DNA of 64,000 nucleotides, taken from contig NZ_QRGB01000001.1 of the NCBI RefSeq assembly GCF_003449035.1, forward strand, positions 2,108,001-2,172,000, in the 5' to 3' direction. This document shows positions 1 through 64,000 of the stretch, piece by piece. The stretch comes from Pedobacter indicus. Lineage in GTDB: Bacteria > Bacteroidota > Bacteroidia > Sphingobacteriales > Sphingobacteriaceae. Below the pieces are notes generated by a model. The model saw nothing but the letters and a program-made list of their open reading frames with translations, had not been told where the DNA came from and searched no databases. The position numbers and the translations under genes were made by a program. Numbering within the stretch: the stretch's first letter is position 1; every line of letters starts with the position of its first letter.

Positions 1-206
1 CTTTTCTCGTTTCAGGAGGCTCGGAAGATCCTCCAAGTAGATGGATTCCTTTAAACCATACGATCAAAGTGAATGATTTATTGGGGTATGAAAACCGGGT
101 GGCAATGTCAAACCGACCTGAGCATTCGCCCAACGAAGAGGCTAATGAGATAGTCTATTCGTTTTTTGAATATTTCCTAAAATATAATGGTATTGAAACT
201 AAATAA
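1..206 (+). CDS. 3' end of an unidentified gene, possibly an alpha/beta hydrolase
   Basis: An open frame enters from the left edge (reading frame from base 3) and stops with TAA at 204-206, giving about 67 C-terminal residues. The start lies outside the window. The tail contains RPEHSPNE followed by a predicted amphipathic helix (SFFEYFLKY). A histidine before a final helix is what the end of an alpha/beta hydrolase often looks like, but no nucleophile motif is visible, so this is only a guess. It overlaps the next gene by 20 bases, which suggests translational coupling with the sugar dehydrogenase downstream. Confidence 0.6.
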   Translation, partial: FLVSGGSEDPPSRWIPLNHTIKVNDLLGYENRVAMSNRPEHSPNEEANEIVYSFFEYFLKYNGIETK

Positions 207-1680
207 ATTCTTCTTATTATTCCTAATTATCGCTTGTTTTGGTTGTGGTCGGGAAGTTGAGTTTACACACGATATTGATGTTAATATTCAGCTTGATAAA
301 ACGCCGCTCGGTGTAAGTGTAATTGCGGATAGTTTAGATATTCCGTGGGAGATTGCCTGGGGACCCGATGACCAAATATGGGTGAGTGAACAACCGGGTA
401 TTATTAGTAAGATAGATCCCGTTACGGGCAAAAAGACAGTGTTGTTGAATGTCGATAGTGTATGGATGAAGAGAACTTCTGGTCTATTGGGCATGGCCGT
501 CCATGCTAATCAGCAGAAGTATCCCTACGTATTTATTAATTATACTTTAGAGCGCGATGGGGGTTATTTTTCGCGTTTGGAGCGCTATACGGTTGAAGGC
601 GATACATTAGTTTCACCCTTGACACTTTTGGAGATACCAGCAGGAACAGGACATAATGGATCTCGTATAACGATTGGAGGGAAAGGAGACCGTTTGTTTT
701 GGGCCACAGGCGATATTGCAAAGGATGGAAATGCACAAGACATTCATAATTTAAATGGAAAGATACTCTGTATGGACTTTGACGGGAATATACCTGCCGA
801 TAATCCTGACCCAGATTCTTATGTATGGGCATTCGGGTTTCGAAATATTCAGGGTTTGGTATATACCCCGAACGGTAACCTATATGCATCGGAGCACGGC
901 GATGCCATTGAAGACGAAATTAACCTAATACGCCCTAAGCGTAATTACGGCTGGCATGTTATCGAAGGTTTTCATGATCAATATTATGAGAAAGAATATG
1001 CACAGGAGCATAACGCAATAGAACCAATGAAGTCATGGACGCCTACGATTGCACCGGCCGGGCTCGATTACTATACGTCAGAGGCTATTCCAGAATGGAC
1101 AAACTCGTTGGTTCTTGTTACTTTAAAAGGTCAGGGTTTCAGGGTTCTTAAGTTGAATACAAAAGGCGAGAAGATTGTAGATGAAAAAATATTTTTGGAG
1201 AAAGAGTACGGACGGATCAGAGATCTTTGCATATCGCCATCTGGGGAGTTATATATTTCGACCAGTAATCGTGACTGGAACCCAATGACAGAACCTGACG
1301 CAAAAGATGATCGGATTTTGAGAATTGCTAAGGTCGATTCCGTTGGAGAAAATGTATTGTATGCCAAGACAGAAGTAGAAAATTCCAATATTGAGATGAC
1401 CGGGGAAGTTTTGTATCAAAAATACTGTTTGGCTTGTCATAAACTAAATGGAAAGGGAGTCCCTGAAGTGTTTCCTCCTTTAGCAGGGTCTTCGGTTATA
1501 ACTAAACATGAAGAGTTGATCCCGTTAGTTCTAAATGGGTATAAAGGAGCCGACGTAGAAATGCCATCTTTTAAGTTTCTAAGTAATAGTGACTTATCTA
1601 AAGTATTGACATATATTAACAGTCAATGGGGAAATAAGGGGGCGGAGATAACGGAAAAAGAAATTGAAGTCTATCGTTGA
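187..1680 (+). CDS. PQQ-dependent sugar dehydrogenase (GSDH-like) lipoprotein fused to cytochrome c
   Basis: The 497-residue protein starts with a lipoprotein signal (hydrophobic residues 8-16, candidate lipid-attachment Cys17 or Cys20). It continues with a glucose/sorbosone-dehydrogenase beta-propeller (about 40-390), with family-typical stretches such as GFRNIQGL and RNYGWHVIEG. It ends in a class I cytochrome c domain, with haem motif CLACH at 414-418 and a likely axial Met459 in VEMPSF. The family oxidises aldoses or other sugars with a PQQ-type cofactor, and the fused haem could take the electrons. It would sit on a membrane facing the periplasm or outside. The start overlaps the upstream gene by 20 bases, and it is the only start that leaves a full lipoprotein signal. 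Substrate is unknown. A relative without the haem domain lies at 33225-34487. Confidence 0.88.
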   Translation: MVLKLNKFFLLFLIIACFGCGREVEFTHDIDVNIQLDKTPLGVSVIADSLDIPWEIAWGPDDQIWVSEQPGIISKIDPVTGKKTVLLNVDSVWMKRTSGLLGMAVHANQQKYPYVFINYTLERDGGYFSRLERYTVEGDTLVSPLTLLEIPAGTGHNGSRITIGGKGDRLFWATGDIAKDGNAQDIHNLNGKILCMDFDGNIPADNPDPDSYVWAFGFRNIQGLVYTPNGNLYASEHGDAIEDEINLIRPKRNYGWHVIEGFHDQYYEKEYAQEHNAIEPMKSWTPTIAPAGLDYYTSEAIPEWTNSLVLVTLKGQGFRVLKLNTKGEKIVDEKIFLEKEYGRIRDLCISPSGELYISTSNRDWNPMTEPDAKDDRILRIAKVDSVGENVLYAKTEVENSNIEMTGEVLYQKYCLACHKLNGKGVPEVFPPLAGSSVITKHEELIPLVLNGYKGADVEMPSFKFLSNSDLSKVLTYINSQWGNKGAEITEKEIEVYR

Positions 1681-1850
1681 AAATACTCAGAATGCAGACT
1701 GGTGTTTTCGAGCTTAGGGGAAGTAATGTGAAACTTGAAACAGAAAAAAAGCAGTAATTTTTTTTTATTTTGAAATAAACTCTTACCTTTCGGGTACGTA
1801 CCTCACGGTGCTTCGCATAAACCATTAAATTATACTTAACTAATTGAAAC
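1681..1850. promoter_or_regulatory. intergenic leader with CGGGTACGTACC dyad
   Basis: An AT-rich spacer. The notable element is CGGGTACGTACC at 1791-1802, which contains the perfect 10-base palindrome GGTACGTACC with a central CG. It lies 48 bases before the symporter start. Close relatives of this site lie at 4572, 9429 and 25504. A central CG in an even palindrome is typical of LacI-family operators, and a LacI regulator is encoded at 8327. No exact TAnnTTTG promoter was found here. Confidence 0.55.
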
Positions 1851-3320
1851 ATGCAAACAATTGATTATCTGGTTATCGTAGGCTTTTTTGTCCTTCTAAT
1901 AGTAATCGGAATTTACAGTTACACCAAGGTAAAGAACTCTGCTGACTTTTTTACTGCTGGTGGTAAATTGCCGTGGTGGCTATCGGGAATTTCACATCAC
2001 GTATCAGGCTATAGCGGCGCTGTTTTTGTTGCATATGCTTCAATTGCTTATACGCATGGGTTTACGATGTATGTGTGGTGGGCTTTCACCATATCGATTG
2101 CAATGGTGGGAACAATATTTTTCATAGCACCGCGATGGGCCCGTCTGCGTACAAAGACTGGAATTCAGTCGCCTACAGAGTATTTAGCTACTCGTTATAA
2201 TATTCCTGCCCAACAACTTATGGCTTGGTGCGGTGTGATTGTTAAGCTCTTTGATGTAGGCGCTAAATGGGCCGCTGTGGGTATCTTGTTGAATGCGTTT
2301 ATGGGTATTCCGATTGTAACGGGTATTATCATATCTGGAGTAGTTACTTTGTTCTACGTGACACTAGGTGGATTATGGGCTGATGTTCTGAATGACCTCG
2401 CTTCTTTTGTCATACAAGTTGCTTCGGGTTTAGTTATGTTCGTGATGATATTAGTTCAGTTAGGAGATGGTCTTGGAGGAGTCTTTACAATGTGGGATCG
2501 CCTCCCTGAAGCCAATTCACAGGCATTTAATTCACCTTATACAGTAACCTTCGCTATGGCGATGCTGGTAATCAATTTTTTTAGCTATAGTGGTGGTACC
2601 TGGAATCTTGCTACGAGGTTTATTTCTTCTCAATCTGGTAAGGAAGCCAAGAAAGCAGCAATGTTTTCTGCTTTTCTATATTTAGCTTGGCCTTTGATTT
2701 TGCTATTCCCAATGTTTGCCGCTCCAATTTTTTTACCTGATTTAGCGAATCCTGAACAGTCATATTCACTAATGGCGATGAAGTTCTTGCCTCCGGGGCT
2801 TTTGGGCTTATTAGTTGCTTCGTTGTTTTCAAACACCTTGTCGATGACCGCGTCTGATGCGAATACTATATCGTCTGTAATAACGCGGGATATTTTACCT
2901 GTTATTGTGAAGAAAGTGAAAGTGCTGAGTTCGAAAACTATGCTCAATATAGCCAGAATAACCACGTTCAGTTTTATCTTATTGACCATTATTATCGCGT
3001 TTAATTCTGATCGATTTGGGGGTGTAATTGGCTTGATGGTTACCTGGTTTGCCGCTTTATTAGGACCAATCGCTATTCCGATGATATTGGGGTTACTGCC
3101 AGTGTTTAAGCGGAGTAACAGTGTTGCCGCTATACTTTCCATTTTTGGAGGTCTTGCAGCTTTCGCTATACTAAAAGTTGTCAATGATGTTCCTTTATCT
3201 ATTGAAATGTCAGGACCAATATTAAGTTCACTAGTAATATACATTGGGTATTCTTTGTTGAACCGTACGAAGACGAAACCAGAGGTGGAGAACATGCTGA
3301 AAGCTCTTAACGATGATTAA
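1851..3320 (+). CDS. sodium:solute symporter (SSS family)
   Basis: The 489-residue, very hydrophobic protein has about 13 predicted membrane helices. It has the SSS family layout: a first helix at 6-24, then a FFTAGGKLPWW segment that matches the family's FxxGRxxxWW-type motif. It belongs to the group that includes the sodium/glucose and sodium/sialic-acid transporters, and would bring a sugar or amino sugar across the inner membrane with sodium. It is followed after 12 bases by an AGE-type epimerase, so the pair is probably co-transcribed. The neighbours nagA and nagB suggest an N-acetylated amino sugar (GlcNAc or ManNAc) as substrate, which is an inference from context. A putative LacI-type operator lies just upstream. 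Confidence 0.9.
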   Translation: MQTIDYLVIVGFFVLLIVIGIYSYTKVKNSADFFTAGGKLPWWLSGISHHVSGYSGAVFVAYASIAYTHGFTMYVWWAFTISIAMVGTIFFIAPRWARLRTKTGIQSPTEYLATRYNIPAQQLMAWCGVIVKLFDVGAKWAAVGILLNAFMGIPIVTGIIISGVVTLFYVTLGGLWADVLNDLASFVIQVASGLVMFVMILVQLGDGLGGVFTMWDRLPEANSQAFNSPYTVTFAMAMLVINFFSYSGGTWNLATRFISSQSGKEAKKAAMFSAFLYLAWPLILLFPMFAAPIFLPDLANPEQSYSLMAMKFLPPGLLGLLVASLFSNTLSMTASDANTISSVITRDILPVIVKKVKVLSSKTMLNIARITTFSFILLTIIIAFNSDRFGGVIGLMVTWFAALLGPIAIPMILGLLPVFKRSNSVAAILSIFGGLAAFAILKVVNDVPLSIEMSGPILSSLVIYIGYSLLNRTKTKPEVENMLKALNDD

Positions 3321-3332
3321 TTAGGTTTTTTT

Positions 3333-4529
3333 ATGTTGCTTGCTAATCGTCCGATACAGACTCTTTTTTCAGAGTTTCAGCGATACTTATTCGATGACTT
3401 TCTTCCATTTATGGATAAGTTTGTAGTCGATCATGAATATGGGGGCTTTCTGTGTAATACAGATCGTAGAGGACATAATCTAAATACTAATAAACGTACC
3501 TGGTATGATGGTCGGGGTATTTGGGTTTATTCTTATCTGTATAACAATATTGAAAACAAATCCGTATATCTAGAAATAGCTAAAAAGACCCTTGATTTAT
3601 CTTTAAAGGTAAAAGATCCGGCTTCTGAATTGTGGCCATGGGAATACGATCGGTCTGGAAACGATTTAAAATCAAATGAGCCGGATATTTACGGTAATTT
3701 ATTTGTTGCGGAGGGTTTGGCGGAATATTCACTTGCTGCGAATGATGAATCTTACTGGTATCTGGCAAAAAATATTTTACTTCAATGTGCTGCGTTGTAT
3801 GAGCAACCCGATTATCAATATCAGTTGCAGTACTCACCAGACCCAGTGGTAACTCACGCCCCTCGCATATTAGGGCACTCAATGATTATGTTGAGATTAT
3901 CAACTAGTCTATTAAGACTGAAGGCAGATCCCGAGATAGAAAAGGTTTCGTCAATATGTATCACTGCTCTCTGTGAACAACATTTCAATCCTGAATTTAA
4001 TTTGATGGTCGAGTTGTTGGATTATGATTACTCGTTCATGAGCTCCGAAATGTCACAATTTGTTTATATTGGACATGCTATGGAGTCTCTCTGGATGTTA
4101 ATGGATGAAGCGTTACGACGTAAAGATAAAGCGCTTTTCAGTAAATCTGTTAGCAGGTTTAAATTCCATGTGGAAGTCGCATGGGACGATGTATATGGAG
4201 GCGTGTTTCATTGTTTGGATAATGTTAACGAAAATAAGTGGTTAACTGACAAAGTTTTATGGGCTCAACATGAGGTGCTAATTGGTTTGTTAACAATCAT
4301 AGAAAATGATCCCCATGACAGCTGGGCAGTCGGCTGGTTTGATAAAATGTATCATTATGTTATTGAAACATTCCCGTTGTCGAAATATGGGTTTTCGCTT
4401 TGGAACATAGGAGGCGATAGAAAAATGACTTTTGTTGAAGAGGGGTCGAGGATTGAAAACTACCATCACCCTAGGTTTCTTATGCTGAGTATGGAAAAAT
4501 TAGAGAGATTCAACAAAAAATTAAGTTAA
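3333..4529 (+). CDS. N-acylglucosamine 2-epimerase (AGE/RenBP) family protein
   Basis: The 398 residues are the usual length for the family, which folds as an (alpha/alpha)6 barrel. Histidines in family-like contexts are visible: RILGHSMIML, YIGHAMESLW, WAQHEVLIG and the C-terminal YHHPRFLML. The family interconverts N-acetylmannosamine and N-acetylglucosamine or epimerises other sugars at C2. Lying between an SSS transporter and nagA/nagB, a ManNAc to GlcNAc role is the simplest reading, but AGE relatives with mannose or cellobiose as substrate exist. No signal peptide, so cytosolic. It starts 12 bases after the symporter. Confidence 0.85.
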   Translation: MLLANRPIQTLFSEFQRYLFDDFLPFMDKFVVDHEYGGFLCNTDRRGHNLNTNKRTWYDGRGIWVYSYLYNNIENKSVYLEIAKKTLDLSLKVKDPASELWPWEYDRSGNDLKSNEPDIYGNLFVAEGLAEYSLAANDESYWYLAKNILLQCAALYEQPDYQYQLQYSPDPVVTHAPRILGHSMIMLRLSTSLLRLKADPEIEKVSSICITALCEQHFNPEFNLMVELLDYDYSFMSSEMSQFVYIGHAMESLWMLMDEALRRKDKALFSKSVSRFKFHVEVAWDDVYGGVFHCLDNVNENKWLTDKVLWAQHEVLIGLLTIIENDPHDSWAVGWFDKMYHYVIETFPLSKYGFSLWNIGGDRKMTFVEEGSRIENYHHPRFLMLSMEKLERFNKKLS

Positions 4530-4571
4530 AAGGGAAATAATTTTTTTATTTATAAATAAATAAGTTAAATT

Positions 4572-4585
4572 CGGGAACGTACACG
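4572..4585. promoter_or_regulatory. candidate LacI-type operator (CGGGAACGTACACG)
   Basis: The 14-base site has left half CGGGAAC and right half GTACACG. The dyad CGGGTAC-GTACCCG is matched at 12 of 14 positions. It is the second of four such sites and lies 64 bases before the Tat-exported Gfo/Idh gene. The spacer 4530-4649 is otherwise AT-rich with no recognisable gene or strong hairpin. Confidence 0.5.
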
Positions 4586-4649
4586 AGATCACACATGCCA
4601 CGAGACATATATAATATGTAAATATTTGTTAGCCTAAATAACTAAATCT

Positions 4650-5666
4650 ATGAATAATAAATACAACCGTCGTAATTTTATTAAAGCCTCCGCTATAACT
4701 GGATTGGGGTTAAGTGTTATGGGGAATTACTCTAATCTTTTCGCAAGTCAAACTAGCGGAAAGCGAGTAGGAATAATTGGTTTAGATACTTCGCATAGTA
4801 TCGCATTCACGAAAACTTTAAATGCAAAAGATGCAGATCCGGTATACAAAGGCTACAAGGTAGTTGCGGCGTATCCGCAAGGAAGTAAGGATATTGAGTC
4901 TGCTGTATCAAGAGTGGACGGATATATAAAGGATATTAAGCAATATGGTGTTGAGATCGTAAATTCAATAGACGACCTTCTTTCTAAAGTTGATGTTGTT
5001 TTGTTGGAAAGTAACGACGGTCGTGTACATTTGGAACAGGCTTTACCTGTATTTAAAGCTGGAAAGCGTGTATTTATTGATAAACCAATCGCTGCTTCAT
5101 TGAGCGATACGATTGAAATTTTTAATAAAGCGGAAGAATTTAACGTACCTGTTTTTTCCTCTTCTTCGCTTCGATATATGGAGTCAGCTCAGGAGATCGT
5201 TAAGGGCAAGGTAGGTAAGGTTTTAGGGGCAGATGCTTTTAGTCCGGCAGCGCTTGAAAAAACACACCCTGATTTACTTTGGTACGGGATTCATGGCATA
5301 GAAATTTTGTTTACCGTAATGGGACCGGGATGTAAATCGGTGACCCGCACGCATACAGAAGATACCGATGTTGTCGTTGGTATATGGGAGGATGGAAGAG
5401 TTGGCACATTTAGGGGTACACGCTCTGGCAAGAGCAGTTACGGTGGGACTGTCTACGGTGAAAAAGGAATTAGTGTATTGGGCCCCTTTGGCGGATACAA
5501 TCCTTTATTGCAACAGATTGTGAACTTTTTCGAGACCGGAGTATCACCGATTAATAAACAGGAGACCTTAGAGATCGTTGCCTTTGCCGAAGCTGCAGAT
5601 GTAAGTAAAAAGAAAAAAGGCTCATCTGTTAATTTAGAATCAGTGTTTAAAAAAGCATCAAAATAA
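4650..5666 (+). CDS. Tat-exported Gfo/Idh/MocA family oxidoreductase
   Basis: The 338-residue protein begins with a twin-arginine signal (YNRRNFIKASA, arginines near 6-7, then a hydrophobic stretch to about 32). A Rossmann NAD-binding domain follows (VGIIGLDTSHS, about 40-50), with the family's lysine motif DKPIAAS near residue 140. The family oxidises or reduces sugar hydroxyls with a nicotinamide cofactor. Exported members probably carry a tightly bound cofactor folded in before Tat export. It heads a compact operon with another exported Gfo/Idh (15-base gap) and nagA. The substrate cannot be told from the sequence. Confidence 0.85.
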   Translation: MNNKYNRRNFIKASAITGLGLSVMGNYSNLFASQTSGKRVGIIGLDTSHSIAFTKTLNAKDADPVYKGYKVVAAYPQGSKDIESAVSRVDGYIKDIKQYGVEIVNSIDDLLSKVDVVLLESNDGRVHLEQALPVFKAGKRVFIDKPIAASLSDTIEIFNKAEEFNVPVFSSSSLRYMESAQEIVKGKVGKVLGADAFSPAALEKTHPDLLWYGIHGIEILFTVMGPGCKSVTRTHTEDTDVVVGIWEDGRVGTFRGTRSGKSSYGGTVYGEKGISVLGPFGGYNPLLQQIVNFFETGVSPINKQETLEIVAFAEAADVSKKKKGSSVNLESVFKKASK

Positions 5667-5681
5667 TCAATTTAGAATATT

Positions 5682-7025
5682 ATGAAAGATAACCGTAGAG
5701 AATTTTTAAAGAAGGCAGCAATCGGAACCGCAGCAGCATCTGTTGGTGGCGTTCTGCCGGGGTTTAACGCAAAGAGCTATGCAAATATTATTGGAGCGAA
5801 TGATCGCGTTACGACCGCTTTTATGGGTGTTAATGCCAGGGGGCGTGCACTAGCAACGAATTTTTCTCTTCAGAAAAATTGCGAAGTATTATATATATCG
5901 GATGTAGATACACGTGCTACTGATAAGTGTATAGATGTGGTCACCAAGAATCAAGGGAAAAAGCCAAAGTCGGCGCCTGACTTTAGAAAAGCGCTGGAAG
6001 ATAAAAACTTAGATGCTTTGGTTGTTGCTGCTCCGGATCACTGGCATGCGCCAGCTGCTATCATTGCTTCGCAAGCAGGGAAACATGTATATTTAGAAAA
6101 GCCTTGTAGTCATAATCCAAATGAGGGCGAATTATTGATGAAGGCGGTAGAAAGATATAACAACGTTATCCAAATGGGTAACCAACGCCGTTCTTGGCCT
6201 AATGTGGTGAAGGCGATTAAAGAAGTTCATGATGGAGCGATCGGTAAAGCGTACATGGCGCGAACTTGGTATGCTAATAATCGAGCCTCTATTGGCGTTG
6301 GTAAAAAGACTGCCGTGCCTTCTTGGTTGGATTATGAACTATGGCAAGGTCCCGCACCACGTCGTGAGTTTCAAGATAATCTTATACATTATAACTGGCA
6401 TTGGTTTTGGCATTGGGGAACAGGGGAAGCACTGAATAATGGTACTCACTTTGTCGATTTAGCTCGTTGGGGACTAAATGTTGATTATCCGACAAAGGTA
6501 ACTTCGGTCGGTGGAAGATATCGTTACCAGGATGATTGGGAAACTCCAGACACACAAGTAATCGGGTTGGAGTTTGGCGATAAGGGAACCATCACTTGGG
6601 AAGGACGCAGTTGTAATGGACGCTCAACAGATGGATCTTCGGTAGGTGTTGTATTTTATGGAGAGAAAGGTTCGCTACAGATTAATGGCGGCAATGAATA
6701 TAAAATATATGACTTGAAAAACAAGCTTGTCAAGGAAGTTAAAAATGACACGAAGTTTGTTGAAGGCGATGTGATGAATCCATCTCAGGCATTGGACGCA
6801 TACCATATTCAAAATTTCTTTTCTGCGATTAAAAACGGAGAGAAATTGAATTCTGATATCGTTAGTGGGCACCAGAGTACTTTATTGGTTCAATTAGGGA
6901 ATATTGCACAGCGAACAGGTTCCACTTTGGATATTGATCCGTCGAACGGACATATTTTGAACAATTCTGAAGCAATGAAATACTGGAGTCGCGAATACGA
7001 GTCAGGATGGGAGCCGAAAGTGTAG
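5682..7025 (+). CDS. Tat-exported Gfo/Idh/MocA family oxidoreductase
   Basis: The 447-residue protein has a twin-arginine signal (DNRREFLKKAA, RR at 4-5) and the exported Gfo/Idh signature: AAPDHWHAPAAI, EKPCSHNP with the catalytic lysine, GNQRRSWP and WHWFWHWGTGE. This subgroup is very common in Bacteroidota and is related to the GH109 enzymes, which use bound NAD to cleave N-acetylgalactosaminides by transient oxidation at C3. A GH109-like glycosidase role is possible next to amino-sugar genes but not shown. It follows the smaller Gfo/Idh gene by 15 bases and precedes nagA by 24, so one operon is likely. Confidence 0.87.
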   Translation: MKDNRREFLKKAAIGTAAASVGGVLPGFNAKSYANIIGANDRVTTAFMGVNARGRALATNFSLQKNCEVLYISDVDTRATDKCIDVVTKNQGKKPKSAPDFRKALEDKNLDALVVAAPDHWHAPAAIIASQAGKHVYLEKPCSHNPNEGELLMKAVERYNNVIQMGNQRRSWPNVVKAIKEVHDGAIGKAYMARTWYANNRASIGVGKKTAVPSWLDYELWQGPAPRREFQDNLIHYNWHWFWHWGTGEALNNGTHFVDLARWGLNVDYPTKVTSVGGRYRYQDDWETPDTQVIGLEFGDKGTITWEGRSCNGRSTDGSSVGVVFYGEKGSLQINGGNEYKIYDLKNKLVKEVKNDTKFVEGDVMNPSQALDAYHIQNFFSAIKNGEKLNSDIVSGHQSTLLVQLGNIAQRTGSTLDIDPSNGHILNNSEAMKYWSREYESGWEPKV

Positions 7026-7049
7026 TCCCCTGATTTAAATCGGATTATC

Positions 7050-8234
7050 ATGTCGAAAATAAAACTGACTAACGGGCGTGTCATTACGACGCAACGAATT
7101 ATTTCGGATGCGACAGTTCTTATTGTTGATAATAAAATATCAGAAATAGGCGCTGGAGATATTGAGTGCCCGGACGCTCAGGTAATTGATGTAGAAGGGA
7201 AATATATTTCGCCAGGTTTTCTAGATATCCACATCCATGGGGGAGGAAATCACGATTTTATGGATGGGAGCGTTGACGCTTTTCTAGCTATTGCTGAAAC
7301 TCATGCAAAATATGGAACGACGGCTATGGTGCCTACAACGCTTACGAGTGAAAAGGAGAACCTTCTAAACACATTGTCCTTGTATGAGGAAGCAAATAGA
7401 ATAAATTCTAAAGGAAGTCAATTTTTAGGAATGCATTTGGAGGGGCCGTACTTTGCTATGAACCAACGCGGTGCGCAAGACCCTAGATATATTCGAAATC
7501 CGGATCCTAAAGAATACGAAGAGGTTATCTCTAAATCTAGCTGCATTAGTCGTTGGAGTGCGGCCCCAGAATTGCCAGGGTCACTTGAATTTGGGAGGTA
7601 TCTTCGAGAGAACGGAATTTTAGCTGCGATTGCTCATACCGATGCGGTTTATGAGGAAGTAGTAGACGCAGTAGAATGCGGTTATTCTTTAGCCACGCAT
7701 CTTTATTCAGGTATGTCAGGCGTAACACGCCGTAATGCGCACCGCTATGCAGGTGTTATTGAAAGTGCATTTATAATAGATAGCATGGATGTTGAGGTTA
7801 TCGCCGATGGTATACACTTGCCTGCTCCTTTTCTTAGATTGATCTATAAAATTAAAGGACCGGATCGTATCGCTTTAATCACAGACGCCATGAGGGGGGC
7901 GGGTATGCCGCCAGGCGAAAGTATTTTAGGAAATAAAGATTCTGGTTTGAAAGTGATTATAGAAGAAGGAGTCGCAAAGCTACCTGATCGTACAGCTTTC
8001 GCGGGAAGTGTAGCTACAGCAGATAGATTAGTTAGAAACATGATCGAATTAGCTGATGTTCCATTAGTCGAGGCCGTTAAAATGATGTCAATAACTCCTG
8101 CCCGAATAGTTGGTGTTGATTCCAATAAGGGATCGCTAATGGTAGGAAAAGACGCTGATATCGTTGTATTTGATGAGAAAATCAATATATTTATGACGAT
8201 GGTAAACGGAAATATAGTTTATAAAAATTTATAA
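7050..8234 (+). CDS. nagA: N-acetylglucosamine-6-phosphate deacetylase
   Basis: The 394-residue cytosolic amidohydrolase removes acetate from GlcNAc-6-phosphate to give glucosamine-6-phosphate. Family motifs are in order: HIHGGG with H61 and H63, MHLEGPY with metal ligand E131, AHTDA with H196, THLYSGM with H217, ADGIH around 254, and LITDAM with catalytic D279. The usual THLFNAM motif is THLYSGM here, a mild variation. It is the last gene of the Gfo/Idh operon and is followed by a LacI regulator. No GlcNAc kinase is encoded in the window, so the phosphorylation step must be elsewhere. Confidence 0.93.
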   Translation: MSKIKLTNGRVITTQRIISDATVLIVDNKISEIGAGDIECPDAQVIDVEGKYISPGFLDIHIHGGGNHDFMDGSVDAFLAIAETHAKYGTTAMVPTTLTSEKENLLNTLSLYEEANRINSKGSQFLGMHLEGPYFAMNQRGAQDPRYIRNPDPKEYEEVISKSSCISRWSAAPELPGSLEFGRYLRENGILAAIAHTDAVYEEVVDAVECGYSLATHLYSGMSGVTRRNAHRYAGVIESAFIIDSMDVEVIADGIHLPAPFLRLIYKIKGPDRIALITDAMRGAGMPPGESILGNKDSGLKVIIEEGVAKLPDRTAFAGSVATADRLVRNMIELADVPLVEAVKMMSITPARIVGVDSNKGSLMVGKDADIVVFDEKINIFMTMVNGNIVYKNL

Positions 8235-8282
8235 TCTGAAGAGCTTCGTTAGAATATTCTAATAATAAACAGTGTTTTATTC

Positions 8283-8290
8283 TATCTTTG
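8283..8290 (+). promoter_or_regulatory. candidate -7 promoter element TATCTTTG
   Basis: TATCTTTG matches the Bacteroidota -7 consensus TAnnTTTG exactly and lies 36 bases before the LacI gene. A clear TTTG -33 element was not found, so the promoter call rests on one element. Confidence 0.4.
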
Positions 8291-8326
8291 TCAGTTATTA
8301 GGCTTATAACCAGTTATTCACGTTAA

Positions 8327-9388
8327 ATGAGTAAAAAAGAAAAACAATTAGTAGGGGTAAAAGAGATAGCAAGAAGAGCCGGTGTCTCAATTGCGACTGT
8401 AGATCGGGTTTTACATAATCGCTCTGGGGTATCCGAGCGTACGAAAGCCAAGATCCAAGCAATTATAAAGGACCTTAATTATCAACCTAATCTTCTCGCA
8501 CGACGATTGGCGTCGGGTAAAACGCTAAATCTCGTAACATTAATACCTGAAGTATCTGAAGAAACTGATTACTGGAGCGTGCCTTTAGAAGGGATTAACC
8601 AAGCCGAGAAAGAAATTAAACCCTACAATGTTAAGATAACGAAGTTGTTTTATGATATGAACGACCGAGATTCATTTGTTAAGCAAGCGCAAGTAATACT
8701 TGATGACAAAGTCGACGGTGTTCTGTTAGCACCGGCGTTCATCGATGAAACAATAAATTTTACGAATGCTTGTCAAGAGAGAAAAATTCCTTTCGTATTT
8801 ATTAATTCAGACATCCCAAGCCAAAAAAGTTTATGTTACTTTGGCCCCCATTTATATCATAGTGGTTATTCAGCAGCACATTTGGTGGACTACTTGATAG
8901 ATAGACAAGACAAGATTCTTTTAGTCAATATTTCCAAAGATATTCAAGCAGACCACCACATTCTACGTAAGGAAGAGGGTTTTAAGACTTATCTCAAAGA
9001 TAATAACATAAAGGAAGCTGTTCAATTAAATATAACGAAGACAGACTATCTTTCAGTTCAAAAGAGCATGATTGAAATATTTAGAGACCATCCGGATATC
9101 AAGCTTATTTTTGTTACTAATTCCCGTGTTTCTAAGGTTGCTAAGTATTTGGCATCTGTTAATAACGCAGATGTTATTTTGATAGGATACGATTTTTTGA
9201 CAGAGAACATACAGTTTTTAAAAGACGGAGTGATTGACTTTCTAATATGTGAGAAACCGCAAGAACAAGCTTATAGGGGAGTGAGGACACTTTATCAGAA
9301 ACTGGTGTTTGAGGTTGATATGGAAAAGGAATACTTTATGCCAATTGATATAATAACCAAAGAAAATTGTCAATTTTATAAAAACTAG
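8327..9388 (+). CDS. LacI-family transcriptional regulator
   Basis: The 353-residue protein has an N-terminal LacI helix-turn-helix (about 10-32, VKEIARRAGVSIATVDRVL) and the hinge region LARRLASGKT (about 55-65). A periplasmic-binding-protein-like sensor fold follows. The variant TVDRVLHNRSGVSE belongs to the LacI subgroup common in Bacteroidota carbohydrate loci. It lies between nagA and nagB and is the best candidate for binding the CGGGTACGTAC sites upstream of the symporter, Gfo/Idh and nagB genes. The ligand is presumably an amino-sugar phosphate or related sugar, which is inference. Confidence 0.9.
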   Translation: MSKKEKQLVGVKEIARRAGVSIATVDRVLHNRSGVSERTKAKIQAIIKDLNYQPNLLARRLASGKTLNLVTLIPEVSEETDYWSVPLEGINQAEKEIKPYNVKITKLFYDMNDRDSFVKQAQVILDDKVDGVLLAPAFIDETINFTNACQERKIPFVFINSDIPSQKSLCYFGPHLYHSGYSAAHLVDYLIDRQDKILLVNISKDIQADHHILRKEEGFKTYLKDNNIKEAVQLNITKTDYLSVQKSMIEIFRDHPDIKLIFVTNSRVSKVAKYLASVNNADVILIGYDFLTENIQFLKDGVIDFLICEKPQEQAYRGVRTLYQKLVFEVDMEKEYFMPIDIITKENCQFYKN

Positions 9389-9428
9389 ATTAACGAGTAA
9401 TAAATCCAAAATATATTGTTTCAAATAT

Positions 9429-9442
9429 CGGGTACGTACACA
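9429..9442. promoter_or_regulatory. candidate LacI-type operator (CGGGTACGTACACA)
   Basis: The third copy of the CGGGTACGTAC site, with left half CGGGTAC and right half GTACACA. It lies 54 bases before the nagB-type gene. The 107-base spacer 9389-9496 holds no other recognisable element. Confidence 0.5.
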
Positions 9443-9496
9443 GATTGTGTGTTGTATCCGGCATATAAACTAATGCATTTTTAAAGGTAAATTGAT

Positions 9497-10258
9497 ATGA
9501 TAAACAAAACTTTTCAAGGTAATTTGCAAGTGAGAGAGTTTGCTACAAGAGAGGAAATGGGCACCGATGCCGCGGAAGCTGTAGCAACTACTATTAAGGA
9601 CCTCTTAAAAGAGAAGGAGTATGTAAATATGATATTTGCATCTGCACCATCACAAAATGAATTCTTAATAGGTTTAGAGAATGCGAAAGATGTTGATTGG
9701 TCTCGTGTAGTTGCTTTCCACATGGATGAATATATTGGTTTGAAGTCCGATCATCCGCAAACATTTGCTAACTTTTTGCGGAAAAAGCTATTCAACAAAT
9801 TGCCGTTTCATAAAGTTCACTATATCGATGGAAATGCCGATAGCCCTGACGGAGAATGCAAACGTTATAGTCAGTTATTAATGGATAATCCAGTCGATAT
9901 TGTATGTATGGGTATAGGAGAGAACAATCATATCGCCTTTAACGATCCCCATGTCGCTGATTTTGATGATTCCCGTTTGGTGAAGATTGTAGACCTTGAT
10001 AGTGAAAGTAGACAGCAGCAGGTGAATGATGGTTGTTTTGACTCTATAGAAGATGTTCCTACACATGCATTGACACTCACGATCCCGGCACTTACAAATG
10101 CTAACTATATTTATTGTATTGTACCAGGAAAAAATAAAGCAAAAGCCGTACGCCATACTTTGAAGGAGGAGATCAGTCCCCGATATCCTTCTACCATATT
10201 AAGAACTCATTCCGATGCTATTCTGTTCTTAGATAAGGACAGTGCCTCAGCTCTTTAA
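9497..10258 (+). CDS. nagB: glucosamine-6-phosphate deaminase family protein
   Basis: The 253-residue protein belongs to the NagB/6-phosphogluconolactonase superfamily, which converts glucosamine-6-phosphate to fructose-6-phosphate and ammonia. Recognisable elements are FHMDEYIGL (D77, matching the catalytic Asp72 of the E. coli enzyme) and the loop GIGENNHIAFNDP (139-151). Compared with the E. coli loop GVGNDGHIAFNEP, the Asp141-His143-Glu148 triad is Asn143-His145-Asp150 here. This marks a separate NagB subgroup, so the substrate could differ somewhat. It stands alone between a putative LacI operator and a strong terminator. The nearby nagA supports the amino-sugar role. Confidence 0.83.
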   Translation: MINKTFQGNLQVREFATREEMGTDAAEAVATTIKDLLKEKEYVNMIFASAPSQNEFLIGLENAKDVDWSRVVAFHMDEYIGLKSDHPQTFANFLRKKLFNKLPFHKVHYIDGNADSPDGECKRYSQLLMDNPVDIVCMGIGENNHIAFNDPHVADFDDSRLVKIVDLDSESRQQQVNDGCFDSIEDVPTHALTLTIPALTNANYIYCIVPGKNKAKAVRHTLKEEISPRYPSTILRTHSDAILFLDKDSASAL

Positions 10259-10259
10259 A

Positions 10260-10309
10260 AAACGGGAGTTATACAATAAAAAAAAATATTTGTATAATTC
10301 CCGTTTTTT
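10260..10309 (+). terminator. rho-independent terminator after nagB
   Basis: A 15-base stem (ACGGGAGTTATACAA at 10262-10276 pairing with TTGTATAATTCCCGT, one G-T pair) with an A-rich loop is followed by a run of T. It starts just after the nagB stop codon. Confidence 0.85.
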
Positions 10310-10364
10310 ATCATATCTTAGTTTTACTATAAAGCTAAATAAATATCGTTGTTATACGATATTG

Positions 10365-10378
10365 TGTAATCGATTACA
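10365..10378. promoter_or_regulatory. candidate LacI-type operator TGTAATCGATTACA
   Basis: A perfect 14-base palindrome with a central CG, the hallmark of LacI-family operators. Its 12-base core is repeated exactly at 10465 and at 63931. It lies 322 bases before the ThuA fusion gene. Confidence 0.6.
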
Positions 10379-10464
10379 TTAATCAGTGAAACACTTAGCC
10401 CCTAAGAATAGTTGATAAAAAGACTATCATGGGCTTAAATATTTCATTTTTTGTTAAAGATGAC

Positions 10465-10476
10465 GTAATCGATTAC
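10465..10476. promoter_or_regulatory. candidate LacI-type operator GTAATCGATTAC
   Basis: A perfect 12-base palindrome, the second copy upstream of the ThuA operon. A pair of identical sites about 99 bases apart would allow a looped repressor complex. That is inference from spacing only. Confidence 0.6.
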
Positions 10477-10699
10477 ATTGCACACAACTCATGTTAAATT
10501 TTTGTACTAAAATATGAAACGAAAAAAACAATAATATCGATTATTCAATAGCTAAAACGATTTAACCAATATCGATATAATTATGTTTTTGCACGTATTG
10601 GTGTGAAGATAGCAGGAGTGGAAGATATGATCTTTTCTCATATAGAAAAGATACAACTGTGAATAAACGATTAGCAACCCAATAAATTAATAGAAATTC

Positions 10700-13600
10700 A
10701 TGTATAAACTCCCAGTAACCAAAAAGAGAAAGAAGCGGAAGCGTATCTTGTCAGTCTTGTTAGGCTGTATTATTTTAGCGGTAGCAGCTTGCGCCCCTAA
10801 AATTGTTTCACAACAAGCGGCATCGACTGCACAGGAAGCACCAGTCAACCCGAAAAGAATTGAAGTGCTTTTTTTAGGGCACAAAAGCACACATCATGAT
10901 TCTTATCGATATGCACCCTGGTTGGCAATTAAACTATTCCAGAGCGGCATTAACATGACGTATACAGATGATTTGGCAGATTTAAATAAAGATAATCTGA
11001 AGAAATTTGATGGCCTGATTATTTATGCTAATCATGATACTATTTCACCTAGTCAGGAAGCAGCTCTAAAAGACTTTGTTGAAGGTGGAAAGGGACTTAT
11101 CCCACTCCATTCAGCAACGGGCTGTTTCAAGAATTCCGAATGGTATATACAAGCTGTTGGCGGACAATTTGCTTCTCATGGTGAAGGTATATTTAAGGGA
11201 ACGATCGTTGATTCTACCCATGCTGTTATGCAGGGGATAAATGAATTCGAAACCTGGGATGAAACTTATGTTCATCAAGCGCTTAATCCCGATAAGACTG
11301 TCTTGATGGAACGTATCGAAGGGGATCATAACGAACCTTACACTTGGGTGCGTAATCAGGGAGAAGGTAGGGTGTTTTATACTGCATATGGGCATGATGA
11401 AAGAACATGGAAAAATATCGGATTTTTAAATCTTGTAAGGAACGGTGTACTTTGGGCTGTGGGTGATCAGGCGGTCGCTGATATGAAAGCACTGGACATA
11501 CCGAATGTCGATATCTATAATAGTGACACCATTTCTGATTATACAGCGCGTCATCTTGTTCCAAAAATCCAAGAGGCTCTGGAACCTTCCGAGTCTAACA
11601 AACTGACTCAGGTTTTAACTGACTTTGATATCGAACTATTTGCTTCCGAACCGGACATTATTAATCCAATTGCAATGGCATGGGATGAACGCGGACGGTT
11701 GTGGATTGTTGAGTCGGTAGATTATCCGAATACGTTTGTTGAGACTGATGGGCTGGCTAACGACCGTATTAAAATTTGTGAGGATACTGATGGAGACGGC
11801 AAAGCAGATAAGTTTACGGTATTTGCTGACGATTTAAACATCCCAACTAGTATTGTCTTTGTAAACGGGGGTGTTATTGTTTCGGAGGCTCCTGGTTTTG
11901 TTTTCTTAAAAGATACAGATGGAGATGATGTCGCTGATCTTCGAGAAGTCATTATGACCGGCTGGAATAAAAATGATACGCATGCCGGACCATCTAATTT
12001 ACAGTATGGTTTTGACAATAAAATATGGGGCGTAACGGGTTATGCTGGTTTTGACGGGGAACTTAATGGTAAAAAGGCTAAGTTTTCTCAAGGAGTATAT
12101 CACTTCGCACCAGATGGCAAAAACTTTGAATATTTAGCACCAACCAGTAACAATACATGGGGCTTAGGTTTTACTGAAGATAATAATGTGTTTATCTCAA
12201 CAGCAAATAATACGCACAGCGCATTTTATTCGATGCCAGATAAACTTTTGAAATATAAACTCCCGGAGCATGACGATTATCCGAGAATATCAGCAGTTCA
12301 AAAAATTGATGGGCATTATGACCTTCACCCGTTAACACCGAACTTACGACAAGTTGATGTAGTAGGTGGCTTTACTTCAGCTGCCGGTTATCAATTTTAT
12401 ACCGCTAGGGACTTTCCAAAAGAATATTGGAATAAAGTAGCATTTGTCACGGAACCTACCGTGCGTTTAGTGCACAACTCAATTGTTGAACCAGACGGAG
12501 CTGGTTTTGTTGAAAAGGATGGTTGGAATCTTGTGGCCAGTTCTGACGAATGGTTTGGTCCGGTACAGGCTTCCGTAGGGCCGGATGGGGCTGTTTGGGT
12601 TGCGGACTGGTATAATTTTATTATTCAGCACAACGTTTTTGTGCCAGAACAAGCACCTTCTGAATTTGTATTGCCTTTTAAAGAGCAACCTCATGGACCT
12701 GGAAATGCATTTTCAAGCCCGCTGCGCGATACAAATCACGGCAGAATCTATCGTATAGTATATAAAAACGCAGAAGAAAAGAATCCATTAACACTTTCAA
12801 AAGATAGTCTTGATGGTCTGCTTAACGCTCTAGAGAATGATAATCTATTTTGGAGAATGACAGCTCAGCGTTTATTGGTTGAGTCTCAAAACCAGGATGC
12901 AGTTCCCAGACTTTATGAGATCATCAACAACCAGTCAGTTGATGAAATTGGTTTAAACGGTCCTGCTGTGCATGCTTTATGGACATTGCACGGATTGGGA
13001 GCACTCGATGGCTCAAATCAAGAAGCGCTTGCAGTGGTAGAAAAGGCTTTAGATCATCCGGCTGCAGGAGTTAGAAAAGCTGCCCTACAGGTACTTCCGA
13101 AAACTCATCATGGGGTCATGGCTATTCAAGAGCACGGGCTATTGACAGATGCTAACTTAAATACCCGTCTAGCCGCATTTGTTGAGCTTGCATTATTGCC
13201 TGAATTTAAGCAAGTTGGTGAGCTTATTTACAAAGCCAGTCTAAATAACGAAAATGAAGATGACAAATGGTTGTCACAAGCGCTTTATTCAGCGTCTGTG
13301 GTTCATCGTGAAGGGTTTAGAGAGGCGTTTAATGCGGATGCTTCAACATCTAAAAGTTCATTCTCAGAAAGAATTAAAACAGCATTAGATAAAGAGTTTC
13401 CTGAAGAGAAACCAAAAGAAGTGAAGACTGAGGTGAAGAAAAAGCCTGCGCCTGAACAGGAAAAGCCAAAAGTAATGAGGGTGACGATCGGTGTTGTGAA
13501 AGATATTATGCAGTACGATAAAAAATTGATTACTTTAAAGGCTGGTACTAGAGTTTCATTACGATTTGTAAATCCAGATGGTATGTTGCATAACTTATTG

Positions 13601-13849
13601 ATTATTAAACCTGGATCCCTTCAAAAGGTTGGTGCTGCTGCTGATGCAATGTTACGTAACCCGAACGCCGCAGACTTGCAGTATGTACCCAAAATTCCAG
13701 AAGTGCTATTTTCAACAAAATTATTATCAACTGGTGAGTCTGATACGATCGAGTTTACTGTACCTAGTACACCTGGGGACTATCCATTTGTCTGTACTTT
13801 CCCTGGTCACTGGCGAGGGATGAACGGAATAATCCGAGTAACTAAATAA
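10700..13849 (+). CDS. ThuA / PVC-type dehydrogenase / HEAT / azurin-like cupredoxin fusion lipoprotein
   Basis: The 1049-residue protein has these domains in order. A lipoprotein signal ends near residue 32 (VAACAPK). A ThuA-like domain follows (about 49-260: VLFLGHKSTHHDSYR, IPLHSATGCF, FYTAYGHDERTW). Next come a membrane-bound-dehydrogenase-type beta-propeller (about 310-690: ELFASEPDIINPIAMAWDE, NTWGLGF), HEAT-like helices (about 740-880), a lysine-rich linker (about 895-930) and a C-terminal cupredoxin. The copper ligands of an azurin site are visible: H964, C1032, H1037 and M1041 in CTFPGHWRGM. Related PVC-type proteins often end in cytochrome c, but this one has no CxxCH. The likely role is oxidation of a sugar outside the inner membrane, with electrons passed to copper. 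The substrate is unknown. A paralogue lies at 37707-40637. Confidence 0.85.
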   Translation: MYKLPVTKKRKKRKRILSVLLGCIILAVAACAPKIVSQQAASTAQEAPVNPKRIEVLFLGHKSTHHDSYRYAPWLAIKLFQSGINMTYTDDLADLNKDNLKKFDGLIIYANHDTISPSQEAALKDFVEGGKGLIPLHSATGCFKNSEWYIQAVGGQFASHGEGIFKGTIVDSTHAVMQGINEFETWDETYVHQALNPDKTVLMERIEGDHNEPYTWVRNQGEGRVFYTAYGHDERTWKNIGFLNLVRNGVLWAVGDQAVADMKALDIPNVDIYNSDTISDYTARHLVPKIQEALEPSESNKLTQVLTDFDIELFASEPDIINPIAMAWDERGRLWIVESVDYPNTFVETDGLANDRIKICEDTDGDGKADKFTVFADDLNIPTSIVFVNGGVIVSEAPGFVFLKDTDGDDVADLREVIMTGWNKNDTHAGPSNLQYGFDNKIWGVTGYAGFDGELNGKKAKFSQGVYHFAPDGKNFEYLAPTSNNTWGLGFTEDNNVFISTANNTHSAFYSMPDKLLKYKLPEHDDYPRISAVQKIDGHYDLHPLTPNLRQVDVVGGFTSAAGYQFYTARDFPKEYWNKVAFVTEPTVRLVHNSIVEPDGAGFVEKDGWNLVASSDEWFGPVQASVGPDGAVWVADWYNFIIQHNVFVPEQAPSEFVLPFKEQPHGPGNAFSSPLRDTNHGRIYRIVYKNAEEKNPLTLSKDSLDGLLNALENDNLFWRMTAQRLLVESQNQDAVPRLYEIINNQSVDEIGLNGPAVHALWTLHGLGALDGSNQEALAVVEKALDHPAAGVRKAALQVLPKTHHGVMAIQEHGLLTDANLNTRLAAFVELALLPEFKQVGELIYKASLNNENEDDKWLSQALYSASVVHREGFREAFNADASTSKSSFSERIKTALDKEFPEEKPKEVKTEVKKKPAPEQEKPKVMRVTIGVVKDIMQYDKKLITLKAGTRVSLRFVNPDGMLHNLLIIKPGSLQKVGAAADAMLRNPNAADLQYVPKIPEVLFSTKLLSTGESDTIEFTVPSTPGDYPFVCTFPGHWRGMNGIIRVTK

Positions 13850-13855
13850 AAACAT

Positions 13856-14590
13856 ATGAAAAAGTATTTAATTCACAAAACTCTATTAACAAGCATACTG
13901 CTGCTTGTTTCGGTTACATTGACGTATAATATCGCAAAAGCACATGCCAAAGAACCAATTCGCGTTTTGATGGTAGGCGGGGGCGAGTCGCATGACTTCG
14001 ATACTTGGTATAGAGGTGCTGACGTAATAACATTGGAAAAAAATGGTTTTGCACAGGTAATATATACCGATGATGTTACCCAAATCATGGATCATTTGCC
14101 CAATATTGATGTTCTATTCCTGTCGAATAACCAACCTATTAAAGACCAGGCTACTCGGCAAGCTATTTTCGAGTTTACAAAAGCTGGAAAAGGTTTGGTT
14201 TTGGCTCATGCAGCATTGTGGTATAACTGGTCAGACTGGCCAGAGTATAACAAAGAATTAGTAAGCGGTGGTTCTCGAGGTCACGACCCTTATGGTGCTT
14301 TTACAGTCAACATCGTTAAAAAACATCCTGTAGTAAAGGGGGTAGATAAGAGCTTCGAGCTAAAGGATGAGCTATACTATCAAGAGGTCGACCAGGCTGG
14401 ACCGGGACTGGATGTTCTTGCCACCGCGAATAACAAAGAAACAGGAAAATCTTTCCCTTCGGTTTTTGTTGTTAAGAATCCCGATACAAGAATTGTCGGT
14501 ATAGCTTTAGGTCATGACGGGGAAGCTCATAATATAGAAAACTATAAAAAACTAGTAAGAAATGCTGTAAAATGGGCAGCAAGTAAATAA
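13856..14590 (+). CDS. exported ThuA-domain protein
   Basis: The 244-residue protein has a signal peptide (about 1-30, ending near AKAHAKE), then one ThuA domain with VLMVGGGESHDFDTWY and SRGHDPYGAF. ThuA proteins fold like class I glutamine amidotransferases but lack that chemistry. In rhizobia ThuA works with the Gfo/Idh enzyme ThuB on trehalose-type disaccharides and their 3-keto forms. Here a Gfo/Idh gene follows after 33 bases, the same pairing. It starts 6 bases after the fusion gene, so co-transcription is nearly certain. Confidence 0.85.
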   Translation: MKKYLIHKTLLTSILLLVSVTLTYNIAKAHAKEPIRVLMVGGGESHDFDTWYRGADVITLEKNGFAQVIYTDDVTQIMDHLPNIDVLFLSNNQPIKDQATRQAIFEFTKAGKGLVLAHAALWYNWSDWPEYNKELVSGGSRGHDPYGAFTVNIVKKHPVVKGVDKSFELKDELYYQEVDQAGPGLDVLATANNKETGKSFPSVFVVKNPDTRIVGIALGHDGEAHNIENYKKLVRNAVKWAASK

Positions 14591-14623
14591 TCATAAAACT
14601 AAAACTTTAAAAGAAGAAAAATT

Positions 14624-15742
14624 ATGGAAGAGAAAAAAATCACGGTTGTTATTGTTGGAATGGGTTTCGGTAAAGAATTCATCGCTATCTATCAGTCGCA
14701 TCCAAATATCAAGGCAGTTGGAATTTGTACAAGAAATGAGGACACCTTAACCGAGTTGAAGAACAAATTCAATCTTGATGAGGATTTATGTTTCACCAAT
14801 TTCGATGATGTTACGAAAAGAGACGATGTAGATGCCATACACATCGTAACCCCAGTTCCCGAACATGCGAGAATGACACTTGCTTCACTGAATGCAAATA
14901 AACATACAGCTTGTACGATACCAATGGCGATGACTGTTGAGGACTGCAAAGCGATTGTAGAGGCAAAAAGAAAAGCAAATAAAGTGTACATGATGATGGA
15001 AACGGCTTTGTACACTCGTGAGTTTTTATATGGTTTAAAACTAGCTGAAACAGGGCAGTTAGGAAGGATTCAATTTGTTCGAGGATCCCATATCCAAGAC
15101 ATGAGTATGGAAGGCTGGGCTGAATACTGGAAAGGATTTCCTCCGATGTTAAATGGAACACATGCTATTTCTCCACTTTTAAGAATTAACAATACCAAAG
15201 CGGAATCTGTAGTATGTCACGGATCAGGGCGGTTAAGCGAGGACTTGGCTAAACGCTATAACGCTCCCTATGCTGTCGAAACAGCTACATTTAAATTGAA
15301 AAATTCTGATGTAGTAGCGGAAGCAACTCGGTCACTTTTTGATGTCGTACGTCAATATCGTGAGAGCTACGACGTTTACGGAGATAAAATGTCTTTCGAG
15401 TGGGAGCAGTTGCAAGACGAGCAACATGTAATTTTCGATGGCGGAGAAAACGCTGAACGAATAGATGTGCCTGATACGGATGAACTTTTGATCGAACCAA
15501 TTAAACATTTTACCAAGAGAGAAAAAATAGACGACCCGAATCACGTGTCATTTCTGCAAGGTGCGGGGCATGGTGGCTCGCATCCACACTTAGTACAAGA
15601 GTTTGTTGCTGCGATTGTAGAAGGTCGAAATTCCGCAGTCGACGCAGACGTCGCCGCAAATTATACCTGTGCTGGTATTTGTGCACATGAATCTGCGATG
15701 AAGGGCGGAGTTCGCGTAGAGATTCCAGACTTTGAGCTATAA
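14624..15742 (+). CDS. cytosolic Gfo/Idh/MocA oxidoreductase (ThuB-like position)
   Basis: The 372-residue protein has no signal peptide. The N-terminal Rossmann motif is VVIVGMGFGKEF (8-19), and HIVTPVPEHARM precedes the cofactor loop. The C-terminal motif GAGHGGSHPHLVQEFV is shared with the paralogue at 36554-37693. The usual EKP lysine motif reads as CTIPMAMTVEDC here (about 97-108), so the catalytic arrangement differs from the exported members. It probably oxidises or reduces a sugar or keto-sugar with NAD(P) in the cytosol. It is followed after 28 bases by a TIM-barrel sugar epimerase. Confidence 0.87.
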   Translation: MEEKKITVVIVGMGFGKEFIAIYQSHPNIKAVGICTRNEDTLTELKNKFNLDEDLCFTNFDDVTKRDDVDAIHIVTPVPEHARMTLASLNANKHTACTIPMAMTVEDCKAIVEAKRKANKVYMMMETALYTREFLYGLKLAETGQLGRIQFVRGSHIQDMSMEGWAEYWKGFPPMLNGTHAISPLLRINNTKAESVVCHGSGRLSEDLAKRYNAPYAVETATFKLKNSDVVAEATRSLFDVVRQYRESYDVYGDKMSFEWEQLQDEQHVIFDGGENAERIDVPDTDELLIEPIKHFTKREKIDDPNHVSFLQGAGHGGSHPHLVQEFVAAIVEGRNSAVDADVAANYTCAGICAHESAMKGGVRVEIPDFEL

Positions 15743-15770
15743 ACTAATTTTTAATATTTAAAAAACAACT

Positions 15771-16619
15771 ATGAAATTTGGGGTAAGTACCTTCGTGTGG
15801 GTTTCTCCTTTTAACACAGCGTCGTTTGATTTAATCCATAAAGTAAAAGATATGGGTTATGATAGCATTGAAATCGCAGTTGAGGATAAAGATATAATTG
15901 ATTGGCCTAAGTTAAAAAAGCTTGCTGACGAAGTCGGATTGGGCATTACAATAAGTGGAGCATTTGGTGCCGAGCGGGACATAGCAAGTGATAATCCGGA
16001 GTTTAGAGAGATTGGCTTGAAGTACATAAAAGATTGTGTCCAGATAGCCAATGAGATGGAGAGCCCTGTTTTTGGCGGGCCAATTTATTCTGCCGTTGGG
16101 AAAACCCGCTTGATTTCTGAAGAACAAAAGAAGAAAGAACGAGAATGGTGTATTGAGAACCTATTTGAAGCTGCAAAGTTTGCTGAGCAACACAATGTTG
16201 TTTTGGGGCTTGAACCGCTCAACCGTTTCGAGACCGATATGATTAATACGGGCGACCAGGCTCTCTCTCTCATTCGCGAGATAGACAGTCCTTACCTCAA
16301 AATCTTACTCGATACGTTTCACTGTAATATCGAAGAAAAGAGTATCCCCGATACCATCCGAAAGATAGGCAAAGACTTATGTCATGTCCAAGGTAATGAA
16401 TCTGATCGTGGAACACCCGGTACGGGTAACCTCGATTGGCAGGGTATTAAAGATGCACTTGACGATATTCAATATACCGGTTCGATCGTTATAGAAACGT
16501 TCGGAGCACCCTCTAAAGAATTGGCGAGGGCCGCTAGTATTTGGCGGCCTCTTGCCAATAGTGCTGATGAGCTGGCGAGTGAAGGTCTTTCTTTTTATAA
16601 AAAGATGTTTTTATCCTGA
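15771..16619 (+). CDS. sugar phosphate isomerase/epimerase (tagatose 3-epimerase-like TIM barrel)
   Basis: The 282-residue cytosolic protein of the AP-endonuclease-2-like TIM-barrel family shows the four metal-ligand contexts of ketose 3-epimerases: Glu in GLEPLNRFE, Asp in LDTFHCNIEE, His in CHVQGNESDRGTPG and Glu in IVIETFG. Such enzymes epimerise free ketoses at C3. Related TIM-barrel enzymes act as isomerases or lyases on keto-sugars. Beside a Gfo/Idh oxidoreductase and ThuA, action on a keto-sugar is plausible. It is paralogous to the 35677-36549 gene, and the gap to the MFS gene is 38 bases. Confidence 0.85.
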   Translation: MKFGVSTFVWVSPFNTASFDLIHKVKDMGYDSIEIAVEDKDIIDWPKLKKLADEVGLGITISGAFGAERDIASDNPEFREIGLKYIKDCVQIANEMESPVFGGPIYSAVGKTRLISEEQKKKEREWCIENLFEAAKFAEQHNVVLGLEPLNRFETDMINTGDQALSLIREIDSPYLKILLDTFHCNIEEKSIPDTIRKIGKDLCHVQGNESDRGTPGTGNLDWQGIKDALDDIQYTGSIVIETFGAPSKELARAASIWRPLANSADELASEGLSFYKKMFLS

Positions 16620-16657
16620 AACTATTAAACTATCCATTTAACTTATTAATTTAAATT

Positions 16658-18220
16658 ATGAACGTAGGAACAGGCGATTCGTCGGAGACGGCGATTGACG
16701 ATCGTTCACGTAAAATGCTCTTTTGGGGCTGTTTCATCGTGCTCGTGGCTTCTGCTTTTGGTTTTGTTTTCAGGTCTTTTTTAATGCCTTCTTGGGGTGT
16801 GCAATTTGATCTCAGCAAGACTCAACAAGGTGAAATTTTTGGTGTCAGCTTTTGGCCATTTGGTATCAGTATTGTGATTTTTAGTTTAATCATTGACCGC
16901 ATCGGTTACAAAAAATCAATGGTCTTTGCTTTTCTTTGTCACACGCTTTCCGTTATTCTTACTGTGCTAGCAGACGGCTATTGGATGCTTTATATTGGGA
17001 CTTTTCTTTTTGCTCTCGGTAATGGTGCCGCGGAAGCTGTCGTAAATCCGGTTGTAGCCACGATGTATCCAAAAGAAAAGACGAAATGGTTAAATATTCT
17101 ACATGCCGGTTGGCCGGTCGGAATCGCTATCGCAGGTGTGATGGGGATAGGGATGTTGCATTTCGGGTTTAATTGGCATATTATCATCGGGGTAATTATG
17201 TTGCCTACGATAACGTATGGTCTATTGATTGCTAAGCGCCACTTTCCCGTTAACGAACGCGTACAGGCGGGAGTTACGTATCTGGAGATGTTAAAGGAAG
17301 TTGGTATCCTGGGTATTTTGATTATTGTGGCTCTCTGTGTGTTCCAGTTAGGAACGTTATTTGGCTGGTCTTATTTAATAAGCGTCATTATTACGCTGTT
17401 GATTGTTGCGGTTTTCGGTTACTTCGTACGTTCACTTGGTCGGCCGCTTTTTATTATGTTACTCCTGCTCATGATCCCATTGGCAACAACAGAGCTGGGT
17501 ACCGACAGCTGGATCACCGATTTAATGACACCTGAAATGGCTAAAATTGGTCTGCAAGGAGGTTGGGTTCTGGTATACACTTCCATTATTATGGCTGTTT
17601 TACGTTTCTATGCCGGACCGATTGTAGAGAGGTTTTCGCCTTTAGGCCTCTTGGCTTTTAGTGCTTTGATAGCGGCCGTTGGACTACAGTTTTTATCTTA
17701 TTCGGTTGGCTTCGTAATTATCATAGCAGCTACCATTTACGCTTTGGGGAAAACGTTTTTTTGGGGCACAATGTTAGGTGTCGTCTCAGAACAGTTTCCA
17801 AAAGGTGGAGCCTTAGCTCTAAACTTTACGGGTGCTGTGGGACAGGTAGGAGTGGGCGTTATCGGTGCTGTTTTCTTGGGTACAATACAAGATAAACAGC
17901 TGGATCAGAACCTTGCAATGTATGATCAGAACAACCAGACCTCTTATCACGAGACTTTCATAACCGAACATAAAACCAGTATATTCGGCGAGTACCTGGC
18001 ATTAGATGGAGATAAACTGCTTGATGCAGATTCACAGACCGTCGATGTTATTTCACAGGTTCAAAATGAAGCAAAAAAAGATGCTTTAAGAACAGTCTCT
18101 ATTCTTCCGACAATCATGTTGGTATGCTACGTTTTGTTTATCCTTTATTTTAAGTTTTTTAAAGGGGGATATAAACCTATTGAATTAATTGAAGAAAACG
18201 AAGTAGTTTCGGAAGACTAA
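16658..18220 (+). CDS. MFS transporter
   Basis: The 520-residue protein has about 12-14 predicted membrane helices. The N-terminal half contains the loop DRIGYKKSM between helices, as in major facilitator proteins, and the acidic GNGAAEAVVNP segment. A soluble stretch of about 70 residues (about 405-475) precedes the last helix, longer than usual. It shares motifs with the MFS protein at 46826-48061 (GNGxxEAxxNP). As the last gene of the ThuA operon it probably imports the sugar or product handled by that operon. Confidence 0.88.
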   Translation: MNVGTGDSSETAIDDRSRKMLFWGCFIVLVASAFGFVFRSFLMPSWGVQFDLSKTQQGEIFGVSFWPFGISIVIFSLIIDRIGYKKSMVFAFLCHTLSVILTVLADGYWMLYIGTFLFALGNGAAEAVVNPVVATMYPKEKTKWLNILHAGWPVGIAIAGVMGIGMLHFGFNWHIIIGVIMLPTITYGLLIAKRHFPVNERVQAGVTYLEMLKEVGILGILIIVALCVFQLGTLFGWSYLISVIITLLIVAVFGYFVRSLGRPLFIMLLLLMIPLATTELGTDSWITDLMTPEMAKIGLQGGWVLVYTSIIMAVLRFYAGPIVERFSPLGLLAFSALIAAVGLQFLSYSVGFVIIIAATIYALGKTFFWGTMLGVVSEQFPKGGALALNFTGAVGQVGVGVIGAVFLGTIQDKQLDQNLAMYDQNNQTSYHETFITEHKTSIFGEYLALDGDKLLDADSQTVDVISQVQNEAKKDALRTVSILPTIMLVCYVLFILYFKFFKGGYKPIELIEENEVVSED

Positions 18221-18352
18221 CATTTACATTCTTAGCAAGATACCTAAGCTTTTGATAAAAAGGATTTAGATAAATATCAAATAATAACTAATTTTTAAAA
18301 AAAATTATGATATTTAATATCTAAACCTTTTTTATCATTTAAAGCCTAAAAT
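18221..18352. repeat. AT-rich spacer with a long imperfect inverted repeat
   Basis: Arms at 18254-18272 and 18318-18336 pair at 17 of 19 positions and enclose a 45-base AT-rich loop. It lies between the MFS gene and the DUF485 gene. It may be a transcript structure or a weak terminator, and no T-run follows directly. Confidence 0.45.
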
Positions 18353-18649
18353 ATGTTGCATAAGCCAAGTTCAGCTGTTAACGAAGATTACGCCTCGAAG
18401 AAGAAGTCGCGTCTCGGAATCTTATTTTTCTTTATTTATTTCTTTTTATATGGAGGCTTCGTAATTATCGGAGTCGTAAATTATGAATTGCTTGCTGTTG
18501 AAACTCTATGGGGGTTGAACCTTGCGACCCTTTACGGCATATCACTAATTGTTTTCGCTGTGTTGCTCGGAGTTCTCTATAATTACTATTGTTCACGGTA
18601 TGAAGATCAGAGTGAAAGAGAAATTGCAGAAAGGGGAGAAAAGGTATGA
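18353..18649 (+). CDS. DUF485 family small membrane protein
   Basis: The 98-residue protein has two predicted membrane helices (about 22-45 and 60-82). It has the layout of the YjcH/DUF485 family, which is encoded next to ActP acetate symporters in many bacteria. It overlaps the symporter gene by 4 bases (ATGA), so the two are translationally coupled. Its exact job is not settled, and a helper subunit for the symporter is the usual assumption. Confidence 0.85.
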   Translation: MLHKPSSAVNEDYASKKKSRLGILFFFIYFFLYGGFVIIGVVNYELLAVETLWGLNLATLYGISLIVFAVLLGVLYNYYCSRYEDQSEREIAERGEKV

Positions 18650-20553
18650 TTTACGATGTGTCTTACACCGCCATTATCTTTTTCGTCATTTTTGTTGGCC
18701 TCGTACTAGGTTTATCATTTTACTTTGGGAGAAAAACCAAGTCAGCATCTTCCTATTACGCGGCGGGCGGTCAAATCCATTGGTCGGTTAACGGAATTGC
18801 ATTTGCGGGAGATTATTTATCAGCCGCTTCCTTTTTAGGCATCTGTGGGATGATCGCTACCTCTGGTTATGATGGGTTTTTATACGCTATTGGCTTTTTA
18901 GCTGGCTGGATGGTTGCTCTATTTTTAGTAGCAGAGCCGTTTAAAAAACTCGGGAAATATACTTTCTCAGACGCACTTAATTCTACTTTTAAATCAAGAT
19001 TGGTAACGTTAACGGCTTCGATTAGCACGTTGATAGTTTCCATATTCTATTTAATTCCACAAATGGTTGGGGCAGGGGATTTGGTAACTCCTTTACTGGG
19101 ATTCCCGCATTGGGTAGGAGTGTTGATCGTCGGTATTATTGTCATTCTTATTGTAGCAACGGCTGGAATGACCTCGACGACTTATGTGCAGTTCTTAAAG
19201 GGAGGGCTACTAATACTTCTTTCAGGAATTTTGGCGTTTTATATTATGAAGAACGGATTCACGCTTAACCCTGATCATGAGAATCAGCCTTATCATGAAT
19301 TTGTTGAATTAACGCCAGTTATGAATGGAGATCAGGTTAGCTCGGTGGCGGACTGGAACGTTCTTTCACAACAAAATGTCCAAGGTAAAGAGTTTGTCAA
19401 TCTCGAGAAAGATGGAATTGAACGGTGGTTTATGCTCACCGAAAAAAATGATAAACCTGTTTTAACAGAAGCATTATCGATCACCGTGGATGAGAACGGT
19501 ACGCAGTTATATAATGGAGAGCCGAAAGAGAACGGAAACTTTTATCAGGTAGGACATCTTAGCAAAATTGTTGTAGACGGACAAGAGGTAGAAAGCAGTG
19601 GTCCCGTGAACCCCATACAATTTTTGAATATCATTAAAAACAGCGAACTTGTACGTTTCCTAAACGTTAAGTTTTCAGACGGCAATCAGGAGGTTTCTTT
19701 ATATTACCAAGAGGAAACTTCAGGAAAGGACTTTATGCTTCCCGGGTTAAAGTATAAGATCGGTAAAGATGCTTCTTGGTGGAGTAAAATGGATTTTGTT
19801 TCATTGATGATCGCGTTGTTTCTTGGAACAGCTGCTTTACCGCATATATTAATCCGATATTACACGGTTAACTCACCGCGGGATGCTCGTAAGTCAACTA
19901 TCTTAGCGATTGCTGCGATTGGTGCCTTCTATTTGTTGACCTTGTACTTAGGAATAGGTTCAGCGATTAATGGTGTGATGGATGTCGAATCTAGCAATAT
20001 GGCTGCACCTCTATTGGCAAAAGCATTTGGAGTGATCTTATTTTCCGTGATATCAGCAATTGCGTTCGCTACGGTATTAGGTACGGTATCTGGACTGATA
20101 GTAGCTTCGTCCGGTGCGATTGCCCATGATTTAATGGACGGGTATTTCAACAAAAATCTAAGTGACGAAAAGAAAGTTTTGGCAGGTAAGCTGGCGGCGT
20201 TTGGAGTAGGAATCTTTGCTATTGCACTAGGAATCGCTTTTAAAGGCATGAACGTGTCTTTTTTGGTAGGTTGGGCCTTTGCGATTGCCGCATCCGCTAA
20301 TCTACCGGCAATTTTATTTATCCTATTCTGGAAAAAAACTACTGCGAAAGGTATTTCTTGGTCAATCATCATGGGTATCTTTTCTTCACTGGCAATCATA
20401 CTGACTTCACCGACCATGTGGGGAAGGTACGGGCTGAGTCCAGCAGATGCAATTCACCAGCTGGAGAACCCTGCAATTATTTCTTTCCCATTAGCAGTTA
20501 TTACACTGTATTTAGTGTCTATCTCAACCACGAAACGAAAAGTTAACATATAA
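18646..20553 (+). CDS. ActP-like cation/solute symporter (SSS family)
   Basis: The 635-residue membrane protein resembles the acetate symporter ActP, with YYAAGGQIHWSVNG near 43-56, AGDYLSAASFLG, and TAALPHILIRYYTV at about 396-409. It is longer than E. coli ActP (549) because of a soluble stretch between helices at about 206-378. That stretch carries short repeated beta-rich phrases such as NGTQLYNGEPKENG. The upstream DUF485 gene supports a monocarboxylate role (acetate, propionate or similar). It probably imports short-chain acids, but the enlarged loop could change what it binds. Confidence 0.87.
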   Translation: MIYDVSYTAIIFFVIFVGLVLGLSFYFGRKTKSASSYYAAGGQIHWSVNGIAFAGDYLSAASFLGICGMIATSGYDGFLYAIGFLAGWMVALFLVAEPFKKLGKYTFSDALNSTFKSRLVTLTASISTLIVSIFYLIPQMVGAGDLVTPLLGFPHWVGVLIVGIIVILIVATAGMTSTTYVQFLKGGLLILLSGILAFYIMKNGFTLNPDHENQPYHEFVELTPVMNGDQVSSVADWNVLSQQNVQGKEFVNLEKDGIERWFMLTEKNDKPVLTEALSITVDENGTQLYNGEPKENGNFYQVGHLSKIVVDGQEVESSGPVNPIQFLNIIKNSELVRFLNVKFSDGNQEVSLYYQEETSGKDFMLPGLKYKIGKDASWWSKMDFVSLMIALFLGTAALPHILIRYYTVNSPRDARKSTILAIAAIGAFYLLTLYLGIGSAINGVMDVESSNMAAPLLAKAFGVILFSVISAIAFATVLGTVSGLIVASSGAIAHDLMDGYFNKNLSDEKKVLAGKLAAFGVGIFAIALGIAFKGMNVSFLVGWAFAIAASANLPAILFILFWKKTTAKGISWSIIMGIFSSLAIILTSPTMWGRYGLSPADAIHQLENPAIISFPLAVITLYLVSISTTKRKVNI

Positions 20554-20592
20554 GTGTCGACAATAATCTATAATTTAGTGAAAAAAATATCA

Positions 20593-21375
20593 ATGAAAAA
20601 ATCTACTCTAGCTACGTTCGTTTGTGGTTTACTACTTGTTTCAAGCCACGTATTTGCTCAATTTAATAAAAATCAAGTGATAGCGCATAGAGGCGCATGG
20701 GATGATACGATTCCTCAGAATTCACTGGCTTCTTTAAACAAAGCCATTGAGCTTAACTGCTTTGGATCTGAATTTGACGTCCATCTGACTAAGGACGATG
20801 TATTGGTTGTGTGCCATGATCATGATTTTTATGGAATAGAGATCGAAGAATCTACTTATGAAGAGTTACTGAAAAAGCAACATCCGAACGGTGAAAAAAT
20901 CCCGACCGCTAAAGAGTACATCTTAGAGGGCTTAAAGCAAAAAGGCAAAAACAAAACAAAATTGATTTACGAATTAAAAACTTCAAAAGTCAGTAAAGAG
21001 CGTACGCTGTTAGCTGCGGAATTATCAGTAAAGCTTGTTAAAGAATTGAAGGCTGAGAAAATGATTGAATATATCGTTTTTAGCTACGATGCAGGGAAGA
21101 AACTAATGCAACTCGATCCCAAAGCAAAAGTATCTTATTTGAATGGTGATCTAACTCCCGAACAAGCCAAGAAAGAAGGTTTCTTTGGACTCGATTATAA
21201 TCACAATGTTTATAAGAAAAATCCAACATGGATTCAACAAGCACATGAGTTAGGTCTGGCAGTCAATGTCTGGACAGTAAATTCCGCTGAGGATATGCAG
21301 CTTTTTCTTAATCAAAATGTCGAATATATTACCACAGACCAACCCGGCCGTTTATTTGACCTGATCGGAAAATAA
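20593..21375 (+). CDS. exported glycerophosphodiester phosphodiesterase
   Basis: The 260-residue protein has a signal peptide (MKKSTLATFVCG to HVFAQ, about 22 residues) and a GDPD TIM barrel. The catalytic motif VIAHRGAWDD near 31-40, EFDVHLTKDD and VCHDHDF are visible, and WTVNSAEDMQ is near the C terminus. It hydrolyses glycerophosphodiesters to glycerol-3-phosphate and an alcohol. The start is placed at the ATG at 20593, because the in-frame GTG at 20554 would put 13 extra residues before a normal signal peptide. It follows the symporter by 39 bases. Confidence 0.88.
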   Translation: MKKSTLATFVCGLLLVSSHVFAQFNKNQVIAHRGAWDDTIPQNSLASLNKAIELNCFGSEFDVHLTKDDVLVVCHDHDFYGIEIEESTYEELLKKQHPNGEKIPTAKEYILEGLKQKGKNKTKLIYELKTSKVSKERTLLAAELSVKLVKELKAEKMIEYIVFSYDAGKKLMQLDPKAKVSYLNGDLTPEQAKKEGFFGLDYNHNVYKKNPTWIQQAHELGLAVNVWTVNSAEDMQLFLNQNVEYITTDQPGRLFDLIGK

Positions 21376-21467
21376 TATTGAAAATCGAAATGTAAGTTAT
21401 TTTTCTTGATCATATTTTCAATTTTTTTGTAAAAATATTGAAAAATTAATATTTATCTCGTCAATTG
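21376..21467. other. AT-rich spacer with weak terminator-like hairpin
   Basis: ATTGAAAAT at 21377-21385 can pair with ATTTTCAAT at 21414-21422, followed by seven T. The stem is all A/T apart from one pair and the loop is long, so termination is only possible. Confidence 0.3.
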
Positions 21468-21500
21468 TTTGATGATTTAAATAATAATGAGCTATATTTG
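21468..21500 (+). promoter_or_regulatory. asnB promoter (TTTG, 21 bases, TATATTTG)
   Basis: TTTG at 21468-21471 and TATATTTG at 21493-21500 match the -33 and -7 elements of the Bacteroidota sigma factor with a 21-base spacer. The asnB start is 47 bases downstream. Confidence 0.65.
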
Positions 21501-21547
21501 TTTCGAAATTAGAAAAGTAACGATTAAGGTTAACTAAATTTAATAAT

Positions 21548-23242
21548 ATGTGCGGTATAATTGGAGCATTTGATCTGAAAGGACGTTCAGAGGAAATAAG
21601 AACAGACGTCCTAAAAATGTCAAAGAAAATTCGTCATCGAGGTCCGGATTGGTCGGGCATTTTTAGTAATGAGAAAGCAGTTATTTCTCACGAAAGGTTG
21701 GCAATTGTTGATCCAAAATCAGGTAATCAACCTTTATATAGTTCTAATGGCAAATTGGTATTAGCCGCAAACGGTGAGATTTATAATCACCAATCTCTTC
21801 GTACCCAGTTTCCAAATTATCAGTTTAAGACAGAAACAGATAGTGAAATACTGTTAGCTCTTTATCAAGAAAAAGGACCAACTTTTTTAGACGAGTTAAA
21901 CGGGATTTTCGGTTTTGCTATTTACGATATCGAACGTGATGAATATTTTATAGCTCGTGATCATATTGGCATTATTCCTTTATACATCGGATGGGATGCT
22001 GAAGGTTCTTTTTATGTAGCATCTGAATTAAAAGCTTTAGAAGGAAAATGTGTACGGATCGAAACTTTTAAACCGGGTCATTATATTTATAGCGGAGACG
22101 GGCAACATTTTCAACAATGGTATAAACGTGATTGGGAAGATTACGAAAATATCAAAGATAATGATGCCGATATAGAACAGCTTCGCAAGGGATTGGAAGA
22201 CGCCGTACACCGTCAGCTCATGTCAGACGTACCTTACGGTGTATTGTTATCTGGCGGATTGGACTCTTCAATTATCGCTGCCGTAACCAAACTTTTTGCT
22301 TCAAAGCGTATCGAGTCGAATGACTTGGAAAATGCATGGTATCCTCAATTACACTCGTTTGCTGTTGGTTTAAAAGGGTCACCTGATTTAATCGCTGCAA
22401 AAAAGGCAGCCGACCACATTGGTACAATTCATCACGAAATCAACTTTAGTATCCAGGAAGGGCTTGATGCCGTTCGTGATGTTATCTATCATCTGGAAAC
22501 TTACGATGTTACCACAATCCGTGCCTCTACGCCGATGTATTTGTTGGCAAGAGTGATTAAGTCAATGGGTATCAAAATGGTTCTTTCTGGAGAAGGGTCT
22601 GATGAGCTTTTCGGAGGTTACTTATACTTCCACAAGGCACCAGATGCTCAGAGATTTCATGAGGAAACAGTACGGAAAATGAGTAAGTTGCACCTGTATG
22701 ATTGTCTGCGAGCTAATAAGTCGCTGGCAGCATGGGGAATCGAAGGGCGTGTGCCGTTTCTGGATAAAGATTTTATCGATATTGCCATGAGGCTTAATCC
22801 GGAAAGTAAGATGATAAAAGATGGAAGAATAGAGAAATGGATCCTTCGCAAAGCTTTTGAAGGATATTTGCCGGAAAGCATTGCCTGGAGGCAAAAAGAG
22901 CAATTCTCAGATGGTGTAGGCTATAGCTGGATTGACACGTTAAAGGAGCAAGCTGAATTAAAAGTTTCTGACGCTGAATTAGCCGCATCGGCAAGTAAGT
23001 TCCCTATTAATCCGCCACGAAACAAAGAAGAGTATCTGTATAGAAGCATTTTTACGGAACATTTCCCGTCAGATTCAGCAGCATTGACAGTACCATCGGT
23101 TCCGTCGGTAGCGTGTAGCACTCCGGAAGCCTTAGCTTGGGATGAATCTTTTCAGAATCAGAATGACCCATCAGGAAGAGCAGTAGGTTCTGTGCATCAA
23201 GAAAGTTATACGAAGGGAAAGGTGCCCATACAGCAGTCTTAA
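21548..23242 (+). CDS. asnB: asparagine synthase B (glutamine-hydrolysing)
   Basis: The 564-residue enzyme makes asparagine from aspartate, glutamine and ATP. The N-terminal glutaminase domain starts with the nucleophile Cys2 (MCGIIGAF) and includes RHRGPD and NGEIYNH. The synthetase domain has the ATP pyrophosphatase loop SGGLDS at 235-240 and SGEGSDELFGGY. The length is normal for the AsnB class. It is alone in its unit, with a good promoter before it and a perfect hairpin after it. Confidence 0.96.
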   Translation: MCGIIGAFDLKGRSEEIRTDVLKMSKKIRHRGPDWSGIFSNEKAVISHERLAIVDPKSGNQPLYSSNGKLVLAANGEIYNHQSLRTQFPNYQFKTETDSEILLALYQEKGPTFLDELNGIFGFAIYDIERDEYFIARDHIGIIPLYIGWDAEGSFYVASELKALEGKCVRIETFKPGHYIYSGDGQHFQQWYKRDWEDYENIKDNDADIEQLRKGLEDAVHRQLMSDVPYGVLLSGGLDSSIIAAVTKLFASKRIESNDLENAWYPQLHSFAVGLKGSPDLIAAKKAADHIGTIHHEINFSIQEGLDAVRDVIYHLETYDVTTIRASTPMYLLARVIKSMGIKMVLSGEGSDELFGGYLYFHKAPDAQRFHEETVRKMSKLHLYDCLRANKSLAAWGIEGRVPFLDKDFIDIAMRLNPESKMIKDGRIEKWILRKAFEGYLPESIAWRQKEQFSDGVGYSWIDTLKEQAELKVSDAELAASASKFPINPPRNKEEYLYRSIFTEHFPSDSAALTVPSVPSVACSTPEALAWDESFQNQNDPSGRAVGSVHQESYTKGKVPIQQS

Positions 23243-23254
23243 ATAATTGAAATA

Positions 23255-23310
23255 GTATTCTAAAAGACAACCCGAAAAGCTAAATCTTTTCGGGTTGTCT
23301 TTTAGAATAC
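23255..23310. terminator. bidirectional terminator between asnB and the M48 operon
   Basis: A perfect 25-base inverted repeat (23255-23279 with 23286-23310) with a 6-base loop. The inner stem has the GC-rich part CAACCCG flanked by A/T runs on both sides, so it can work in both directions for these convergent units. Confidence 0.88.
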
Positions 23311-23322
23311 CTTTCCTTTGTT

Positions 23323-24123
23323 TTATTCTGCCGACCGCAAAAAGTCTTGGAGTTTACACCAAGTTGAGCTGCTCAATATTGTCTTTTCTCCACTTGCTTT
23401 TGAGCTGACATATTCGTCAATAAAGCTCACTCGTTCTCTCGTGTCGGGATGGGTGCTTATCCAGACCAGGCTTTCAGGTATCTCATCACTTTTTTCTGCC
23501 AGACGGGTCAGGAAATCACCCATGGGTTCCAGTGGAAGTTCAGCTTGGCTCAAATAATCGATCGCTTTTCGGTCGGCCTCTTTTTCAAGACTACGATCGT
23601 AAGCACTTGAGGAAAGAAGTTTCGCTGACTGTCGGATCATGTCAACATTTCCCCCAGAAGCCGCAGATACCAATACGGATAACCCGATTTCTTTAACTAA
23701 CTTTTTCATCACATGCTTTTCCTGTATATGAGCTAGTTCATGTCCCAGTACGCCAGCTAGTTCGGCTTCATTTTTACATTCAGTAATCAACCCTGAAAAT
23801 AGAACGATTTGTTTTCCCGGAAGGGCAAATGCATTCACGTCTCCGTTCTTTAAGATATGGAGTTTGATTTTGTTTCTGTCTATTTCATTTGCTTCACAAA
23901 GGCTGGTTAAAAGGCTGTCTACGGGCAGATAAACTAAATCGTCATCTAATTCATCTTGTGAATTTTTGAAGTAATTCCAATAGAGTTCACCTAGTTTTCT
24001 TTCTGTTTTTTCATTTAGTTGTTTAACATTGAGTATTCGCATCCAGTCAATCTGACTGAAAAGTATCCAGCTTCCGAAAAATAATACGACAATCAACAGA
24101 AATTGAACGATGATATTTTTCAT
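23323..24123 (-). CDS. membrane-anchored M48-family zinc metalloprotease
   Basis: The 266-residue protein has one N-terminal membrane helix (about 5-23), then a peptidase M48 domain. The zinc motif HELAH is at 128-132, and the third ligand is in the SLEKEAD motif around 178-183. The family includes Ste24/HtpX/BepA-type proteases that act on membrane or envelope proteins. It is the last gene of a four-gene minus-strand operon with three small membrane proteins, starting 1 base after the DUF4870 gene. The substrate is unknown. Confidence 0.9.
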   Translation of the reverse strand: MKNIIVQFLLIVVLFFGSWILFSQIDWMRILNVKQLNEKTERKLGELYWNYFKNSQDELDDDLVYLPVDSLLTSLCEANEIDRNKIKLHILKNGDVNAFALPGKQIVLFSGLITECKNEAELAGVLGHELAHIQEKHVMKKLVKEIGLSVLVSAASGGNVDMIRQSAKLLSSSAYDRSLEKEADRKAIDYLSQAELPLEPMGDFLTRLAEKSDEIPESLVWISTHPDTRERVSFIDEYVSSKASGEKTILSSSTWCKLQDFLRSAE

Positions 24124-24124
24124 T

Positions 24125-24556
24125 TCAACCTTTGCATAAAATGTCAGCTAAATTTCCATAGAACCACCAGGTAACGTGTTTCCCTTTTCTGGTTTGTATA
24201 CTGGTGTAAATACTAGCAATGAGTTCCGCCATGTTGAACAAAAAAATCGTTATTATATAAGCAATATAGCTATTGTCTATTTGTTGTTCCCCAAATATCA
24301 ACCCAACTGTCCACCAAAAACCAACGCTATTCATAGCCAGGAGGGTAATTTGAGACAACAGGCCCTGGGTGCAGTGCCAACGGACAAACAATGTTCCTTT
24401 TCGGTTAGCCAGGTAGAAAAATAGAGTTGCGATTAAGTTGACGATAGGCAGTGGCATTCCTGCTATGGCGGTTACCATTGAAACCAAGTAGCTGTTTGAG
24501 GCTTTTTCAGCTTCATGTTCACTGGGTTTATATCCAAAAGGTTCAATTTTGATCAT
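24125..24556 (-). CDS. DUF4870 family membrane protein
   Basis: The 143-residue protein has about three to four predicted membrane helices. It has the phrase RKGTLFVRWHCTQGLLSQ, which matches the DUF4870/Tic20-like pattern (HxxQGL-type motif before a helix). Function is unknown. The gene overlaps the DUF2752 gene by 4 bases and abuts the M48 protease, so all are made together. Confidence 0.75.
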   Translation of the reverse strand: MIKIEPFGYKPSEHEAEKASNSYLVSMVTAIAGMPLPIVNLIATLFFYLANRKGTLFVRWHCTQGLLSQITLLAMNSVGFWWTVGLIFGEQQIDNSYIAYIITIFLFNMAELIASIYTSIQTRKGKHVTWWFYGNLADILCKG

Positions 24557-24963
24557 AAACTCTTCATGATGTTCCAGACCCAGTTTATAATAACCAGAAG
24601 AATAGCTGGGAGGTATATTGATTTTCTCTGAACCAGGCTTTCCATCTTCTGATAGAAGTGAAAGAGGCTGTTTTGTTTCTTAATGATGTCCCTGACGATC
24701 CATATTGGAACTAATATCATCGTTGTCAGGATAATAAAACCAAAAGGATTCCAATAGAATGCTTCGGCCGGTTTTCCTTGCATGAGCGATAGTACAGACC
24801 TCGTTGATCCACAAGACGGGCAGGGGATACCGGTTACATGCTTTACGAGGCAAACACCTGTTTCAGGAGAGGCTATTTGATTAACAGAAAGCAGAAGCCA
24901 GCAATAACCACCGACGCAGGCAAAAAATAAAATATAGTAAATCTTATGCTGCCGGACATCCAT
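24553..24963 (-). CDS. DUF2752 family membrane protein
   Basis: The 136-residue protein has three predicted membrane helices. It carries the family signature GIPCPSCGSTRSV around 45-57, followed by AFYWNPFGF. The CPxCGxTR cysteines could bind metal or form a disulphide, but the function of the family is unknown. It starts 12 bases after the TM2-domain gene and overlaps the next gene by 4 bases. Confidence 0.88.
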   Translation of the reverse strand: MDVRQHKIYYILFFACVGGYCWLLLSVNQIASPETGVCLVKHVTGIPCPSCGSTRSVLSLMQGKPAEAFYWNPFGFIILTTMILVPIWIVRDIIKKQNSLFHFYQKMESLVQRKSIYLPAILLVIINWVWNIMKSL

Positions 24964-24975
24964 GCGTATCTCATT

Positions 24976-25314
24976 TTAATAGATTACCTCGTGAAGCTTT
25001 TCGAGATTTTTCTCTCGAGTTGCGCCCATAATTAGAAACCAATCGATAATCGCCCAAATTCCCAATCCACCGCAAGTCAGCAATTTTCCTATCCCCAGAC
25101 CCGTATCGCCGATTAGGAAGCGGTCGATTCCCAGCGATCCACCTAGTAGAGAAACAATCAGGCTAATCGTCGGATCCTTTAATGATAAAGACTGGATTGC
25201 GATCCATTTAGAATCATCCGTATTTATAAGCGTGTCCCGGATCAAAGGGATTTGATGGCTTTCGAAAAATTTACTGTTGGTCATGATAAACATGTCTACT
25301 TTCTGAGAATCCAT
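24976..25314 (-). CDS. TM2-domain membrane protein
   Basis: The 112-residue protein has an N-terminal soluble stretch, then two helices in the TM2 pattern: SLLGGSLGIDRFLIGDTGLG and CGGLGIWAIIDWFLI. TM2 proteins are small and of unclear function. It is the first gene of the four-gene operon TM2, DUF2752, DUF4870, M48. Confidence 0.88.
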   Translation of the reverse strand: MDSQKVDMFIMTNSKFFESHQIPLIRDTLINTDDSKWIAIQSLSLKDPTISLIVSLLGGSLGIDRFLIGDTGLGIGKLLTCGGLGIWAIIDWFLIMGATREKNLEKLHEVIY

Positions 25315-25616
25315 AAGTATAGGTCAGTTAAAAATGTAGTTAAAATTTGGTTTATATTCTATTGTAAATAAATAATAAACAAGCATACAAAAAAAAGTTG
25401 GAACTTAACTTGTACTGAGGCGTTAAAATGTTTTTTATCGAATCTGTTTGTTGAAAAAAATGTTATCTTGAACCTAATTATAGACTTGTACATTAATCTT
25501 GTTCGGGTACGTCACCGAATGCGATAGACGCTAAATTAATAAATGTAGAAAGCCCGACTAGAACATTTATTATAATGAAAACAGAATAAAACAAACATCA
25601 CAAACACACAGAAAGC
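25315..25616. promoter_or_regulatory. divergent intergenic region with CGGGTACGTCACCG site
   Basis: The 302-base AT-rich region lies between the TM2 gene (minus) and the beta-helix gene (plus). The recognisable element is CGGGTACGTCACCG at 25504-25517, the fourth copy of the site family, 99 bases before the beta-helix start. Its right half GTCACCG is less symmetric than the others. No gene was seen. Confidence 0.5.
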
Positions 25617-27998
25617 ATGAATCAAGAAACGGATAGCCATGACCATGATCAACAAATGTGGACACGTAGAAAACTGCTTGGAACATTGGGGTTAACCGGT
25701 CTGGGGACATTAGCCGCAACTCCAATTCAGGCGACTCAGAAAGGAGGACGTATAAATATACTTAGTCATGGAACCATATCTGACCTCCAAAATGATAAAA
25801 CGCTACGAGAAAACTCGATTGTATACGTATTGGGCTATTATAAGATAGGTGACGGAGGGGGTGCTCTATATCAGGTTTTCAAAGCTGCGGATATCGAAAA
25901 AGAAAACCCTTGGACTATCGCTCTGCAGAACGGGCTTGTGGCCTGCTTATTAGATGTCGAGAGTGTTAATTACAAGATGTTCGGTGCCGTAGGCGACTCG
26001 GTAAATGACGATTGCCAGCAAATTATGAAAGCGCATGTCTACGCTAACTGGAAGCGTGTCCCAGTTGTCAATATGCATGGCGAATACTGGTTAATGAAAG
26101 GTCTTGAGATCCCGATTCAAACAAATGTTTATTTCGGACAAACAATCTTTCACATAAATGAGAAAGAAAACACAACGAATAAGTCATATTTTTGGGTGCA
26201 AAGTCGGTATAAACCCAAGAATATCGAATGGTCGTCTGAGATAAAAGATCGTTTTATAAAAGCATTAAAGCCCGGATTGCAGGTTTTCCCAGAACTAGAG
26301 CCGTTTCGAAATTGCTTTATCCTTGTAAAGGATGACGGCGATCGCGTTGGATTTCGAGCCGGCGCCCGATACAATGGAACATCTTGGGCGCGAGAAGATT
26401 TCTTTTACGTTGAAGAACATGGGCGTATTGTGGGTGATATTACCTGGTCATTTAAAGATTATAAAAGCTTGGTAGCCTATCCGGTGGAAGATCATTATCT
26501 CGAAATTGAAGGCGGCACGTTTTATATTTCCGGTGATATACCGGGAGATAAAAATACGGGGTATAAGCGAAATGGCTTTAATATTAGTCGAAGTCGCACA
26601 TTGATAAGAAATCAATGGGTCGGATTAGAGCGAGGGGCAAAAGACACGTCAATGAGCCCAAGAGCCGGTTTTTACGCGTTTAGTAGGGTATATGATATTT
26701 TATTAGAGAATGTTCGGGTTATCCCCTGGGAGCAAGATCGTGACGGAACTGATCGCGATGTAACCGCGGGGACCTACGGCATTGGCGTGACACGCGTAAT
26801 GAAGGCCATGTTTAGAAATGTCATTGCCGAAGGCGGTCCTGTCCATTGGGGTGTTTTTGGAAATAACCTGATAAAAGACTTTGTCATCGACCGGTGTCAA
26901 CTGAATCGGGTAGATGTTCATTTCCATGGTTGGAACATCCACATCAAAGACTCAAAAATTGGTTATCGAGGAATTACCGTAACGGGCGGCGGGGAACTTT
27001 TAATCGAAAACACAAGCTGTTCAAACCGGTTTTTCGTAAGTTTTAGACGGGATTATGGAGCGAAATGGGATGGCAATGTCACGATACGTAATTGCAGGTA
27101 TTTTCCCGCGCCGGGTGCGTTCAATGCCGTTCTCTTTTTTCAACCGGCCGACTTCGAATATGGCTACCCTACGGGTATGGCCAGATCGATCAAGGTCGAG
27201 AATCTCATTATCGATTATAAAGACTATCCGGAAAATGATCAGGTTTGTTGGTTAATTCAAACACCTGATTTCGCTATTTCAAAAGGGGGCGATCGTCAGT
27301 TTTTCCCACGACGGATCATGATGAAGGATATTACTGTTGTTGGAAGGCAGAAAGGTGTCCGATTGCTAAAACTTCACGATCCAAGTCACTATCAAGTTGA
27401 TAAAGTGGGAAGGTTGACGGATTATCAATTGGATACGAACGCTTTGATTAGTTTCGAAGATGTCGATCTTGAAGACATTATTAATGAGTTAGCCGAAACG
27501 GATCATCATTTGTTTGTGAAATTAAATAAGAGCGATAACTATCGGAAAGACTCTCTGTACCCCTCAATTTCTATCAAGCGTTGTCATGGACTCAAAGCTT
27601 CACTGCAGGATATTGCGGCGATCGTTGATGTTCAACAAAGTCGTATTGTTCAATTGCTTTGTTCTGATAAAAATAAATTACGGGGAAAGCTCGTATTTCG
27701 GGATTGTACATTAGCACCAGTTTCGGAGAAGGAACCTGGTAGTCGACCTTATTTTATATTAGATAGCAGTTTGGGAACCAGTTTCATGAATTGTTTTGTT
27801 CACGCACCGATGATCGATAATATGCCAGCATTTGATCAACTCAATTTGATAGGTTTTATCGAAATAAATCGTAGTGTACGATTCAATCATCTGCATACGA
27901 TGCTCGGTAAGGAAATTATTGAACATTATAAGAACAAAAAAGAAGAGATTCAGAGTTCGTTTATTGCTATGCTGAGTAACCACTATGAAATCGGATAA
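25617..27998 (+). CDS. exported right-handed beta-helix protein (pectate-lyase superfamily-like)
   Basis: The 793-residue protein has a twin-arginine-like signal (TRRKLLGTLGLTGLG, RR at 17-18). A region of the tail-spike/pectate-lyase-3 type follows (YKMFGAVGDSVNDDCQQI, near 118-135), where the family usually has FGAxGDGxxDD. Many short beta-strand repeats run through 300-560, as expected of a parallel beta-helix. Such proteins cleave or bind polysaccharides. The exact reaction cannot be told. It has no close operon partner, but it shares a putative operator with the amino-sugar genes, which hints at an amino-sugar-containing glycan. Confidence 0.72.
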   Translation: MNQETDSHDHDQQMWTRRKLLGTLGLTGLGTLAATPIQATQKGGRINILSHGTISDLQNDKTLRENSIVYVLGYYKIGDGGGALYQVFKAADIEKENPWTIALQNGLVACLLDVESVNYKMFGAVGDSVNDDCQQIMKAHVYANWKRVPVVNMHGEYWLMKGLEIPIQTNVYFGQTIFHINEKENTTNKSYFWVQSRYKPKNIEWSSEIKDRFIKALKPGLQVFPELEPFRNCFILVKDDGDRVGFRAGARYNGTSWAREDFFYVEEHGRIVGDITWSFKDYKSLVAYPVEDHYLEIEGGTFYISGDIPGDKNTGYKRNGFNISRSRTLIRNQWVGLERGAKDTSMSPRAGFYAFSRVYDILLENVRVIPWEQDRDGTDRDVTAGTYGIGVTRVMKAMFRNVIAEGGPVHWGVFGNNLIKDFVIDRCQLNRVDVHFHGWNIHIKDSKIGYRGITVTGGGELLIENTSCSNRFFVSFRRDYGAKWDGNVTIRNCRYFPAPGAFNAVLFFQPADFEYGYPTGMARSIKVENLIIDYKDYPENDQVCWLIQTPDFAISKGGDRQFFPRRIMMKDITVVGRQKGVRLLKLHDPSHYQVDKVGRLTDYQLDTNALISFEDVDLEDIINELAETDHHLFVKLNKSDNYRKDSLYPSISIKRCHGLKASLQDIAAIVDVQQSRIVQLLCSDKNKLRGKLVFRDCTLAPVSEKEPGSRPYFILDSSLGTSFMNCFVHAPMIDNMPAFDQLNLIGFIEINRSVRFNHLHTMLGKEIIEHYKNKKEEIQSSFIAMLSNHYEIG

Positions 27999-28036
27999 AT
28001 TATTGAACGCTTGGGTCATGACTTGTATTGCTTGTT

Positions 28037-28104
28037 CCCGTTGTGAACCCGTAGTGCTCCCGTTGCCAACCCGTATAAATGCTTGTTTGATCGGGTTCAC
28101 AACG
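28037..28104. repeat. short direct and inverted repeats (CCCGTTGtgAACCCGTA)
   Basis: A 17-base unit occurs at 28037-28053 and 28059-28075, differing at two positions, with a 22-base period. CGTTGTGAACCCG at 28039-28051 is also repeated exactly in inverted form at 28092-28104. It lies in the gap after the beta-helix gene. Confidence 0.75.
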
Positions 28105-28229
28105 ATATAGTAACCTGATCAAAATGCGTTAATGTAAAACATGGTATTTCCAATATTAGTGTATACTTATTTTAAAGCTTTTTCGTTTAAATTAGATGGT
28201 TACATTACGGTTTGATCAAATTTACACGG

Positions 28230-29543
28230 ATGAGCTTTGAGGGAAATGAATTGTACCATATAGAAGAATGGACTGGCCAATCACCATATATTAAAAGCTA
28301 TTACGCCAAAATACAGCATAAGGGTTTGGGGCGACTTCTACTATTGAAGGATTTCGATCGAGAGAATCTACAGAGAAGAATTAACGAACAATTAGCAACC
28401 TGGGATACAATATGGAAATTAGAACAATATAAAAAAGATAACGAGCCTAATAGTATCTATAATCATGAGTTTGCTGACCAGCTAACCGCTTTGTCGAAGT
28501 CTAATCTAAAACTGCTGAAAGATATACTGTTAGAATCGCTCAATACTGAGATTCAACTCGACTGGGATCGTTTGAAGGATCACGCAACCTTTCCAATTTC
28601 TAATCCGGAATCAGCTTTATTAGCGGAGATAGATGATATGCCATTTCCAGTAGAACCCTTGTTTAAAGAATTACCAACGGAGCCTGACGAGGAACGTTTT
28701 ATTCCTCAACTAGGTTTTTTTGATAAGCTATTTGCCGCGCGTGGTAAACAAAAGAAAGATGAAGCAGAAGCGGCGTTCAAAAAAGCAAAAGACCGATGGG
28801 AGGCTGAAGTAACTCGAATAGAAACTGAAAACCGGGAATTACGAAATGACTACTTATCCAAGCTTGCAGAAGCTGAAACATTAAAAAAAACTTTAATTGA
28901 GCAATGCGAGCAAAAAGTGAACGAATGGCATCGATTATATCGTGAATTTACAGACAAAAAGGACGCACACAATAACGCAATTGATCAGTGGAAAAGAGAT
29001 TTCTCAGAAGGGAAGGAGAAAGCTGTAAATGAATACTACGATTTTATTCTTCACTATTCTGCGTACCCTGATATTGTATCGAAAATTTTCGAGCTGACTT
29101 TCAACGAAGACGAAAAGCTATTTGTTGTAGATTACCTTCTCCCTGCGCCTCGCCAATTTCCCAATGTTTCTGAAGTTCGCTTCATCCCACCGCGAGGTAT
29201 TCTGAAAGACTCCTATTTGTCAGAGAGACAGTTTTCGCGGCTTTACAATGATGCAATTTATAAAATGGCGTTGAGAACACTTTATGAAGTATTTAAAACC
29301 GATGATACTGGAATTGTTAAAGAATTGGTATATAATGGCTGGGTGGTTGATGATAAATCTGAAAACCCCGATCAGCGTTGTTTGATTTCGTTAAGGGTTT
29401 CAAAAGAAAATTTTGCAGCTTTAGATCTACAATATGTAGATGCGAAAACATGTTTTGAGCAATTGAACGGGCGGGTAAAGGACGATCTGACGTTCATGAA
29501 TCCCGTTGAACCATTCGTTCGTACCCGTTTTACATTTTCGTAG
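28230..29543 (+). CDS. coiled-coil protein resembling the non-nuclease part of Mrr-like proteins
   Basis: The 437-residue cytosolic protein has no signal peptide. The N-terminal half is mixed, and a charged coiled coil runs from about 175 to 270. The C-terminal part holds phrases like IYKMALRTLYEVF, VYNGWVVDD and VDAKTCFEQLNGRV. These recall a conserved region next to the endonuclease domain in Mrr-like restriction proteins (from memory, not searched). No endonuclease domain follows, and none is encoded in the next 180 bases. The start is taken as ATG 28230; a TTG six codons upstream is also open. It stands alone in its unit. Function unknown. Confidence 0.65.
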   Translation: MSFEGNELYHIEEWTGQSPYIKSYYAKIQHKGLGRLLLLKDFDRENLQRRINEQLATWDTIWKLEQYKKDNEPNSIYNHEFADQLTALSKSNLKLLKDILLESLNTEIQLDWDRLKDHATFPISNPESALLAEIDDMPFPVEPLFKELPTEPDEERFIPQLGFFDKLFAARGKQKKDEAEAAFKKAKDRWEAEVTRIETENRELRNDYLSKLAEAETLKKTLIEQCEQKVNEWHRLYREFTDKKDAHNNAIDQWKRDFSEGKEKAVNEYYDFILHYSAYPDIVSKIFELTFNEDEKLFVVDYLLPAPRQFPNVSEVRFIPPRGILKDSYLSERQFSRLYNDAIYKMALRTLYEVFKTDDTGIVKELVYNGWVVDDKSENPDQRCLISLRVSKENFAALDLQYVDAKTCFEQLNGRVKDDLTFMNPVEPFVRTRFTFS

Positions 29544-29666
29544 TTACACGATCGGACCTAGACGTAATAAGTCCACATATTAAGCCAAAAAAGCTTGCAC
29601 AATAGTGGAAGCAAGCTGCTTCCGACCCGCTTGGAGGTAAATCAGGATATTAACCGGATTATCTGT

Positions 29667-29713
29667 AAATAAACAAAGGCCTCTGATTTTTTATCAGAGG
29701 CCTTTGTTTATTT
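29667..29713. terminator. bidirectional terminator hairpin
   Basis: A perfect 21-base inverted repeat (29667-29687 with 29693-29713) with a 5-T loop; the inner GC part is GGCCTCTGAT. It lies between the convergent coiled-coil gene and the small lipoprotein gene. Confidence 0.85.
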
Positions 29714-29723
29714 TAAATTTATA

Positions 29724-30101
29724 TTAGCGGGTACAGTTCGCTGTCCAGGTACCTTCGTTGTTGGTAACCAACATCGTTAATGAGTTGGCGTCTACGGTTA
29801 TTCCCGCTACACCATCACCAATACTAATATAAGAATTGTCACCCTTCTCTTGGAACTTAACACCCGTTATGTTCGGGATGCCACTTCCAAAGTCAAAAGA
29901 GTAGCTATCGCCCACTTTGACTACCGTTACGCGGCCATCTTCGTCGATAATCGTTTCACTTCCATCGTTAAAGGAAATATCACCAGTATACGTCCCTACA
30001 AAGAAATCATTATCAGCCGGATCGTCATCTTTACTACAAGAAACTGCGGTGAACATCAAGGTGGCGATAATCATTGCGCCTAGTAATTTAATCTTTTTCA
30101 T
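29724..30101 (-). CDS. small lipoprotein of unknown function
   Basis: The 125-residue protein has a clear lipoprotein signal (MKKIKLLGAMIIATLMFTAV, lipid Cys22 in VSCSKDDD). The mature part is a small beta-rich domain (FFVGTYTGDISFNDGSE), a layout seen in many Bacteroidota surface or periplasmic lipoproteins related to lipocalin-like or calycin folds. No enzyme motif is visible. It is a single-gene unit. Confidence 0.75.
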   Translation of the reverse strand: MKKIKLLGAMIIATLMFTAVSCSKDDDPADNDFFVGTYTGDISFNDGSETIIDEDGRVTVVKVGDSYSFDFGSGIPNITGVKFQEKGDNSYISIGDGVAGITVDANSLTMLVTNNEGTWTANCTR

Positions 30102-30153
30102 ATTCTTTTTTCCTTAATTTAACAATTAAATGACAAGCATTATGCCAAAAGAA

Positions 30154-30184
30154 AAGGGCTATGGGGTTTTAGTCCATAGCCCTT
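30154..30184. other. terminator-like hairpin upstream of the lipoprotein gene
   Basis: AAGGGCTATGG pairs perfectly with CCATAGCCCTT across a 9-base loop. On the minus strand it is followed by a T-rich stretch (CTTTTCTTTT) 53 bases before the lipoprotein start. It lies in a divergent gap (30102-30394) with no gene before it on that strand, so an attenuator or leader structure is as likely as a terminator. The rest of the gap shows nothing recognisable. Confidence 0.5.
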
Positions 30185-30394
30185 GTAACATTTTTAGCTA
30201 AATTTCGTCGTTTAGTTTATGGGTTTTGCTCGAGCACCCCGCCGGATATTACGATTTGTGAGTCGGGTATATAATCTATTATATCAGGAATTGTCGTGAT
30301 TTGCCTCCTGAATTGTCGGAATAACACAGGTTAAAAAGAAAACATATTGATGAAATTTGTTATTAAAATATTATAGAAACTAAAAATTGAAAAA

Positions 30395-30886
30395 ATGAAA
30401 AGTAACCAAGGACTCATTTTTTCTGTTGAGAAGGCGAACAGAAAAATACATGTTGAAAAGGAATTTGCAGCTCCACTCGAAAAAGTGTGGGATGCATTTG
30501 CCAAAGAGGATCAGATTAGCCAATGGTTTGCGCCCAAACCCTGGAAAGTAGAAAGTAAAGATTTTAACTTCGCAGAAGGAGGACGTTGGCTTTTCGCGAT
30601 GGTTGGGCCGGAAGGAGAGAAACATTGGTCGGTTTCCAAATTTATTTCTATTGATCCATTAAAGGGGTATGTTGCCAGCGATGCTTTTAGTGATGATCAG
30701 GGGAATATCAATGAACAGTTTCCTCAGTCAACCTGGCATGCTGATTTTGTGGATAAAGGCGACTCAACTCTTTATCGGGTCGATCTCGTATTTGACAGTG
30801 AAGATGATTTGAATGCTAATCTCGAAATGGGTTTTCAAGAAGGTTTTACGGTGTGTTTAAATCAGCTGGAGGAACAATTGGCTTAA
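30395..30886 (+). CDS. SRPBCC (AHSA1-type) domain protein
   Basis: The 163-residue cytosolic protein of the START-like fold has the AHSA1-type pattern: HVEKEFAAPLEKVWDAFA near 19-36, ISQWFAPKPW near 41-50, GGRWLFAMVGPEG, and a C-terminal helix (EGFTVCLNQLEEQL). Such domains bind hydrophobic ligands or act as stress or co-chaperone proteins. The ligand is unknown. It is a single-gene unit; the next gene starts 76 bases later. Confidence 0.88.
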   Translation: MKSNQGLIFSVEKANRKIHVEKEFAAPLEKVWDAFAKEDQISQWFAPKPWKVESKDFNFAEGGRWLFAMVGPEGEKHWSVSKFISIDPLKGYVASDAFSDDQGNINEQFPQSTWHADFVDKGDSTLYRVDLVFDSEDDLNANLEMGFQEGFTVCLNQLEEQLA

Positions 30887-30962
30887 CAGCCAGGCGATAA
30901 CGATTTTAGTTGCTATATTTTCAATGTTTGATGTATATTCGTAGAACAACTATACGATATAT

Positions 30963-33131
30963 ATGTCTTTCAAGAATCTCCTGTTCGTCTTCGTGATCAG
31001 CTCCTTATTTTTAGGGTGTAGTGTTAAAAAACAAACTCAAAAAGAGGGCAAAAATGATTTAACCCATTATGTAAATCCCTTTTTGGGAACCGCACCACTA
31101 TTGGATCCAGATGTTATTGGATATACGCCACCTGAAGGTTGGCGCGTATGGGCTGGACTGGTTTTTCCGGGCTCTTCGCTGCCGAATGCTATGGTTCAAT
31201 TGAGTCCTGTAACTGAATATGGTAGTGGAGCTGGTTACGAGTATGAAGATGAAGAGATCCTGGGCTTTGCCCATACCAATAAAGGTCATTGGGATCAAAT
31301 GAATATCCCTGTCTTACCAATTTCAGGTGAAGTAAAACGTCCGTTCAAATCCCGCTATTCAAAGGATAGCGAAGGGGCTTCTCCTGCTTTTTATAAGGTT
31401 TTTTTAAGTGATTATAGAATAAACGTTCGCCTAACGTCTACACTTAGAGCGGGCGTGCACGAATATACGTTTGCTGAAAAATCTGACCGGAACATCCTTT
31501 TTGATTTAGCGAGGGCCAACCACGGCGTTAAACATTGGGAAATCACAAAAAAAGGGAATGCTATCCAAGGTGTGCAGGAGCTTGACCAAGGCCCGATATA
31601 TTTCTATGCTGAAGTTAATCACCATATTGACGAATTGCAGGTAATAAGACCGGGTGAAAAAACAGGTTATGCCTTTATTAAGTTGAGTGATAAAAAGCCT
31701 GAGCCTGTCGTGCTAAAAATTGCCTTATCCTATGTGAGTATTGAGAATGCTATTGAAAACTTAAAGACTGAAGTTGGTGAGCGCAGCTTCAATGAAGTTC
31801 ATCAAGCAGGTAAAGCTGAATGGAATGAGATTCTTTCTCAGGTACAGGTGAAAGGAGGAACAGAGAAGCAACGGGAGATTTTTTATTCGTCCCTCTATCG
31901 TTCGTTTCTATGGCCGGCGCTACGAAGCGATGTAAATGGACAGTTTACGGATGCGGATCGAAAAGTGCGTCAAGAAGATTTCAATTACTACACCGTTCCA
32001 GCACTATGGGACACGTACCGGAATAAACTGGTACTACTCGGAATGATCAGACCCAAGGTGACGAACGATGTTATCAAGTCATTAATGGATCGAGGAGAGA
32101 TAACTGGTTTCATCCCTACATTCTTTCACGGCGACCATGCTGCTCCGTTTATTGCCGGTACTTATTTCAGAGGGATAGGCGATTTTGATGTGAATAAAGC
32201 TTATCAGCTTTTGTTGGATAACGCATATAAAGAGAAGGGAGCCCGTCCGCATATCGCTGAATACATAGAGAAAGGATATATAAGTGATCCTGACATCGAA
32301 AATCCACACGTAGAAACCAAAGCCAAAGCAGGTGTTTCTAAAACACTGGAATATGCGCATGATGATTATGCCTTGTCTTTATTGGCAGCAAGTTTAGGCG
32401 ACAAAGAGCGTGAAGCCGATTTGCAGAAACGATCGCAAAACTATCGAAACGTTTTCGATCCGTCCACAAACTTCATGCGTGGACGATTGGATAATGGCGA
32501 CTGGATCAATCCATTTAACCCGCAGTATCCTTATTATGAGTACATGTATCGCGAGGCGAACGCTTGGCAGGTATCTTTTTATGTAAACCATGATATGCCT
32601 GGGCTCATCGACCTCTATGGTGGCGAGCAGGTTTTTGAGGAAAAATTAGACTCTCTTTTTACTTTACCTTGGAATCCAAAACATATTGCAAGAAACATTT
32701 CTAGTTTTATCGGACAGTATTCGCACGGCAATCAGCCAGATCATGAAGCGCCTTTTGCTTACTATTTTGTCGATAAGCCAGAGAAATCACAAGCTATCCT
32801 TGATCGAATTTTTGAACGTTTCTATGGCGTGGGAGAATTTGGACTCGCGTTGGGCGGAATGGATGACGCTGGAGAAATGTCATCGTGGTATGTATTCAGT
32901 GCAGGTGGGCTCTATCCATTCTCGACAGCTGATGCGAATTATTTGGTTACGGTACCCGTCTTTGATGAGGTAAAATGGCATATTAAAGGTAAAAAGCCAG
33001 TTGTTATACGTAATCCGGCTGCCGGTAGGCAGCTGAAAGGCATTCAAGTGAATGATAAAGAACACAATGGGTATTTTATCCCGCATGATCTGTTTGATGA
33101 AGGCGGAGTTATTAACTTGAAAACAAACTAG
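30963..33131 (+). CDS. GH92 family glycosidase (alpha-mannosidase type) lipoprotein
   Basis: The 722-residue protein has a lipoprotein signal (SSLFLGCSVKK, Cys19). GH92 features follow: YVNPFLGT near the N terminus, PGSSLPNAMVQLSP, WDTYRN, REANAWQ with E531 in the likely general-acid position, HGNQPDHEAPF (588-598) and GMDDAGEMSSWY with D634 and D635 in the catalytic-base segment. The family is calcium-dependent and mostly cleaves alpha-1,2-, alpha-1,3- or alpha-1,6-mannosides by inversion. The motif often written HGNEPSH is HGNQPDH here. It has no SusC/SusD partner next to it. The substrate is probably a mannoside but is not proven. Confidence 0.88.
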   Translation: MSFKNLLFVFVISSLFLGCSVKKQTQKEGKNDLTHYVNPFLGTAPLLDPDVIGYTPPEGWRVWAGLVFPGSSLPNAMVQLSPVTEYGSGAGYEYEDEEILGFAHTNKGHWDQMNIPVLPISGEVKRPFKSRYSKDSEGASPAFYKVFLSDYRINVRLTSTLRAGVHEYTFAEKSDRNILFDLARANHGVKHWEITKKGNAIQGVQELDQGPIYFYAEVNHHIDELQVIRPGEKTGYAFIKLSDKKPEPVVLKIALSYVSIENAIENLKTEVGERSFNEVHQAGKAEWNEILSQVQVKGGTEKQREIFYSSLYRSFLWPALRSDVNGQFTDADRKVRQEDFNYYTVPALWDTYRNKLVLLGMIRPKVTNDVIKSLMDRGEITGFIPTFFHGDHAAPFIAGTYFRGIGDFDVNKAYQLLLDNAYKEKGARPHIAEYIEKGYISDPDIENPHVETKAKAGVSKTLEYAHDDYALSLLAASLGDKEREADLQKRSQNYRNVFDPSTNFMRGRLDNGDWINPFNPQYPYYEYMYREANAWQVSFYVNHDMPGLIDLYGGEQVFEEKLDSLFTLPWNPKHIARNISSFIGQYSHGNQPDHEAPFAYYFVDKPEKSQAILDRIFERFYGVGEFGLALGGMDDAGEMSSWYVFSAGGLYPFSTADANYLVTVPVFDEVKWHIKGKKPVVIRNPAAGRQLKGIQVNDKEHNGYFIPHDLFDEGGVINLKTN

Positions 33132-33224
33132 GTCAGAAGCGCAGATACTCAGAAAACAAAAAAAGAACTTATCTGTTATACGAAAATATTTCACAATCTA
33201 AAATTAACAACAAATAATCACTCC

Positions 33225-34487
33225 ATGACTTCTTTAACTACTAATTTAAAACTATTCAGCGTAGCAACCGGTTTGGTGTTCTCGCTTGGAGCATGCAGTT
33301 CGTCTGCAGACAATGGCGGTAATAGCCAAGACACAACTGCCGTGGTAGGTGACACTACAAAATACGATCCCGTTGAAACAGAAGCTGCAAATACAGATTA
33401 CAAACCCGCTTTCGAAGGGCAAACCCGTATTGCAGGAGTCAAGACCAGTACAGAGTATTCGGTTCGTATGTTAAGTGACGGTTTAGATAGTCCTTGGGGA
33501 GTGACGAGCCTTCCTGACGGGCGACTTCTAATAACGGAAAAGGGTGGTACGATGCGTATTGCAAGTCAGGATGGAACACTAAGTGAGAAGATTACCGGGC
33601 TTCCGGAAGTAAACGACGCTCGTCAAGGTGGTCTTTTGGGTTTAACAATTGACCCTGACTTCTCCAATAACCGAATGGTCTACTGGACATTTTCTGAAGA
33701 AACGGATGGCAAGAATTTGACGGCCGTTGCTAAGGGAAAATTGGCCGATGATGAAAAGACCATTGAAAACGTTAAAGTAATTTATCGCGCTACACCGGGG
33801 CATAAGAGTGAATTGCATTATGGCGGACGTATCTTGTTCGATAAATCAGGTAATATCGTTTTCAGTACAGGAGAACGTTCTGATTTGGATACCAGACCTT
33901 TGTCGCAAGACTTGCAAACTTCGTTGGGTAAAATCATTCGCATTACTACTGATGGACAGCCGGCTGCCGGGAATCCATTTGAAGGAAATAGTGAGGCAAG
34001 ACCAGAAATATACTCTTATGGCCACCGGAACGTTCAAGGTTTAGCATTTCACCCGGTGACCGGTGACTTATGGGAAACAGAATTTGGTCCGCGTGGAGGC
34101 GATGAGGTGAATCTGGTTAAGCCGGGTTTGAATTACGGATGGCCTACAATCACCTATGGTCTTGAATATAGCGGGGAGGTTATCGGAGAGCCTATTCAGC
34201 AGAAAGAAGGGATGGAACAGCCGGTATACTATTGGGATCCTGTGATCTCTCCGAGTGGCATTACATTTTATGCAGGCAACGAAATTCCAGAATGGGAGAA
34301 TAACCTGTTTATTGCAGCTCTAAGCGGAACTCACATTGCCCGTCTTGTGATAAAAGATAATAAAGTAGTAGGAGAGGAAAGGTTATTGGTTGATGAGGTT
34401 CAGCGGTTCAGGGATATTACGCAAGGGGAGGACGGAGCGCTGTATGCTGTAACTGATCAAGGTAGACTATACCGAGTTGGGAAATAA
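33225..34487 (+). CDS. PQQ-dependent sugar dehydrogenase (GSDH-like) lipoprotein
   Basis: The 420-residue protein has a lipoprotein signal (TGLVFSLGACSSS, Cys24). A soluble glucose-dehydrogenase beta-propeller follows, with SPWGVTSLPDGRLLITEK, GGLLGLTIDP, YGHRNVQGLAF, GGDEVNLVKPGLNYGWP and SPSGITFY. Family members (soluble GDH, Asd/Yli-like aldose dehydrogenases) oxidise aldoses with PQQ. No cytochrome domain, unlike the relative at 187-1680. It starts 93 bases after the GH92 gene and ends at a convergent terminator, so it may be co-transcribed with GH92 and oxidise a released sugar. That link is inference. Confidence 0.9.
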   Translation: MTSLTTNLKLFSVATGLVFSLGACSSSADNGGNSQDTTAVVGDTTKYDPVETEAANTDYKPAFEGQTRIAGVKTSTEYSVRMLSDGLDSPWGVTSLPDGRLLITEKGGTMRIASQDGTLSEKITGLPEVNDARQGGLLGLTIDPDFSNNRMVYWTFSEETDGKNLTAVAKGKLADDEKTIENVKVIYRATPGHKSELHYGGRILFDKSGNIVFSTGERSDLDTRPLSQDLQTSLGKIIRITTDGQPAAGNPFEGNSEARPEIYSYGHRNVQGLAFHPVTGDLWETEFGPRGGDEVNLVKPGLNYGWPTITYGLEYSGEVIGEPIQQKEGMEQPVYYWDPVISPSGITFYAGNEIPEWENNLFIAALSGTHIARLVIKDNKVVGEERLLVDEVQRFRDITQGEDGALYAVTDQGRLYRVGK

Positions 34488-34521
34488 ATCCATCATCGCG
34501 TTAGTATAATATTAGTTTCTT

Positions 34522-34566
34522 AACACAAAACCCCGACACCGGAGTCCGGTAGCGGGGTTTTGTGTT
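34522..34566. terminator. bidirectional terminator
   Basis: Outer arms AACACAAAACCCCG at 34522-34535 and CGGGGTTTTGTGTT at 34553-34566, with an inner ACCGGA-G-TCCGGT stem. It lies between the convergent sugar dehydrogenase and beta-propeller lipoprotein genes, with T-runs on both sides. Confidence 0.88.
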
Positions 34567-34580
34567 TTTTAAATTTGAAA

Positions 34581-35480
34581 CTATTCAAAGCGATAAGCTG
34601 CTAGTTCATTTTTTGTAAAAGTTGGTACAAGTAATAGATTCAAGTCCGCGATGTAGCCAATATCGGCCGTTTTCGACTCTTCTGCTTGTGTGTCAAGAAG
34701 GAGAGTGCTTTCTTTTCCATTGATATAATAAACCTCTCCTTGCCAGCGACTAGCAATGAAAGTACTATCGCCCAGGATGACAAGACCATCACCGCCGGTG
34801 ATCTCAGAGTTGATCAGCATGCTCGTATATTCAGAATCGAACCTTTTTAATCCTTCAGCATCTAAGCTGTATAAATCCCCATTATAACATTCGAGACCAT
34901 TAACTCCTTCGGCACCGGTTACAACCGACGTTACTTCGCCTGCTTCACTCATTGCATAAATGACTCCGGCTCTTGAATCAGAGAAGAAAATTGATGTCCC
35001 ATTTGTTGCGAGGTCATTTAAGAATACAGATCCTTCAACAGGGATCGTTTCTTCTATCTCGGCAGTTTCAATGTTAATGATCCTCACCACGTCAATATCA
35101 GTCACGTAAAGCTTGTCGTTTAAAATAGCCATTCCGCGTGGCGCATCCAGTCCGGTTACCCAATCTTTTTCTTTGACAGTCCCATCGGGGTGGAGTGAGG
35201 CGATAAATCCGTCTCCATCTTTAGCGGAAGGATCAGTGTTTCCGCAAGAAAGATAAATAGTATTATTGGGCGCGTGATAGAGTGCAGACTCAGACCCAGT
35301 AAAGCTAGAGTCGGTTTTCCATTCGAGTGTCAGACTTAGTTCCAGGTCTGCTGCCGAAGCACTATCGATTGCGGTTTCGTTGGTGGTCGAATTGCCAGTG
35401 CTGTTACAGGAAGCCAGTAAAATTACGGTACCCGCCGTGATCGCCATCGTACTTAAAGTTTTGTTGATCAGATTTTTCAT
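34581..35480 (-). CDS. SMP-30/NHL-like beta-propeller lipoprotein
   Basis: The 299-residue protein has a lipoprotein signal (TAGTVILLASCNST, Cys25) and a low-complexity Ser/Thr/Asn linker. A six-bladed-propeller-like repeat pattern follows: LDAPRGMAILNDKLYVTD, FLNDLATNGTSIFFSD, GVNGLECYNGDLYSLD and GGDGLVILGDSTFIAS. It resembles SMP-30/gluconolactonase-like or strictosidine-synthase-like proteins. A lactonase that opens the sugar lactone made by the nearby sugar dehydrogenase would fit, but the catalytic residues could not be confirmed. It is a single gene facing the dehydrogenase. Confidence 0.72.
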   Translation of the reverse strand: MKNLINKTLSTMAITAGTVILLASCNSTGNSTTNETAIDSASAADLELSLTLEWKTDSSFTGSESALYHAPNNTIYLSCGNTDPSAKDGDGFIASLHPDGTVKEKDWVTGLDAPRGMAILNDKLYVTDIDVVRIINIETAEIEETIPVEGSVFLNDLATNGTSIFFSDSRAGVIYAMSEAGEVTSVVTGAEGVNGLECYNGDLYSLDAEGLKRFDSEYTSMLINSEITGGDGLVILGDSTFIASRWQGEVYYINGKESTLLLDTQAEESKTADIGYIADLNLLLVPTFTKNELAAYRFE

Positions 35481-35676
35481 AATAATACGTTTTGATTCTA
35501 TACCAAAATAGATAAATTTTCTTTTATCTATTTTATAATAAGCTTATTTGTGTATTTTTTTGTCAATATATTGATTGAAAAGATACAAAACAGTCATTTT
35601 TGGATATTTTATAGTTTTTTAGCTCCTGCCAGAAGCTATATCTTTATTCATATTATAAGCTAAATTAAAATTTACT
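35481..35676. other. AT-rich divergent intergenic region
   Basis: It contains a perfect inverted repeat, AAATAGATAAA at 35506-35516 with TTTATCTATTT at 35523-35533, just before the minus-strand lipoprotein. No clear TAnnTTTG element in either direction and no copy of the two LacI-type sites seen elsewhere. Confidence 0.5.
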
Positions 35677-36549
35677 ATGTCCTTAGATGTAAAACTCGCT
35701 GCCAGTACCTGGTTATGGATGTCGCCTTTTGCTACTGAAAATGCGCCCGAATTATTCTCGACCATTAAGAAACTGGGATATGATGCAGTCGAACTGGCAA
35801 TCGAAGATCCTAAGCTAATTGATGCTAAGAAAATTAAAGAATATTTATCAAACTATGGGCTGCGAGCGACAGTATGTGGAGCTTTTGGAGAAACAAGAGA
35901 CCTGACAAACGACGATGAAGGATTTCGGAAAGTCGGGTTGGAATATATTGAGGATTGTCTTGAAATAGCGTCAATATTGGAGGCAGGATTCTTCGCCGGG
36001 CCGATGTATTCAGCAGTAGGAAAGGCAAGATTGGTTTCTGCTGAACAAAAGAAACGTGAATGGGAAAGAGCTGTTATGGGTTTACAGAAGGCTAGTGATA
36101 TGGCTCAAAGGAGAGGCTTACAGTTGGCCGTAGAACCACTAAATCGTTTCGAGTCTGATTTGATCAACGACGTAGATGATGTTCTGAAATTAATAAACGA
36201 TATCAATCATGCGGCTGCGAATGTATGTTTGGATATGTTCCATATGAACATTGAAGAACCCGATCCTGAGAGTGCAATCACGAAAGTAGGCAGTAAATTA
36301 ACACATATGCAAGTCTCAGAAAATCACCGCGGTACACCAGGTTCGGGCGGAGCAAACTGGGGCGCCTACTATCGCGGATTAAAGAAAATAGGGTATCGTG
36401 GTGTCGTTTCAATTGAAAGCTTTACCCCAGAAAACCAAGAATTAGCTGCGGCTGTATGTATTTGGAAACGATTTGCAGCAAGTCAGGATGATTTCGCGAA
36501 AGAAGGTCATGATTTTTTGAAAAAATGGATTAACGGAGATTATAAATAA
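35677..36549 (+). CDS. sugar phosphate isomerase/epimerase (tagatose 3-epimerase-like), paralogue
   Basis: The 290-residue cytosolic TIM-barrel protein is closely similar to the 15771-16619 protein. Metal-ligand contexts are conserved: AVEPLNRFESDLIND, LDMFHMNIEEPD, THMQVSENHRGTPGSG and VVSIESF. Shared phrases include DSIEIAVED/DAVELAIED and FGGPIYSAVGK/FAGPMYSAVGK, which show a common origin. It heads a three-gene operon (gap of 4 bases to the Gfo/Idh gene). The reaction is probably on a ketose or keto-sugar, but the substrate is unknown. Confidence 0.86.
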   Translation: MSLDVKLAASTWLWMSPFATENAPELFSTIKKLGYDAVELAIEDPKLIDAKKIKEYLSNYGLRATVCGAFGETRDLTNDDEGFRKVGLEYIEDCLEIASILEAGFFAGPMYSAVGKARLVSAEQKKREWERAVMGLQKASDMAQRRGLQLAVEPLNRFESDLINDVDDVLKLINDINHAAANVCLDMFHMNIEEPDPESAITKVGSKLTHMQVSENHRGTPGSGGANWGAYYRGLKKIGYRGVVSIESFTPENQELAAAVCIWKRFAASQDDFAKEGHDFLKKWINGDYK

Positions 36550-36553
36550 AAGA

Positions 36554-37693
36554 ATGATGCAAAAAAAGGTAATTAATGTAGCGATTGTGGGTTTGGGTTT
36601 TGGTGCTGAGTTTATTCCGATTTACCAAAAGCACCCGAACGCAAATATGTATGCGATATGTCAGCGCAACCCTGAGAAGCTGAATGAAATAGGAGATCAT
36701 TTTTCGATCGAAAAGCGCTTTGACAATTATGATGAATTGTTAAAAGATCCCGAGATTGATGCCGTACATATCAATACGCCCATTCCAAATCACGCAGAAC
36801 AATCCATTAAAGCTTTGCGAGCGGGAAAACATGTTGCGTGTACCGTTCCGATGGCTACAACTGTTGAAGAATGCAGGCAAATTGTTGAGGCTGTCGAAGA
36901 GACGGGCTTGACTTATATGATGATGGAGACGGTTGTTTACGCTCGTGAGTTCTTGTTCATGAAGGATTTGTATGAAAAAGGGGAACTTGGTAAAGTTCAA
37001 TTCTTAAAAGCTAGCCATCAGCAAGATATGGAAGGCTGGCCTAGCTACTGGCCAGGTTTACCACCTATGCATTATGCGACCCACTGTGTGGGGCCGGTGC
37101 TGGCTTTAACTCGTGACGAAGCGGAATACGTTTCTTGCTTTGGCTCGGGTACGATAGACGAGAGTTTACATCATTATTATAACTCGCCATTCGCTGTCGA
37201 GAGTGCTCATGTTCGTTTCAGAAGCTCCGATTTAACCGCTCACGTTTATCGTTCTCTTTTTGATACCGCCCGGCAATACCGTGAAAGCTTCGAAGTATAT
37301 GGTTCTAAAAAAGCCGTTGAGTGGCCTTTGATTGAGGGAGAACCATTAGTAGTTCATACGGCTAAAAAGCCCGAACCGGAAATACCGGAACGAGTTGAAT
37401 GTCCAGACTTTGCACATTTATTGCCACCAGAAATTCAGGCGTTTACGACTGGAGGTGTGTACGACGAAGACTCAAATCAACATCTCTCCTTTACGCAGGG
37501 TGCCGGTCATGGAGGGTCGCATCCGCACCTGGTTCATGAGTTTGTCAGTGCGCTGGTCGAAGGAAGAGAGCCTTTTCCCAACGCAGTGCAATCAGCCAAT
37601 ATGACCTGTGTGGGCATTCTGGCTCACGAGTCGGCTTTGCAGAACGGTCAGGTTTTGAAAATGCCGGACTTTACTTTGTCAAAAAAAGAATAA
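36554..37693 (+). CDS. cytosolic Gfo/Idh/MocA oxidoreductase, paralogue
   Basis: The 379-residue protein has no signal peptide and a Rossmann motif VAIVGLGFGAEF at the N terminus. Like the 14624-15742 protein it has CTVPMATTVEEC in place of the usual EKP loop and ends with GAGHGGSHPHLVHEFV. It lies 4 bases after the epimerase gene and 13 bases before the ThuA fusion gene. The same trio is present in the first module in a different order. It probably interconverts a sugar and keto-sugar in the cytosol. Confidence 0.88.
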   Translation: MMQKKVINVAIVGLGFGAEFIPIYQKHPNANMYAICQRNPEKLNEIGDHFSIEKRFDNYDELLKDPEIDAVHINTPIPNHAEQSIKALRAGKHVACTVPMATTVEECRQIVEAVEETGLTYMMMETVVYAREFLFMKDLYEKGELGKVQFLKASHQQDMEGWPSYWPGLPPMHYATHCVGPVLALTRDEAEYVSCFGSGTIDESLHHYYNSPFAVESAHVRFRSSDLTAHVYRSLFDTARQYRESFEVYGSKKAVEWPLIEGEPLVVHTAKKPEPEIPERVECPDFAHLLPPEIQAFTTGGVYDEDSNQHLSFTQGAGHGGSHPHLVHEFVSALVEGREPFPNAVQSANMTCVGILAHESALQNGQVLKMPDFTLSKKE

Positions 37694-37706
37694 TATTAAC
37701 AAGGAT

Positions 37707-40637
37707 ATGAAAATCAAATATTTAGGTATTATATTGCTTTCCTTATTCCTATTCTCTTGTAAGGAGGAATCACCCAAAAGGTTGGAGTTGTTTTTCTTAG
37801 GTCATGATAGTAAACATCATGATTCGGAGCAGCTGGCCGAAATTTTATCTCAGGAATATTTTAAGGATGGGTTTAATATAACCTATTCAGTCAATCCGGA
37901 GGATCTGACTTCGGAAAATCTAAAACAGTACGATGGGTTGATCCTCTATGCTAATCACGATACGATTTCTGCGGAACAGGAAACCGCACTGCTTGATTAC
38001 GTTGCCTCAGGGAAGGGGTTTATCCCGATACATTCGGCTTCTTTTTGTTTTCAAAATTCACCGGAAGTGATCGAGCTGATCGGGGGGCAGTTTAAAAGCC
38101 ATGAAGGTGGTTCTTTTTCTGCAGAGATCGTTAAACCCGAACACCCTGCTCTTAACCGGGTAGAACCGTTTACAACAGAATGGGATGAAACCTATGTACA
38201 CGATAAAATTGCTGACGACATTGAAGTGTTGATGGAGCGTGTGGAAGACGGTCACCGAGAGCCTTATACATGGGTAAAAGAACACGGTAAGGGTCGTGTG
38301 TTTTATACAGCATTTGGACATGATGAGCGTACATTCCGCAATCCAGGCTTTTTGCAACTGATAAAAAGCGGGATTTTGTGGGCAGTTGGAGATGCGGCTG
38401 CTGAAAGCTTAAATAAATTAACCATCGCTCAGCCGAGCTATCAGGATGCTCATCTGCCTAATTATGAAAAGAGGGATCCGGCCCCAAAATATCAGTTACC
38501 ATTATCTCCTGAAGAGTCACAAACCCTTATTCAAGTTCCGCCAGGTTTTCGATTAGAATTATTTGCCAGTGAACCGGATATCAAGAAACCGATCGCCATG
38601 AACTGGGATGAAAAAGGTCGTTTGTGGATTATTGAGACCGTTGATTACCCGAATACGGTTCGAAATGATAAAGGCGAAGGAGACGACCGTATTCTAATTT
38701 TAGAAGATACAGACGGTGATGGGAAAGCCGACAAAATTACAGAGTTTGCAGCTGGTTTAAATATACCGACGGGATTTGTGTTTTCTAATGGAGGAATTAT
38801 CGTTTCGCAAGCACCTAACTTTTTATTTTTGAAAGACGAAGACGGCGATGATCAAGCTGATGTGCGGAAAGTGCTGATCGAAGGTTGGGGTACTTTTGAT
38901 ACCCATGCCGGACCTTCCAATTTACATTATGGTTTTGACAACAAAATATGGGGTACAGTTGGTTATTCTGGGTTTGAGGGAACGATCGGAGGGAAGGATT
39001 TTCGCTTCGGTTCCGGAATCTACCGTTTTGAGCCGGACGCGTCTGAATTTGAATTTTTGACGAATACATCCAACAATACTTGGGGCCTTGGTTTTTCTGA
39101 GGAATTTGATGTTTTTGCTTCGACCGCAAACAACGAACATAGTGTTTTCTTTGCGATCCCCAATCGGTATTATGAACAAACTGAAATCAAAGGGAAAGGC
39201 TCCCAGAAAATCGATAGTCATTATGGGATGCATGTGGTTACAAAGAATTTGCGCCAGGTAGATGTACACGGCGGGTTTACTGCCGCTGCCGGGCATAGTC
39301 TTTACACCGCTCGTTCTTATCCGAAAGAATATTGGAATCGGGTAGCTTTCATCAATGAGCCTACAGGACGGTTGATTCATAAACATGTGGTTGAGCAAAA
39401 AGGATCTGGTTTTGTTGAAGGTTTCGACGCTTGGAACCTAGTGAGCAGCGCTGATGAATGGTTTGGTCCGGTTGAAACAAAGGTTGGACCAGACGGTTCT
39501 GTATGGTTTTTGGATTGGTACAATTTCATTATTCAACATAATCCGACTCCCGAAGGGGCTGAAAACGGAGAAGGAAACGCCTATATAGATCCTTTGCGTG
39601 ACAATACGAGAGGGCGAATATATCGCTTGGTATATGAAGGATCTGAACCTTCAAAAAGCTTTGACTTGAGTAATAAAAATACGCCAGATCTCTTGCAGGC
39701 GCTCCAAAGTGACAATATGTTTTGGCGGACAACGGCGCAACGTCTGCTCGTTGAGGCAGGAGACCGGTCAATTGCTGACGATTTGTATAAAATCATTGAA
39801 ACAGAACAAGTAGACGAAATTAACACCGACGCTGGTGCAATACACGCTTTGTGGACCCTCCACGGTTTGGGTCTGTTGAAACAACCAGATCAGAAAAGTA
39901 AAGATGTTGTGTTCAAAGCCTTGACCCATCCTTCCGGAGGAGTAAGAAGAGCGGCTGTTCAAGTTTTACCAGCAAATGATGCTGGGGTGATCGATAAGCT
40001 GATCGATTCAGAAGCATTGTCTGACCCGGATTTACGAGTACGCCTCGCAACGATTTTGAAATTGGCTGATGCAGAACCATCAGAGAAAATTGCACAAGCA
40101 ATTTTAGAAGCTTCACAAGTAGAGGGAAATAAAAATGACAAATGGATTTCCGATGCATTAACCATTGCGGAAACTCTGAACAAAGAATTCGTTTCCTTGG
40201 TTCAAAAGAATCTGACCGAGTCTCAAGATAATGAAGAAAAGAATGAGGAAAAGGCTGTTGATGAAACGATTAAGATCAATGTCATTGTCGGTGAAATGAA
40301 ATACGATAAAACCAAGTTTTCAGTAAAAGCCGGTACCCGGGTGAAGATAATCTTGGATAATCCTGACTTTATGCAACATAATCTTTTGATCATCAAGCCG
40401 GGCACGCTTGAACAGGTTGGCAAAGCAGCCGATCAGATTGCAACGCAAACCGATGGGGCTGAACTCCAATACATACCTGATATTCCAGAGGTTTTGTTCT
40501 CCACGCCGCTTGTTGATCCGAACGATTCGGTGGAATTGACTTTTACAGTTCCGAGTCAACCCGGCGATTATCCTTTTATCTGTACTTTCCCCGGACACTG
40601 GAGGATCATGAATGGAATAATGACCGTTACAAAATAG
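37707..40637 (+). CDS. ThuA / PVC-type dehydrogenase / HEAT / azurin-like cupredoxin fusion lipoprotein, paralogue
   Basis: The 976-residue protein has the same domain order as the 10700-13849 protein. A lipoprotein signal comes first (LSLFLFSCKEE, Cys18), then ThuA (about 26-235), a dehydrogenase-type beta-propeller (about 280-640), HEAT-like helices (about 660-810) and a C-terminal azurin-like cupredoxin. The copper ligands are H891, C959, H964 and M968 in CTFPGHWRIM. It has no CxxCH haem motif. The linker before the cupredoxin is Glu/Asn-rich, while the paralogue's is Lys/Pro-rich. It ends the three-gene operon before a strong terminator. It probably oxidises a sugar outside the inner membrane and passes electrons to copper. 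Confidence 0.85.
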   Translation: MKIKYLGIILLSLFLFSCKEESPKRLELFFLGHDSKHHDSEQLAEILSQEYFKDGFNITYSVNPEDLTSENLKQYDGLILYANHDTISAEQETALLDYVASGKGFIPIHSASFCFQNSPEVIELIGGQFKSHEGGSFSAEIVKPEHPALNRVEPFTTEWDETYVHDKIADDIEVLMERVEDGHREPYTWVKEHGKGRVFYTAFGHDERTFRNPGFLQLIKSGILWAVGDAAAESLNKLTIAQPSYQDAHLPNYEKRDPAPKYQLPLSPEESQTLIQVPPGFRLELFASEPDIKKPIAMNWDEKGRLWIIETVDYPNTVRNDKGEGDDRILILEDTDGDGKADKITEFAAGLNIPTGFVFSNGGIIVSQAPNFLFLKDEDGDDQADVRKVLIEGWGTFDTHAGPSNLHYGFDNKIWGTVGYSGFEGTIGGKDFRFGSGIYRFEPDASEFEFLTNTSNNTWGLGFSEEFDVFASTANNEHSVFFAIPNRYYEQTEIKGKGSQKIDSHYGMHVVTKNLRQVDVHGGFTAAAGHSLYTARSYPKEYWNRVAFINEPTGRLIHKHVVEQKGSGFVEGFDAWNLVSSADEWFGPVETKVGPDGSVWFLDWYNFIIQHNPTPEGAENGEGNAYIDPLRDNTRGRIYRLVYEGSEPSKSFDLSNKNTPDLLQALQSDNMFWRTTAQRLLVEAGDRSIADDLYKIIETEQVDEINTDAGAIHALWTLHGLGLLKQPDQKSKDVVFKALTHPSGGVRRAAVQVLPANDAGVIDKLIDSEALSDPDLRVRLATILKLADAEPSEKIAQAILEASQVEGNKNDKWISDALTIAETLNKEFVSLVQKNLTESQDNEEKNEEKAVDETIKINVIVGEMKYDKTKFSVKAGTRVKIILDNPDFMQHNLLIIKPGTLEQVGKAADQIATQTDGAELQYIPDIPEVLFSTPLVDPNDSVELTFTVPSQPGDYPFICTFPGHWRIMNGIMTVTK

Positions 40638-40680
40638 GACGTATATAGAAAAATATCTTTTTTAATATCGTCATTTTGAA

Positions 40681-40719
40681 TACAGAAAAGGGTATCCGCT
40701 AGGGATACCCTTTTCTGTA
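40681..40719 (+). terminator. rho-independent terminator after the ThuA fusion operon
   Basis: A perfect 17-base stem (40681-40697 with 40703-40719) with a GCTAG loop and core GGGTATCC. It lies 44 bases after the stop codon of the fusion gene. Confidence 0.85.
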
Positions 40720-40935
40720 TTATTATATCCTGAATTTTCCGGATCATTTATGTAAAGTGCTATAATACAGCTATAAATGGATAATATAAAGGTGGTATAA
40801 ACCTAGATATCTAGCTAATATTGATATTAAATAAACCAATTGTAAAGTCGTGAAACTATGTTCCTTTCGCGGCTTGACATTAAATTATGGATCCCTCAAA
40901 ATGGATCAGATTACTATTCATTAAAATGTATTGCT
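40720..40935. promoter_or_regulatory. susC leader region with palindrome CTAGATATCTAG
   Basis: A perfect 12-base palindrome at 40803-40814 lies about 120 bases before the susC start. The rest is AT-rich, with no exact TAnnTTTG promoter and no gene. The palindrome may be an operator, but it has no central CG and no second copy, so this is weak. Confidence 0.35.
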
Positions 40936-43900
40936 ATGGATGTTTTTATGGAAAAAATGAAGACGCATCGGCACTTAAAAAAGATTGGCCTATTTCTAGC
41001 CTTGCTCTGTTGTCTGTCAAGTCCTCTGTCCACTTCGGCGCAGACGAACACACAAGAAATTGTCGCGGGAAAGGTAACTGATGTTAACGGCGAGCCTCTA
41101 ACGGGGGTAAGTGTCCTTCTTAAAAATTCTCAGATTGGTACGAGCACAGACAACGACGGGAACTTCTCCCTGCTTATCCCCAGTCGTGAAGGTGTTCTCG
41201 AATTCTCTTACATGGGCTTTCAGAAGCACGAGCAAACCGTTACTTCCGGGGAGCCGGTAACGGTACAAATGACCGCCGATCAAGAGGCGCTGTCTGAAGT
41301 AGTCGTTGTCGGTTATGGTACGCAAACCAAGGCGTCGATAACAGGTGCAGTAAGTTCGATTCAATCGGAAGATATTGTGCGCACACCCGCCGTTTCAGCA
41401 ACGAGTGCCTTGGTAGGGAAGATTCCCGGTATCACATCTCGTGCTACTGATTCTAGACCCGGGAATGGAACGAATTTACAAATTCGAAATCTAGGTGCAC
41501 CACTGTATGTTATTGACGGTGTTCCGTATAGTATGAACGATCAAACTACTGCTTTCGGATTGAATAGTGGGGTTTCAGGACAGAATATGTTTAATAATCT
41601 TGGTATCGAAGATATCGAAAGCATAACCGTTCTTAAAGATGCGTCAGCCGCAGTATATGGTTTGCGGGCGTCCAATGGAGTGGTTCTGATTACCACAAAG
41701 AAAGGAAGAAAAAATGAGCAGGCTTCTATCAATTTGACAAGTTACTACGGTCTACAAAATTTCACCCGTTTTCCGAGAGTTGCGAATGCGGGTCAGTACG
41801 TGCGTGGTCTTTTAGAATCAGTGCAAAACTTGGGTGGCGATCCGTCCTTATTATATTCACCTGAAGAGTTAGCCCGTTGGGAAGCCGGAACCGAAAAGGG
41901 TTATAAAACGTATGATTATTATGATATCGTAACTCGTAAAAATGTTCCCCAAGCCTATATTAGTCTGAATACATCTGGTGGCACCGAGCGCTCCAATTAT
42001 TACTTCGCGGTAAGCCATGTCAATCAGGATGCCATCCTGAAGGACTTTAATTTTAACCGAACAAACTTACAGGCCAATTTATCAACGAATATCGCAAATG
42101 GTTTGACGCTGGGTGCCCAGGTTTCGGGACGGATTGAAGATCGGCATAACGTTGGTGTCCCTGGACTGGATGATTATTTTAATCCGCTGCTCAGTATCTT
42201 TAGTATGTGGCCAACCGAGAGCCCTTATGCGAATGACAACCCCAATTATGTACATCAAACACACAATGTCAATGTGAACCCGGCTACCTATACGGATGAT
42301 ATCACTGGCTATGTAGATGAGATCACCAGGGCCATGAATGTGAACATCAATGCTCAATATGATTTTAATTTTGGTTTAACAGTTAAAGGACTCTACTCAT
42401 ATAACTATACCAATCAAGACTTTGACGGCTTCGAATATACTTATAAAGCGTATCGTTATAATGAAGCGACTGATACCTATGAGGATCGGGATCCGAGTAG
42501 CGGAGCCCTTTATGGTAATCAAAACCCGTGGCGAGAGAAACATAAAAGGAATATCGTGTCAAACTTCGCACAGGTTCAACTCAACTACGAAAAGCAATTA
42601 GGTGATCATTTTATATCCGGAGTTGCTGCTTACGAACGGTCAGAAAATGAGAATTCGTATCTGGCGATCCATTCAGTACCTCCGAACAATTATGTGCCTC
42701 TCATGAATTTTTCTACACAAGACTATCTGGCTGATGAGTGGGCCATAGAGGCCAGGGCGGGTTACGTTGGTAGGATTAACTACAACTATAAGCAGCGATA
42801 TCTGGTAGAGCTATTGGGCCGGTACGATGGTTCGTTTTTATACCATGGAGATCAGCGTTGGGGCTTTTTCCCTGGTGTATCGCTTGGATGGCGACTTTCC
42901 GATGAGCCTTTCATGAGAAATATGACCGAAGGCATACTCGATGATTTGAAATTAAGAGCCTCCTATGGTGAGACAGGAAGCGAGCTGGGTCTGGGCGATC
43001 CCCCAGCCATGTTCAGTTATATTGGTGGTTATAATTTTAATCAGGGTAGTGCTGTATTGGATGGCAATTATATTATCGGTTTAAGACCAAGAGGTTTGCC
43101 GATAACCAACTTGTCGTGGGTTACCAATAAAACCTTAAATTTCGGTATAGATTTCACCCTTTTTGAACAGAAATTAACCGGACAATTCGACGTGTTTGAG
43201 CGTCGGAGAAGCGGCTTACCCGCACCTAAATACGATGTGCTATTGCCAGCGGAGGTGGGTTATACTTTACCGGTCGATAATTTAAATTCAGATGCTACCC
43301 GTGGTATGGATGGGGCAATTGGGTATACGAACCGGGTAGGGGAACTCGATTATTCGATTGGGGTAAATGCAACCATCGGGCGTCTGCGTAGCCTGGAAAC
43401 CTATAAGCCTCGTTTTGGTAACGCATGGGAGGAATACCGCTATTCGGTTGAAGACCGTTGGGCGAACGTTAATTGGGGATATGAAGTAATCGGACAGTTC
43501 CAGTCTCAAGATGAAATAGACCATCATTTGGTAAACAACGACGGACAAGGTAATCGGTCGCAACTTCCGGGCGACTTGATTTACAAAGATGTGAATGGGG
43601 ATGGGATTATCAATGGGATGGACGAAAGGCCGATCGGCTACGCTCAGGGTGCGCTGCCGTATTTTAATTATGGAATTAACGGTAGTTTTAGCATTAAAAG
43701 ATTCACTCTGTCGTTCGATTTTTCAGGCGGGGGAATGCAGAGCTTCTTCAGGAACTGGGAGTTAAAATACCCTTTCCAGAATAATGGAAACCTAATTGAA
43801 TATTTCGCCAGCGACCATTGGCACCGGGTCGATCCATACAATCCAAATAGCGAATGGGTTGCAGGCACTTATCCTGCTTTTCGAAAGGATGTAAACAATC

Positions 43901-44163
43901 ACAATAACTTTAGGAAGAGCTCCTTTTGGCTCACGAATGTACGCTATTTCAGGCTGCGAAACCTTGAGTTGGCATACAGCCTGCCAACGCGTATAATTGA
44001 AAAGGTCGGACTAAAGAATGTTAGAGTTTTTGCTAACGGAACCAATTTGTTTTCGATTGATAACGTGAAAGATTTCGGAATAGATCCAGAAATCAGCAGT
44101 GAAAATGGATTGATATATCCTCAACAAAAGCTTTATAATTTTGGTATAAATGTTTCATTATAA
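40936..44163 (+). CDS. SusC/RagA-type TonB-dependent outer-membrane transporter
   Basis: The 1075-residue (from this start) outer-membrane protein imports an oligosaccharide or other large nutrient with a SusD partner. A signal peptide ends near PLSTSAQ. A carboxypeptidase-D-like domain follows (VAGKVTDVNGEPLTGVSVLL), then the TonB plug (VVVVGYGTQTKASITGAVSSI, VLKDASAAVYGLRASNGVVL) and a 22-strand barrel ending in LYNFGINVSL. The start is placed at ATG 40936; an earlier in-frame ATG at 40858 would add 26 residues before the signal, and 40948 is also possible. SusD follows at once. No enzyme is encoded next to the pair, so the substrate is unknown. Confidence 0.9.
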   Translation: MDVFMEKMKTHRHLKKIGLFLALLCCLSSPLSTSAQTNTQEIVAGKVTDVNGEPLTGVSVLLKNSQIGTSTDNDGNFSLLIPSREGVLEFSYMGFQKHEQTVTSGEPVTVQMTADQEALSEVVVVGYGTQTKASITGAVSSIQSEDIVRTPAVSATSALVGKIPGITSRATDSRPGNGTNLQIRNLGAPLYVIDGVPYSMNDQTTAFGLNSGVSGQNMFNNLGIEDIESITVLKDASAAVYGLRASNGVVLITTKKGRKNEQASINLTSYYGLQNFTRFPRVANAGQYVRGLLESVQNLGGDPSLLYSPEELARWEAGTEKGYKTYDYYDIVTRKNVPQAYISLNTSGGTERSNYYFAVSHVNQDAILKDFNFNRTNLQANLSTNIANGLTLGAQVSGRIEDRHNVGVPGLDDYFNPLLSIFSMWPTESPYANDNPNYVHQTHNVNVNPATYTDDITGYVDEITRAMNVNINAQYDFNFGLTVKGLYSYNYTNQDFDGFEYTYKAYRYNEATDTYEDRDPSSGALYGNQNPWREKHKRNIVSNFAQVQLNYEKQLGDHFISGVAAYERSENENSYLAIHSVPPNNYVPLMNFSTQDYLADEWAIEARAGYVGRINYNYKQRYLVELLGRYDGSFLYHGDQRWGFFPGVSLGWRLSDEPFMRNMTEGILDDLKLRASYGETGSELGLGDPPAMFSYIGGYNFNQGSAVLDGNYIIGLRPRGLPITNLSWVTNKTLNFGIDFTLFEQKLTGQFDVFERRRSGLPAPKYDVLLPAEVGYTLPVDNLNSDATRGMDGAIGYTNRVGELDYSIGVNATIGRLRSLETYKPRFGNAWEEYRYSVEDRWANVNWGYEVIGQFQSQDEIDHHLVNNDGQGNRSQLPGDLIYKDVNGDGIINGMDERPIGYAQGALPYFNYGINGSFSIKRFTLSFDFSGGGMQSFFRNWELKYPFQNNGNLIEYFASDHWHRVDPYNPNSEWVAGTYPAFRKDVNNHNNFRKSSFWLTNVRYFRLRNLELAYSLPTRIIEKVGLKNVRVFANGTNLFSIDNVKDFGIDPEISSENGLIYPQQKLYNFGINVSL

Positions 44164-44173
44164 GAATAGTAAA

Positions 44174-46033
44174 ATGAAAAATATAATTGGTATCAGCACG
44201 CTTTTAGCTATGATGACACTTTTGTTCTCATCATGTAAGAAAGATTGGCTGGAGCGGACTCCCAAGGATATTATCCTGGAAGAACAGGTTTGGAACGATC
44301 CGGTTATGATCACCGGTCTATTAGCTAATTATTATGACCGTTTTCCTACGGAGACGGGTCTTGAAGGTAATTTCAGGAACGCTGCTAATTATGCTGACGC
44401 GATGTGGTCAGGCTATTCGGGTGAAGATTGGCGCAACAACATCATAAATTATGGCTTCGAAAGCTGGCGGTATTGGGATTATGGTTTAATCAGGGATATC
44501 AATTTGGCTTTAGAAAGTATTGAAGCGTACGGCGAGGACCTGTCTGATACAGAAAAAGTCGAATTCTCTGCTGAGCTACGTTTTCAACGTGCTTTTATTT
44601 ACTTTGAAATGGTCAAGCGTATGGGTGGTGTTCCGCTAGTAACCTCGCAATTGATCTATGATTATAGTGGCGATCCTTCAGCTTTGCAGCTACCGCGCGC
44701 TAAAGAGTCAGAAATTTATGATTTTATCGCTTCAGAGGTAGACGCGATAAAAGATCAGTTAGGTAATTCTGGTAGCCATACCCGTGCGAATAAATATACC
44801 GCACTGGCTTTAAAAAGTCGCGCGATGTTATACGCCGGCTCCTTAGCTAAGTATAACAACCAACTGGGTAATCCCATTCAGACAGCAAACGGTGAAGTAG
44901 GTATTCCTGCGTCACAAGCAGACGATTACTACCGTAAATCGCTAGAGGCCTCGTTAGAGATTATCAATAGCGGAGTATACAGCTTGTATCAGAACAATCC
45001 CGAACCTGGTGCAAATTTCCAGGAACTATTTCTATCCAAAACGGATAACCCCGAAGTGATCTTCGCGAAAGACTTTTTATCCGAGAAAAATAAAAGACAC
45101 GGCTTCTCCTACGAAAACATTGTTCGAAGCGTTCGTGAAGATAACTTGGCTTCATCGGGAATTACCCCTGGACTGGGACTTGTAGAAAGTTATGAATATC
45201 TGGACGGAAGTAACGGGAAGCTAAAGATACGCAACGCTGATAATAGTGATTTTATTTATTATGATGATCCGGCAGATCTCTTCGCTGATAAAGACGGACG
45301 TCTTTATGGTACAGTTATTTACCCCGGATCAACTTTCAAAGGACTTGAGATAGAAGTTCAAGCAGGCGTGATGGTCTGGAATGCAAGTACAGGGACCTAT
45401 CAGACAATAGAAGGATCCGCTCTTGGATCAAATTATACTGACGGACAATTACTGACATCAGCAGCTGGGCCTCACCGGTCTATACAAGAGGTAAGCAATA
45501 CAGGGTTTTATTTGAGGAAGTATGTTGATATCGGTGCAGGAACAAGCACACGTGGTATATTAAGTGATGTTTGGTGGATCTGGTTCCGCTTGGGTGAAAT
45601 TTATTTAAATGCAGCTGAAGCAGCTTTTGAACTTGGGCAAGCGAATGCCGTCGATTATGTCAATGTTTTAAGGGAGAGAGCAGGCTTCGGATCCAATAGC
45701 CTCAGTAATCTCACACTGGAACGGATCAGAAATGAGCGGCGGGTCGAGCTGGCTTTTGAAGATCATCGTTTATGGGATCTGAAGAGATGGCGTATTGCAC
45801 ATAGCGTATGGAATGGAAGCGCGTCGAATGAACAAGCTATGATTTATGCTCTTTATCCCTACCGTGTTATCCGTCCGAGCGATCCGGCACGCGACGGGAA
45901 GTATGTGTTTGTCAAAATGCAGGCACCGAGGTTCCGGGCACCTCGTTTTTTCAGGGTAGAAAACTATTATTCTTCCATAGCCCAAGACGTTAGAAACAAT
46001 AATCCAAAAATTACTCCCAATCCGGGACATTAA
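44174..46033 (+). CDS. SusD/RagB-type surface glycan-binding lipoprotein
   Basis: The 619-residue lipoprotein (FSSCKKDWLERTP, Cys near 20) has the SusD fold, a TPR-like helical protein. It has the family segment ELRFQRAFIYFEMVKRMGGVPLV, and RRVELAFEDHRLWDLKRW near the C terminus. It works as the lid and surface binder of the SusC partner, whose stop codon lies 10 bases upstream. The start ATG 44174 is preferred because the earlier ATG at 44150 lies within susC and adds no signal features. Confidence 0.92.
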   Translation: MKNIIGISTLLAMMTLLFSSCKKDWLERTPKDIILEEQVWNDPVMITGLLANYYDRFPTETGLEGNFRNAANYADAMWSGYSGEDWRNNIINYGFESWRYWDYGLIRDINLALESIEAYGEDLSDTEKVEFSAELRFQRAFIYFEMVKRMGGVPLVTSQLIYDYSGDPSALQLPRAKESEIYDFIASEVDAIKDQLGNSGSHTRANKYTALALKSRAMLYAGSLAKYNNQLGNPIQTANGEVGIPASQADDYYRKSLEASLEIINSGVYSLYQNNPEPGANFQELFLSKTDNPEVIFAKDFLSEKNKRHGFSYENIVRSVREDNLASSGITPGLGLVESYEYLDGSNGKLKIRNADNSDFIYYDDPADLFADKDGRLYGTVIYPGSTFKGLEIEVQAGVMVWNASTGTYQTIEGSALGSNYTDGQLLTSAAGPHRSIQEVSNTGFYLRKYVDIGAGTSTRGILSDVWWIWFRLGEIYLNAAEAAFELGQANAVDYVNVLRERAGFGSNSLSNLTLERIRNERRVELAFEDHRLWDLKRWRIAHSVWNGSASNEQAMIYALYPYRVIRPSDPARDGKYVFVKMQAPRFRAPRFFRVENYYSSIAQDVRNNNPKITPNPGH

Positions 46034-46034
46034 T

Positions 46035-46721
46035 ATGATCATTATGAAAGTATTGAAAGTTTTTATGAAGGTACTGGTAGCTATCTTGTTGTTTTCCAGC
46101 TGCGAGAAAGATAATTTTGAAGCGCCAAAATCTAAATTGACCGGCAAGATAGTCTACCAGGGTAAAGCCTTAGGCCTGCGTACCGATGGTGTTCAGCTGG
46201 AACTATGGCAACATGGCTATGATTTGTTCAATAAGATTCCTGTATACGTTGCTCAGGATGGTAGTTTTTCTGCTGAACTGTTTGACGGTGATTATAAGCT
46301 CACCTTGGTTCGCGGAAACGGACCATGGGCTGAGAGCCTCGATTCACTCGATGTAAAAGTAAGCGGCAATACGACGGTCGATTTTCCAGTTGATCCCTAT
46401 TTTATAATCGAGGGTGAAAGTTTCCGGCAAAATGGAGATGCGATAAATGCGGACTTAACGATCATCCATATTAATACCAGTCGCGATTTAGACCGCGTCA
46501 AACTGTATATCGGTGAGACTGTTTTTGTTGATGATATTTTAAATGTAAGCAGTGTCGAGAAGCTTGCTGCTGACGTGGATATAGATCAGTCCATTTCTTT
46601 AGCTACAGATATCCCTCAGACACTGCGGGGTAAAGGTTATGCTTTTGTTCGGATTGGTGTTAAAACAATTGGGGTAGCCGAATTCATTTACTCTCAGCCA
46701 GTGCGAGTAGAATTTAATTAG
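46035..46721 (+). CDS. DUF3823 lipoprotein of the SusCD operon
   Basis: The 228-residue lipoprotein (ILLFSSCEKDNFEAP, Cys near 23) has an immunoglobulin-like N-terminal domain, LTGKIVYQGKALGLRTDGV, and QDGSFSAELFDGDYKLTL, as in DUF3823. A second domain follows. Such proteins are usually the third gene after susC/susD and probably bind the same glycan at the cell surface. It starts 1 base after the SusD stop codon and ends before a shared terminator. Confidence 0.87.
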   Translation: MIIMKVLKVFMKVLVAILLFSSCEKDNFEAPKSKLTGKIVYQGKALGLRTDGVQLELWQHGYDLFNKIPVYVAQDGSFSAELFDGDYKLTLVRGNGPWAESLDSLDVKVSGNTTVDFPVDPYFIIEGESFRQNGDAINADLTIIHINTSRDLDRVKLYIGETVFVDDILNVSSVEKLAADVDIDQSISLATDIPQTLRGKGYAFVRIGVKTIGVAEFIYSQPVRVEFN

Positions 46722-46771
46722 GTTACTTGTTTTAGTTGTCTTAATAACAGTTAATTGTGATTCGTGAAATA

Positions 46772-46802
46772 AAAAAGCGGATCTGAATAGGATCCGCTTT
46801 TT
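46772..46802. terminator. bidirectional terminator
   Basis: AAAAAGCGGATC at 46772-46783 pairs with GATCCGCTTTTT at 46791-46802. It lies between the convergent DUF3823 gene and the MFS gene, and A/T runs on both ends let it work in both directions. Confidence 0.82.
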
Positions 46803-46825
46803 CGTGTTTGTATAATTTGTTGGTT

Positions 46826-48061
46826 CTAGGGTGTTGCAACTTCCTCTCTGAATACAATTTTCTTTTTTCGCTGCCAAATAATGAAAACCGTAAATAAAAC
46901 AATGAGAATGAGCGGAAAGACAACCATCTGTGAAAGAGTTTGTTGTCCCGCCAATAGTTCCAGCTCATTTCCCGAAAACCCTTCAGCTGCTTTATCCGCA
47001 CGCGCCTGATCGATCCACCGACCAATAATCGGCTGGAATATCGATGTTGACAACATACCCACACCACCGATGATCGACAAGCCCAAAGCCCCGCTCAGAG
47101 GTACACGTTGAGCAGCGGCGCCAACCATGGTCGGCCAAAAATAGCATACCCCAATTGCAAAAATAACCGCTGCTAGATAGACGATCGGACCGGTTGCTAC
47201 GCTGAACATATAGATTCCGATAGAAGCAAAAACCGCTGAGGTAAGCAAGACACCTGTTTGTCCCAATTTATTGATTACCGGACCTGCAAAGAAACGACCG
47301 ACTGCCATAAGCCCGGTTACCAATGCAAGGATCAACATCGGGCTCGCACCACTATTGCTCATAATCAGTCCCACCCACTGTTGCGGACCGAACTCTGAAA
47401 TAGCTGTCAACGCCATACAGAAGAATAGAAAGAGAAAAGTGGGCGATAGCATGGCTCGCAGATTCTGAGCAATAGAAGTCGACTCCTCCTGATGAGGTTT
47501 CGGAAAGGTCTTGCCGTAAAACAGGATTGCATAAATAATGGTTGGGATCATGATAAGCCACATCTGAGATTGCCATGTGAAACCAAAGTCGGTCATGAAC
47601 TTCGAAATGAGACTTCCTAAGAAAATTCCTCCCGGGAACCACATGTGAAAGCGATTCATCATCTTGTTCATCTTTTTACCTTCATAAGCATCCGCAATCA
47701 TCGGGTTACAGGCTGCCTCCGTACAGCCATTTCCAAATCCGATAAAAAGCGTGGATAAAAGTAAGGACGAATAACCTCCGGCATAAATAGTCAGAATGAT
47801 ACCGAGCGTGTGAGAGACAAAAGCTACGCGCATGATATTAGCCGGGCCGAATGAGTGATAAACGAGTCCGCCGATGACCATCGAAATCGGGAATCCAAGA
47901 AACCACATCGAATTGATAAAGCCCAGTTGTTCGGCGGTAAGACCAAATTTGTCGCCCAACGTCGGAAGGATACCTGCGCGGATCGAGAACGAAAATGCAG
48001 TCGTGATGATCGCAAAGCAACTGCCGAGAAACAGTGCTTTCTTGTTGATTTGTTTTTCCAT
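46826..48061 (-). CDS. MFS transporter of the xylose operon
   Basis: The 411-residue protein has about 12 predicted membrane helices. It has GNGCTEAACNPMIADAYEG and WFPGGIFLGS, and is related to the MFS protein at 16658-18220. It is not a XylE-like sugar porter by its motifs; it looks closer to the FucP/nucleoside-type MFS group. It is the last gene of the xylB, xylA, AraC, MFS operon (38-base gap from the AraC gene), so pentose uptake is the best guess. Confidence 0.85.
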   Translation of the reverse strand: MEKQINKKALFLGSCFAIITTAFSFSIRAGILPTLGDKFGLTAEQLGFINSMWFLGFPISMVIGGLVYHSFGPANIMRVAFVSHTLGIILTIYAGGYSSLLLSTLFIGFGNGCTEAACNPMIADAYEGKKMNKMMNRFHMWFPGGIFLGSLISKFMTDFGFTWQSQMWLIMIPTIIYAILFYGKTFPKPHQEESTSIAQNLRAMLSPTFLFLFFCMALTAISEFGPQQWVGLIMSNSGASPMLILALVTGLMAVGRFFAGPVINKLGQTGVLLTSAVFASIGIYMFSVATGPIVYLAAVIFAIGVCYFWPTMVGAAAQRVPLSGALGLSIIGGVGMLSTSIFQPIIGRWIDQARADKAAEGFSGNELELLAGQQTLSQMVVFPLILIVLFTVFIIWQRKKKIVFREEVATP

Positions 48062-48099
48062 AGTGATAGGTTTGGTTAAAGTTTGATTTTTATAAAGAT

Positions 48100-48996
48100 T
48101 TAAAAATTGCCATAAGCGTCGATATTCAAATCATGAAATGTTTTTTTATAGAATAGTGGGGTCTGACTGGTAACTTCCCGAAACTGCTTATTAAAATTAG
48201 ACAATGTATTGTATCCGCATTCGTATGCAACCTGACTGATGTTCAGTTCTTCTTCCTGAAGCATTTTGCAAGCATGATTGATTCGGATTTCCTTCACGAA
48301 ATCGGAAAAAGACTTGTTGACGTGCGTTTTAAAATAACGGCTAAAGGAGGTGGGCGTCATATTAACCCGCTCAGCTACTTCGTTGAGTTCGATTTTGTGG
48401 TTATAATTTTTCATTACGTATTCGTAGACGATGTTCATCCGGTCGGTAGAAGACTTTTTAGCTACCGGCACATAGTCCAGCCGGGTTAAAAGTCGGACAC
48501 TAGATGATACCGCAATGGTATGAAAAATTTCCAATAACTGTAGAATACTTTGAAACCCGTCCATATACAACAGGTTCTGCATCATCTTGCTAACTTTGTC
48601 TCTCGTATCTCCCAATACTTCTAACCCGCGCTTCGCTTTTTCAAATAAACAACTGATGATATTCAGCTCTTCTTTTCTTCTGATCGAATTATCTAAAAAA
48701 TCTTCTTGGAAGTAGATGACGATTCCCGATGTTTGGCTTGTACTATCGTCCTCAAAATAACGGTTCTCATTTCGCCAAACATGAGGGAGATTCGGACCCG
48801 TGAAGATCAGATCTCCCTCTTTAAAAGGCTTTATCGTGTCACCGATAACCCGCATACCCTTTCCTTTCAATACCAAAAAAAGCTGGTATTCCGGATGAAA
48901 ATGAAAGGTTGGGTCAAAATAAGGTGCATCAAGTTTTTTAATTAAAAAAACTTTTGACTCAGGTATAGATGATTTCCTAACAAAGTTCCTAGTCAT
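48100..48996 (-). CDS. AraC-family transcriptional regulator
   Basis: The 298-residue protein has an N-terminal cupin-like sensor (FHFHPEYQLFLVLKGKG, FTGPNLPHVWRNE, about 25-85). The C-terminal AraC double helix-turn-helix lies at about 190-290, with IELNEVAERVNMTPTSFSRYFKTH and ISQVAYECGYNTLSNFNKQFR. It lies within the xylose operon, 61 bases after xylA, and may respond to a pentose. The LacI regulator at 52044 may be a second control on the same operon. Confidence 0.9.
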   Translation of the reverse strand: MTRNFVRKSSIPESKVFLIKKLDAPYFDPTFHFHPEYQLFLVLKGKGMRVIGDTIKPFKEGDLIFTGPNLPHVWRNENRYFEDDSTSQTSGIVIYFQEDFLDNSIRRKEELNIISCLFEKAKRGLEVLGDTRDKVSKMMQNLLYMDGFQSILQLLEIFHTIAVSSSVRLLTRLDYVPVAKKSSTDRMNIVYEYVMKNYNHKIELNEVAERVNMTPTSFSRYFKTHVNKSFSDFVKEIRINHACKMLQEEELNISQVAYECGYNTLSNFNKQFREVTSQTPLFYKKTFHDLNIDAYGNF

Positions 48997-49057
48997 AATA
49001 AAATAACCTTTTTGGAGTCGGGTCCCTACATTGATTTTATTGAATATACTTATTAAT

Positions 49058-50389
49058 TTAAATATACCGATTAATCAGATTTTCCAAAAACTCTTGTTTG
49101 CCACTGATTGCTTTGGGCTCACCTAACGATACCGCCAAGTCCCTTAGTGCAGTCAGGTCGAGGTTTCCGTCACGAAATTCTTTGCCTTTTCCATGGTCGT
49201 AGCTGCTATAGCGATCCGCCCTTATCTTCTTATAATCTGAATGCTGTAAGATATCATCTGCAACGGTGAGTGCCCGCGCAAAGGTATCCGCGCCGCCGAT
49301 ATGCGCATAGAACAAATCTGCCGGGTCAGTTGAATTACGTCTGATCTTGGCATCAAAGTTAATTCCACCTCCTGCAAAGCCACCAGCTTCCAGAATGATT
49401 AACATACATTCAGCTACTTCATTGATATTGTTCGGGAACTGATCTGTATCCCAACCATTTTGGTAATCTCCGCGATTTGCATCGATCGACCCCAAAAGTC
49501 CAGCATCTGCCGCTACTTGCAGTTCATGCTGAAACGTATGGCCAGCAAGTGTCGCATGATTAACTTCCAGATTCAACTTAAAGTCACCTAGCAGATCAAA
49601 CTCCTGTAGAAAACCATGCACGGTTGAAGCGTCATAATCATATTGATGCTTCGTAGGCTCGCAAGGTTTAGGCTCGATAAAGAATGTCCCTTTAAACCCT
49701 TGGCTTCGGGCATAATCTTTCGACAAATGCAGTAGTTTTGCTAAATTTTCTTTTTCTCGCTTCATGTTGGTGTTCAGAAGCGACATATAGCCCTCTCGGC
49801 CACCCCAGAAAACATAATTTTCTCCACCGAGCGCGATCGTAGCATCCAAGGCTGCTTTAATCTGTGCAGCTGCATGTGTTAAAACATGGAAGTCCGGATT
49901 AGTAGCAGCTCCGTTCATATAGCGTTCGTGACTGAAAAGATTAGCCGTTCCCCACAGCAACTTGATTCCCGAGGCCTTTTGTTTTGCCTTAGCGTATTCT
50001 ACCAAGGTTGCCAGTCGCTTTTCGTTTTCTACGACATCATTTCCGTAATCCACGACATCCACGTCGTGGAAGCAATAGTAAGGCAGGCCAATTTTAGTGA
50101 AAAACTCGAACGCAGCATCCATTTTATCTTTCGCCCGTTGAATCACGTCATCACTCTTATCCCAGGGAAAGAAAAGAGTTGGCCCCCCAAACGGATCACT
50201 CCCGTTCGCGTTGAATGAATGCCAGTAGGCCACAGCGAAGCGTAAATGCTCTTTCATGGTTTTCCCTTGGATGATGCGGTTTTCGTCATACCAACGATAG
50301 GCTAGGGGGTTGTCCGATTTGGGACCTTCGTAGGCGATTTTGCCGATTCCTTTAAAAAATTCCTGGTTACCGATTAATACATTTGACAT
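49058..50389 (-). CDS. xylA: xylose isomerase
   Basis: The 443-residue cytosolic enzyme converts D-xylose to D-xylulose. The sequence shows the family's start ([16 protein letters not shown]), [15 protein letters not shown] with the catalytic His, [39 protein letters not shown] and [13 protein letters not shown] with the metal ligands. Length and motifs fit the class II enzymes. It follows xylB by 27 bases in one operon. Confidence 0.97.
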
Positions 50390-50416
50390 AGTTTGATGAT
50401 TTAAATTTGTTATTAG

Positions 50417-51910
50417 CTATTTTTTTATTTGCATGAACTTTTCCAACAGCAGTTCACGCCATGTACTGTAAAATTCTTCATAAGGGTGATCCGTTTGCGG
50501 AACAATGGTGCTATGTACTTTCATCTTTTCGAAAGCTTCGTCGGGTGAAGCAAACGTATGATTTCCGATTCCAGCGCCAAGAGCAGCACCGATACTGCCA
50601 TCGTTATTGTAAAGCTCCACTGGCGTGTTCGTCACATTTGCGAAAATCTGCGTAAATAGCTCACTCTGAAACATATTCGCGATACCCGCTCGAATAACCG
50701 ATGGGTTCATTCCGTTTTCCCGGAGAATATCAAGACCATACCGAAAAGCAAATGCGATTCCCTCTTGCGCGGCACGAAATACATGTGCACGATGATGATG
50801 ATTAAAGTCGAGATTCAAAAAATGGGAGCCGATAATCCGGTTATTGAAAATACGTTCAGCGCCGTTACCGAATGGCAGGATGCTCAGTCCTTCGCTACCC
50901 GGGGGAACCGATTGGGCGATCTTGTTGATTTCGTCGTAACCAAGCCCCTGACCCATATTTTGTTTTACCCAACTGTTTAAAATCCCGGTGCCATTGATGC
51001 ACAACAGCACCCCGGTACGAATATCCTCTTTCGTATAATTAACGTGGGCAAAGGTGTTTATACGTGATTCTTTGTCGCTTATTAGCTGGTCGCTTACCGC
51101 GAAGATCACACCTGAAGTCCCCGCCGTAGCTGCTACCTCGCCAGGGCGCAAAACATTTAGTGATAACGCATTATTGGGTTGATCACCTGATTTATATGTG
51201 ACCGGTATCCCCGGTTTTAGGTTGAGTTTCCGAGCCACGGATGATTGTAGGAAGCCATGCTCTCCAAAAAGTGGTCTTAATTCAGGGAATACGCCTTCGT
51301 CAAACCCGAAATACTCCATAATATCGGTTGACAGCGAGTTGGAACGGAAATCCCAAAAGACACCTTCAGACAGCGCTGAGATACTTGTTGTCGCATCACC
51401 AGTTAATTTCAGCGCTATAAAATCACCTGGTAGCATGATTTTATATGCCTTTTTATAAACCGCTGGCTCATTCTGCTTTACCCATGCCCATTTGGCTGCG
51501 GTGAAGTTTCCGGGAGAATTGAGTAGTCGGTCTAATGATTTTTTATTCCCAATGTGTTGGAAGGCCTCTTCACCTAGATCAACCGCACGGCTATCACACC
51601 AGATGATCGAGTTCCGCAAGGGATTTCTTTCTTCGTCGATCACCACCAAACCGTGCATCTGATAGGCAATTCCAATAGCCGTAATCTCTTCAGGTCGGAC
51701 AGCACGATGTTGCAGCACTTTGGCAATAGCCAATTGCGTATGTTCCCACCACATGTCCGGATCCTGTTCAGCATAGCCCGCGCGTACAGATATCACTTTG
51801 TTTTCCGTGTCTTCAGGATACTGGGCACTGGCAATTGCCTGTTGGCTCTGTGCATCTACGACCGATACTTTGATTGACGATGTTCCCACATCGATTCCGA
51901 GTAAAAGCAT
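50417..51910 (-). CDS. xylB: xylulokinase
   Basis: The 497-residue FGGY-family kinase phosphorylates D-xylulose with ATP. Visible are the N-terminal phosphate-binding segment LLGIDVGTSSIKVSVVD, the substrate contexts YQMHGLVVID and WCDSRAV, KSGDQPNNALSLNVL, and the ATP-site segment VIRAGIANMFQSELF. It is the first gene of the xylose operon and diverges from the LacI gene at 52044. Confidence 0.95.
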   Translation of the reverse strand: MLLLGIDVGTSSIKVSVVDAQSQQAIASAQYPEDTENKVISVRAGYAEQDPDMWWEHTQLAIAKVLQHRAVRPEEITAIGIAYQMHGLVVIDEERNPLRNSIIWCDSRAVDLGEEAFQHIGNKKSLDRLLNSPGNFTAAKWAWVKQNEPAVYKKAYKIMLPGDFIALKLTGDATTSISALSEGVFWDFRSNSLSTDIMEYFGFDEGVFPELRPLFGEHGFLQSSVARKLNLKPGIPVTYKSGDQPNNALSLNVLRPGEVAATAGTSGVIFAVSDQLISDKESRINTFAHVNYTKEDIRTGVLLCINGTGILNSWVKQNMGQGLGYDEINKIAQSVPPGSEGLSILPFGNGAERIFNNRIIGSHFLNLDFNHHHRAHVFRAAQEGIAFAFRYGLDILRENGMNPSVIRAGIANMFQSELFTQIFANVTNTPVELYNNDGSIGAALGAGIGNHTFASPDEAFEKMKVHSTIVPQTDHPYEEFYSTWRELLLEKFMQIKK

Positions 51911-52043
51911 ATTTTAGGTTTAATTTCTTACTAAGTTACGCAAACGTTGGCATAAATTTAAATTATTGATTAGGAAATTAAAAATCAATCAGTACTTTTG
52001 TTGCATACTCTTACCAATATATTTTACATGACACCTTAGATTA
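51911..52043. promoter_or_regulatory. divergent xylB / LacI control region
   Basis: GCAAACGTTGGC at 51940-51951 is a CG-centred dyad (10 of 12 positions symmetric) and a candidate operator for the divergent LacI protein. TACTTTTG at 51993-52000 matches the -7 consensus TAnnTTTG for the LacI gene, 43 bases before its start; a weak TTG lies at 51966-51968. Confidence 0.5.
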
Positions 52044-53057
52044 GTGAAAAAAACAACCATTTTAGACATCGCCCGGGAGCTTAATATTTCATTTTCGACT
52101 GTATCGAGAGCACTCAATGACCATAAGGCTATTAGCGAGCCGACCAAAAAGGCTGTAAGGGAAGCTGCAGACCGAATGGGTTATCAGCCAAATAAGATAG
52201 CATCGTCCTTAAGGTCGGGCAAAAGTAAGACAGTAGGTGTACTGGTTCCTCGTCTGGATGTTAGCTTCTTCAGTTCCGTTGTTCACGGTATTGAAGCGGT
52301 TATGAATGAAAACGGCTATTCCATTCTTCTTTATCAGTCGCAAGAGCAATATAACAAAGAAAAACAGGGAATTGACACCTTTTTAAACTCACAGGTTGAG
52401 GGGATTATTGCATCCATCTCATTGGAAACCGATACGAGCGATGCTTTCGGAGCGGTTATAAAGCATAACATGCCGTTGGCTTTTTTTGATCGGGTTCTAC
52501 CTGACTTAGAGGTTCCCTCGGTAACGATCAACGATTATCAGGGAGGATTTATCGCCACGGAACATCTTATAAAAAAAGGTTGTAAACGAATTGTACATAT
52601 TAATCAATACCGTAACGTAAACATCTTTAACGAACGGCTACGAGGTTACCTGGATGCTCTTAAACATTATGGGTTGCCGGTTGATGACGACCTGATTATC
52701 AAGGGCGATTTTTCGTTGGACTTTGGACGGCAGTGCGTTCGCGAACTCATTTCCAGGAAAATCGACTTTGATGCTGTTTTTACTTTGGAAGATTTTACAG
52801 CGATGGGCGTCGTACAACAGCTAAAGGAATATTCGATCCGTATCCCGGAAGACGTAGCGGTTGTCGGTTTTGCAAACGAAGATTTTACCAGCCTGGTAAC
52901 ACCTTCTATATCGACCGTAGACCAAAACTCTATCGGCATGGGCGAGGAAGTAGCCCGCCTGTTTTTGAAATTGCTCAAAAAAGGGGACTACTATCAACAT
53001 AAACCCGAAAAGCTCGTATTTGAACCAAGCCTATTAGTCAGGGAGAGCTCCAAATAA
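52044..53057 (+). CDS. LacI-family transcriptional regulator
   Basis: The 337-residue protein has a LacI helix-turn-helix (about 4-26, TILDIARELNISFSTVSRAL), a hinge (IASSLRSGKSKTVGV) and a sugar-binding sensor domain (GVLVPRLDVSFFSSVVHGIE). The start is GTG: the nearest upstream ATG (52028) is followed by an in-frame stop, and GTG 52044 gives the normal N terminus. It diverges from xylB and likely controls the xylose operon together with the AraC protein. Confidence 0.9.
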   Translation: MKKTTILDIARELNISFSTVSRALNDHKAISEPTKKAVREAADRMGYQPNKIASSLRSGKSKTVGVLVPRLDVSFFSSVVHGIEAVMNENGYSILLYQSQEQYNKEKQGIDTFLNSQVEGIIASISLETDTSDAFGAVIKHNMPLAFFDRVLPDLEVPSVTINDYQGGFIATEHLIKKGCKRIVHINQYRNVNIFNERLRGYLDALKHYGLPVDDDLIIKGDFSLDFGRQCVRELISRKIDFDAVFTLEDFTAMGVVQQLKEYSIRIPEDVAVVGFANEDFTSLVTPSISTVDQNSIGMGEEVARLFLKLLKKGDYYQHKPEKLVFEPSLLVRESSK

Positions 53058-53108
53058 TCTTGCAGAGCTCTCAACTAATCTCGGAGGGCTCTCGGCTAAT
53101 CCTGATAA
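53044..53108. repeat. three imperfect ~21-base tandem repeats
   Basis: GAGCTC-type units start at 53045, 53065 and 53086 (GAGCTC, GAGCTC, GGGCTC), each followed by a related AAATAATCT, AACTAATCT or GGCTAATCC segment. They span the stop codons of the convergent LacI and purL genes. Confidence 0.65.
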
Positions 53109-56100
53109 TTTTCGATCCATTCTCTCGCGTTCACAAAAGCTTCCATCCAAGGCGAAACTTCATCGTTCCTTCCTTGCGGATATGTTGGCCATTGCCATTG
53201 CAGGAGCGAGCGCTCAATGTGCGGCATGGTCACTAAGTGCCTACCGGTTGAATCACACATAATCGCTGTGTCGTAGGCAGATCCATTGGGGTTAGCAGGG
53301 TAGGTGTGATAGCTATATTTCCCTACGATGTTATACTGACCTTCATCATAAGGCAGATCATATTTCCCTTCACCGTTTGAAATCCAAACACCGAGTGTAC
53401 TTCCCGCCAAGGTAGATAGCATAATAGAGTTATTCTCCTGAATAGTCAGGGTCGTAAATCCACTTTCATGTTTGCCACTGTCATTATGCAACATTCGTGG
53501 CTTTTTCTCGTGTTTTGGATTAATCAGACCCAGCTCGATAAACAACTGACAGCCGTTACAGATACCAATCGACAGCGTATCTGGTCTGTTAAAGAAATCA
53601 TTCAATGCTTTTTTTGCTTTCTCGTTGTAAAGAAATGCACCAGCCCAGCCTTTTGCTGAACCCAGAACATCCGAGTTGGAAAATCCGCCTACCGCGCCGA
53701 TAAATTGGATGTCCTCCAGCGTTTCCCTGCCAGAAATCAAGTCAGTCATATGCACATCTTTGACATCAAAGCCCGCCATATACATGGCATTGGCCATTTC
53801 CCGTTCAGAGTTACTACCTTTTTCACGGATAATAGCCGCTTTCGGTCGTGGTTTGTTCGGATCGATCTGTGGTGCACGGCCGCGGAAATGCGACGGGAAC
53901 CTGAAGTTCAGCACATGGTTTTTGTAGTTGTCAAAGCGTTCTTTAGCTTTTTTCTCTCCACTTTGCTGAATATCAAGCAAGTAGGAAGTTTTAAACCAAA
54001 CATCCCGAAGGTGGTCAATATCAAAACTCCACTCATTCCCATTGTTCTTGATCGTTACGTTTGCTTTTTTTGTAACGCTGCCGATTTTATGAAATTCAAT
54101 ACCGTTGTCTTTTAATACCCCCTCTACAGATTCATCTGCCTGGAATACAATCGAGATGTTTTCCGAGAACAAGAGCTTAATGCTATCCTCTTCTCCGATG
54201 CTGCTCAAGTCAATATCAGCACCCAAGTCACGGTCGGCAAAGCACATTTCCAATAAAGTCGTAATTAAGCCGCCGCTGCCAACATCATGACCCGCCTGTA
54301 TTTTTTTCGCTTTGATAAGATCCTGGATAACATCAAACGCTTTTTTGAACTGAGCAGCATCTTTGATGTCTGCCGTTTCGTTACCGATTTTATTTAAGAT
54401 CTGAGCGAAAGATGACCCTCCCAATTTATAGGAGTCGCTCGATAGGTTAATATAATAAAGAGACCCTCCATTTTTGTTTAAAACCGGTTCAATTACGTTT
54501 CTCACATCCACACAATTCCCGGCGGCTGAGATAATCACCGTTCCCGGAGAGATCACTTCTTTGTCCTGATATTTTTGCTTCATGGAAAGAGAATCCTTAC
54601 CGGTCGGTATGTTAATCCCCAATTCAATTGCAAAATTAGAGCAAGCCTCAACGGCCTGGTATAAGCGCGCGTCTTCACCTTCGTTTTTACATGGCCACAT
54701 CCAGTTGGCAGAGAGTGACACACTTTTGATACCATCCTTAAGAGGAGCCCAGATGATATTAGAAAGAGACTCTCCGATAGAGTTTCGACTACCAGCAGCT
54801 GGGTCGATCAATGCGGAGAGAGGGGAGTGCCCGATCGAAGTTGCGATTCCCTCTTTTCCCTGAAAGTCGAACGCCATCACCCCACAGTTATTCAGCGGCA
54901 GATGCAGTGGGCCGGCATTTTGTTGCTTTGCCACCCGTCCGCCAACACAGCGGTCCACCTTATTCGTTAACCAGTCTTTTGAAGCTACTGCCTCTAGCTG
55001 CAAGACTTCTTCTAAATAAGTCGGCAATTTATCTTGTTCATATTCGAGTGGAGCATAGCTGCGGTCGACAGTCCGATCTGTCATGACTACTTTTGGTGAA
55101 CTGCCAAACATATCACTCAACATAAAGTCCATTGGCTTCACATTGGTTGTTTTCGACTGAAAAACAAAACGATGATCATCGCTAACATTCCCAACCGTAT
55201 ACATCGGTGAGCGCTCCCGATCCGCTATTTTTTGTAGTTTATCAATATGCTCTTCACTGATTACCAAGCCCAATCGTTCCTGAGATTCATTGCCAATAAT
55301 CTCCTTCGCAGATAGCGTTGGGTCACCTACCGGCAACTTGTCCAAATCAATATGGCCACCGGTCTCTTCCACTAGTTCTGATAAACAATTGAGATGCCCG
55401 CCTGCACCATGGTCGTGGATCGATACAATATCATTTTGATCGCTTTCCACCATGCCGCGAACTGCGTTGGCCGCTCTTTTTTGCATTTCGGGGTTTGAGC
55501 GTTGGATGGCGTTCAATTCGATACCAGAGCCAAAAACTCCTGTGTTCGCCGAAGAAACAGCTGCACCGCCCATCCCAATACGATAGTTATCTCCACCCAG
55601 TACGACAATTTTATCACCCTCTTTTGGTTGGCCTTTTTTTGCTTGATCGGCTTTTGCGTAACCCACACCGCCCGCGAGCATAATTACTTTGTCAAAACCT
55701 AAGATTCTGGCATCCTCTTCATGTTCAAAGGTTAGTACCGAACCGGCAATTAATGGTTGGCCAAACTTATTACCAAAATCAGAAGCCCCGTTTGAAGCCT
55801 TGATCAGGATATCCATCGGTGTTTGGTACAGCCACTCACGCTCTTGAACCGCTTTTTCCCAAGGTCTGTTCTTTTCCAGTCTAGCGAAAGATGTCATATA
55901 AACAGCCGTTCCCGCTAAAGGCAACGATCCTTTACCTCCGGAGAGCCGGTCCCTGATCTCACCTCCAGACCCAGTGGCCGCACCGTTGAATGGTTCAACC
56001 GTAGTTGGGAAGTTATGTGTCTCAGCCTTCAACGAGAAAACAGATTCATATTCGCTTAACTTATAGTAGTCTGCTACATCAGCACGCTTAGGAGCAAACT

Positions 56101-56761
56101 GTTGTACATAAGGGCCTTTTAAAAAGGCTACGTTATCCTTATAAGCTGAAACGATATCATTAGGGTTCGTTTCAGAAGTTTTGCGGATCAGCTTAAATAA
56201 GCTTAAGGGTTTTTCTTCTCCGTCGATTACAAATTTTCCGTTGAATATTTTATGTCGGCAGTGTTCAGAGTTTACCTGAGAAAACCCGAACACCTCTGAG
56301 TCTGTCAGCTTTCGTCCAATCCGGGTCGAGAGATCATTTAAGTACTCAACTTCTTCTTCACTCAGCGCAAGACCTTCCTGTTCATTAAAAGCCGCAATGT
56401 CATCAATATCTAAAATAGCCTCAGGCTTCAGATCAATGGTAAAAATATCCTGATTTAATTGCAAATACTTTTGAGACAACATGGGATCGAAGTCTGTAAA
56501 ATCAGAATCCACTTCCCGAAACTCTTCAATTCGTTGTACACCTTCAATCACCATGTTTTGAGTGATTTCTACAGCATTTGTGCTCCACGGCGTAACCATG
56601 GTAGAACGAGGTCCAACAAAAGTTCCTTCGAGTTTGTCATCTTCGATCACTTTCGAACCGCCAAAAAGCCAGTTCAGTTTTGATATGTCTTCGGGAGATA
56701 AATTTTGCTCTGTTTGAAGGGCAAAAATGGAGTTAGTAGGACTTAAAAAGAAATAAATCAT
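53096..56761 (-). CDS. purL: phosphoribosylformylglycinamidine synthase (large single-chain form)
   Basis: The 1221-residue enzyme makes FGAM from FGAR, glutamine and ATP in purine synthesis. Features in order: an N-terminal PurS-like region, the linker with LTDSEVFGFSQVNSEHCRHKIF, FGAM synthase domains (VFSLKAETHNFPTTVEPF, HDHGAGGHLNCLSELVEETGG, GKDSLSMKQ), and a C-terminal glutaminase with GICNGCQLF. The start at 56761 is preferred because MIYFFLSP is the usual N terminus in this phylum; an earlier ATG at 56782 adds 7 residues. It diverges from the YeiH gene. Confidence 0.96.
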   Translation of the reverse strand: MIYFFLSPTNSIFALQTEQNLSPEDISKLNWLFGGSKVIEDDKLEGTFVGPRSTMVTPWSTNAVEITQNMVIEGVQRIEEFREVDSDFTDFDPMLSQKYLQLNQDIFTIDLKPEAILDIDDIAAFNEQEGLALSEEEVEYLNDLSTRIGRKLTDSEVFGFSQVNSEHCRHKIFNGKFVIDGEEKPLSLFKLIRKTSETNPNDIVSAYKDNVAFLKGPYVQQFAPKRADVADYYKLSEYESVFSLKAETHNFPTTVEPFNGAATGSGGEIRDRLSGGKGSLPLAGTAVYMTSFARLEKNRPWEKAVQEREWLYQTPMDILIKASNGASDFGNKFGQPLIAGSVLTFEHEEDARILGFDKVIMLAGGVGYAKADQAKKGQPKEGDKIVVLGGDNYRIGMGGAAVSSANTGVFGSGIELNAIQRSNPEMQKRAANAVRGMVESDQNDIVSIHDHGAGGHLNCLSELVEETGGHIDLDKLPVGDPTLSAKEIIGNESQERLGLVISEEHIDKLQKIADRERSPMYTVGNVSDDHRFVFQSKTTNVKPMDFMLSDMFGSSPKVVMTDRTVDRSYAPLEYEQDKLPTYLEEVLQLEAVASKDWLTNKVDRCVGGRVAKQQNAGPLHLPLNNCGVMAFDFQGKEGIATSIGHSPLSALIDPAAGSRNSIGESLSNIIWAPLKDGIKSVSLSANWMWPCKNEGEDARLYQAVEACSNFAIELGINIPTGKDSLSMKQKYQDKEVISPGTVIISAAGNCVDVRNVIEPVLNKNGGSLYYINLSSDSYKLGGSSFAQILNKIGNETADIKDAAQFKKAFDVIQDLIKAKKIQAGHDVGSGGLITTLLEMCFADRDLGADIDLSSIGEEDSIKLLFSENISIVFQADESVEGVLKDNGIEFHKIGSVTKKANVTIKNNGNEWSFDIDHLRDVWFKTSYLLDIQQSGEKKAKERFDNYKNHVLNFRFPSHFRGRAPQIDPNKPRPKAAIIREKGSNSEREMANAMYMAGFDVKDVHMTDLISGRETLEDIQFIGAVGGFSNSDVLGSAKGWAGAFLYNEKAKKALNDFFNRPDTLSIGICNGCQLFIELGLINPKHEKKPRMLHNDSGKHESGFTTLTIQENNSIMLSTLAGSTLGVWISNGEGKYDLPYDEGQYNIVGKYSYHTYPANPNGSAYDTAIMCDSTGRHLVTMPHIERSLLQWQWPTYPQGRNDEVSPWMEAFVNAREWIENYQD

Positions 56762-56874
56762 GATCTTATTTAGAAAGTTCAAATTTAAGTATTATTAAGC
56801 TAATTTCCCTATTTCAGCTTTTTTTATCGGATCATTTTCCTACTTTTAGCCCTTCGAAATTTTAAAACCTAGAA
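56762..56874. promoter_or_regulatory. divergent purL / YeiH promoter region
   Basis: On the minus strand TAAATTTG at 56780-56787 matches TAnnTTTG exactly, 19 bases before the purL start. That is a short leader, and no clear -33 element was found. On the plus strand only the near match TACTTTTA is present. Confidence 0.35.
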
Positions 56875-58134
56875 ATGTCTAATAAAATTAAAGCTATTGT
56901 CCATGAAGACTGGGCAGTTGTAATCTTGGGACTACTCAGTATCGCTATCATTTTGTCTGGATTCGTTGTTCCGGTGCCAACATTTAAATGGACTTCGCTT
57001 AGCGATATTGGAACAACTATTTTAAGTACTGTCAATTTACAAAATATAGGTGTCCAATACCTGTTTATGCTAGTGATCGCGATTCTTGGTGCTTGGTTAA
57101 CTGGAAAACGCATGTTCGGATTTGTCAAGGGTTTCACAATCGTTTATTTGCTTACCCTATTTGCACTTCTGATTACCGGAAACAGTGTGGTCGTGTCGCT
57201 GAACCTCGAAGCCGTTATCTTTAGTTTGGCTATCGGTTTATTTATTAGCAACTTCTTTGTTCTGCCCCAATGGTTTAAAGACACCTTATCTACAGAGCTT
57301 TTTGTTAAGGTAGGTCTCGTTCTTTTAGGTACTCAGGTGATTTTTTCCAATATTTTAGAAGCTGGAGCATTAGGACTGATACAAGCCATCGCTGTGGTTC
57401 TTTCTGTATGGTATTTCGCATTTTGGCTTTGTAAGAAAATGAAAATCGACAGCGAGCTTACCATGATGATATCCAGTGCAGTGTCCATTTGCGGTGTTTC
57501 AGCAGCAATTGCGACTTCCGGTGCTATTCAAGGGGACTCAAAAAAGTTGTCTTATGTTATTTCCATGGTACTGATTACTGCCATCCCGATGATGATCTTT
57601 ATGCCTTACTTAGCACATTACATGGGATTATCGCAAGAGGTCACTGGCGCGTGGCTCGGCGGTAGTATTGACACGACCGGAGCAGTGGTTGCCTCGGGCT
57701 CATTAGTAGGAGAGGAAGCATTAAAAATTAGCACCATTGTTAAGTTTTCTCAGAATGTAATGTTGGGTTTAGCTGCTTTTGCCATCAGTATTTATTGGAC
57801 CCTGACCCAAACCACAAACTCCGACGGCAGTCGCCCTGAAAAGCCAACTTTAGGGGTTATTTGGGAGCGCTTCCCTAAGTTCGTTATCGGTTTCGTGGCG
57901 GCATCGTTGTTATTCTCCTTTTTTATTTCGCCGGAGACGGTGAACGCTGTCAAGGGAAGCATAAAAAGTGTACAAGGACTTTGGTTTGCCTTGGCATTCA
58001 CCAGCATTGGCTTAGAAACCAACTTTAATGACCTCTTTAAGCAGAACAGTAAAAAGCCATTGTATGCATTTATGATTGCACAAGGCTTTAATGTTATTGT
58101 CACCCTCATTATCGCCTACATCCTGTTCAACTAA
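56875..58134 (+). CDS. YeiH family putative sulfate exporter (UPF0324)
   Basis: The 419-residue membrane protein has about 11 predicted helices. Its motifs are GVSAAIATSGAIQGDSKKLSY (about 205-225), WLGGSIDTTGAVVASGSLVG and LWFALAFTSIGLETNF, all typical of the YeiH/UPF0324 group. The family is annotated as sulfate exporter, which has experimental support for only a few members. It is a single-gene unit. Confidence 0.87.
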   Translation: MSNKIKAIVHEDWAVVILGLLSIAIILSGFVVPVPTFKWTSLSDIGTTILSTVNLQNIGVQYLFMLVIAILGAWLTGKRMFGFVKGFTIVYLLTLFALLITGNSVVVSLNLEAVIFSLAIGLFISNFFVLPQWFKDTLSTELFVKVGLVLLGTQVIFSNILEAGALGLIQAIAVVLSVWYFAFWLCKKMKIDSELTMMISSAVSICGVSAAIATSGAIQGDSKKLSYVISMVLITAIPMMIFMPYLAHYMGLSQEVTGAWLGGSIDTTGAVVASGSLVGEEALKISTIVKFSQNVMLGLAAFAISIYWTLTQTTNSDGSRPEKPTLGVIWERFPKFVIGFVAASLLFSFFISPETVNAVKGSIKSVQGLWFALAFTSIGLETNFNDLFKQNSKKPLYAFMIAQGFNVIVTLIIAYILFN

Positions 58135-58528
58135 ATTTTTTTCTCAACTAAGTTTTTTGCTAGAAGAGACTTTCTGGTCTTTTCCAGACTTTCGTTTTAA
58201 TTAATTGTTATATAAGCCGGATCATAAACGGAAGTTAGTCGTAGATTAACCGTATGTTAGTCGTGTCCATCCGACTGATGTCCGAATAATGTCCGAACAA
58301 AGTCCGACTAATGTCCGTATAACAGTAGTCCAAATTTGGAGTAAAAAACGGAGTATTCTAGCGTATTTTATTGAATACTTGGAAAAAATAAGAAGTAAAT
58401 AACATCAAGGTTGCAGTTGGAATTTAACTTTAAGGAAACCTGTGCCAAGCTAAGCGGAAGTTTTAAGAGCAAAAAAAAGTAGCAAACAATTATTCTTTTC
58501 GTTCTTTTTATAAATCAAACACATTACC
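58135..58528. other. 394-base intergenic region with 11-base tandem repeats
   Basis: No gene. It holds a weak hairpin (TCTGG/CCAGA, 58173-58188) just after the YeiH gene, the 11-base tandem repeats at 58269-58323, and an AT-rich leader before the META gene. A further GTTAGTCG phrase occurs twice at about 58234-58264. Confidence 0.6.
58269..58323. repeat. five imperfect 11-base tandem repeats (GTCCGAnTAAT)
   Basis: The units are ATCCGACTGAT, GTCCGAATAAT, GTCCGAACAAA, GTCCGACTAAT and GTCCGTATAAC, head to tail with no spacer. All share TCCG at the same place. An 11-base period puts each copy on about the same face of the DNA helix. Confidence 0.85.
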
Positions 58529-58996
58529 ATGAAAAAAATCTTTTTATTTATCGCGTTGATTTTTGGCGCTTCGCTCATCACCGCTTGTTCCATTTTTCAG
58601 AAAAAACAGGTGAATCAAAACTCTGATCATTCAGGCAATTTCGATAAAACGATAACTGAGAAATACTGGAAATTGACCGAGCTCAACGGTCAGCCTGTTT
58701 CAGGCGACTTCAATAAAGAGCCTCATTTTATTCTTAAAAAAGAGGATAACCGGGTCACCGGAAATGGTAGTTGCAATGGTTTTGGTGGAAGTTATACGCT
58801 CGACGAGGAAAAAGGCCGCATCTCGTTTTCGAATTTATTCTCTACAAGAATGGCTTGCCCAGATATGTCTGTTGAACAAGCTTTTATGGATGTTCTGAGT
58901 AAAGTTGATAATTATTCGCTGCATGGTGATACGTTGACGCTTAATAAGGCGCGGATGGCACCGCTGGCAAAATTTGAAGCTGTTTATTTTAACTAG
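58529..58996 (+). CDS. META-domain lipoprotein
   Basis: The 155-residue lipoprotein (LITACSIFQKK, Cys20) has a META domain (HslJ-like): KYWKLTELNGQPV, NRVTGNGSCNGFGGSYTL, and STRMACPDMSVEQAFMDVL with the two conserved cysteines. HslJ is linked to novobiocin resistance in E. coli, but the role of most META lipoproteins is unknown. It is a single-gene unit. Confidence 0.9.
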   Translation: MKKIFLFIALIFGASLITACSIFQKKQVNQNSDHSGNFDKTITEKYWKLTELNGQPVSGDFNKEPHFILKKEDNRVTGNGSCNGFGGSYTLDEEKGRISFSNLFSTRMACPDMSVEQAFMDVLSKVDNYSLHGDTLTLNKARMAPLAKFEAVYFN

Positions 58997-59025
58997 CGTA
59001 TCGTTATTACATGATTTTACGTAAC

Positions 59026-59056
59026 TTTAATGTGTGTAACATGATCGTTATATTTG
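59026..59056 (+). promoter_or_regulatory. susC promoter (TTTA, 19 bases, TATATTTG)
   Basis: TATATTTG at 59049-59056 is an exact -7 match. TTTA at 59026-59029 is a one-mismatch -33 element with a 19-base spacer. The start codon is 101 bases downstream. Confidence 0.6.
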
Positions 59057-59073
59057 CTTTTTTTATTGAAAGC

Positions 59074-59085
59074 TAAAACGTTTTA
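59074..59085. promoter_or_regulatory. candidate LacI-type operator TAAAACGTTTTA
   Basis: A perfect 12-base palindrome with a central CG, 17 bases downstream of the -7 element of the susC promoter. That position would let a bound repressor block transcription. Confidence 0.55.
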
Positions 59086-59157
59086 TCTATTTTTAGCGCC
59101 TTTATAACCTTTTACCATATATAAAACATGTTTAATTAACCTAAAAAGTAAAGAATT

Positions 59158-62100
59158 ATGTCAAATCAATTACTAATTTTTAGAAGGAGGAAACCATGGG
59201 CAGCGAGCATGCTGTTCTCCACGTTTGTACTTCTTTCTACTACAACAGCTTCCCGGGCAAATGAACCGGTTTATGCTGAAGCGGTGCAACAGACTGTTAC
59301 AGGTGCAGTCACCAGCTCCGATAACGGAGAAACCTTGCCGGGTGTAACCGTGCGCGTGAAAGGTACTGACCGCGGTACCGTTACAAACGCAGAAGGGGTT
59401 TATTCCATTCAAGCGAGTGCTGGAGACGTACTCGTTTTCTCTTTTATTGGCTTTACGGAGCAAGAGGTAACAGTCGGCAGTCAAGCCACAATCAATGTAA
59501 CGATGTCGAACGACAGTCAGGTGATTGATGAGGTGGTGGTTATTGGTTACGGTACACAAAAAAGAAGTGAGGTAACATCTTCGGTAGCCACGGTGAGAGC
59601 CGAGGATTTCAACTCAGGAGGTTCGCGTTCACCGATGGATCTGATTCAAGGTAAAGTAGCCGGTCTGAATATTACTCGTCCGAATGGTAATAATCCCAAT
59701 TCTAGTGCAGCTATTCAGTTGCGTGGAGTGACTTCATTGAAAGGTACAACAAGTCCCTTGATTGTAATTGACGGAATACCAGGTGGTAATTTAGATTTAT
59801 TGCAACAAGAGGATATCGAGTCGTTTGACGTATTGAAAGATGGTTCTGCAGCTGCGATCTATGGTACACGCGGTAATGCGGGTGTTATATTGATCACGAC
59901 CAAGAAAGGTAAAGCAGGTGATCCTCGATTTGAGTATTCTACTTATTTCCAACGTGAATTTGTTGATAAAAGACCTGATGTATTAAACGCAGCAGAATGG
60001 AGACAGAAAATTTCTGAGGGTGAAATTGATGCCACTCAGGACTTTGGAGCCTCTACAGATCTATTTAATGAACTGATTGACAAAAGCAATTTGAGTCAAT
60101 ATCATACTCTTGCAGCATCAGGTGGTACCGAGAAGACTAACTACCGCGCTTCTATGTTCTTTAATGATGCGAACGGAATTGCTAGACGAAATGGCAGAGA
60201 ACAGTGGGGTGGTCGTTTGAATGTTAATCAAACAGGTTTGCAAGACCGGTTAACCATGCAAGTGAATCTAGCTGCCAATTTTAATAAAGCAGACTTATTA
60301 GGTGGTGGAACTGGTGATTTTGAACAAGCTGCGCAGAGAAATCCCACCGCACCTTTATATAATGAAGACGGTACGTTCTATCAAACACAGGAATATAACA
60401 ATTACAACCCTTTGTCGCGTTTAGCACATCGTCTAAATGAACGCGATCAATCTACTTTATCCGCCGATGCAAAGTTAACGGTCGATATTATTGACGGTTT
60501 ATCTGCATCAGCTTTTGGTTCTTATGTACGCAATACTTGGAATGACCGCCAATTTCGTTCAATGCTAGATTGGGATCAACGCGAAGAAACTTCTTATCGT
60601 GGTATGGGTTATGCCTATAAATCAAATTTTTTGAACTACTCAAGAACTTTCGAATCAACGATTGATTACAATACTATTTTCAATGATGTTCACTCTTTGT
60701 CAGGTGTTTTAGGTTATAGTTACCAATATTCTACGGAAGAAACCTTTAATGTAAGCAATACCGGGTTTACAACAGATGCTTTCCTAGATTGGAATCTCGG
60801 TGCAGGAAATGGATTGAATGACACCCAATTGGCTAGACCCGGAATGGGCAGTAATAAGTTCGATAACACTCTGGTTGCTTTCTTCGGTCGTGTAAATTAT
60901 GCTTATGACAATAAATATTTTGCTCAGGTAATCTTACGTCGTGAAGGTTCATCCCGTTTTGGTGCTAATAATAAATGGGGTAATTTCCCTGCTGCGTCGG
61001 TAGGTTGGACAATCTCTCAGGAAGATTTTATGCAGGATATCGAAGAGATTAACAACTTAAAACTAAGGGTTGGTTATGGTGTTACAGGTAATCAGGGTAT
61101 ACCGGATTACCAGTCTTTGGTAACTTTGAGTACCGGAGGTGTTTATCCGCAGGATGGCGTATATTATGAAACCTATGGACCATCAAGAAACCCTAATCCG
61201 AACTTGAAATGGGAGCGTAAAGCTGAATGGAACTTTGGTTTGGACTTTGGTTTGTTGCAAAATAGAATTAGCGGATCATTAGATGTTTATAGGAGAGAAA
61301 CTAGAGACTTACTTTATGAATATGATGCTCAGCAGCCTCCATATGTACGAGACAAGATTTTCGTGAATGTAGGATCGATTGAGAACAAAGGGGTCGAATT
61401 ATTGCTTTCTGGTATTCCAATTCAAAAAGAAGATTTTCAATGGACGGTGGATTTGACTGCCAACTCACAATTTAATAAACTGACGGAGCTTTCTAATGAG
61501 GTGTTTAAGTCCAATTATTTAACATTTTATGGGTTGCCTTCACCAGGTAACTTAGGTCCGGCGATCCGATTAGAAGAAGGAGGAGCAGTAGGAAACTTCT
61601 ATGGAAAGCGTTTTGCAGGATTTACGGACGATGGCAAATGGTTATTCTATAAAGCTGATGGAACGACTGGTACTGCCAGCGAAATGAATAACGATGATTT
61701 AACTATTATAGGAAATGGTGTTCCAAAGTACCAAGCTGCCTTGTCAAACACGTTTCGGTACAAAAATTTCGATTTAACCATATTCTTCCGAGGTAAATTC
61801 GGTTTTGATATATTAAATACTAAAGAAATGTACTTTGGAAACAAGGTTTGGTTATCTAATAACGTCTTGAAGTCAGCATTTGAAGAGCATGATCAATTAG
61901 ATGATGCAGCGCAATATTCTGACTATTATTTAGAAAAAGGTGATTTTGTGAAATTGGATAACCTTACGTTAGGCTACAATTTCGATCTAAATACTCCTTA
62001 TATTTCAAACCTCCGCGTTTATGTATCGGGAAGAAATATTGCGACTATTACTGGGTATAATGGTATCGATCCTGAACTGCAAGATACTGGTTTTGAAGGT

Positions 62101-62169
62101 GGTGTCGACGGTCGCGGCTTTTATCCGCGCACTAAATCCTGGACTATCGGCTTAAATGTTGCATTTTAA
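59158..62169 (+). CDS. SusC/RagA-type TonB-dependent outer-membrane transporter
   Basis: The 1003-residue protein has a signal peptide (about 1-40, with a basic RRRKPW N terminus). A carboxypeptidase-D-like domain follows (VTGAVTSSDNGETLPGVTV), then the TonB plug (VVVIGYGTQKRSEVTSSVATV, VLKDGSAAAIYGTRGNAGVI) and a barrel ending in WTIGLNVAF. It imports an unknown glycan or other nutrient with the SusD partner, which starts 12 bases after its stop. A promoter and a palindromic operator lie upstream. Confidence 0.95.
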   Translation: MSNQLLIFRRRKPWAASMLFSTFVLLSTTTASRANEPVYAEAVQQTVTGAVTSSDNGETLPGVTVRVKGTDRGTVTNAEGVYSIQASAGDVLVFSFIGFTEQEVTVGSQATINVTMSNDSQVIDEVVVIGYGTQKRSEVTSSVATVRAEDFNSGGSRSPMDLIQGKVAGLNITRPNGNNPNSSAAIQLRGVTSLKGTTSPLIVIDGIPGGNLDLLQQEDIESFDVLKDGSAAAIYGTRGNAGVILITTKKGKAGDPRFEYSTYFQREFVDKRPDVLNAAEWRQKISEGEIDATQDFGASTDLFNELIDKSNLSQYHTLAASGGTEKTNYRASMFFNDANGIARRNGREQWGGRLNVNQTGLQDRLTMQVNLAANFNKADLLGGGTGDFEQAAQRNPTAPLYNEDGTFYQTQEYNNYNPLSRLAHRLNERDQSTLSADAKLTVDIIDGLSASAFGSYVRNTWNDRQFRSMLDWDQREETSYRGMGYAYKSNFLNYSRTFESTIDYNTIFNDVHSLSGVLGYSYQYSTEETFNVSNTGFTTDAFLDWNLGAGNGLNDTQLARPGMGSNKFDNTLVAFFGRVNYAYDNKYFAQVILRREGSSRFGANNKWGNFPAASVGWTISQEDFMQDIEEINNLKLRVGYGVTGNQGIPDYQSLVTLSTGGVYPQDGVYYETYGPSRNPNPNLKWERKAEWNFGLDFGLLQNRISGSLDVYRRETRDLLYEYDAQQPPYVRDKIFVNVGSIENKGVELLLSGIPIQKEDFQWTVDLTANSQFNKLTELSNEVFKSNYLTFYGLPSPGNLGPAIRLEEGGAVGNFYGKRFAGFTDDGKWLFYKADGTTGTASEMNNDDLTIIGNGVPKYQAALSNTFRYKNFDLTIFFRGKFGFDILNTKEMYFGNKVWLSNNVLKSAFEEHDQLDDAAQYSDYYLEKGDFVKLDNLTLGYNFDLNTPYISNLRVYVSGRNIATITGYNGIDPELQDTGFEGGVDGRGFYPRTKSWTIGLNVAF

Positions 62170-62181
62170 TAATTGGAGATC

Positions 62182-63810
62182 ATGAGAAAATATATAACAA
62201 AAATAGGAACATTGTTTATTTCCGGATTATTTGTATTTACCATCAACGGTTGTACAAAACTGGATGAAACAATTTACAGTGAAATTAACTCAAATAATTT
62301 CTACAATAATAAAACAGAAGTCATGCAAGCGGCGTTACGACCGTTTACGCATATGAGAGCTTGGATTGCTCCAACCGGACAGAATGGTTATTACTATCAT
62401 GCGGAATTATCTGCAGATCAATTGGCATGGCCACAAAAAGGGAAACATGGTTATGATGGAGGAGACCATTTTCGTCAGCATTACCATACTTGGACAGATA
62501 CCGAAAACCGATTAGCCGATGCATGGAAATTACTATGGTCGGGATTAGGCTATACCAATGCGGCATTGATTGATCTTCAGGAAGTGGATTATGCTCCGTT
62601 GGGGATATCTGATGCGGAAATGGCCGCAATTCTGGCGGAACTAAAGGTTCTCCGCGCTTTTCATTATATGAAAATAATGGAAATGTGGGGAAATGTACCA
62701 ATCGTCACATGGATCGGAGATCCACTAAATCCGGAACAATCAACGAAAGCTGAAGTATTTGATTTTATCAAAACAGAATTAGAAGCTAATGTGCCATTAT
62801 TGCTGAAAAATTCAAACGAGATGATGGGAAGGATATCGCAGACTGCTGGTTATGCGATGTTGGCAGAACTTTACTTAAATGCAGAATACTGGATAGGCAC
62901 AGCAATGTGGGATGAGTGTATTGCTGCTTGCGATAAAATTATCAGTGGGGAAGCTGGTGGTATTAATGGTGGTCCGACTTTAGCAGACGATCTGAATTTA
63001 AATTTCAGTAATGTGAATGTGACGTCTCCAGAAATTCTTTTCCAGTTGGCTTATAGTCAAAAAGCAAATCAATCTTTGGGATGGGGTGGCTTTTTTATGG
63101 GTTACGATAACTTGAAAAATGTCTTAAATGTCGATTATGGTGGATGGAATGCTTTTGTTGTGATTCCGAGTGCTTTTGACGCTTATGAGGAAAATGACCT
63201 ACGTAAAAAAGAGTGGTTCCTTTTCGGCCCCCAATATCTGTACGGGACAAATACGCCAGTACTTGGAACCGAAGAATACAATGGGAAACCTTTTGTCCTA
63301 GTAAACAGTATTCGTCGTGAAAGCGAAGGCGATTTGACAAGTGAAGGTAGCATGGCTGAAGGGGAAGAAAATAGTGGTGCTCGTTTCCACAAATACAAAA
63401 GTGGAACGATCAACGATCCTAATTACCATGAGAATCACTATGTAATTTATCGCTTAACTGAGATTTATTTCAACAAAGCAGAAGCTATTATGCGCAAAAA
63501 CGGTGGCAACGCTACGCAGGAAGCGGTTGATTTAATCAATGCGAGCAGAGAGCGTGCTTTCTCGGCAGCTGATTGGCCTTCTGCTAGGTATACAACAGCA
63601 ACCTTAACGATGGATGAGCTGTTGGCAGAAAGAGGTCGTGAGTTTATCTTCGAAGGAAAAAGAAGAACTGACCTTGTTCGCTTTGGTGAATTTACAAATG
63701 GTACTTGGTGGGATCACACGCCGACAGGTGATCCGAATCGTGAACTTTACCCTATTCCATATATACAATTAGGGGCTAACCCGAATTTGACACAAAACCC
63801 AGGTTATTAG
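62182..63810 (+). CDS. SusD/RagB-type surface glycan-binding lipoprotein
   Basis: The 542-residue lipoprotein (FTINGCTKLDETIY, Cys near 24) has the SusD pattern: AALRPFTHMRAWI, ELKVLRAFHYMKIMEMWGNV, and LLAERGREFIFEGKRRTDLVRFGEF near the C terminus. The start is ATG 62182, preceded by a rare GGAG; the TTG three codons upstream is less likely. It forms a pair with the SusC gene 12 bases upstream and ends before a terminator. Confidence 0.93.
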   Translation: MRKYITKIGTLFISGLFVFTINGCTKLDETIYSEINSNNFYNNKTEVMQAALRPFTHMRAWIAPTGQNGYYYHAELSADQLAWPQKGKHGYDGGDHFRQHYHTWTDTENRLADAWKLLWSGLGYTNAALIDLQEVDYAPLGISDAEMAAILAELKVLRAFHYMKIMEMWGNVPIVTWIGDPLNPEQSTKAEVFDFIKTELEANVPLLLKNSNEMMGRISQTAGYAMLAELYLNAEYWIGTAMWDECIAACDKIISGEAGGINGGPTLADDLNLNFSNVNVTSPEILFQLAYSQKANQSLGWGGFFMGYDNLKNVLNVDYGGWNAFVVIPSAFDAYEENDLRKKEWFLFGPQYLYGTNTPVLGTEEYNGKPFVLVNSIRRESEGDLTSEGSMAEGEENSGARFHKYKSGTINDPNYHENHYVIYRLTEIYFNKAEAIMRKNGGNATQEAVDLINASRERAFSAADWPSARYTTATLTMDELLAERGREFIFEGKRRTDLVRFGEFTNGTWWDHTPTGDPNRELYPIPYIQLGANPNLTQNPGY

Positions 63811-63835
63811 TATAGGATTATCGTTAACGATAACG

Positions 63836-63863
63836 AAAAGCCACTCCAATTGGGGTGGCTTTT
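63836..63863 (+). terminator. rho-independent terminator after susD
   Basis: AAAAGCCACTCC pairs with GGGGTGGCTTTT (one G-T pair) with a short AATT loop, followed by a run of T. It lies 26 bases after the SusD stop codon. Confidence 0.85.
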
Positions 63864-63930
63864 TTTGTTAATAAAAAATTGATCTAATATTTTGAAATAT
63901 CGCTAAAACAATTTAGCTTTGGATTGTAAC

Positions 63931-63942
63931 GTAATCGATTAC
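63931..63942. promoter_or_regulatory. candidate LacI-type operator GTAATCGATTAC
   Basis: A perfect 12-base palindrome identical to the sites at 10367-10376 (core) and 10465-10476. It lies 22 bases before the last, partial gene. The shared site may put that gene under the same regulator as the ThuA operon. Confidence 0.6.
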
Positions 63943-63964
63943 CAAGCCTAAAAAACCATCTGCT

Positions 63965-64000
63965 ATGAAAAGAATATTGATCCTTTTGGTATGTACAGTA
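63965..64000 (+). CDS. start of an exported protein (cut by the window edge)
   Basis: Only 12 codons are present: MKRILILLVCTV, the beginning of a signal peptide or lipoprotein signal. The putative operator 22 bases upstream and the terminator before it suggest a new transcription unit. Nothing can be said about function. Confidence 0.6.
   Translation, partial: MKRILILLVCTV

Follow-up and report, generated by a model that had tools for sequence, protein, structure and literature searches.

The window (64,000 nucleotides of the Pedobacter indicus genome) contains a run of five ORFs, all on the forward strand, at 10700-13849, 13856-14590, 14624-15742, 15771-16619 and 16658-18220, the products of which are denoted TDA1, ThuA2, GfoC1, TIM1 and MFS1, respectively. 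The order of the first four genes and the gaps of 6, 33 and 28 bases between them coincide exactly with the description in the first-pass annotation, and the MFS gene follows after a further 38 bases. Pfam searches bear out the domain content reported there (two ThuA genes, Gfo/Idh, TIM barrel, MFS): gene 1 encodes ThuA, DUF7133 and Copper-bind domains, and genes 2-5 encode ThuA, GFO_IDH_MocA, AP_endonuc_2 and MFS_1 domains, in this order, with the ThuA family (PF06283) scoring 131.7 and 85.1 bits against a cut-off of 33.4. Judging from signal sequences, TDA1 is a predicted lipoprotein (lipobox VAAC, located by eye), ThuA2 a putative exported stand-alone ThuA-domain protein (signal peptide, also by eye), and GfoC1 is expected to be cytosolic; MFS1, by its Pfam match and linkage, is the probable importer of the substrate or of its oxidised product. 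The earlier view of a two-compartment, keto-sugar-type sugar module, in which an envelope protein with a dehydrogenase fold and a blue-copper domain is combined with an importer and with cytosolic Gfo/Idh and ketose-epimerase-like enzymes, is upheld. The 3-keto-disaccharide hydrolase family (PF06439) was rejected as a member of the module because none of its 13 copies in the genome lies within the window.

The cassette is duplicated in the window at 35677-40637, on the same strand, in the order TIM barrel, Gfo/Idh and ThuA-propeller-azurin protein; this duplicate was missing from the earlier entry on the module. TIM2 (35677-36549), GfoC2 (36554-37693, with the same motifs) and TDA2 (37707-40637, also a lipoprotein with an azurin domain) share 44%, 48% and 52% identity with their respective paralogues. 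The second module is followed on the plus strand by genes annotated as SusC, SusD and DUF3823 (40858-46721), which point to outer-membrane glycan uptake, and homologues are also located 3′ of type-2 modules in loci L043 and L060.

Both layouts, type 1 and type 2, are found repeatedly across Bacteroidota. Genes of the TDA type have a GfoC neighbour in 87 of 98 loci and a TIM-barrel neighbour in 84, and when loci were picked phylum-wide by GfoC alone, a TDA gene in the same orientation lay no more than 4.5 kb away in 14 of 18 cases and a TIM gene in 13 of 18; given these counts, the grouping of TDA, GfoC and TIM is not due to chance. ThuA2 is present in all 35 type-1 loci, the link between MFS genes and the module extends to other species, and genes for GH43, GH5, sulfatases and SusCD occur in the vicinity of type-1 loci; another gene, D691, found in 15 type-1 loci, has no Pfam or PDB match. 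GfoC was detected in 25 of 395 sampled Bacteroidota genomes (~6%), one of the 25 being a remote homologue, and its homologues on plasmid records are remote ones only. This widespread set of bacterial genes has apparently not yet been described: no paper on the ThuA-propeller-azurin protein or the cassette was found in a search that covered few subscription journals.

TDA1 consists of a ThuA domain (residues 56-253), a DUF7133/Piru_Ver propeller (296-689), HEAT-like helices (~700-900) and an azurin domain (928-1047). The propeller region matches TIGR02604 with 255.6 bits (cut-off 122.2), as in the PVC-type heme-binding proteins (Piru_Ver), with which TDA shares an N-terminal propeller domain scoring over the cut-off and the HEAT repeats; unlike these proteins, however, TDA carries a ThuA domain at its N-terminus and an azurin in place of cytochrome c. 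A heme-binding identity was discarded, no CxxCH motif being present in TDA1, TDA2 or any relative scanned. In the PDB, the 16 closest matches to the propeller are all PQQ sugar dehydrogenases (Z 25.8-28.9, against ~24 for other propellers), and the six-bladed fold (Z 26-29) and the catalytic His of these enzymes (sGDH, Asd, AA12) are conserved, but the PQQ-binding Arg pair (RxR[DE]), the Arg of the HRN motif and the equivalent of Arg228 are absent, EWFGP and SNN being aligned with the former two motifs; the fused ThuA and azurin domains are a further difference. The GSDH encoded elsewhere in the window (33225-34487) keeps both the Arg pair and the HRN Arg. An alignment of the propeller with GSDH built from few sequences gave a partial match, and a larger sequence set was used for the final result. 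The absence of the Arg ligands weakens the case for a canonical PQQ enzyme. The oxidation of a sugar outside the inner membrane, suggested in the first-pass annotation, stays a presumption: the propeller has the appropriate fold but not the conserved PQQ-binding Arg pair, and because this pair is absent, the oxidation chemistry of TDA is something that we infer.

The type-1 copper ligands (H964, C1032, H1037 and M1041 in TDA1) form a complete set in both paralogues, the blue-copper domain matches the auracyanin/azurin fold with four of four ligands, and in some species the azurin domain is encoded as its own gene. An intact copper site in both paralogues, together with the split-off gene, indicates electron transfer. 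This evidence also speaks against TDA being mainly an unusual glycoside hydrolase rather than an oxidase, with secondary copper and ThuA domains and with cytosolic enzymes that use the released sugar; such an activity, which would fit the absence of the PQQ ligands and has a precedent in Lac161_ORF7, a protein with Piru_Ver, HEAT and cytochrome c domains that freed glucose from lactose (PMC5342196), appears distinctly improbable.

GfoC1 contains a Rossmann-type Gfo/Idh domain (PF01408, 1e-20), and its active-site residues are T98-I99-P100, H180, R243-Q-Y and G315-H316-G-G. Instead of an EKP motif with its catalytic Lys, a residue kept in 18 of the 18 other non-GH109 Gfo/Idh proteins of the genome, all 100 GfoC relatives examined have T[I/V]P, and the Asp usually found four residues before the active-site His is absent as well (L176/N177 or H/Y at this place), H180 alone being kept. 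A GxGHGG loop with H316, which in alignments corresponds in position to the acid/base His of the GH109 proteins of the same genome, is present in 100 of 100 orthologues. Among the Gfo/Idh proteins of this genome, the absence of the Lys together with the presence of the GHGG, THxxGP and RxY motifs (GP of the second motif reads SP in GfoC1 and GP in GfoC2) is confined to GfoC and GH109, and GfoC and the three GH109 proteins form one clade (support 100/99), apart from the 18 Lys-bearing proteins. Full-length profile alignments of GfoC with GH109 have a probability of 99.8-99.9. For the GfoC model, the two top-ranking structures belong to GH109 (Z 36.0 and 35.3), but levoglucosan dehydrogenase ties with them, so that the structural ranking by itself does not separate the two.

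The first-pass annotation had likened the Gfo/Idh protein to the rhizobial dehydrogenase ThuB; since the EKP Lys and the usual Asp are absent, this analogy does not hold, and the active site is of the GH109 type rather than the ThuB type. A ThuB-like identity was rejected on the basis of the motifs and the tree. GfoC seems to resemble an NAD-using sugar-cutting enzyme and not an ordinary dehydrogenase, and probably carries out C3 redox chemistry plus elimination and hydration, the mechanism of GH109 and GH188 (PMC10755693). In these families the glycosidic bond is broken at the C1 side by a loop His, which corresponds to H316 of GfoC (PMC10755693).

With the NAD+-dependent alpha-N-acetylgalactosaminidases of GH109 (2IXA, 6T2B), GfoC has in common the replacement of the EKP Lys by Val/Ile, the GGHGG loop with its acid/base His, and the THGLGP, RPY and PDF motifs. 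GfoC is, however, shorter (372 aa), only ~20% identical, devoid of a signal sequence and encoded next to TDA and the TIM barrel, and the C-terminal GH109 domain (PF21252) had no match in 40 GfoC proteins at E 0.1, although the HMMER speed filters may hide weak ones. The NAD+-dependent sulfoquinovosidases of GH188 share the Gfo/Idh fold, the C3 redox mechanism and the catalytic His pair but retain Lys107, which GfoC lacks.

TIM1 resembles ketose 3-epimerases with one changed metal ligand. The putative metal site consists of E148, D181, Q207 and E242; three of these are retained, and Q207 replaces the metal-binding His of D-tagatose/D-psicose 3-epimerases, Gln being found in 95 of 95 TIM relatives. 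The respective NCBIfam model scores 203 bits against a cut-off of 300. The catalytic His of the OGE/CGE/LgdB1 eliminases, which is found two positions past the metal ligand of beta-5 (His134/His143, as defined in PMC10628242), is replaced by Leu (L150) in 95 of 95 relatives, and TIM1 was rejected as an OGE/CGE-type eliminase for this reason.

These features bear on a ThuA/ThuB-like pathway in which TDA would produce a 3-keto disaccharide outside the cell, GfoC would be a plain 3-keto-sugar dehydrogenase or reductase, and TIM and ThuA would split this keto sugar or isomerise it, following the pattern of the pathways for levoglucosan or C-glycosides. ThuA, Gfo/Idh and PF01261 TIM-barrel proteins are parts of oxidation-elimination-hydration-reduction operons (PMC10628242, PMC10066097), and the best single-sequence PDB match of GfoC is the glycoside 3-dehydrogenase DgpA1; nevertheless, with the dehydrogenase Lys and Asp absent from all GfoC relatives, the GH109 loop present and L150 at the eliminase position, such a pathway is unlikely. 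The levoglucosan (LgdA-B1-B2-C), puerarin (Dgp) and Agrobacterium GlycDH/OGE operons likewise combine Gfo/Idh and PF01261 proteins acting via 3-keto sugars, but no copper-containing envelope oxidase has been reported for them. The 3-keto-glycoside pathway of Bacteroides (BT2156-BT2160), also from Bacteroidota, employs Gfo/Idh and TIM-barrel enzymes on glycosides, whereas GfoC scores far below the BT_2158/BT_2159 cut-offs and the window lacks a PF06439 hydrolase. Finally, GfoC and TIM could be an isomerase/epimerase pair that acts on a free monosaccharide or cyclitol and cuts no glycosidic bond, given that the top-scoring models for TIM1 are D-psicose 3-epimerase and IolO, each under its cut-off, and that xylose isomerase and xylulokinase genes lie near module 2; the location of H316 at the bond-breaking position of GH109 and GH188 argues against such a pair, which has a low probability.

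The upstream nagA-LacI-nagB genes end in an intrinsic terminator on the plus strand (10262-10309; hairpin and U-run, -23 kcal/mol, z = -8.3), and the module therefore begins its own transcript. Two exact copies of a LacI-type palindromic operator, GTAATCGATTAC, lie before the operon (10366-10377 and 10465-10476). Genome-wide there are four exact copies, against about 0.35 expected, the remaining ones being at a galactokinase operon, which carries SSF and mutarotase genes, and at one further gene; the fourth copy (63931-63942) precedes a GtaA/DUF4964-type gene. In other lineages the operator is not kept 5′ of the cassette, an AraC gene often taking its place, and the 14-base form of the operator has no exact or one-mismatch copy in 80 named loci, only two-mismatch ones; operator conservation was accordingly dropped as a substrate clue. 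Our best guess for the substrate is a galactose-containing plant glycan.

Gene content, conserved linkage, the GH109-type motifs of GfoC and its place in the GH109 clade, a propeller with the PQQ-dehydrogenase fold, a complete copper site and the operator shared with galK are observed, and on this basis the genes may, with slightly less than an even chance, form a two-stage oxidative cassette for glycoside use. In the envelope, the TDA lipoprotein would bind a sugar derived from a galacto-configured plant glycan and oxidise it on the propeller, and the electrons would reach the respiratory chain via the azurin domain of the same protein; the product would be processed by the ThuA domain of TDA and by exported ThuA2, and brought into the cytosol by the MFS protein. 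There, GfoC would catalyse GH109-type chemistry, that is, an NAD(P)-dependent redox step at C3, departure of the group at C1, hydration and re-reduction, with H316 as the acid/base and H180 at the C3-OH, and the DTE-like TIM barrel would epimerise or isomerise the keto intermediate or the released sugar. It counts against the two-stage reading that there is no obvious need to put a sugar through another C3 redox cycle in the cell if its C3 has already been oxidised outside. More tentatively, and with a probability well below even, GfoC could be the founder of a new NAD-dependent glycosidase family of the Gfo/Idh fold beside GH109, within an undescribed two-stage pathway in which the lipoprotein, its cofactor site unlike that of known PQQ dehydrogenases, first oxidises the glycoside and feeds respiration via the fused azurin. 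This would tie a new glycoside-cleaving family to respiration and provide a concrete setting for ThuA and DUF7133, two domains to which no role has been assigned. Proteins of the GfoC type carry a dehydrogenase annotation, and if they are oxidoreductive glycosidases, ~6% of the sampled Bacteroidota genomes contain this mislabelling.

The cassette TDA1-ThuA2-GfoC1-TIM1-MFS1 (10700-18220, plus strand) encodes a lipoprotein joining a ThuA domain, a DUF7133/Piru_Ver propeller and an azurin domain (TDA1), a stand-alone ThuA protein, a Gfo/Idh-fold protein, a ketose-3-epimerase-like TIM barrel and a transporter. It is real and conserved, and apparently undescribed so far; the combination is new, whereas the component parts are of known kinds. 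The five open reading frames, domains and gaps of the first-pass annotation were all borne out by ORF and domain check. A strong terminator 5′ of the cassette (z = -8.3) closes the nagA-LacI-nagB genes, so that the cassette forms a transcript of its own. Paralogues of three of its genes, TIM2-GfoC2-TDA2 (35677-40637; respectively 44%, 48% and 52% identical to the first copy), followed by SusC, SusD and DUF3823 genes, make up a complete second module (35677-46721); the window therefore contains two versions of one cassette that differ in gene order.

Alignment of TDA1 and TDA2 retrieved 80 named loci, annotated by BLAST against the window genes; 18 further loci came from the family of the source genome and 20 more were seeded by GfoC phylum-wide. 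Among the fetched loci, type 1 has the order [SusC-SusD-DUF3823]-TDA1-ThuA2-GfoC1-TIM1(-MFS1) and is found in Dyadobacter, Algoriphagus, Spirosoma, Fibrella, Persicitalea, Mucilaginibacter and others, and type 2 has the order AraC(divergent)-TDA-(MFS)-TIM2-GfoC2, from which ThuA2 is absent. Constraint is strongest on GfoC, given that its median identity to the window in type 1 loci (87%) exceeds that of TIM1 (69%), TDA1 (67%) and ThuA2 (57%). GfoC is present in about 25 of the 395 Bacteroidota genomes sampled; the G182 match and the second G307 match are remote homologues in which the motifs are missing. In L028, L029, L031, L033, L036 and L053, a small gene of its own, directly 3′ of TDA, encodes the azurin domain, and many TDA have an additional lectin-like domain (Laminin_G_3, match below cut-off). 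Dyadobacter loci L064, L067, L070, L071 and L074 contain TDA copies without GfoC or TIM, adjoining another SusC/SusD pair, which resembles window 59158-63810. A probably secreted 691-aa protein (L017:16549-18624 and homologues), encoded in 15 type 1 loci, had no match in Pfam and PDB searches.

In canonical Gfo/Idh enzymes, the catalytic residues are the Lys of EKP and an Asp/His pair. The ThuB likeness proposed in the first-pass annotation does not hold: the EKP position is T-I/V-P in 100 of 100 GfoC, and of the pair, the Asp is missing and His alone (H180) is retained. The invariant stretch GHGGSHPH contains H316, H320 and H322. Among the Gfo/Idh proteins found in the source genome, three of them GH109, the Lys is missing only from GfoC and GH109, which form a single clade in the tree (100/99). 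In a full-length profile alignment, T[IV]P of GfoC corresponds to E[VI]P of GH109, MMMET..Y to the M.LEN..Y stretch, THCVGP (THAISP in GfoC1) to THGLGP, RQY to RPY, GHGG to GHGG and the C-terminal PDF to PDF. In a structural comparison with the GfoC model, GH109 structures rank highest, tied with levoglucosan dehydrogenase. GH109 enzymes have their acid/base in the GGHGG loop and a mechanism via C3 redox, and GH188 is similar (PMC10755693). Judging from these comparisons, GfoC probably works like GH109, without being classed as such because it has no match to the GH109 C-terminal Pfam model. The standard annotation of GfoC, the key enzyme of the cassette, is probably wrong. Related motifs in more distant proteins of Actinomycetota and Bacillota (VPMA, MMGET, THALGG, GHEGSH; EVTAG, MMAEN, THSLGP, GHWGG) suggest a broader clade. 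Plasmid Gfo/Idh proteins of Kitasatospora and Paenibacillus (L254:6995-8191, L255:6995-8140) also lack the Lys and have the His loops GHEGSH and GHWGG.

The closest solved relatives of TIM1 are D-tagatose/D-psicose 3-epimerases and, more weakly, 3-keto-glucoside 4-epimerase (6WN6). Compared with the former, TIM1 retains three of the four metal ligands, whereas the His is replaced by Gln207 (95 of 95 relatives); hydroxypyruvate-isomerase-like enzymes have a similar HxQ. Unlike the OGE/CGE enzymes, TIM1 lacks the His to which these owe their eliminase activity.

The predicted structure of TDA1 (pLDDT 83) combines three known folds: ThuA (4PXY, 4E5V), the PQQ-sugar-dehydrogenase propeller and azurin. 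In alignment, His428 falls on the catalytic His of GSDH enzymes (PQQ sugar dehydrogenases); the GSDH RxR[DE] pair lies opposite EWFGP in the propeller, and the HRN Arg opposite Asn. Because the type-1 copper ligand set of the azurin domain is complete and TDA has no CxxCH motif, electron transfer is likely to proceed via copper. In the literature searched, the only biochemistry found for the propeller family is that of a metagenomic Piru_Ver-cytochrome protein, with glucose released from lactose (PMC5342196).

Two exact GTAATCGATTAC palindromes, LacI-type operators, lie 224 and 323 bases 5′ of TDA1 (10465 and 10366). The genome contains four exact copies, only two beyond this pair, with ~0.35 expected by chance: one in the interval separating a LacI gene from a galactokinase-SSF-mutarotase operon (G000:C1:2089171), the other before a GtaA/DUF4964-type gene (63931). 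The four operators would define a small putative regulon comprising TDA1, the galactokinase operon and the GtaA/DUF4964 gene. GH109 enzymes have a galacto preference, and type 1 loci are surrounded by GH43, GH5, sulfatase and SusCD genes. As to the pathway and substrate, which we infer, this preference, these neighbors and the shared galactokinase operator point to a galactose-containing plant glycan. This is a lead only, since conservation of the operator does not extend to other lineages and the second module adjoins genes for xylose isomerase and xylulokinase, accompanied by LacI and AraC regulators (49058-51910).

Two genuine PQQ aldose-dehydrogenase-type genes, one a cytochrome c fusion, are located near the two modules (187-1680 and 33225-34487). 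Just 5′ of the window, L142 (G000:C1:2093001-2108500) encodes a further ThuA protein, a further DUF7133 protein, two DegT-type aminotransferases and an amidohydrolase, and ends with the GSDH-cytochrome c gene at 187-1680.
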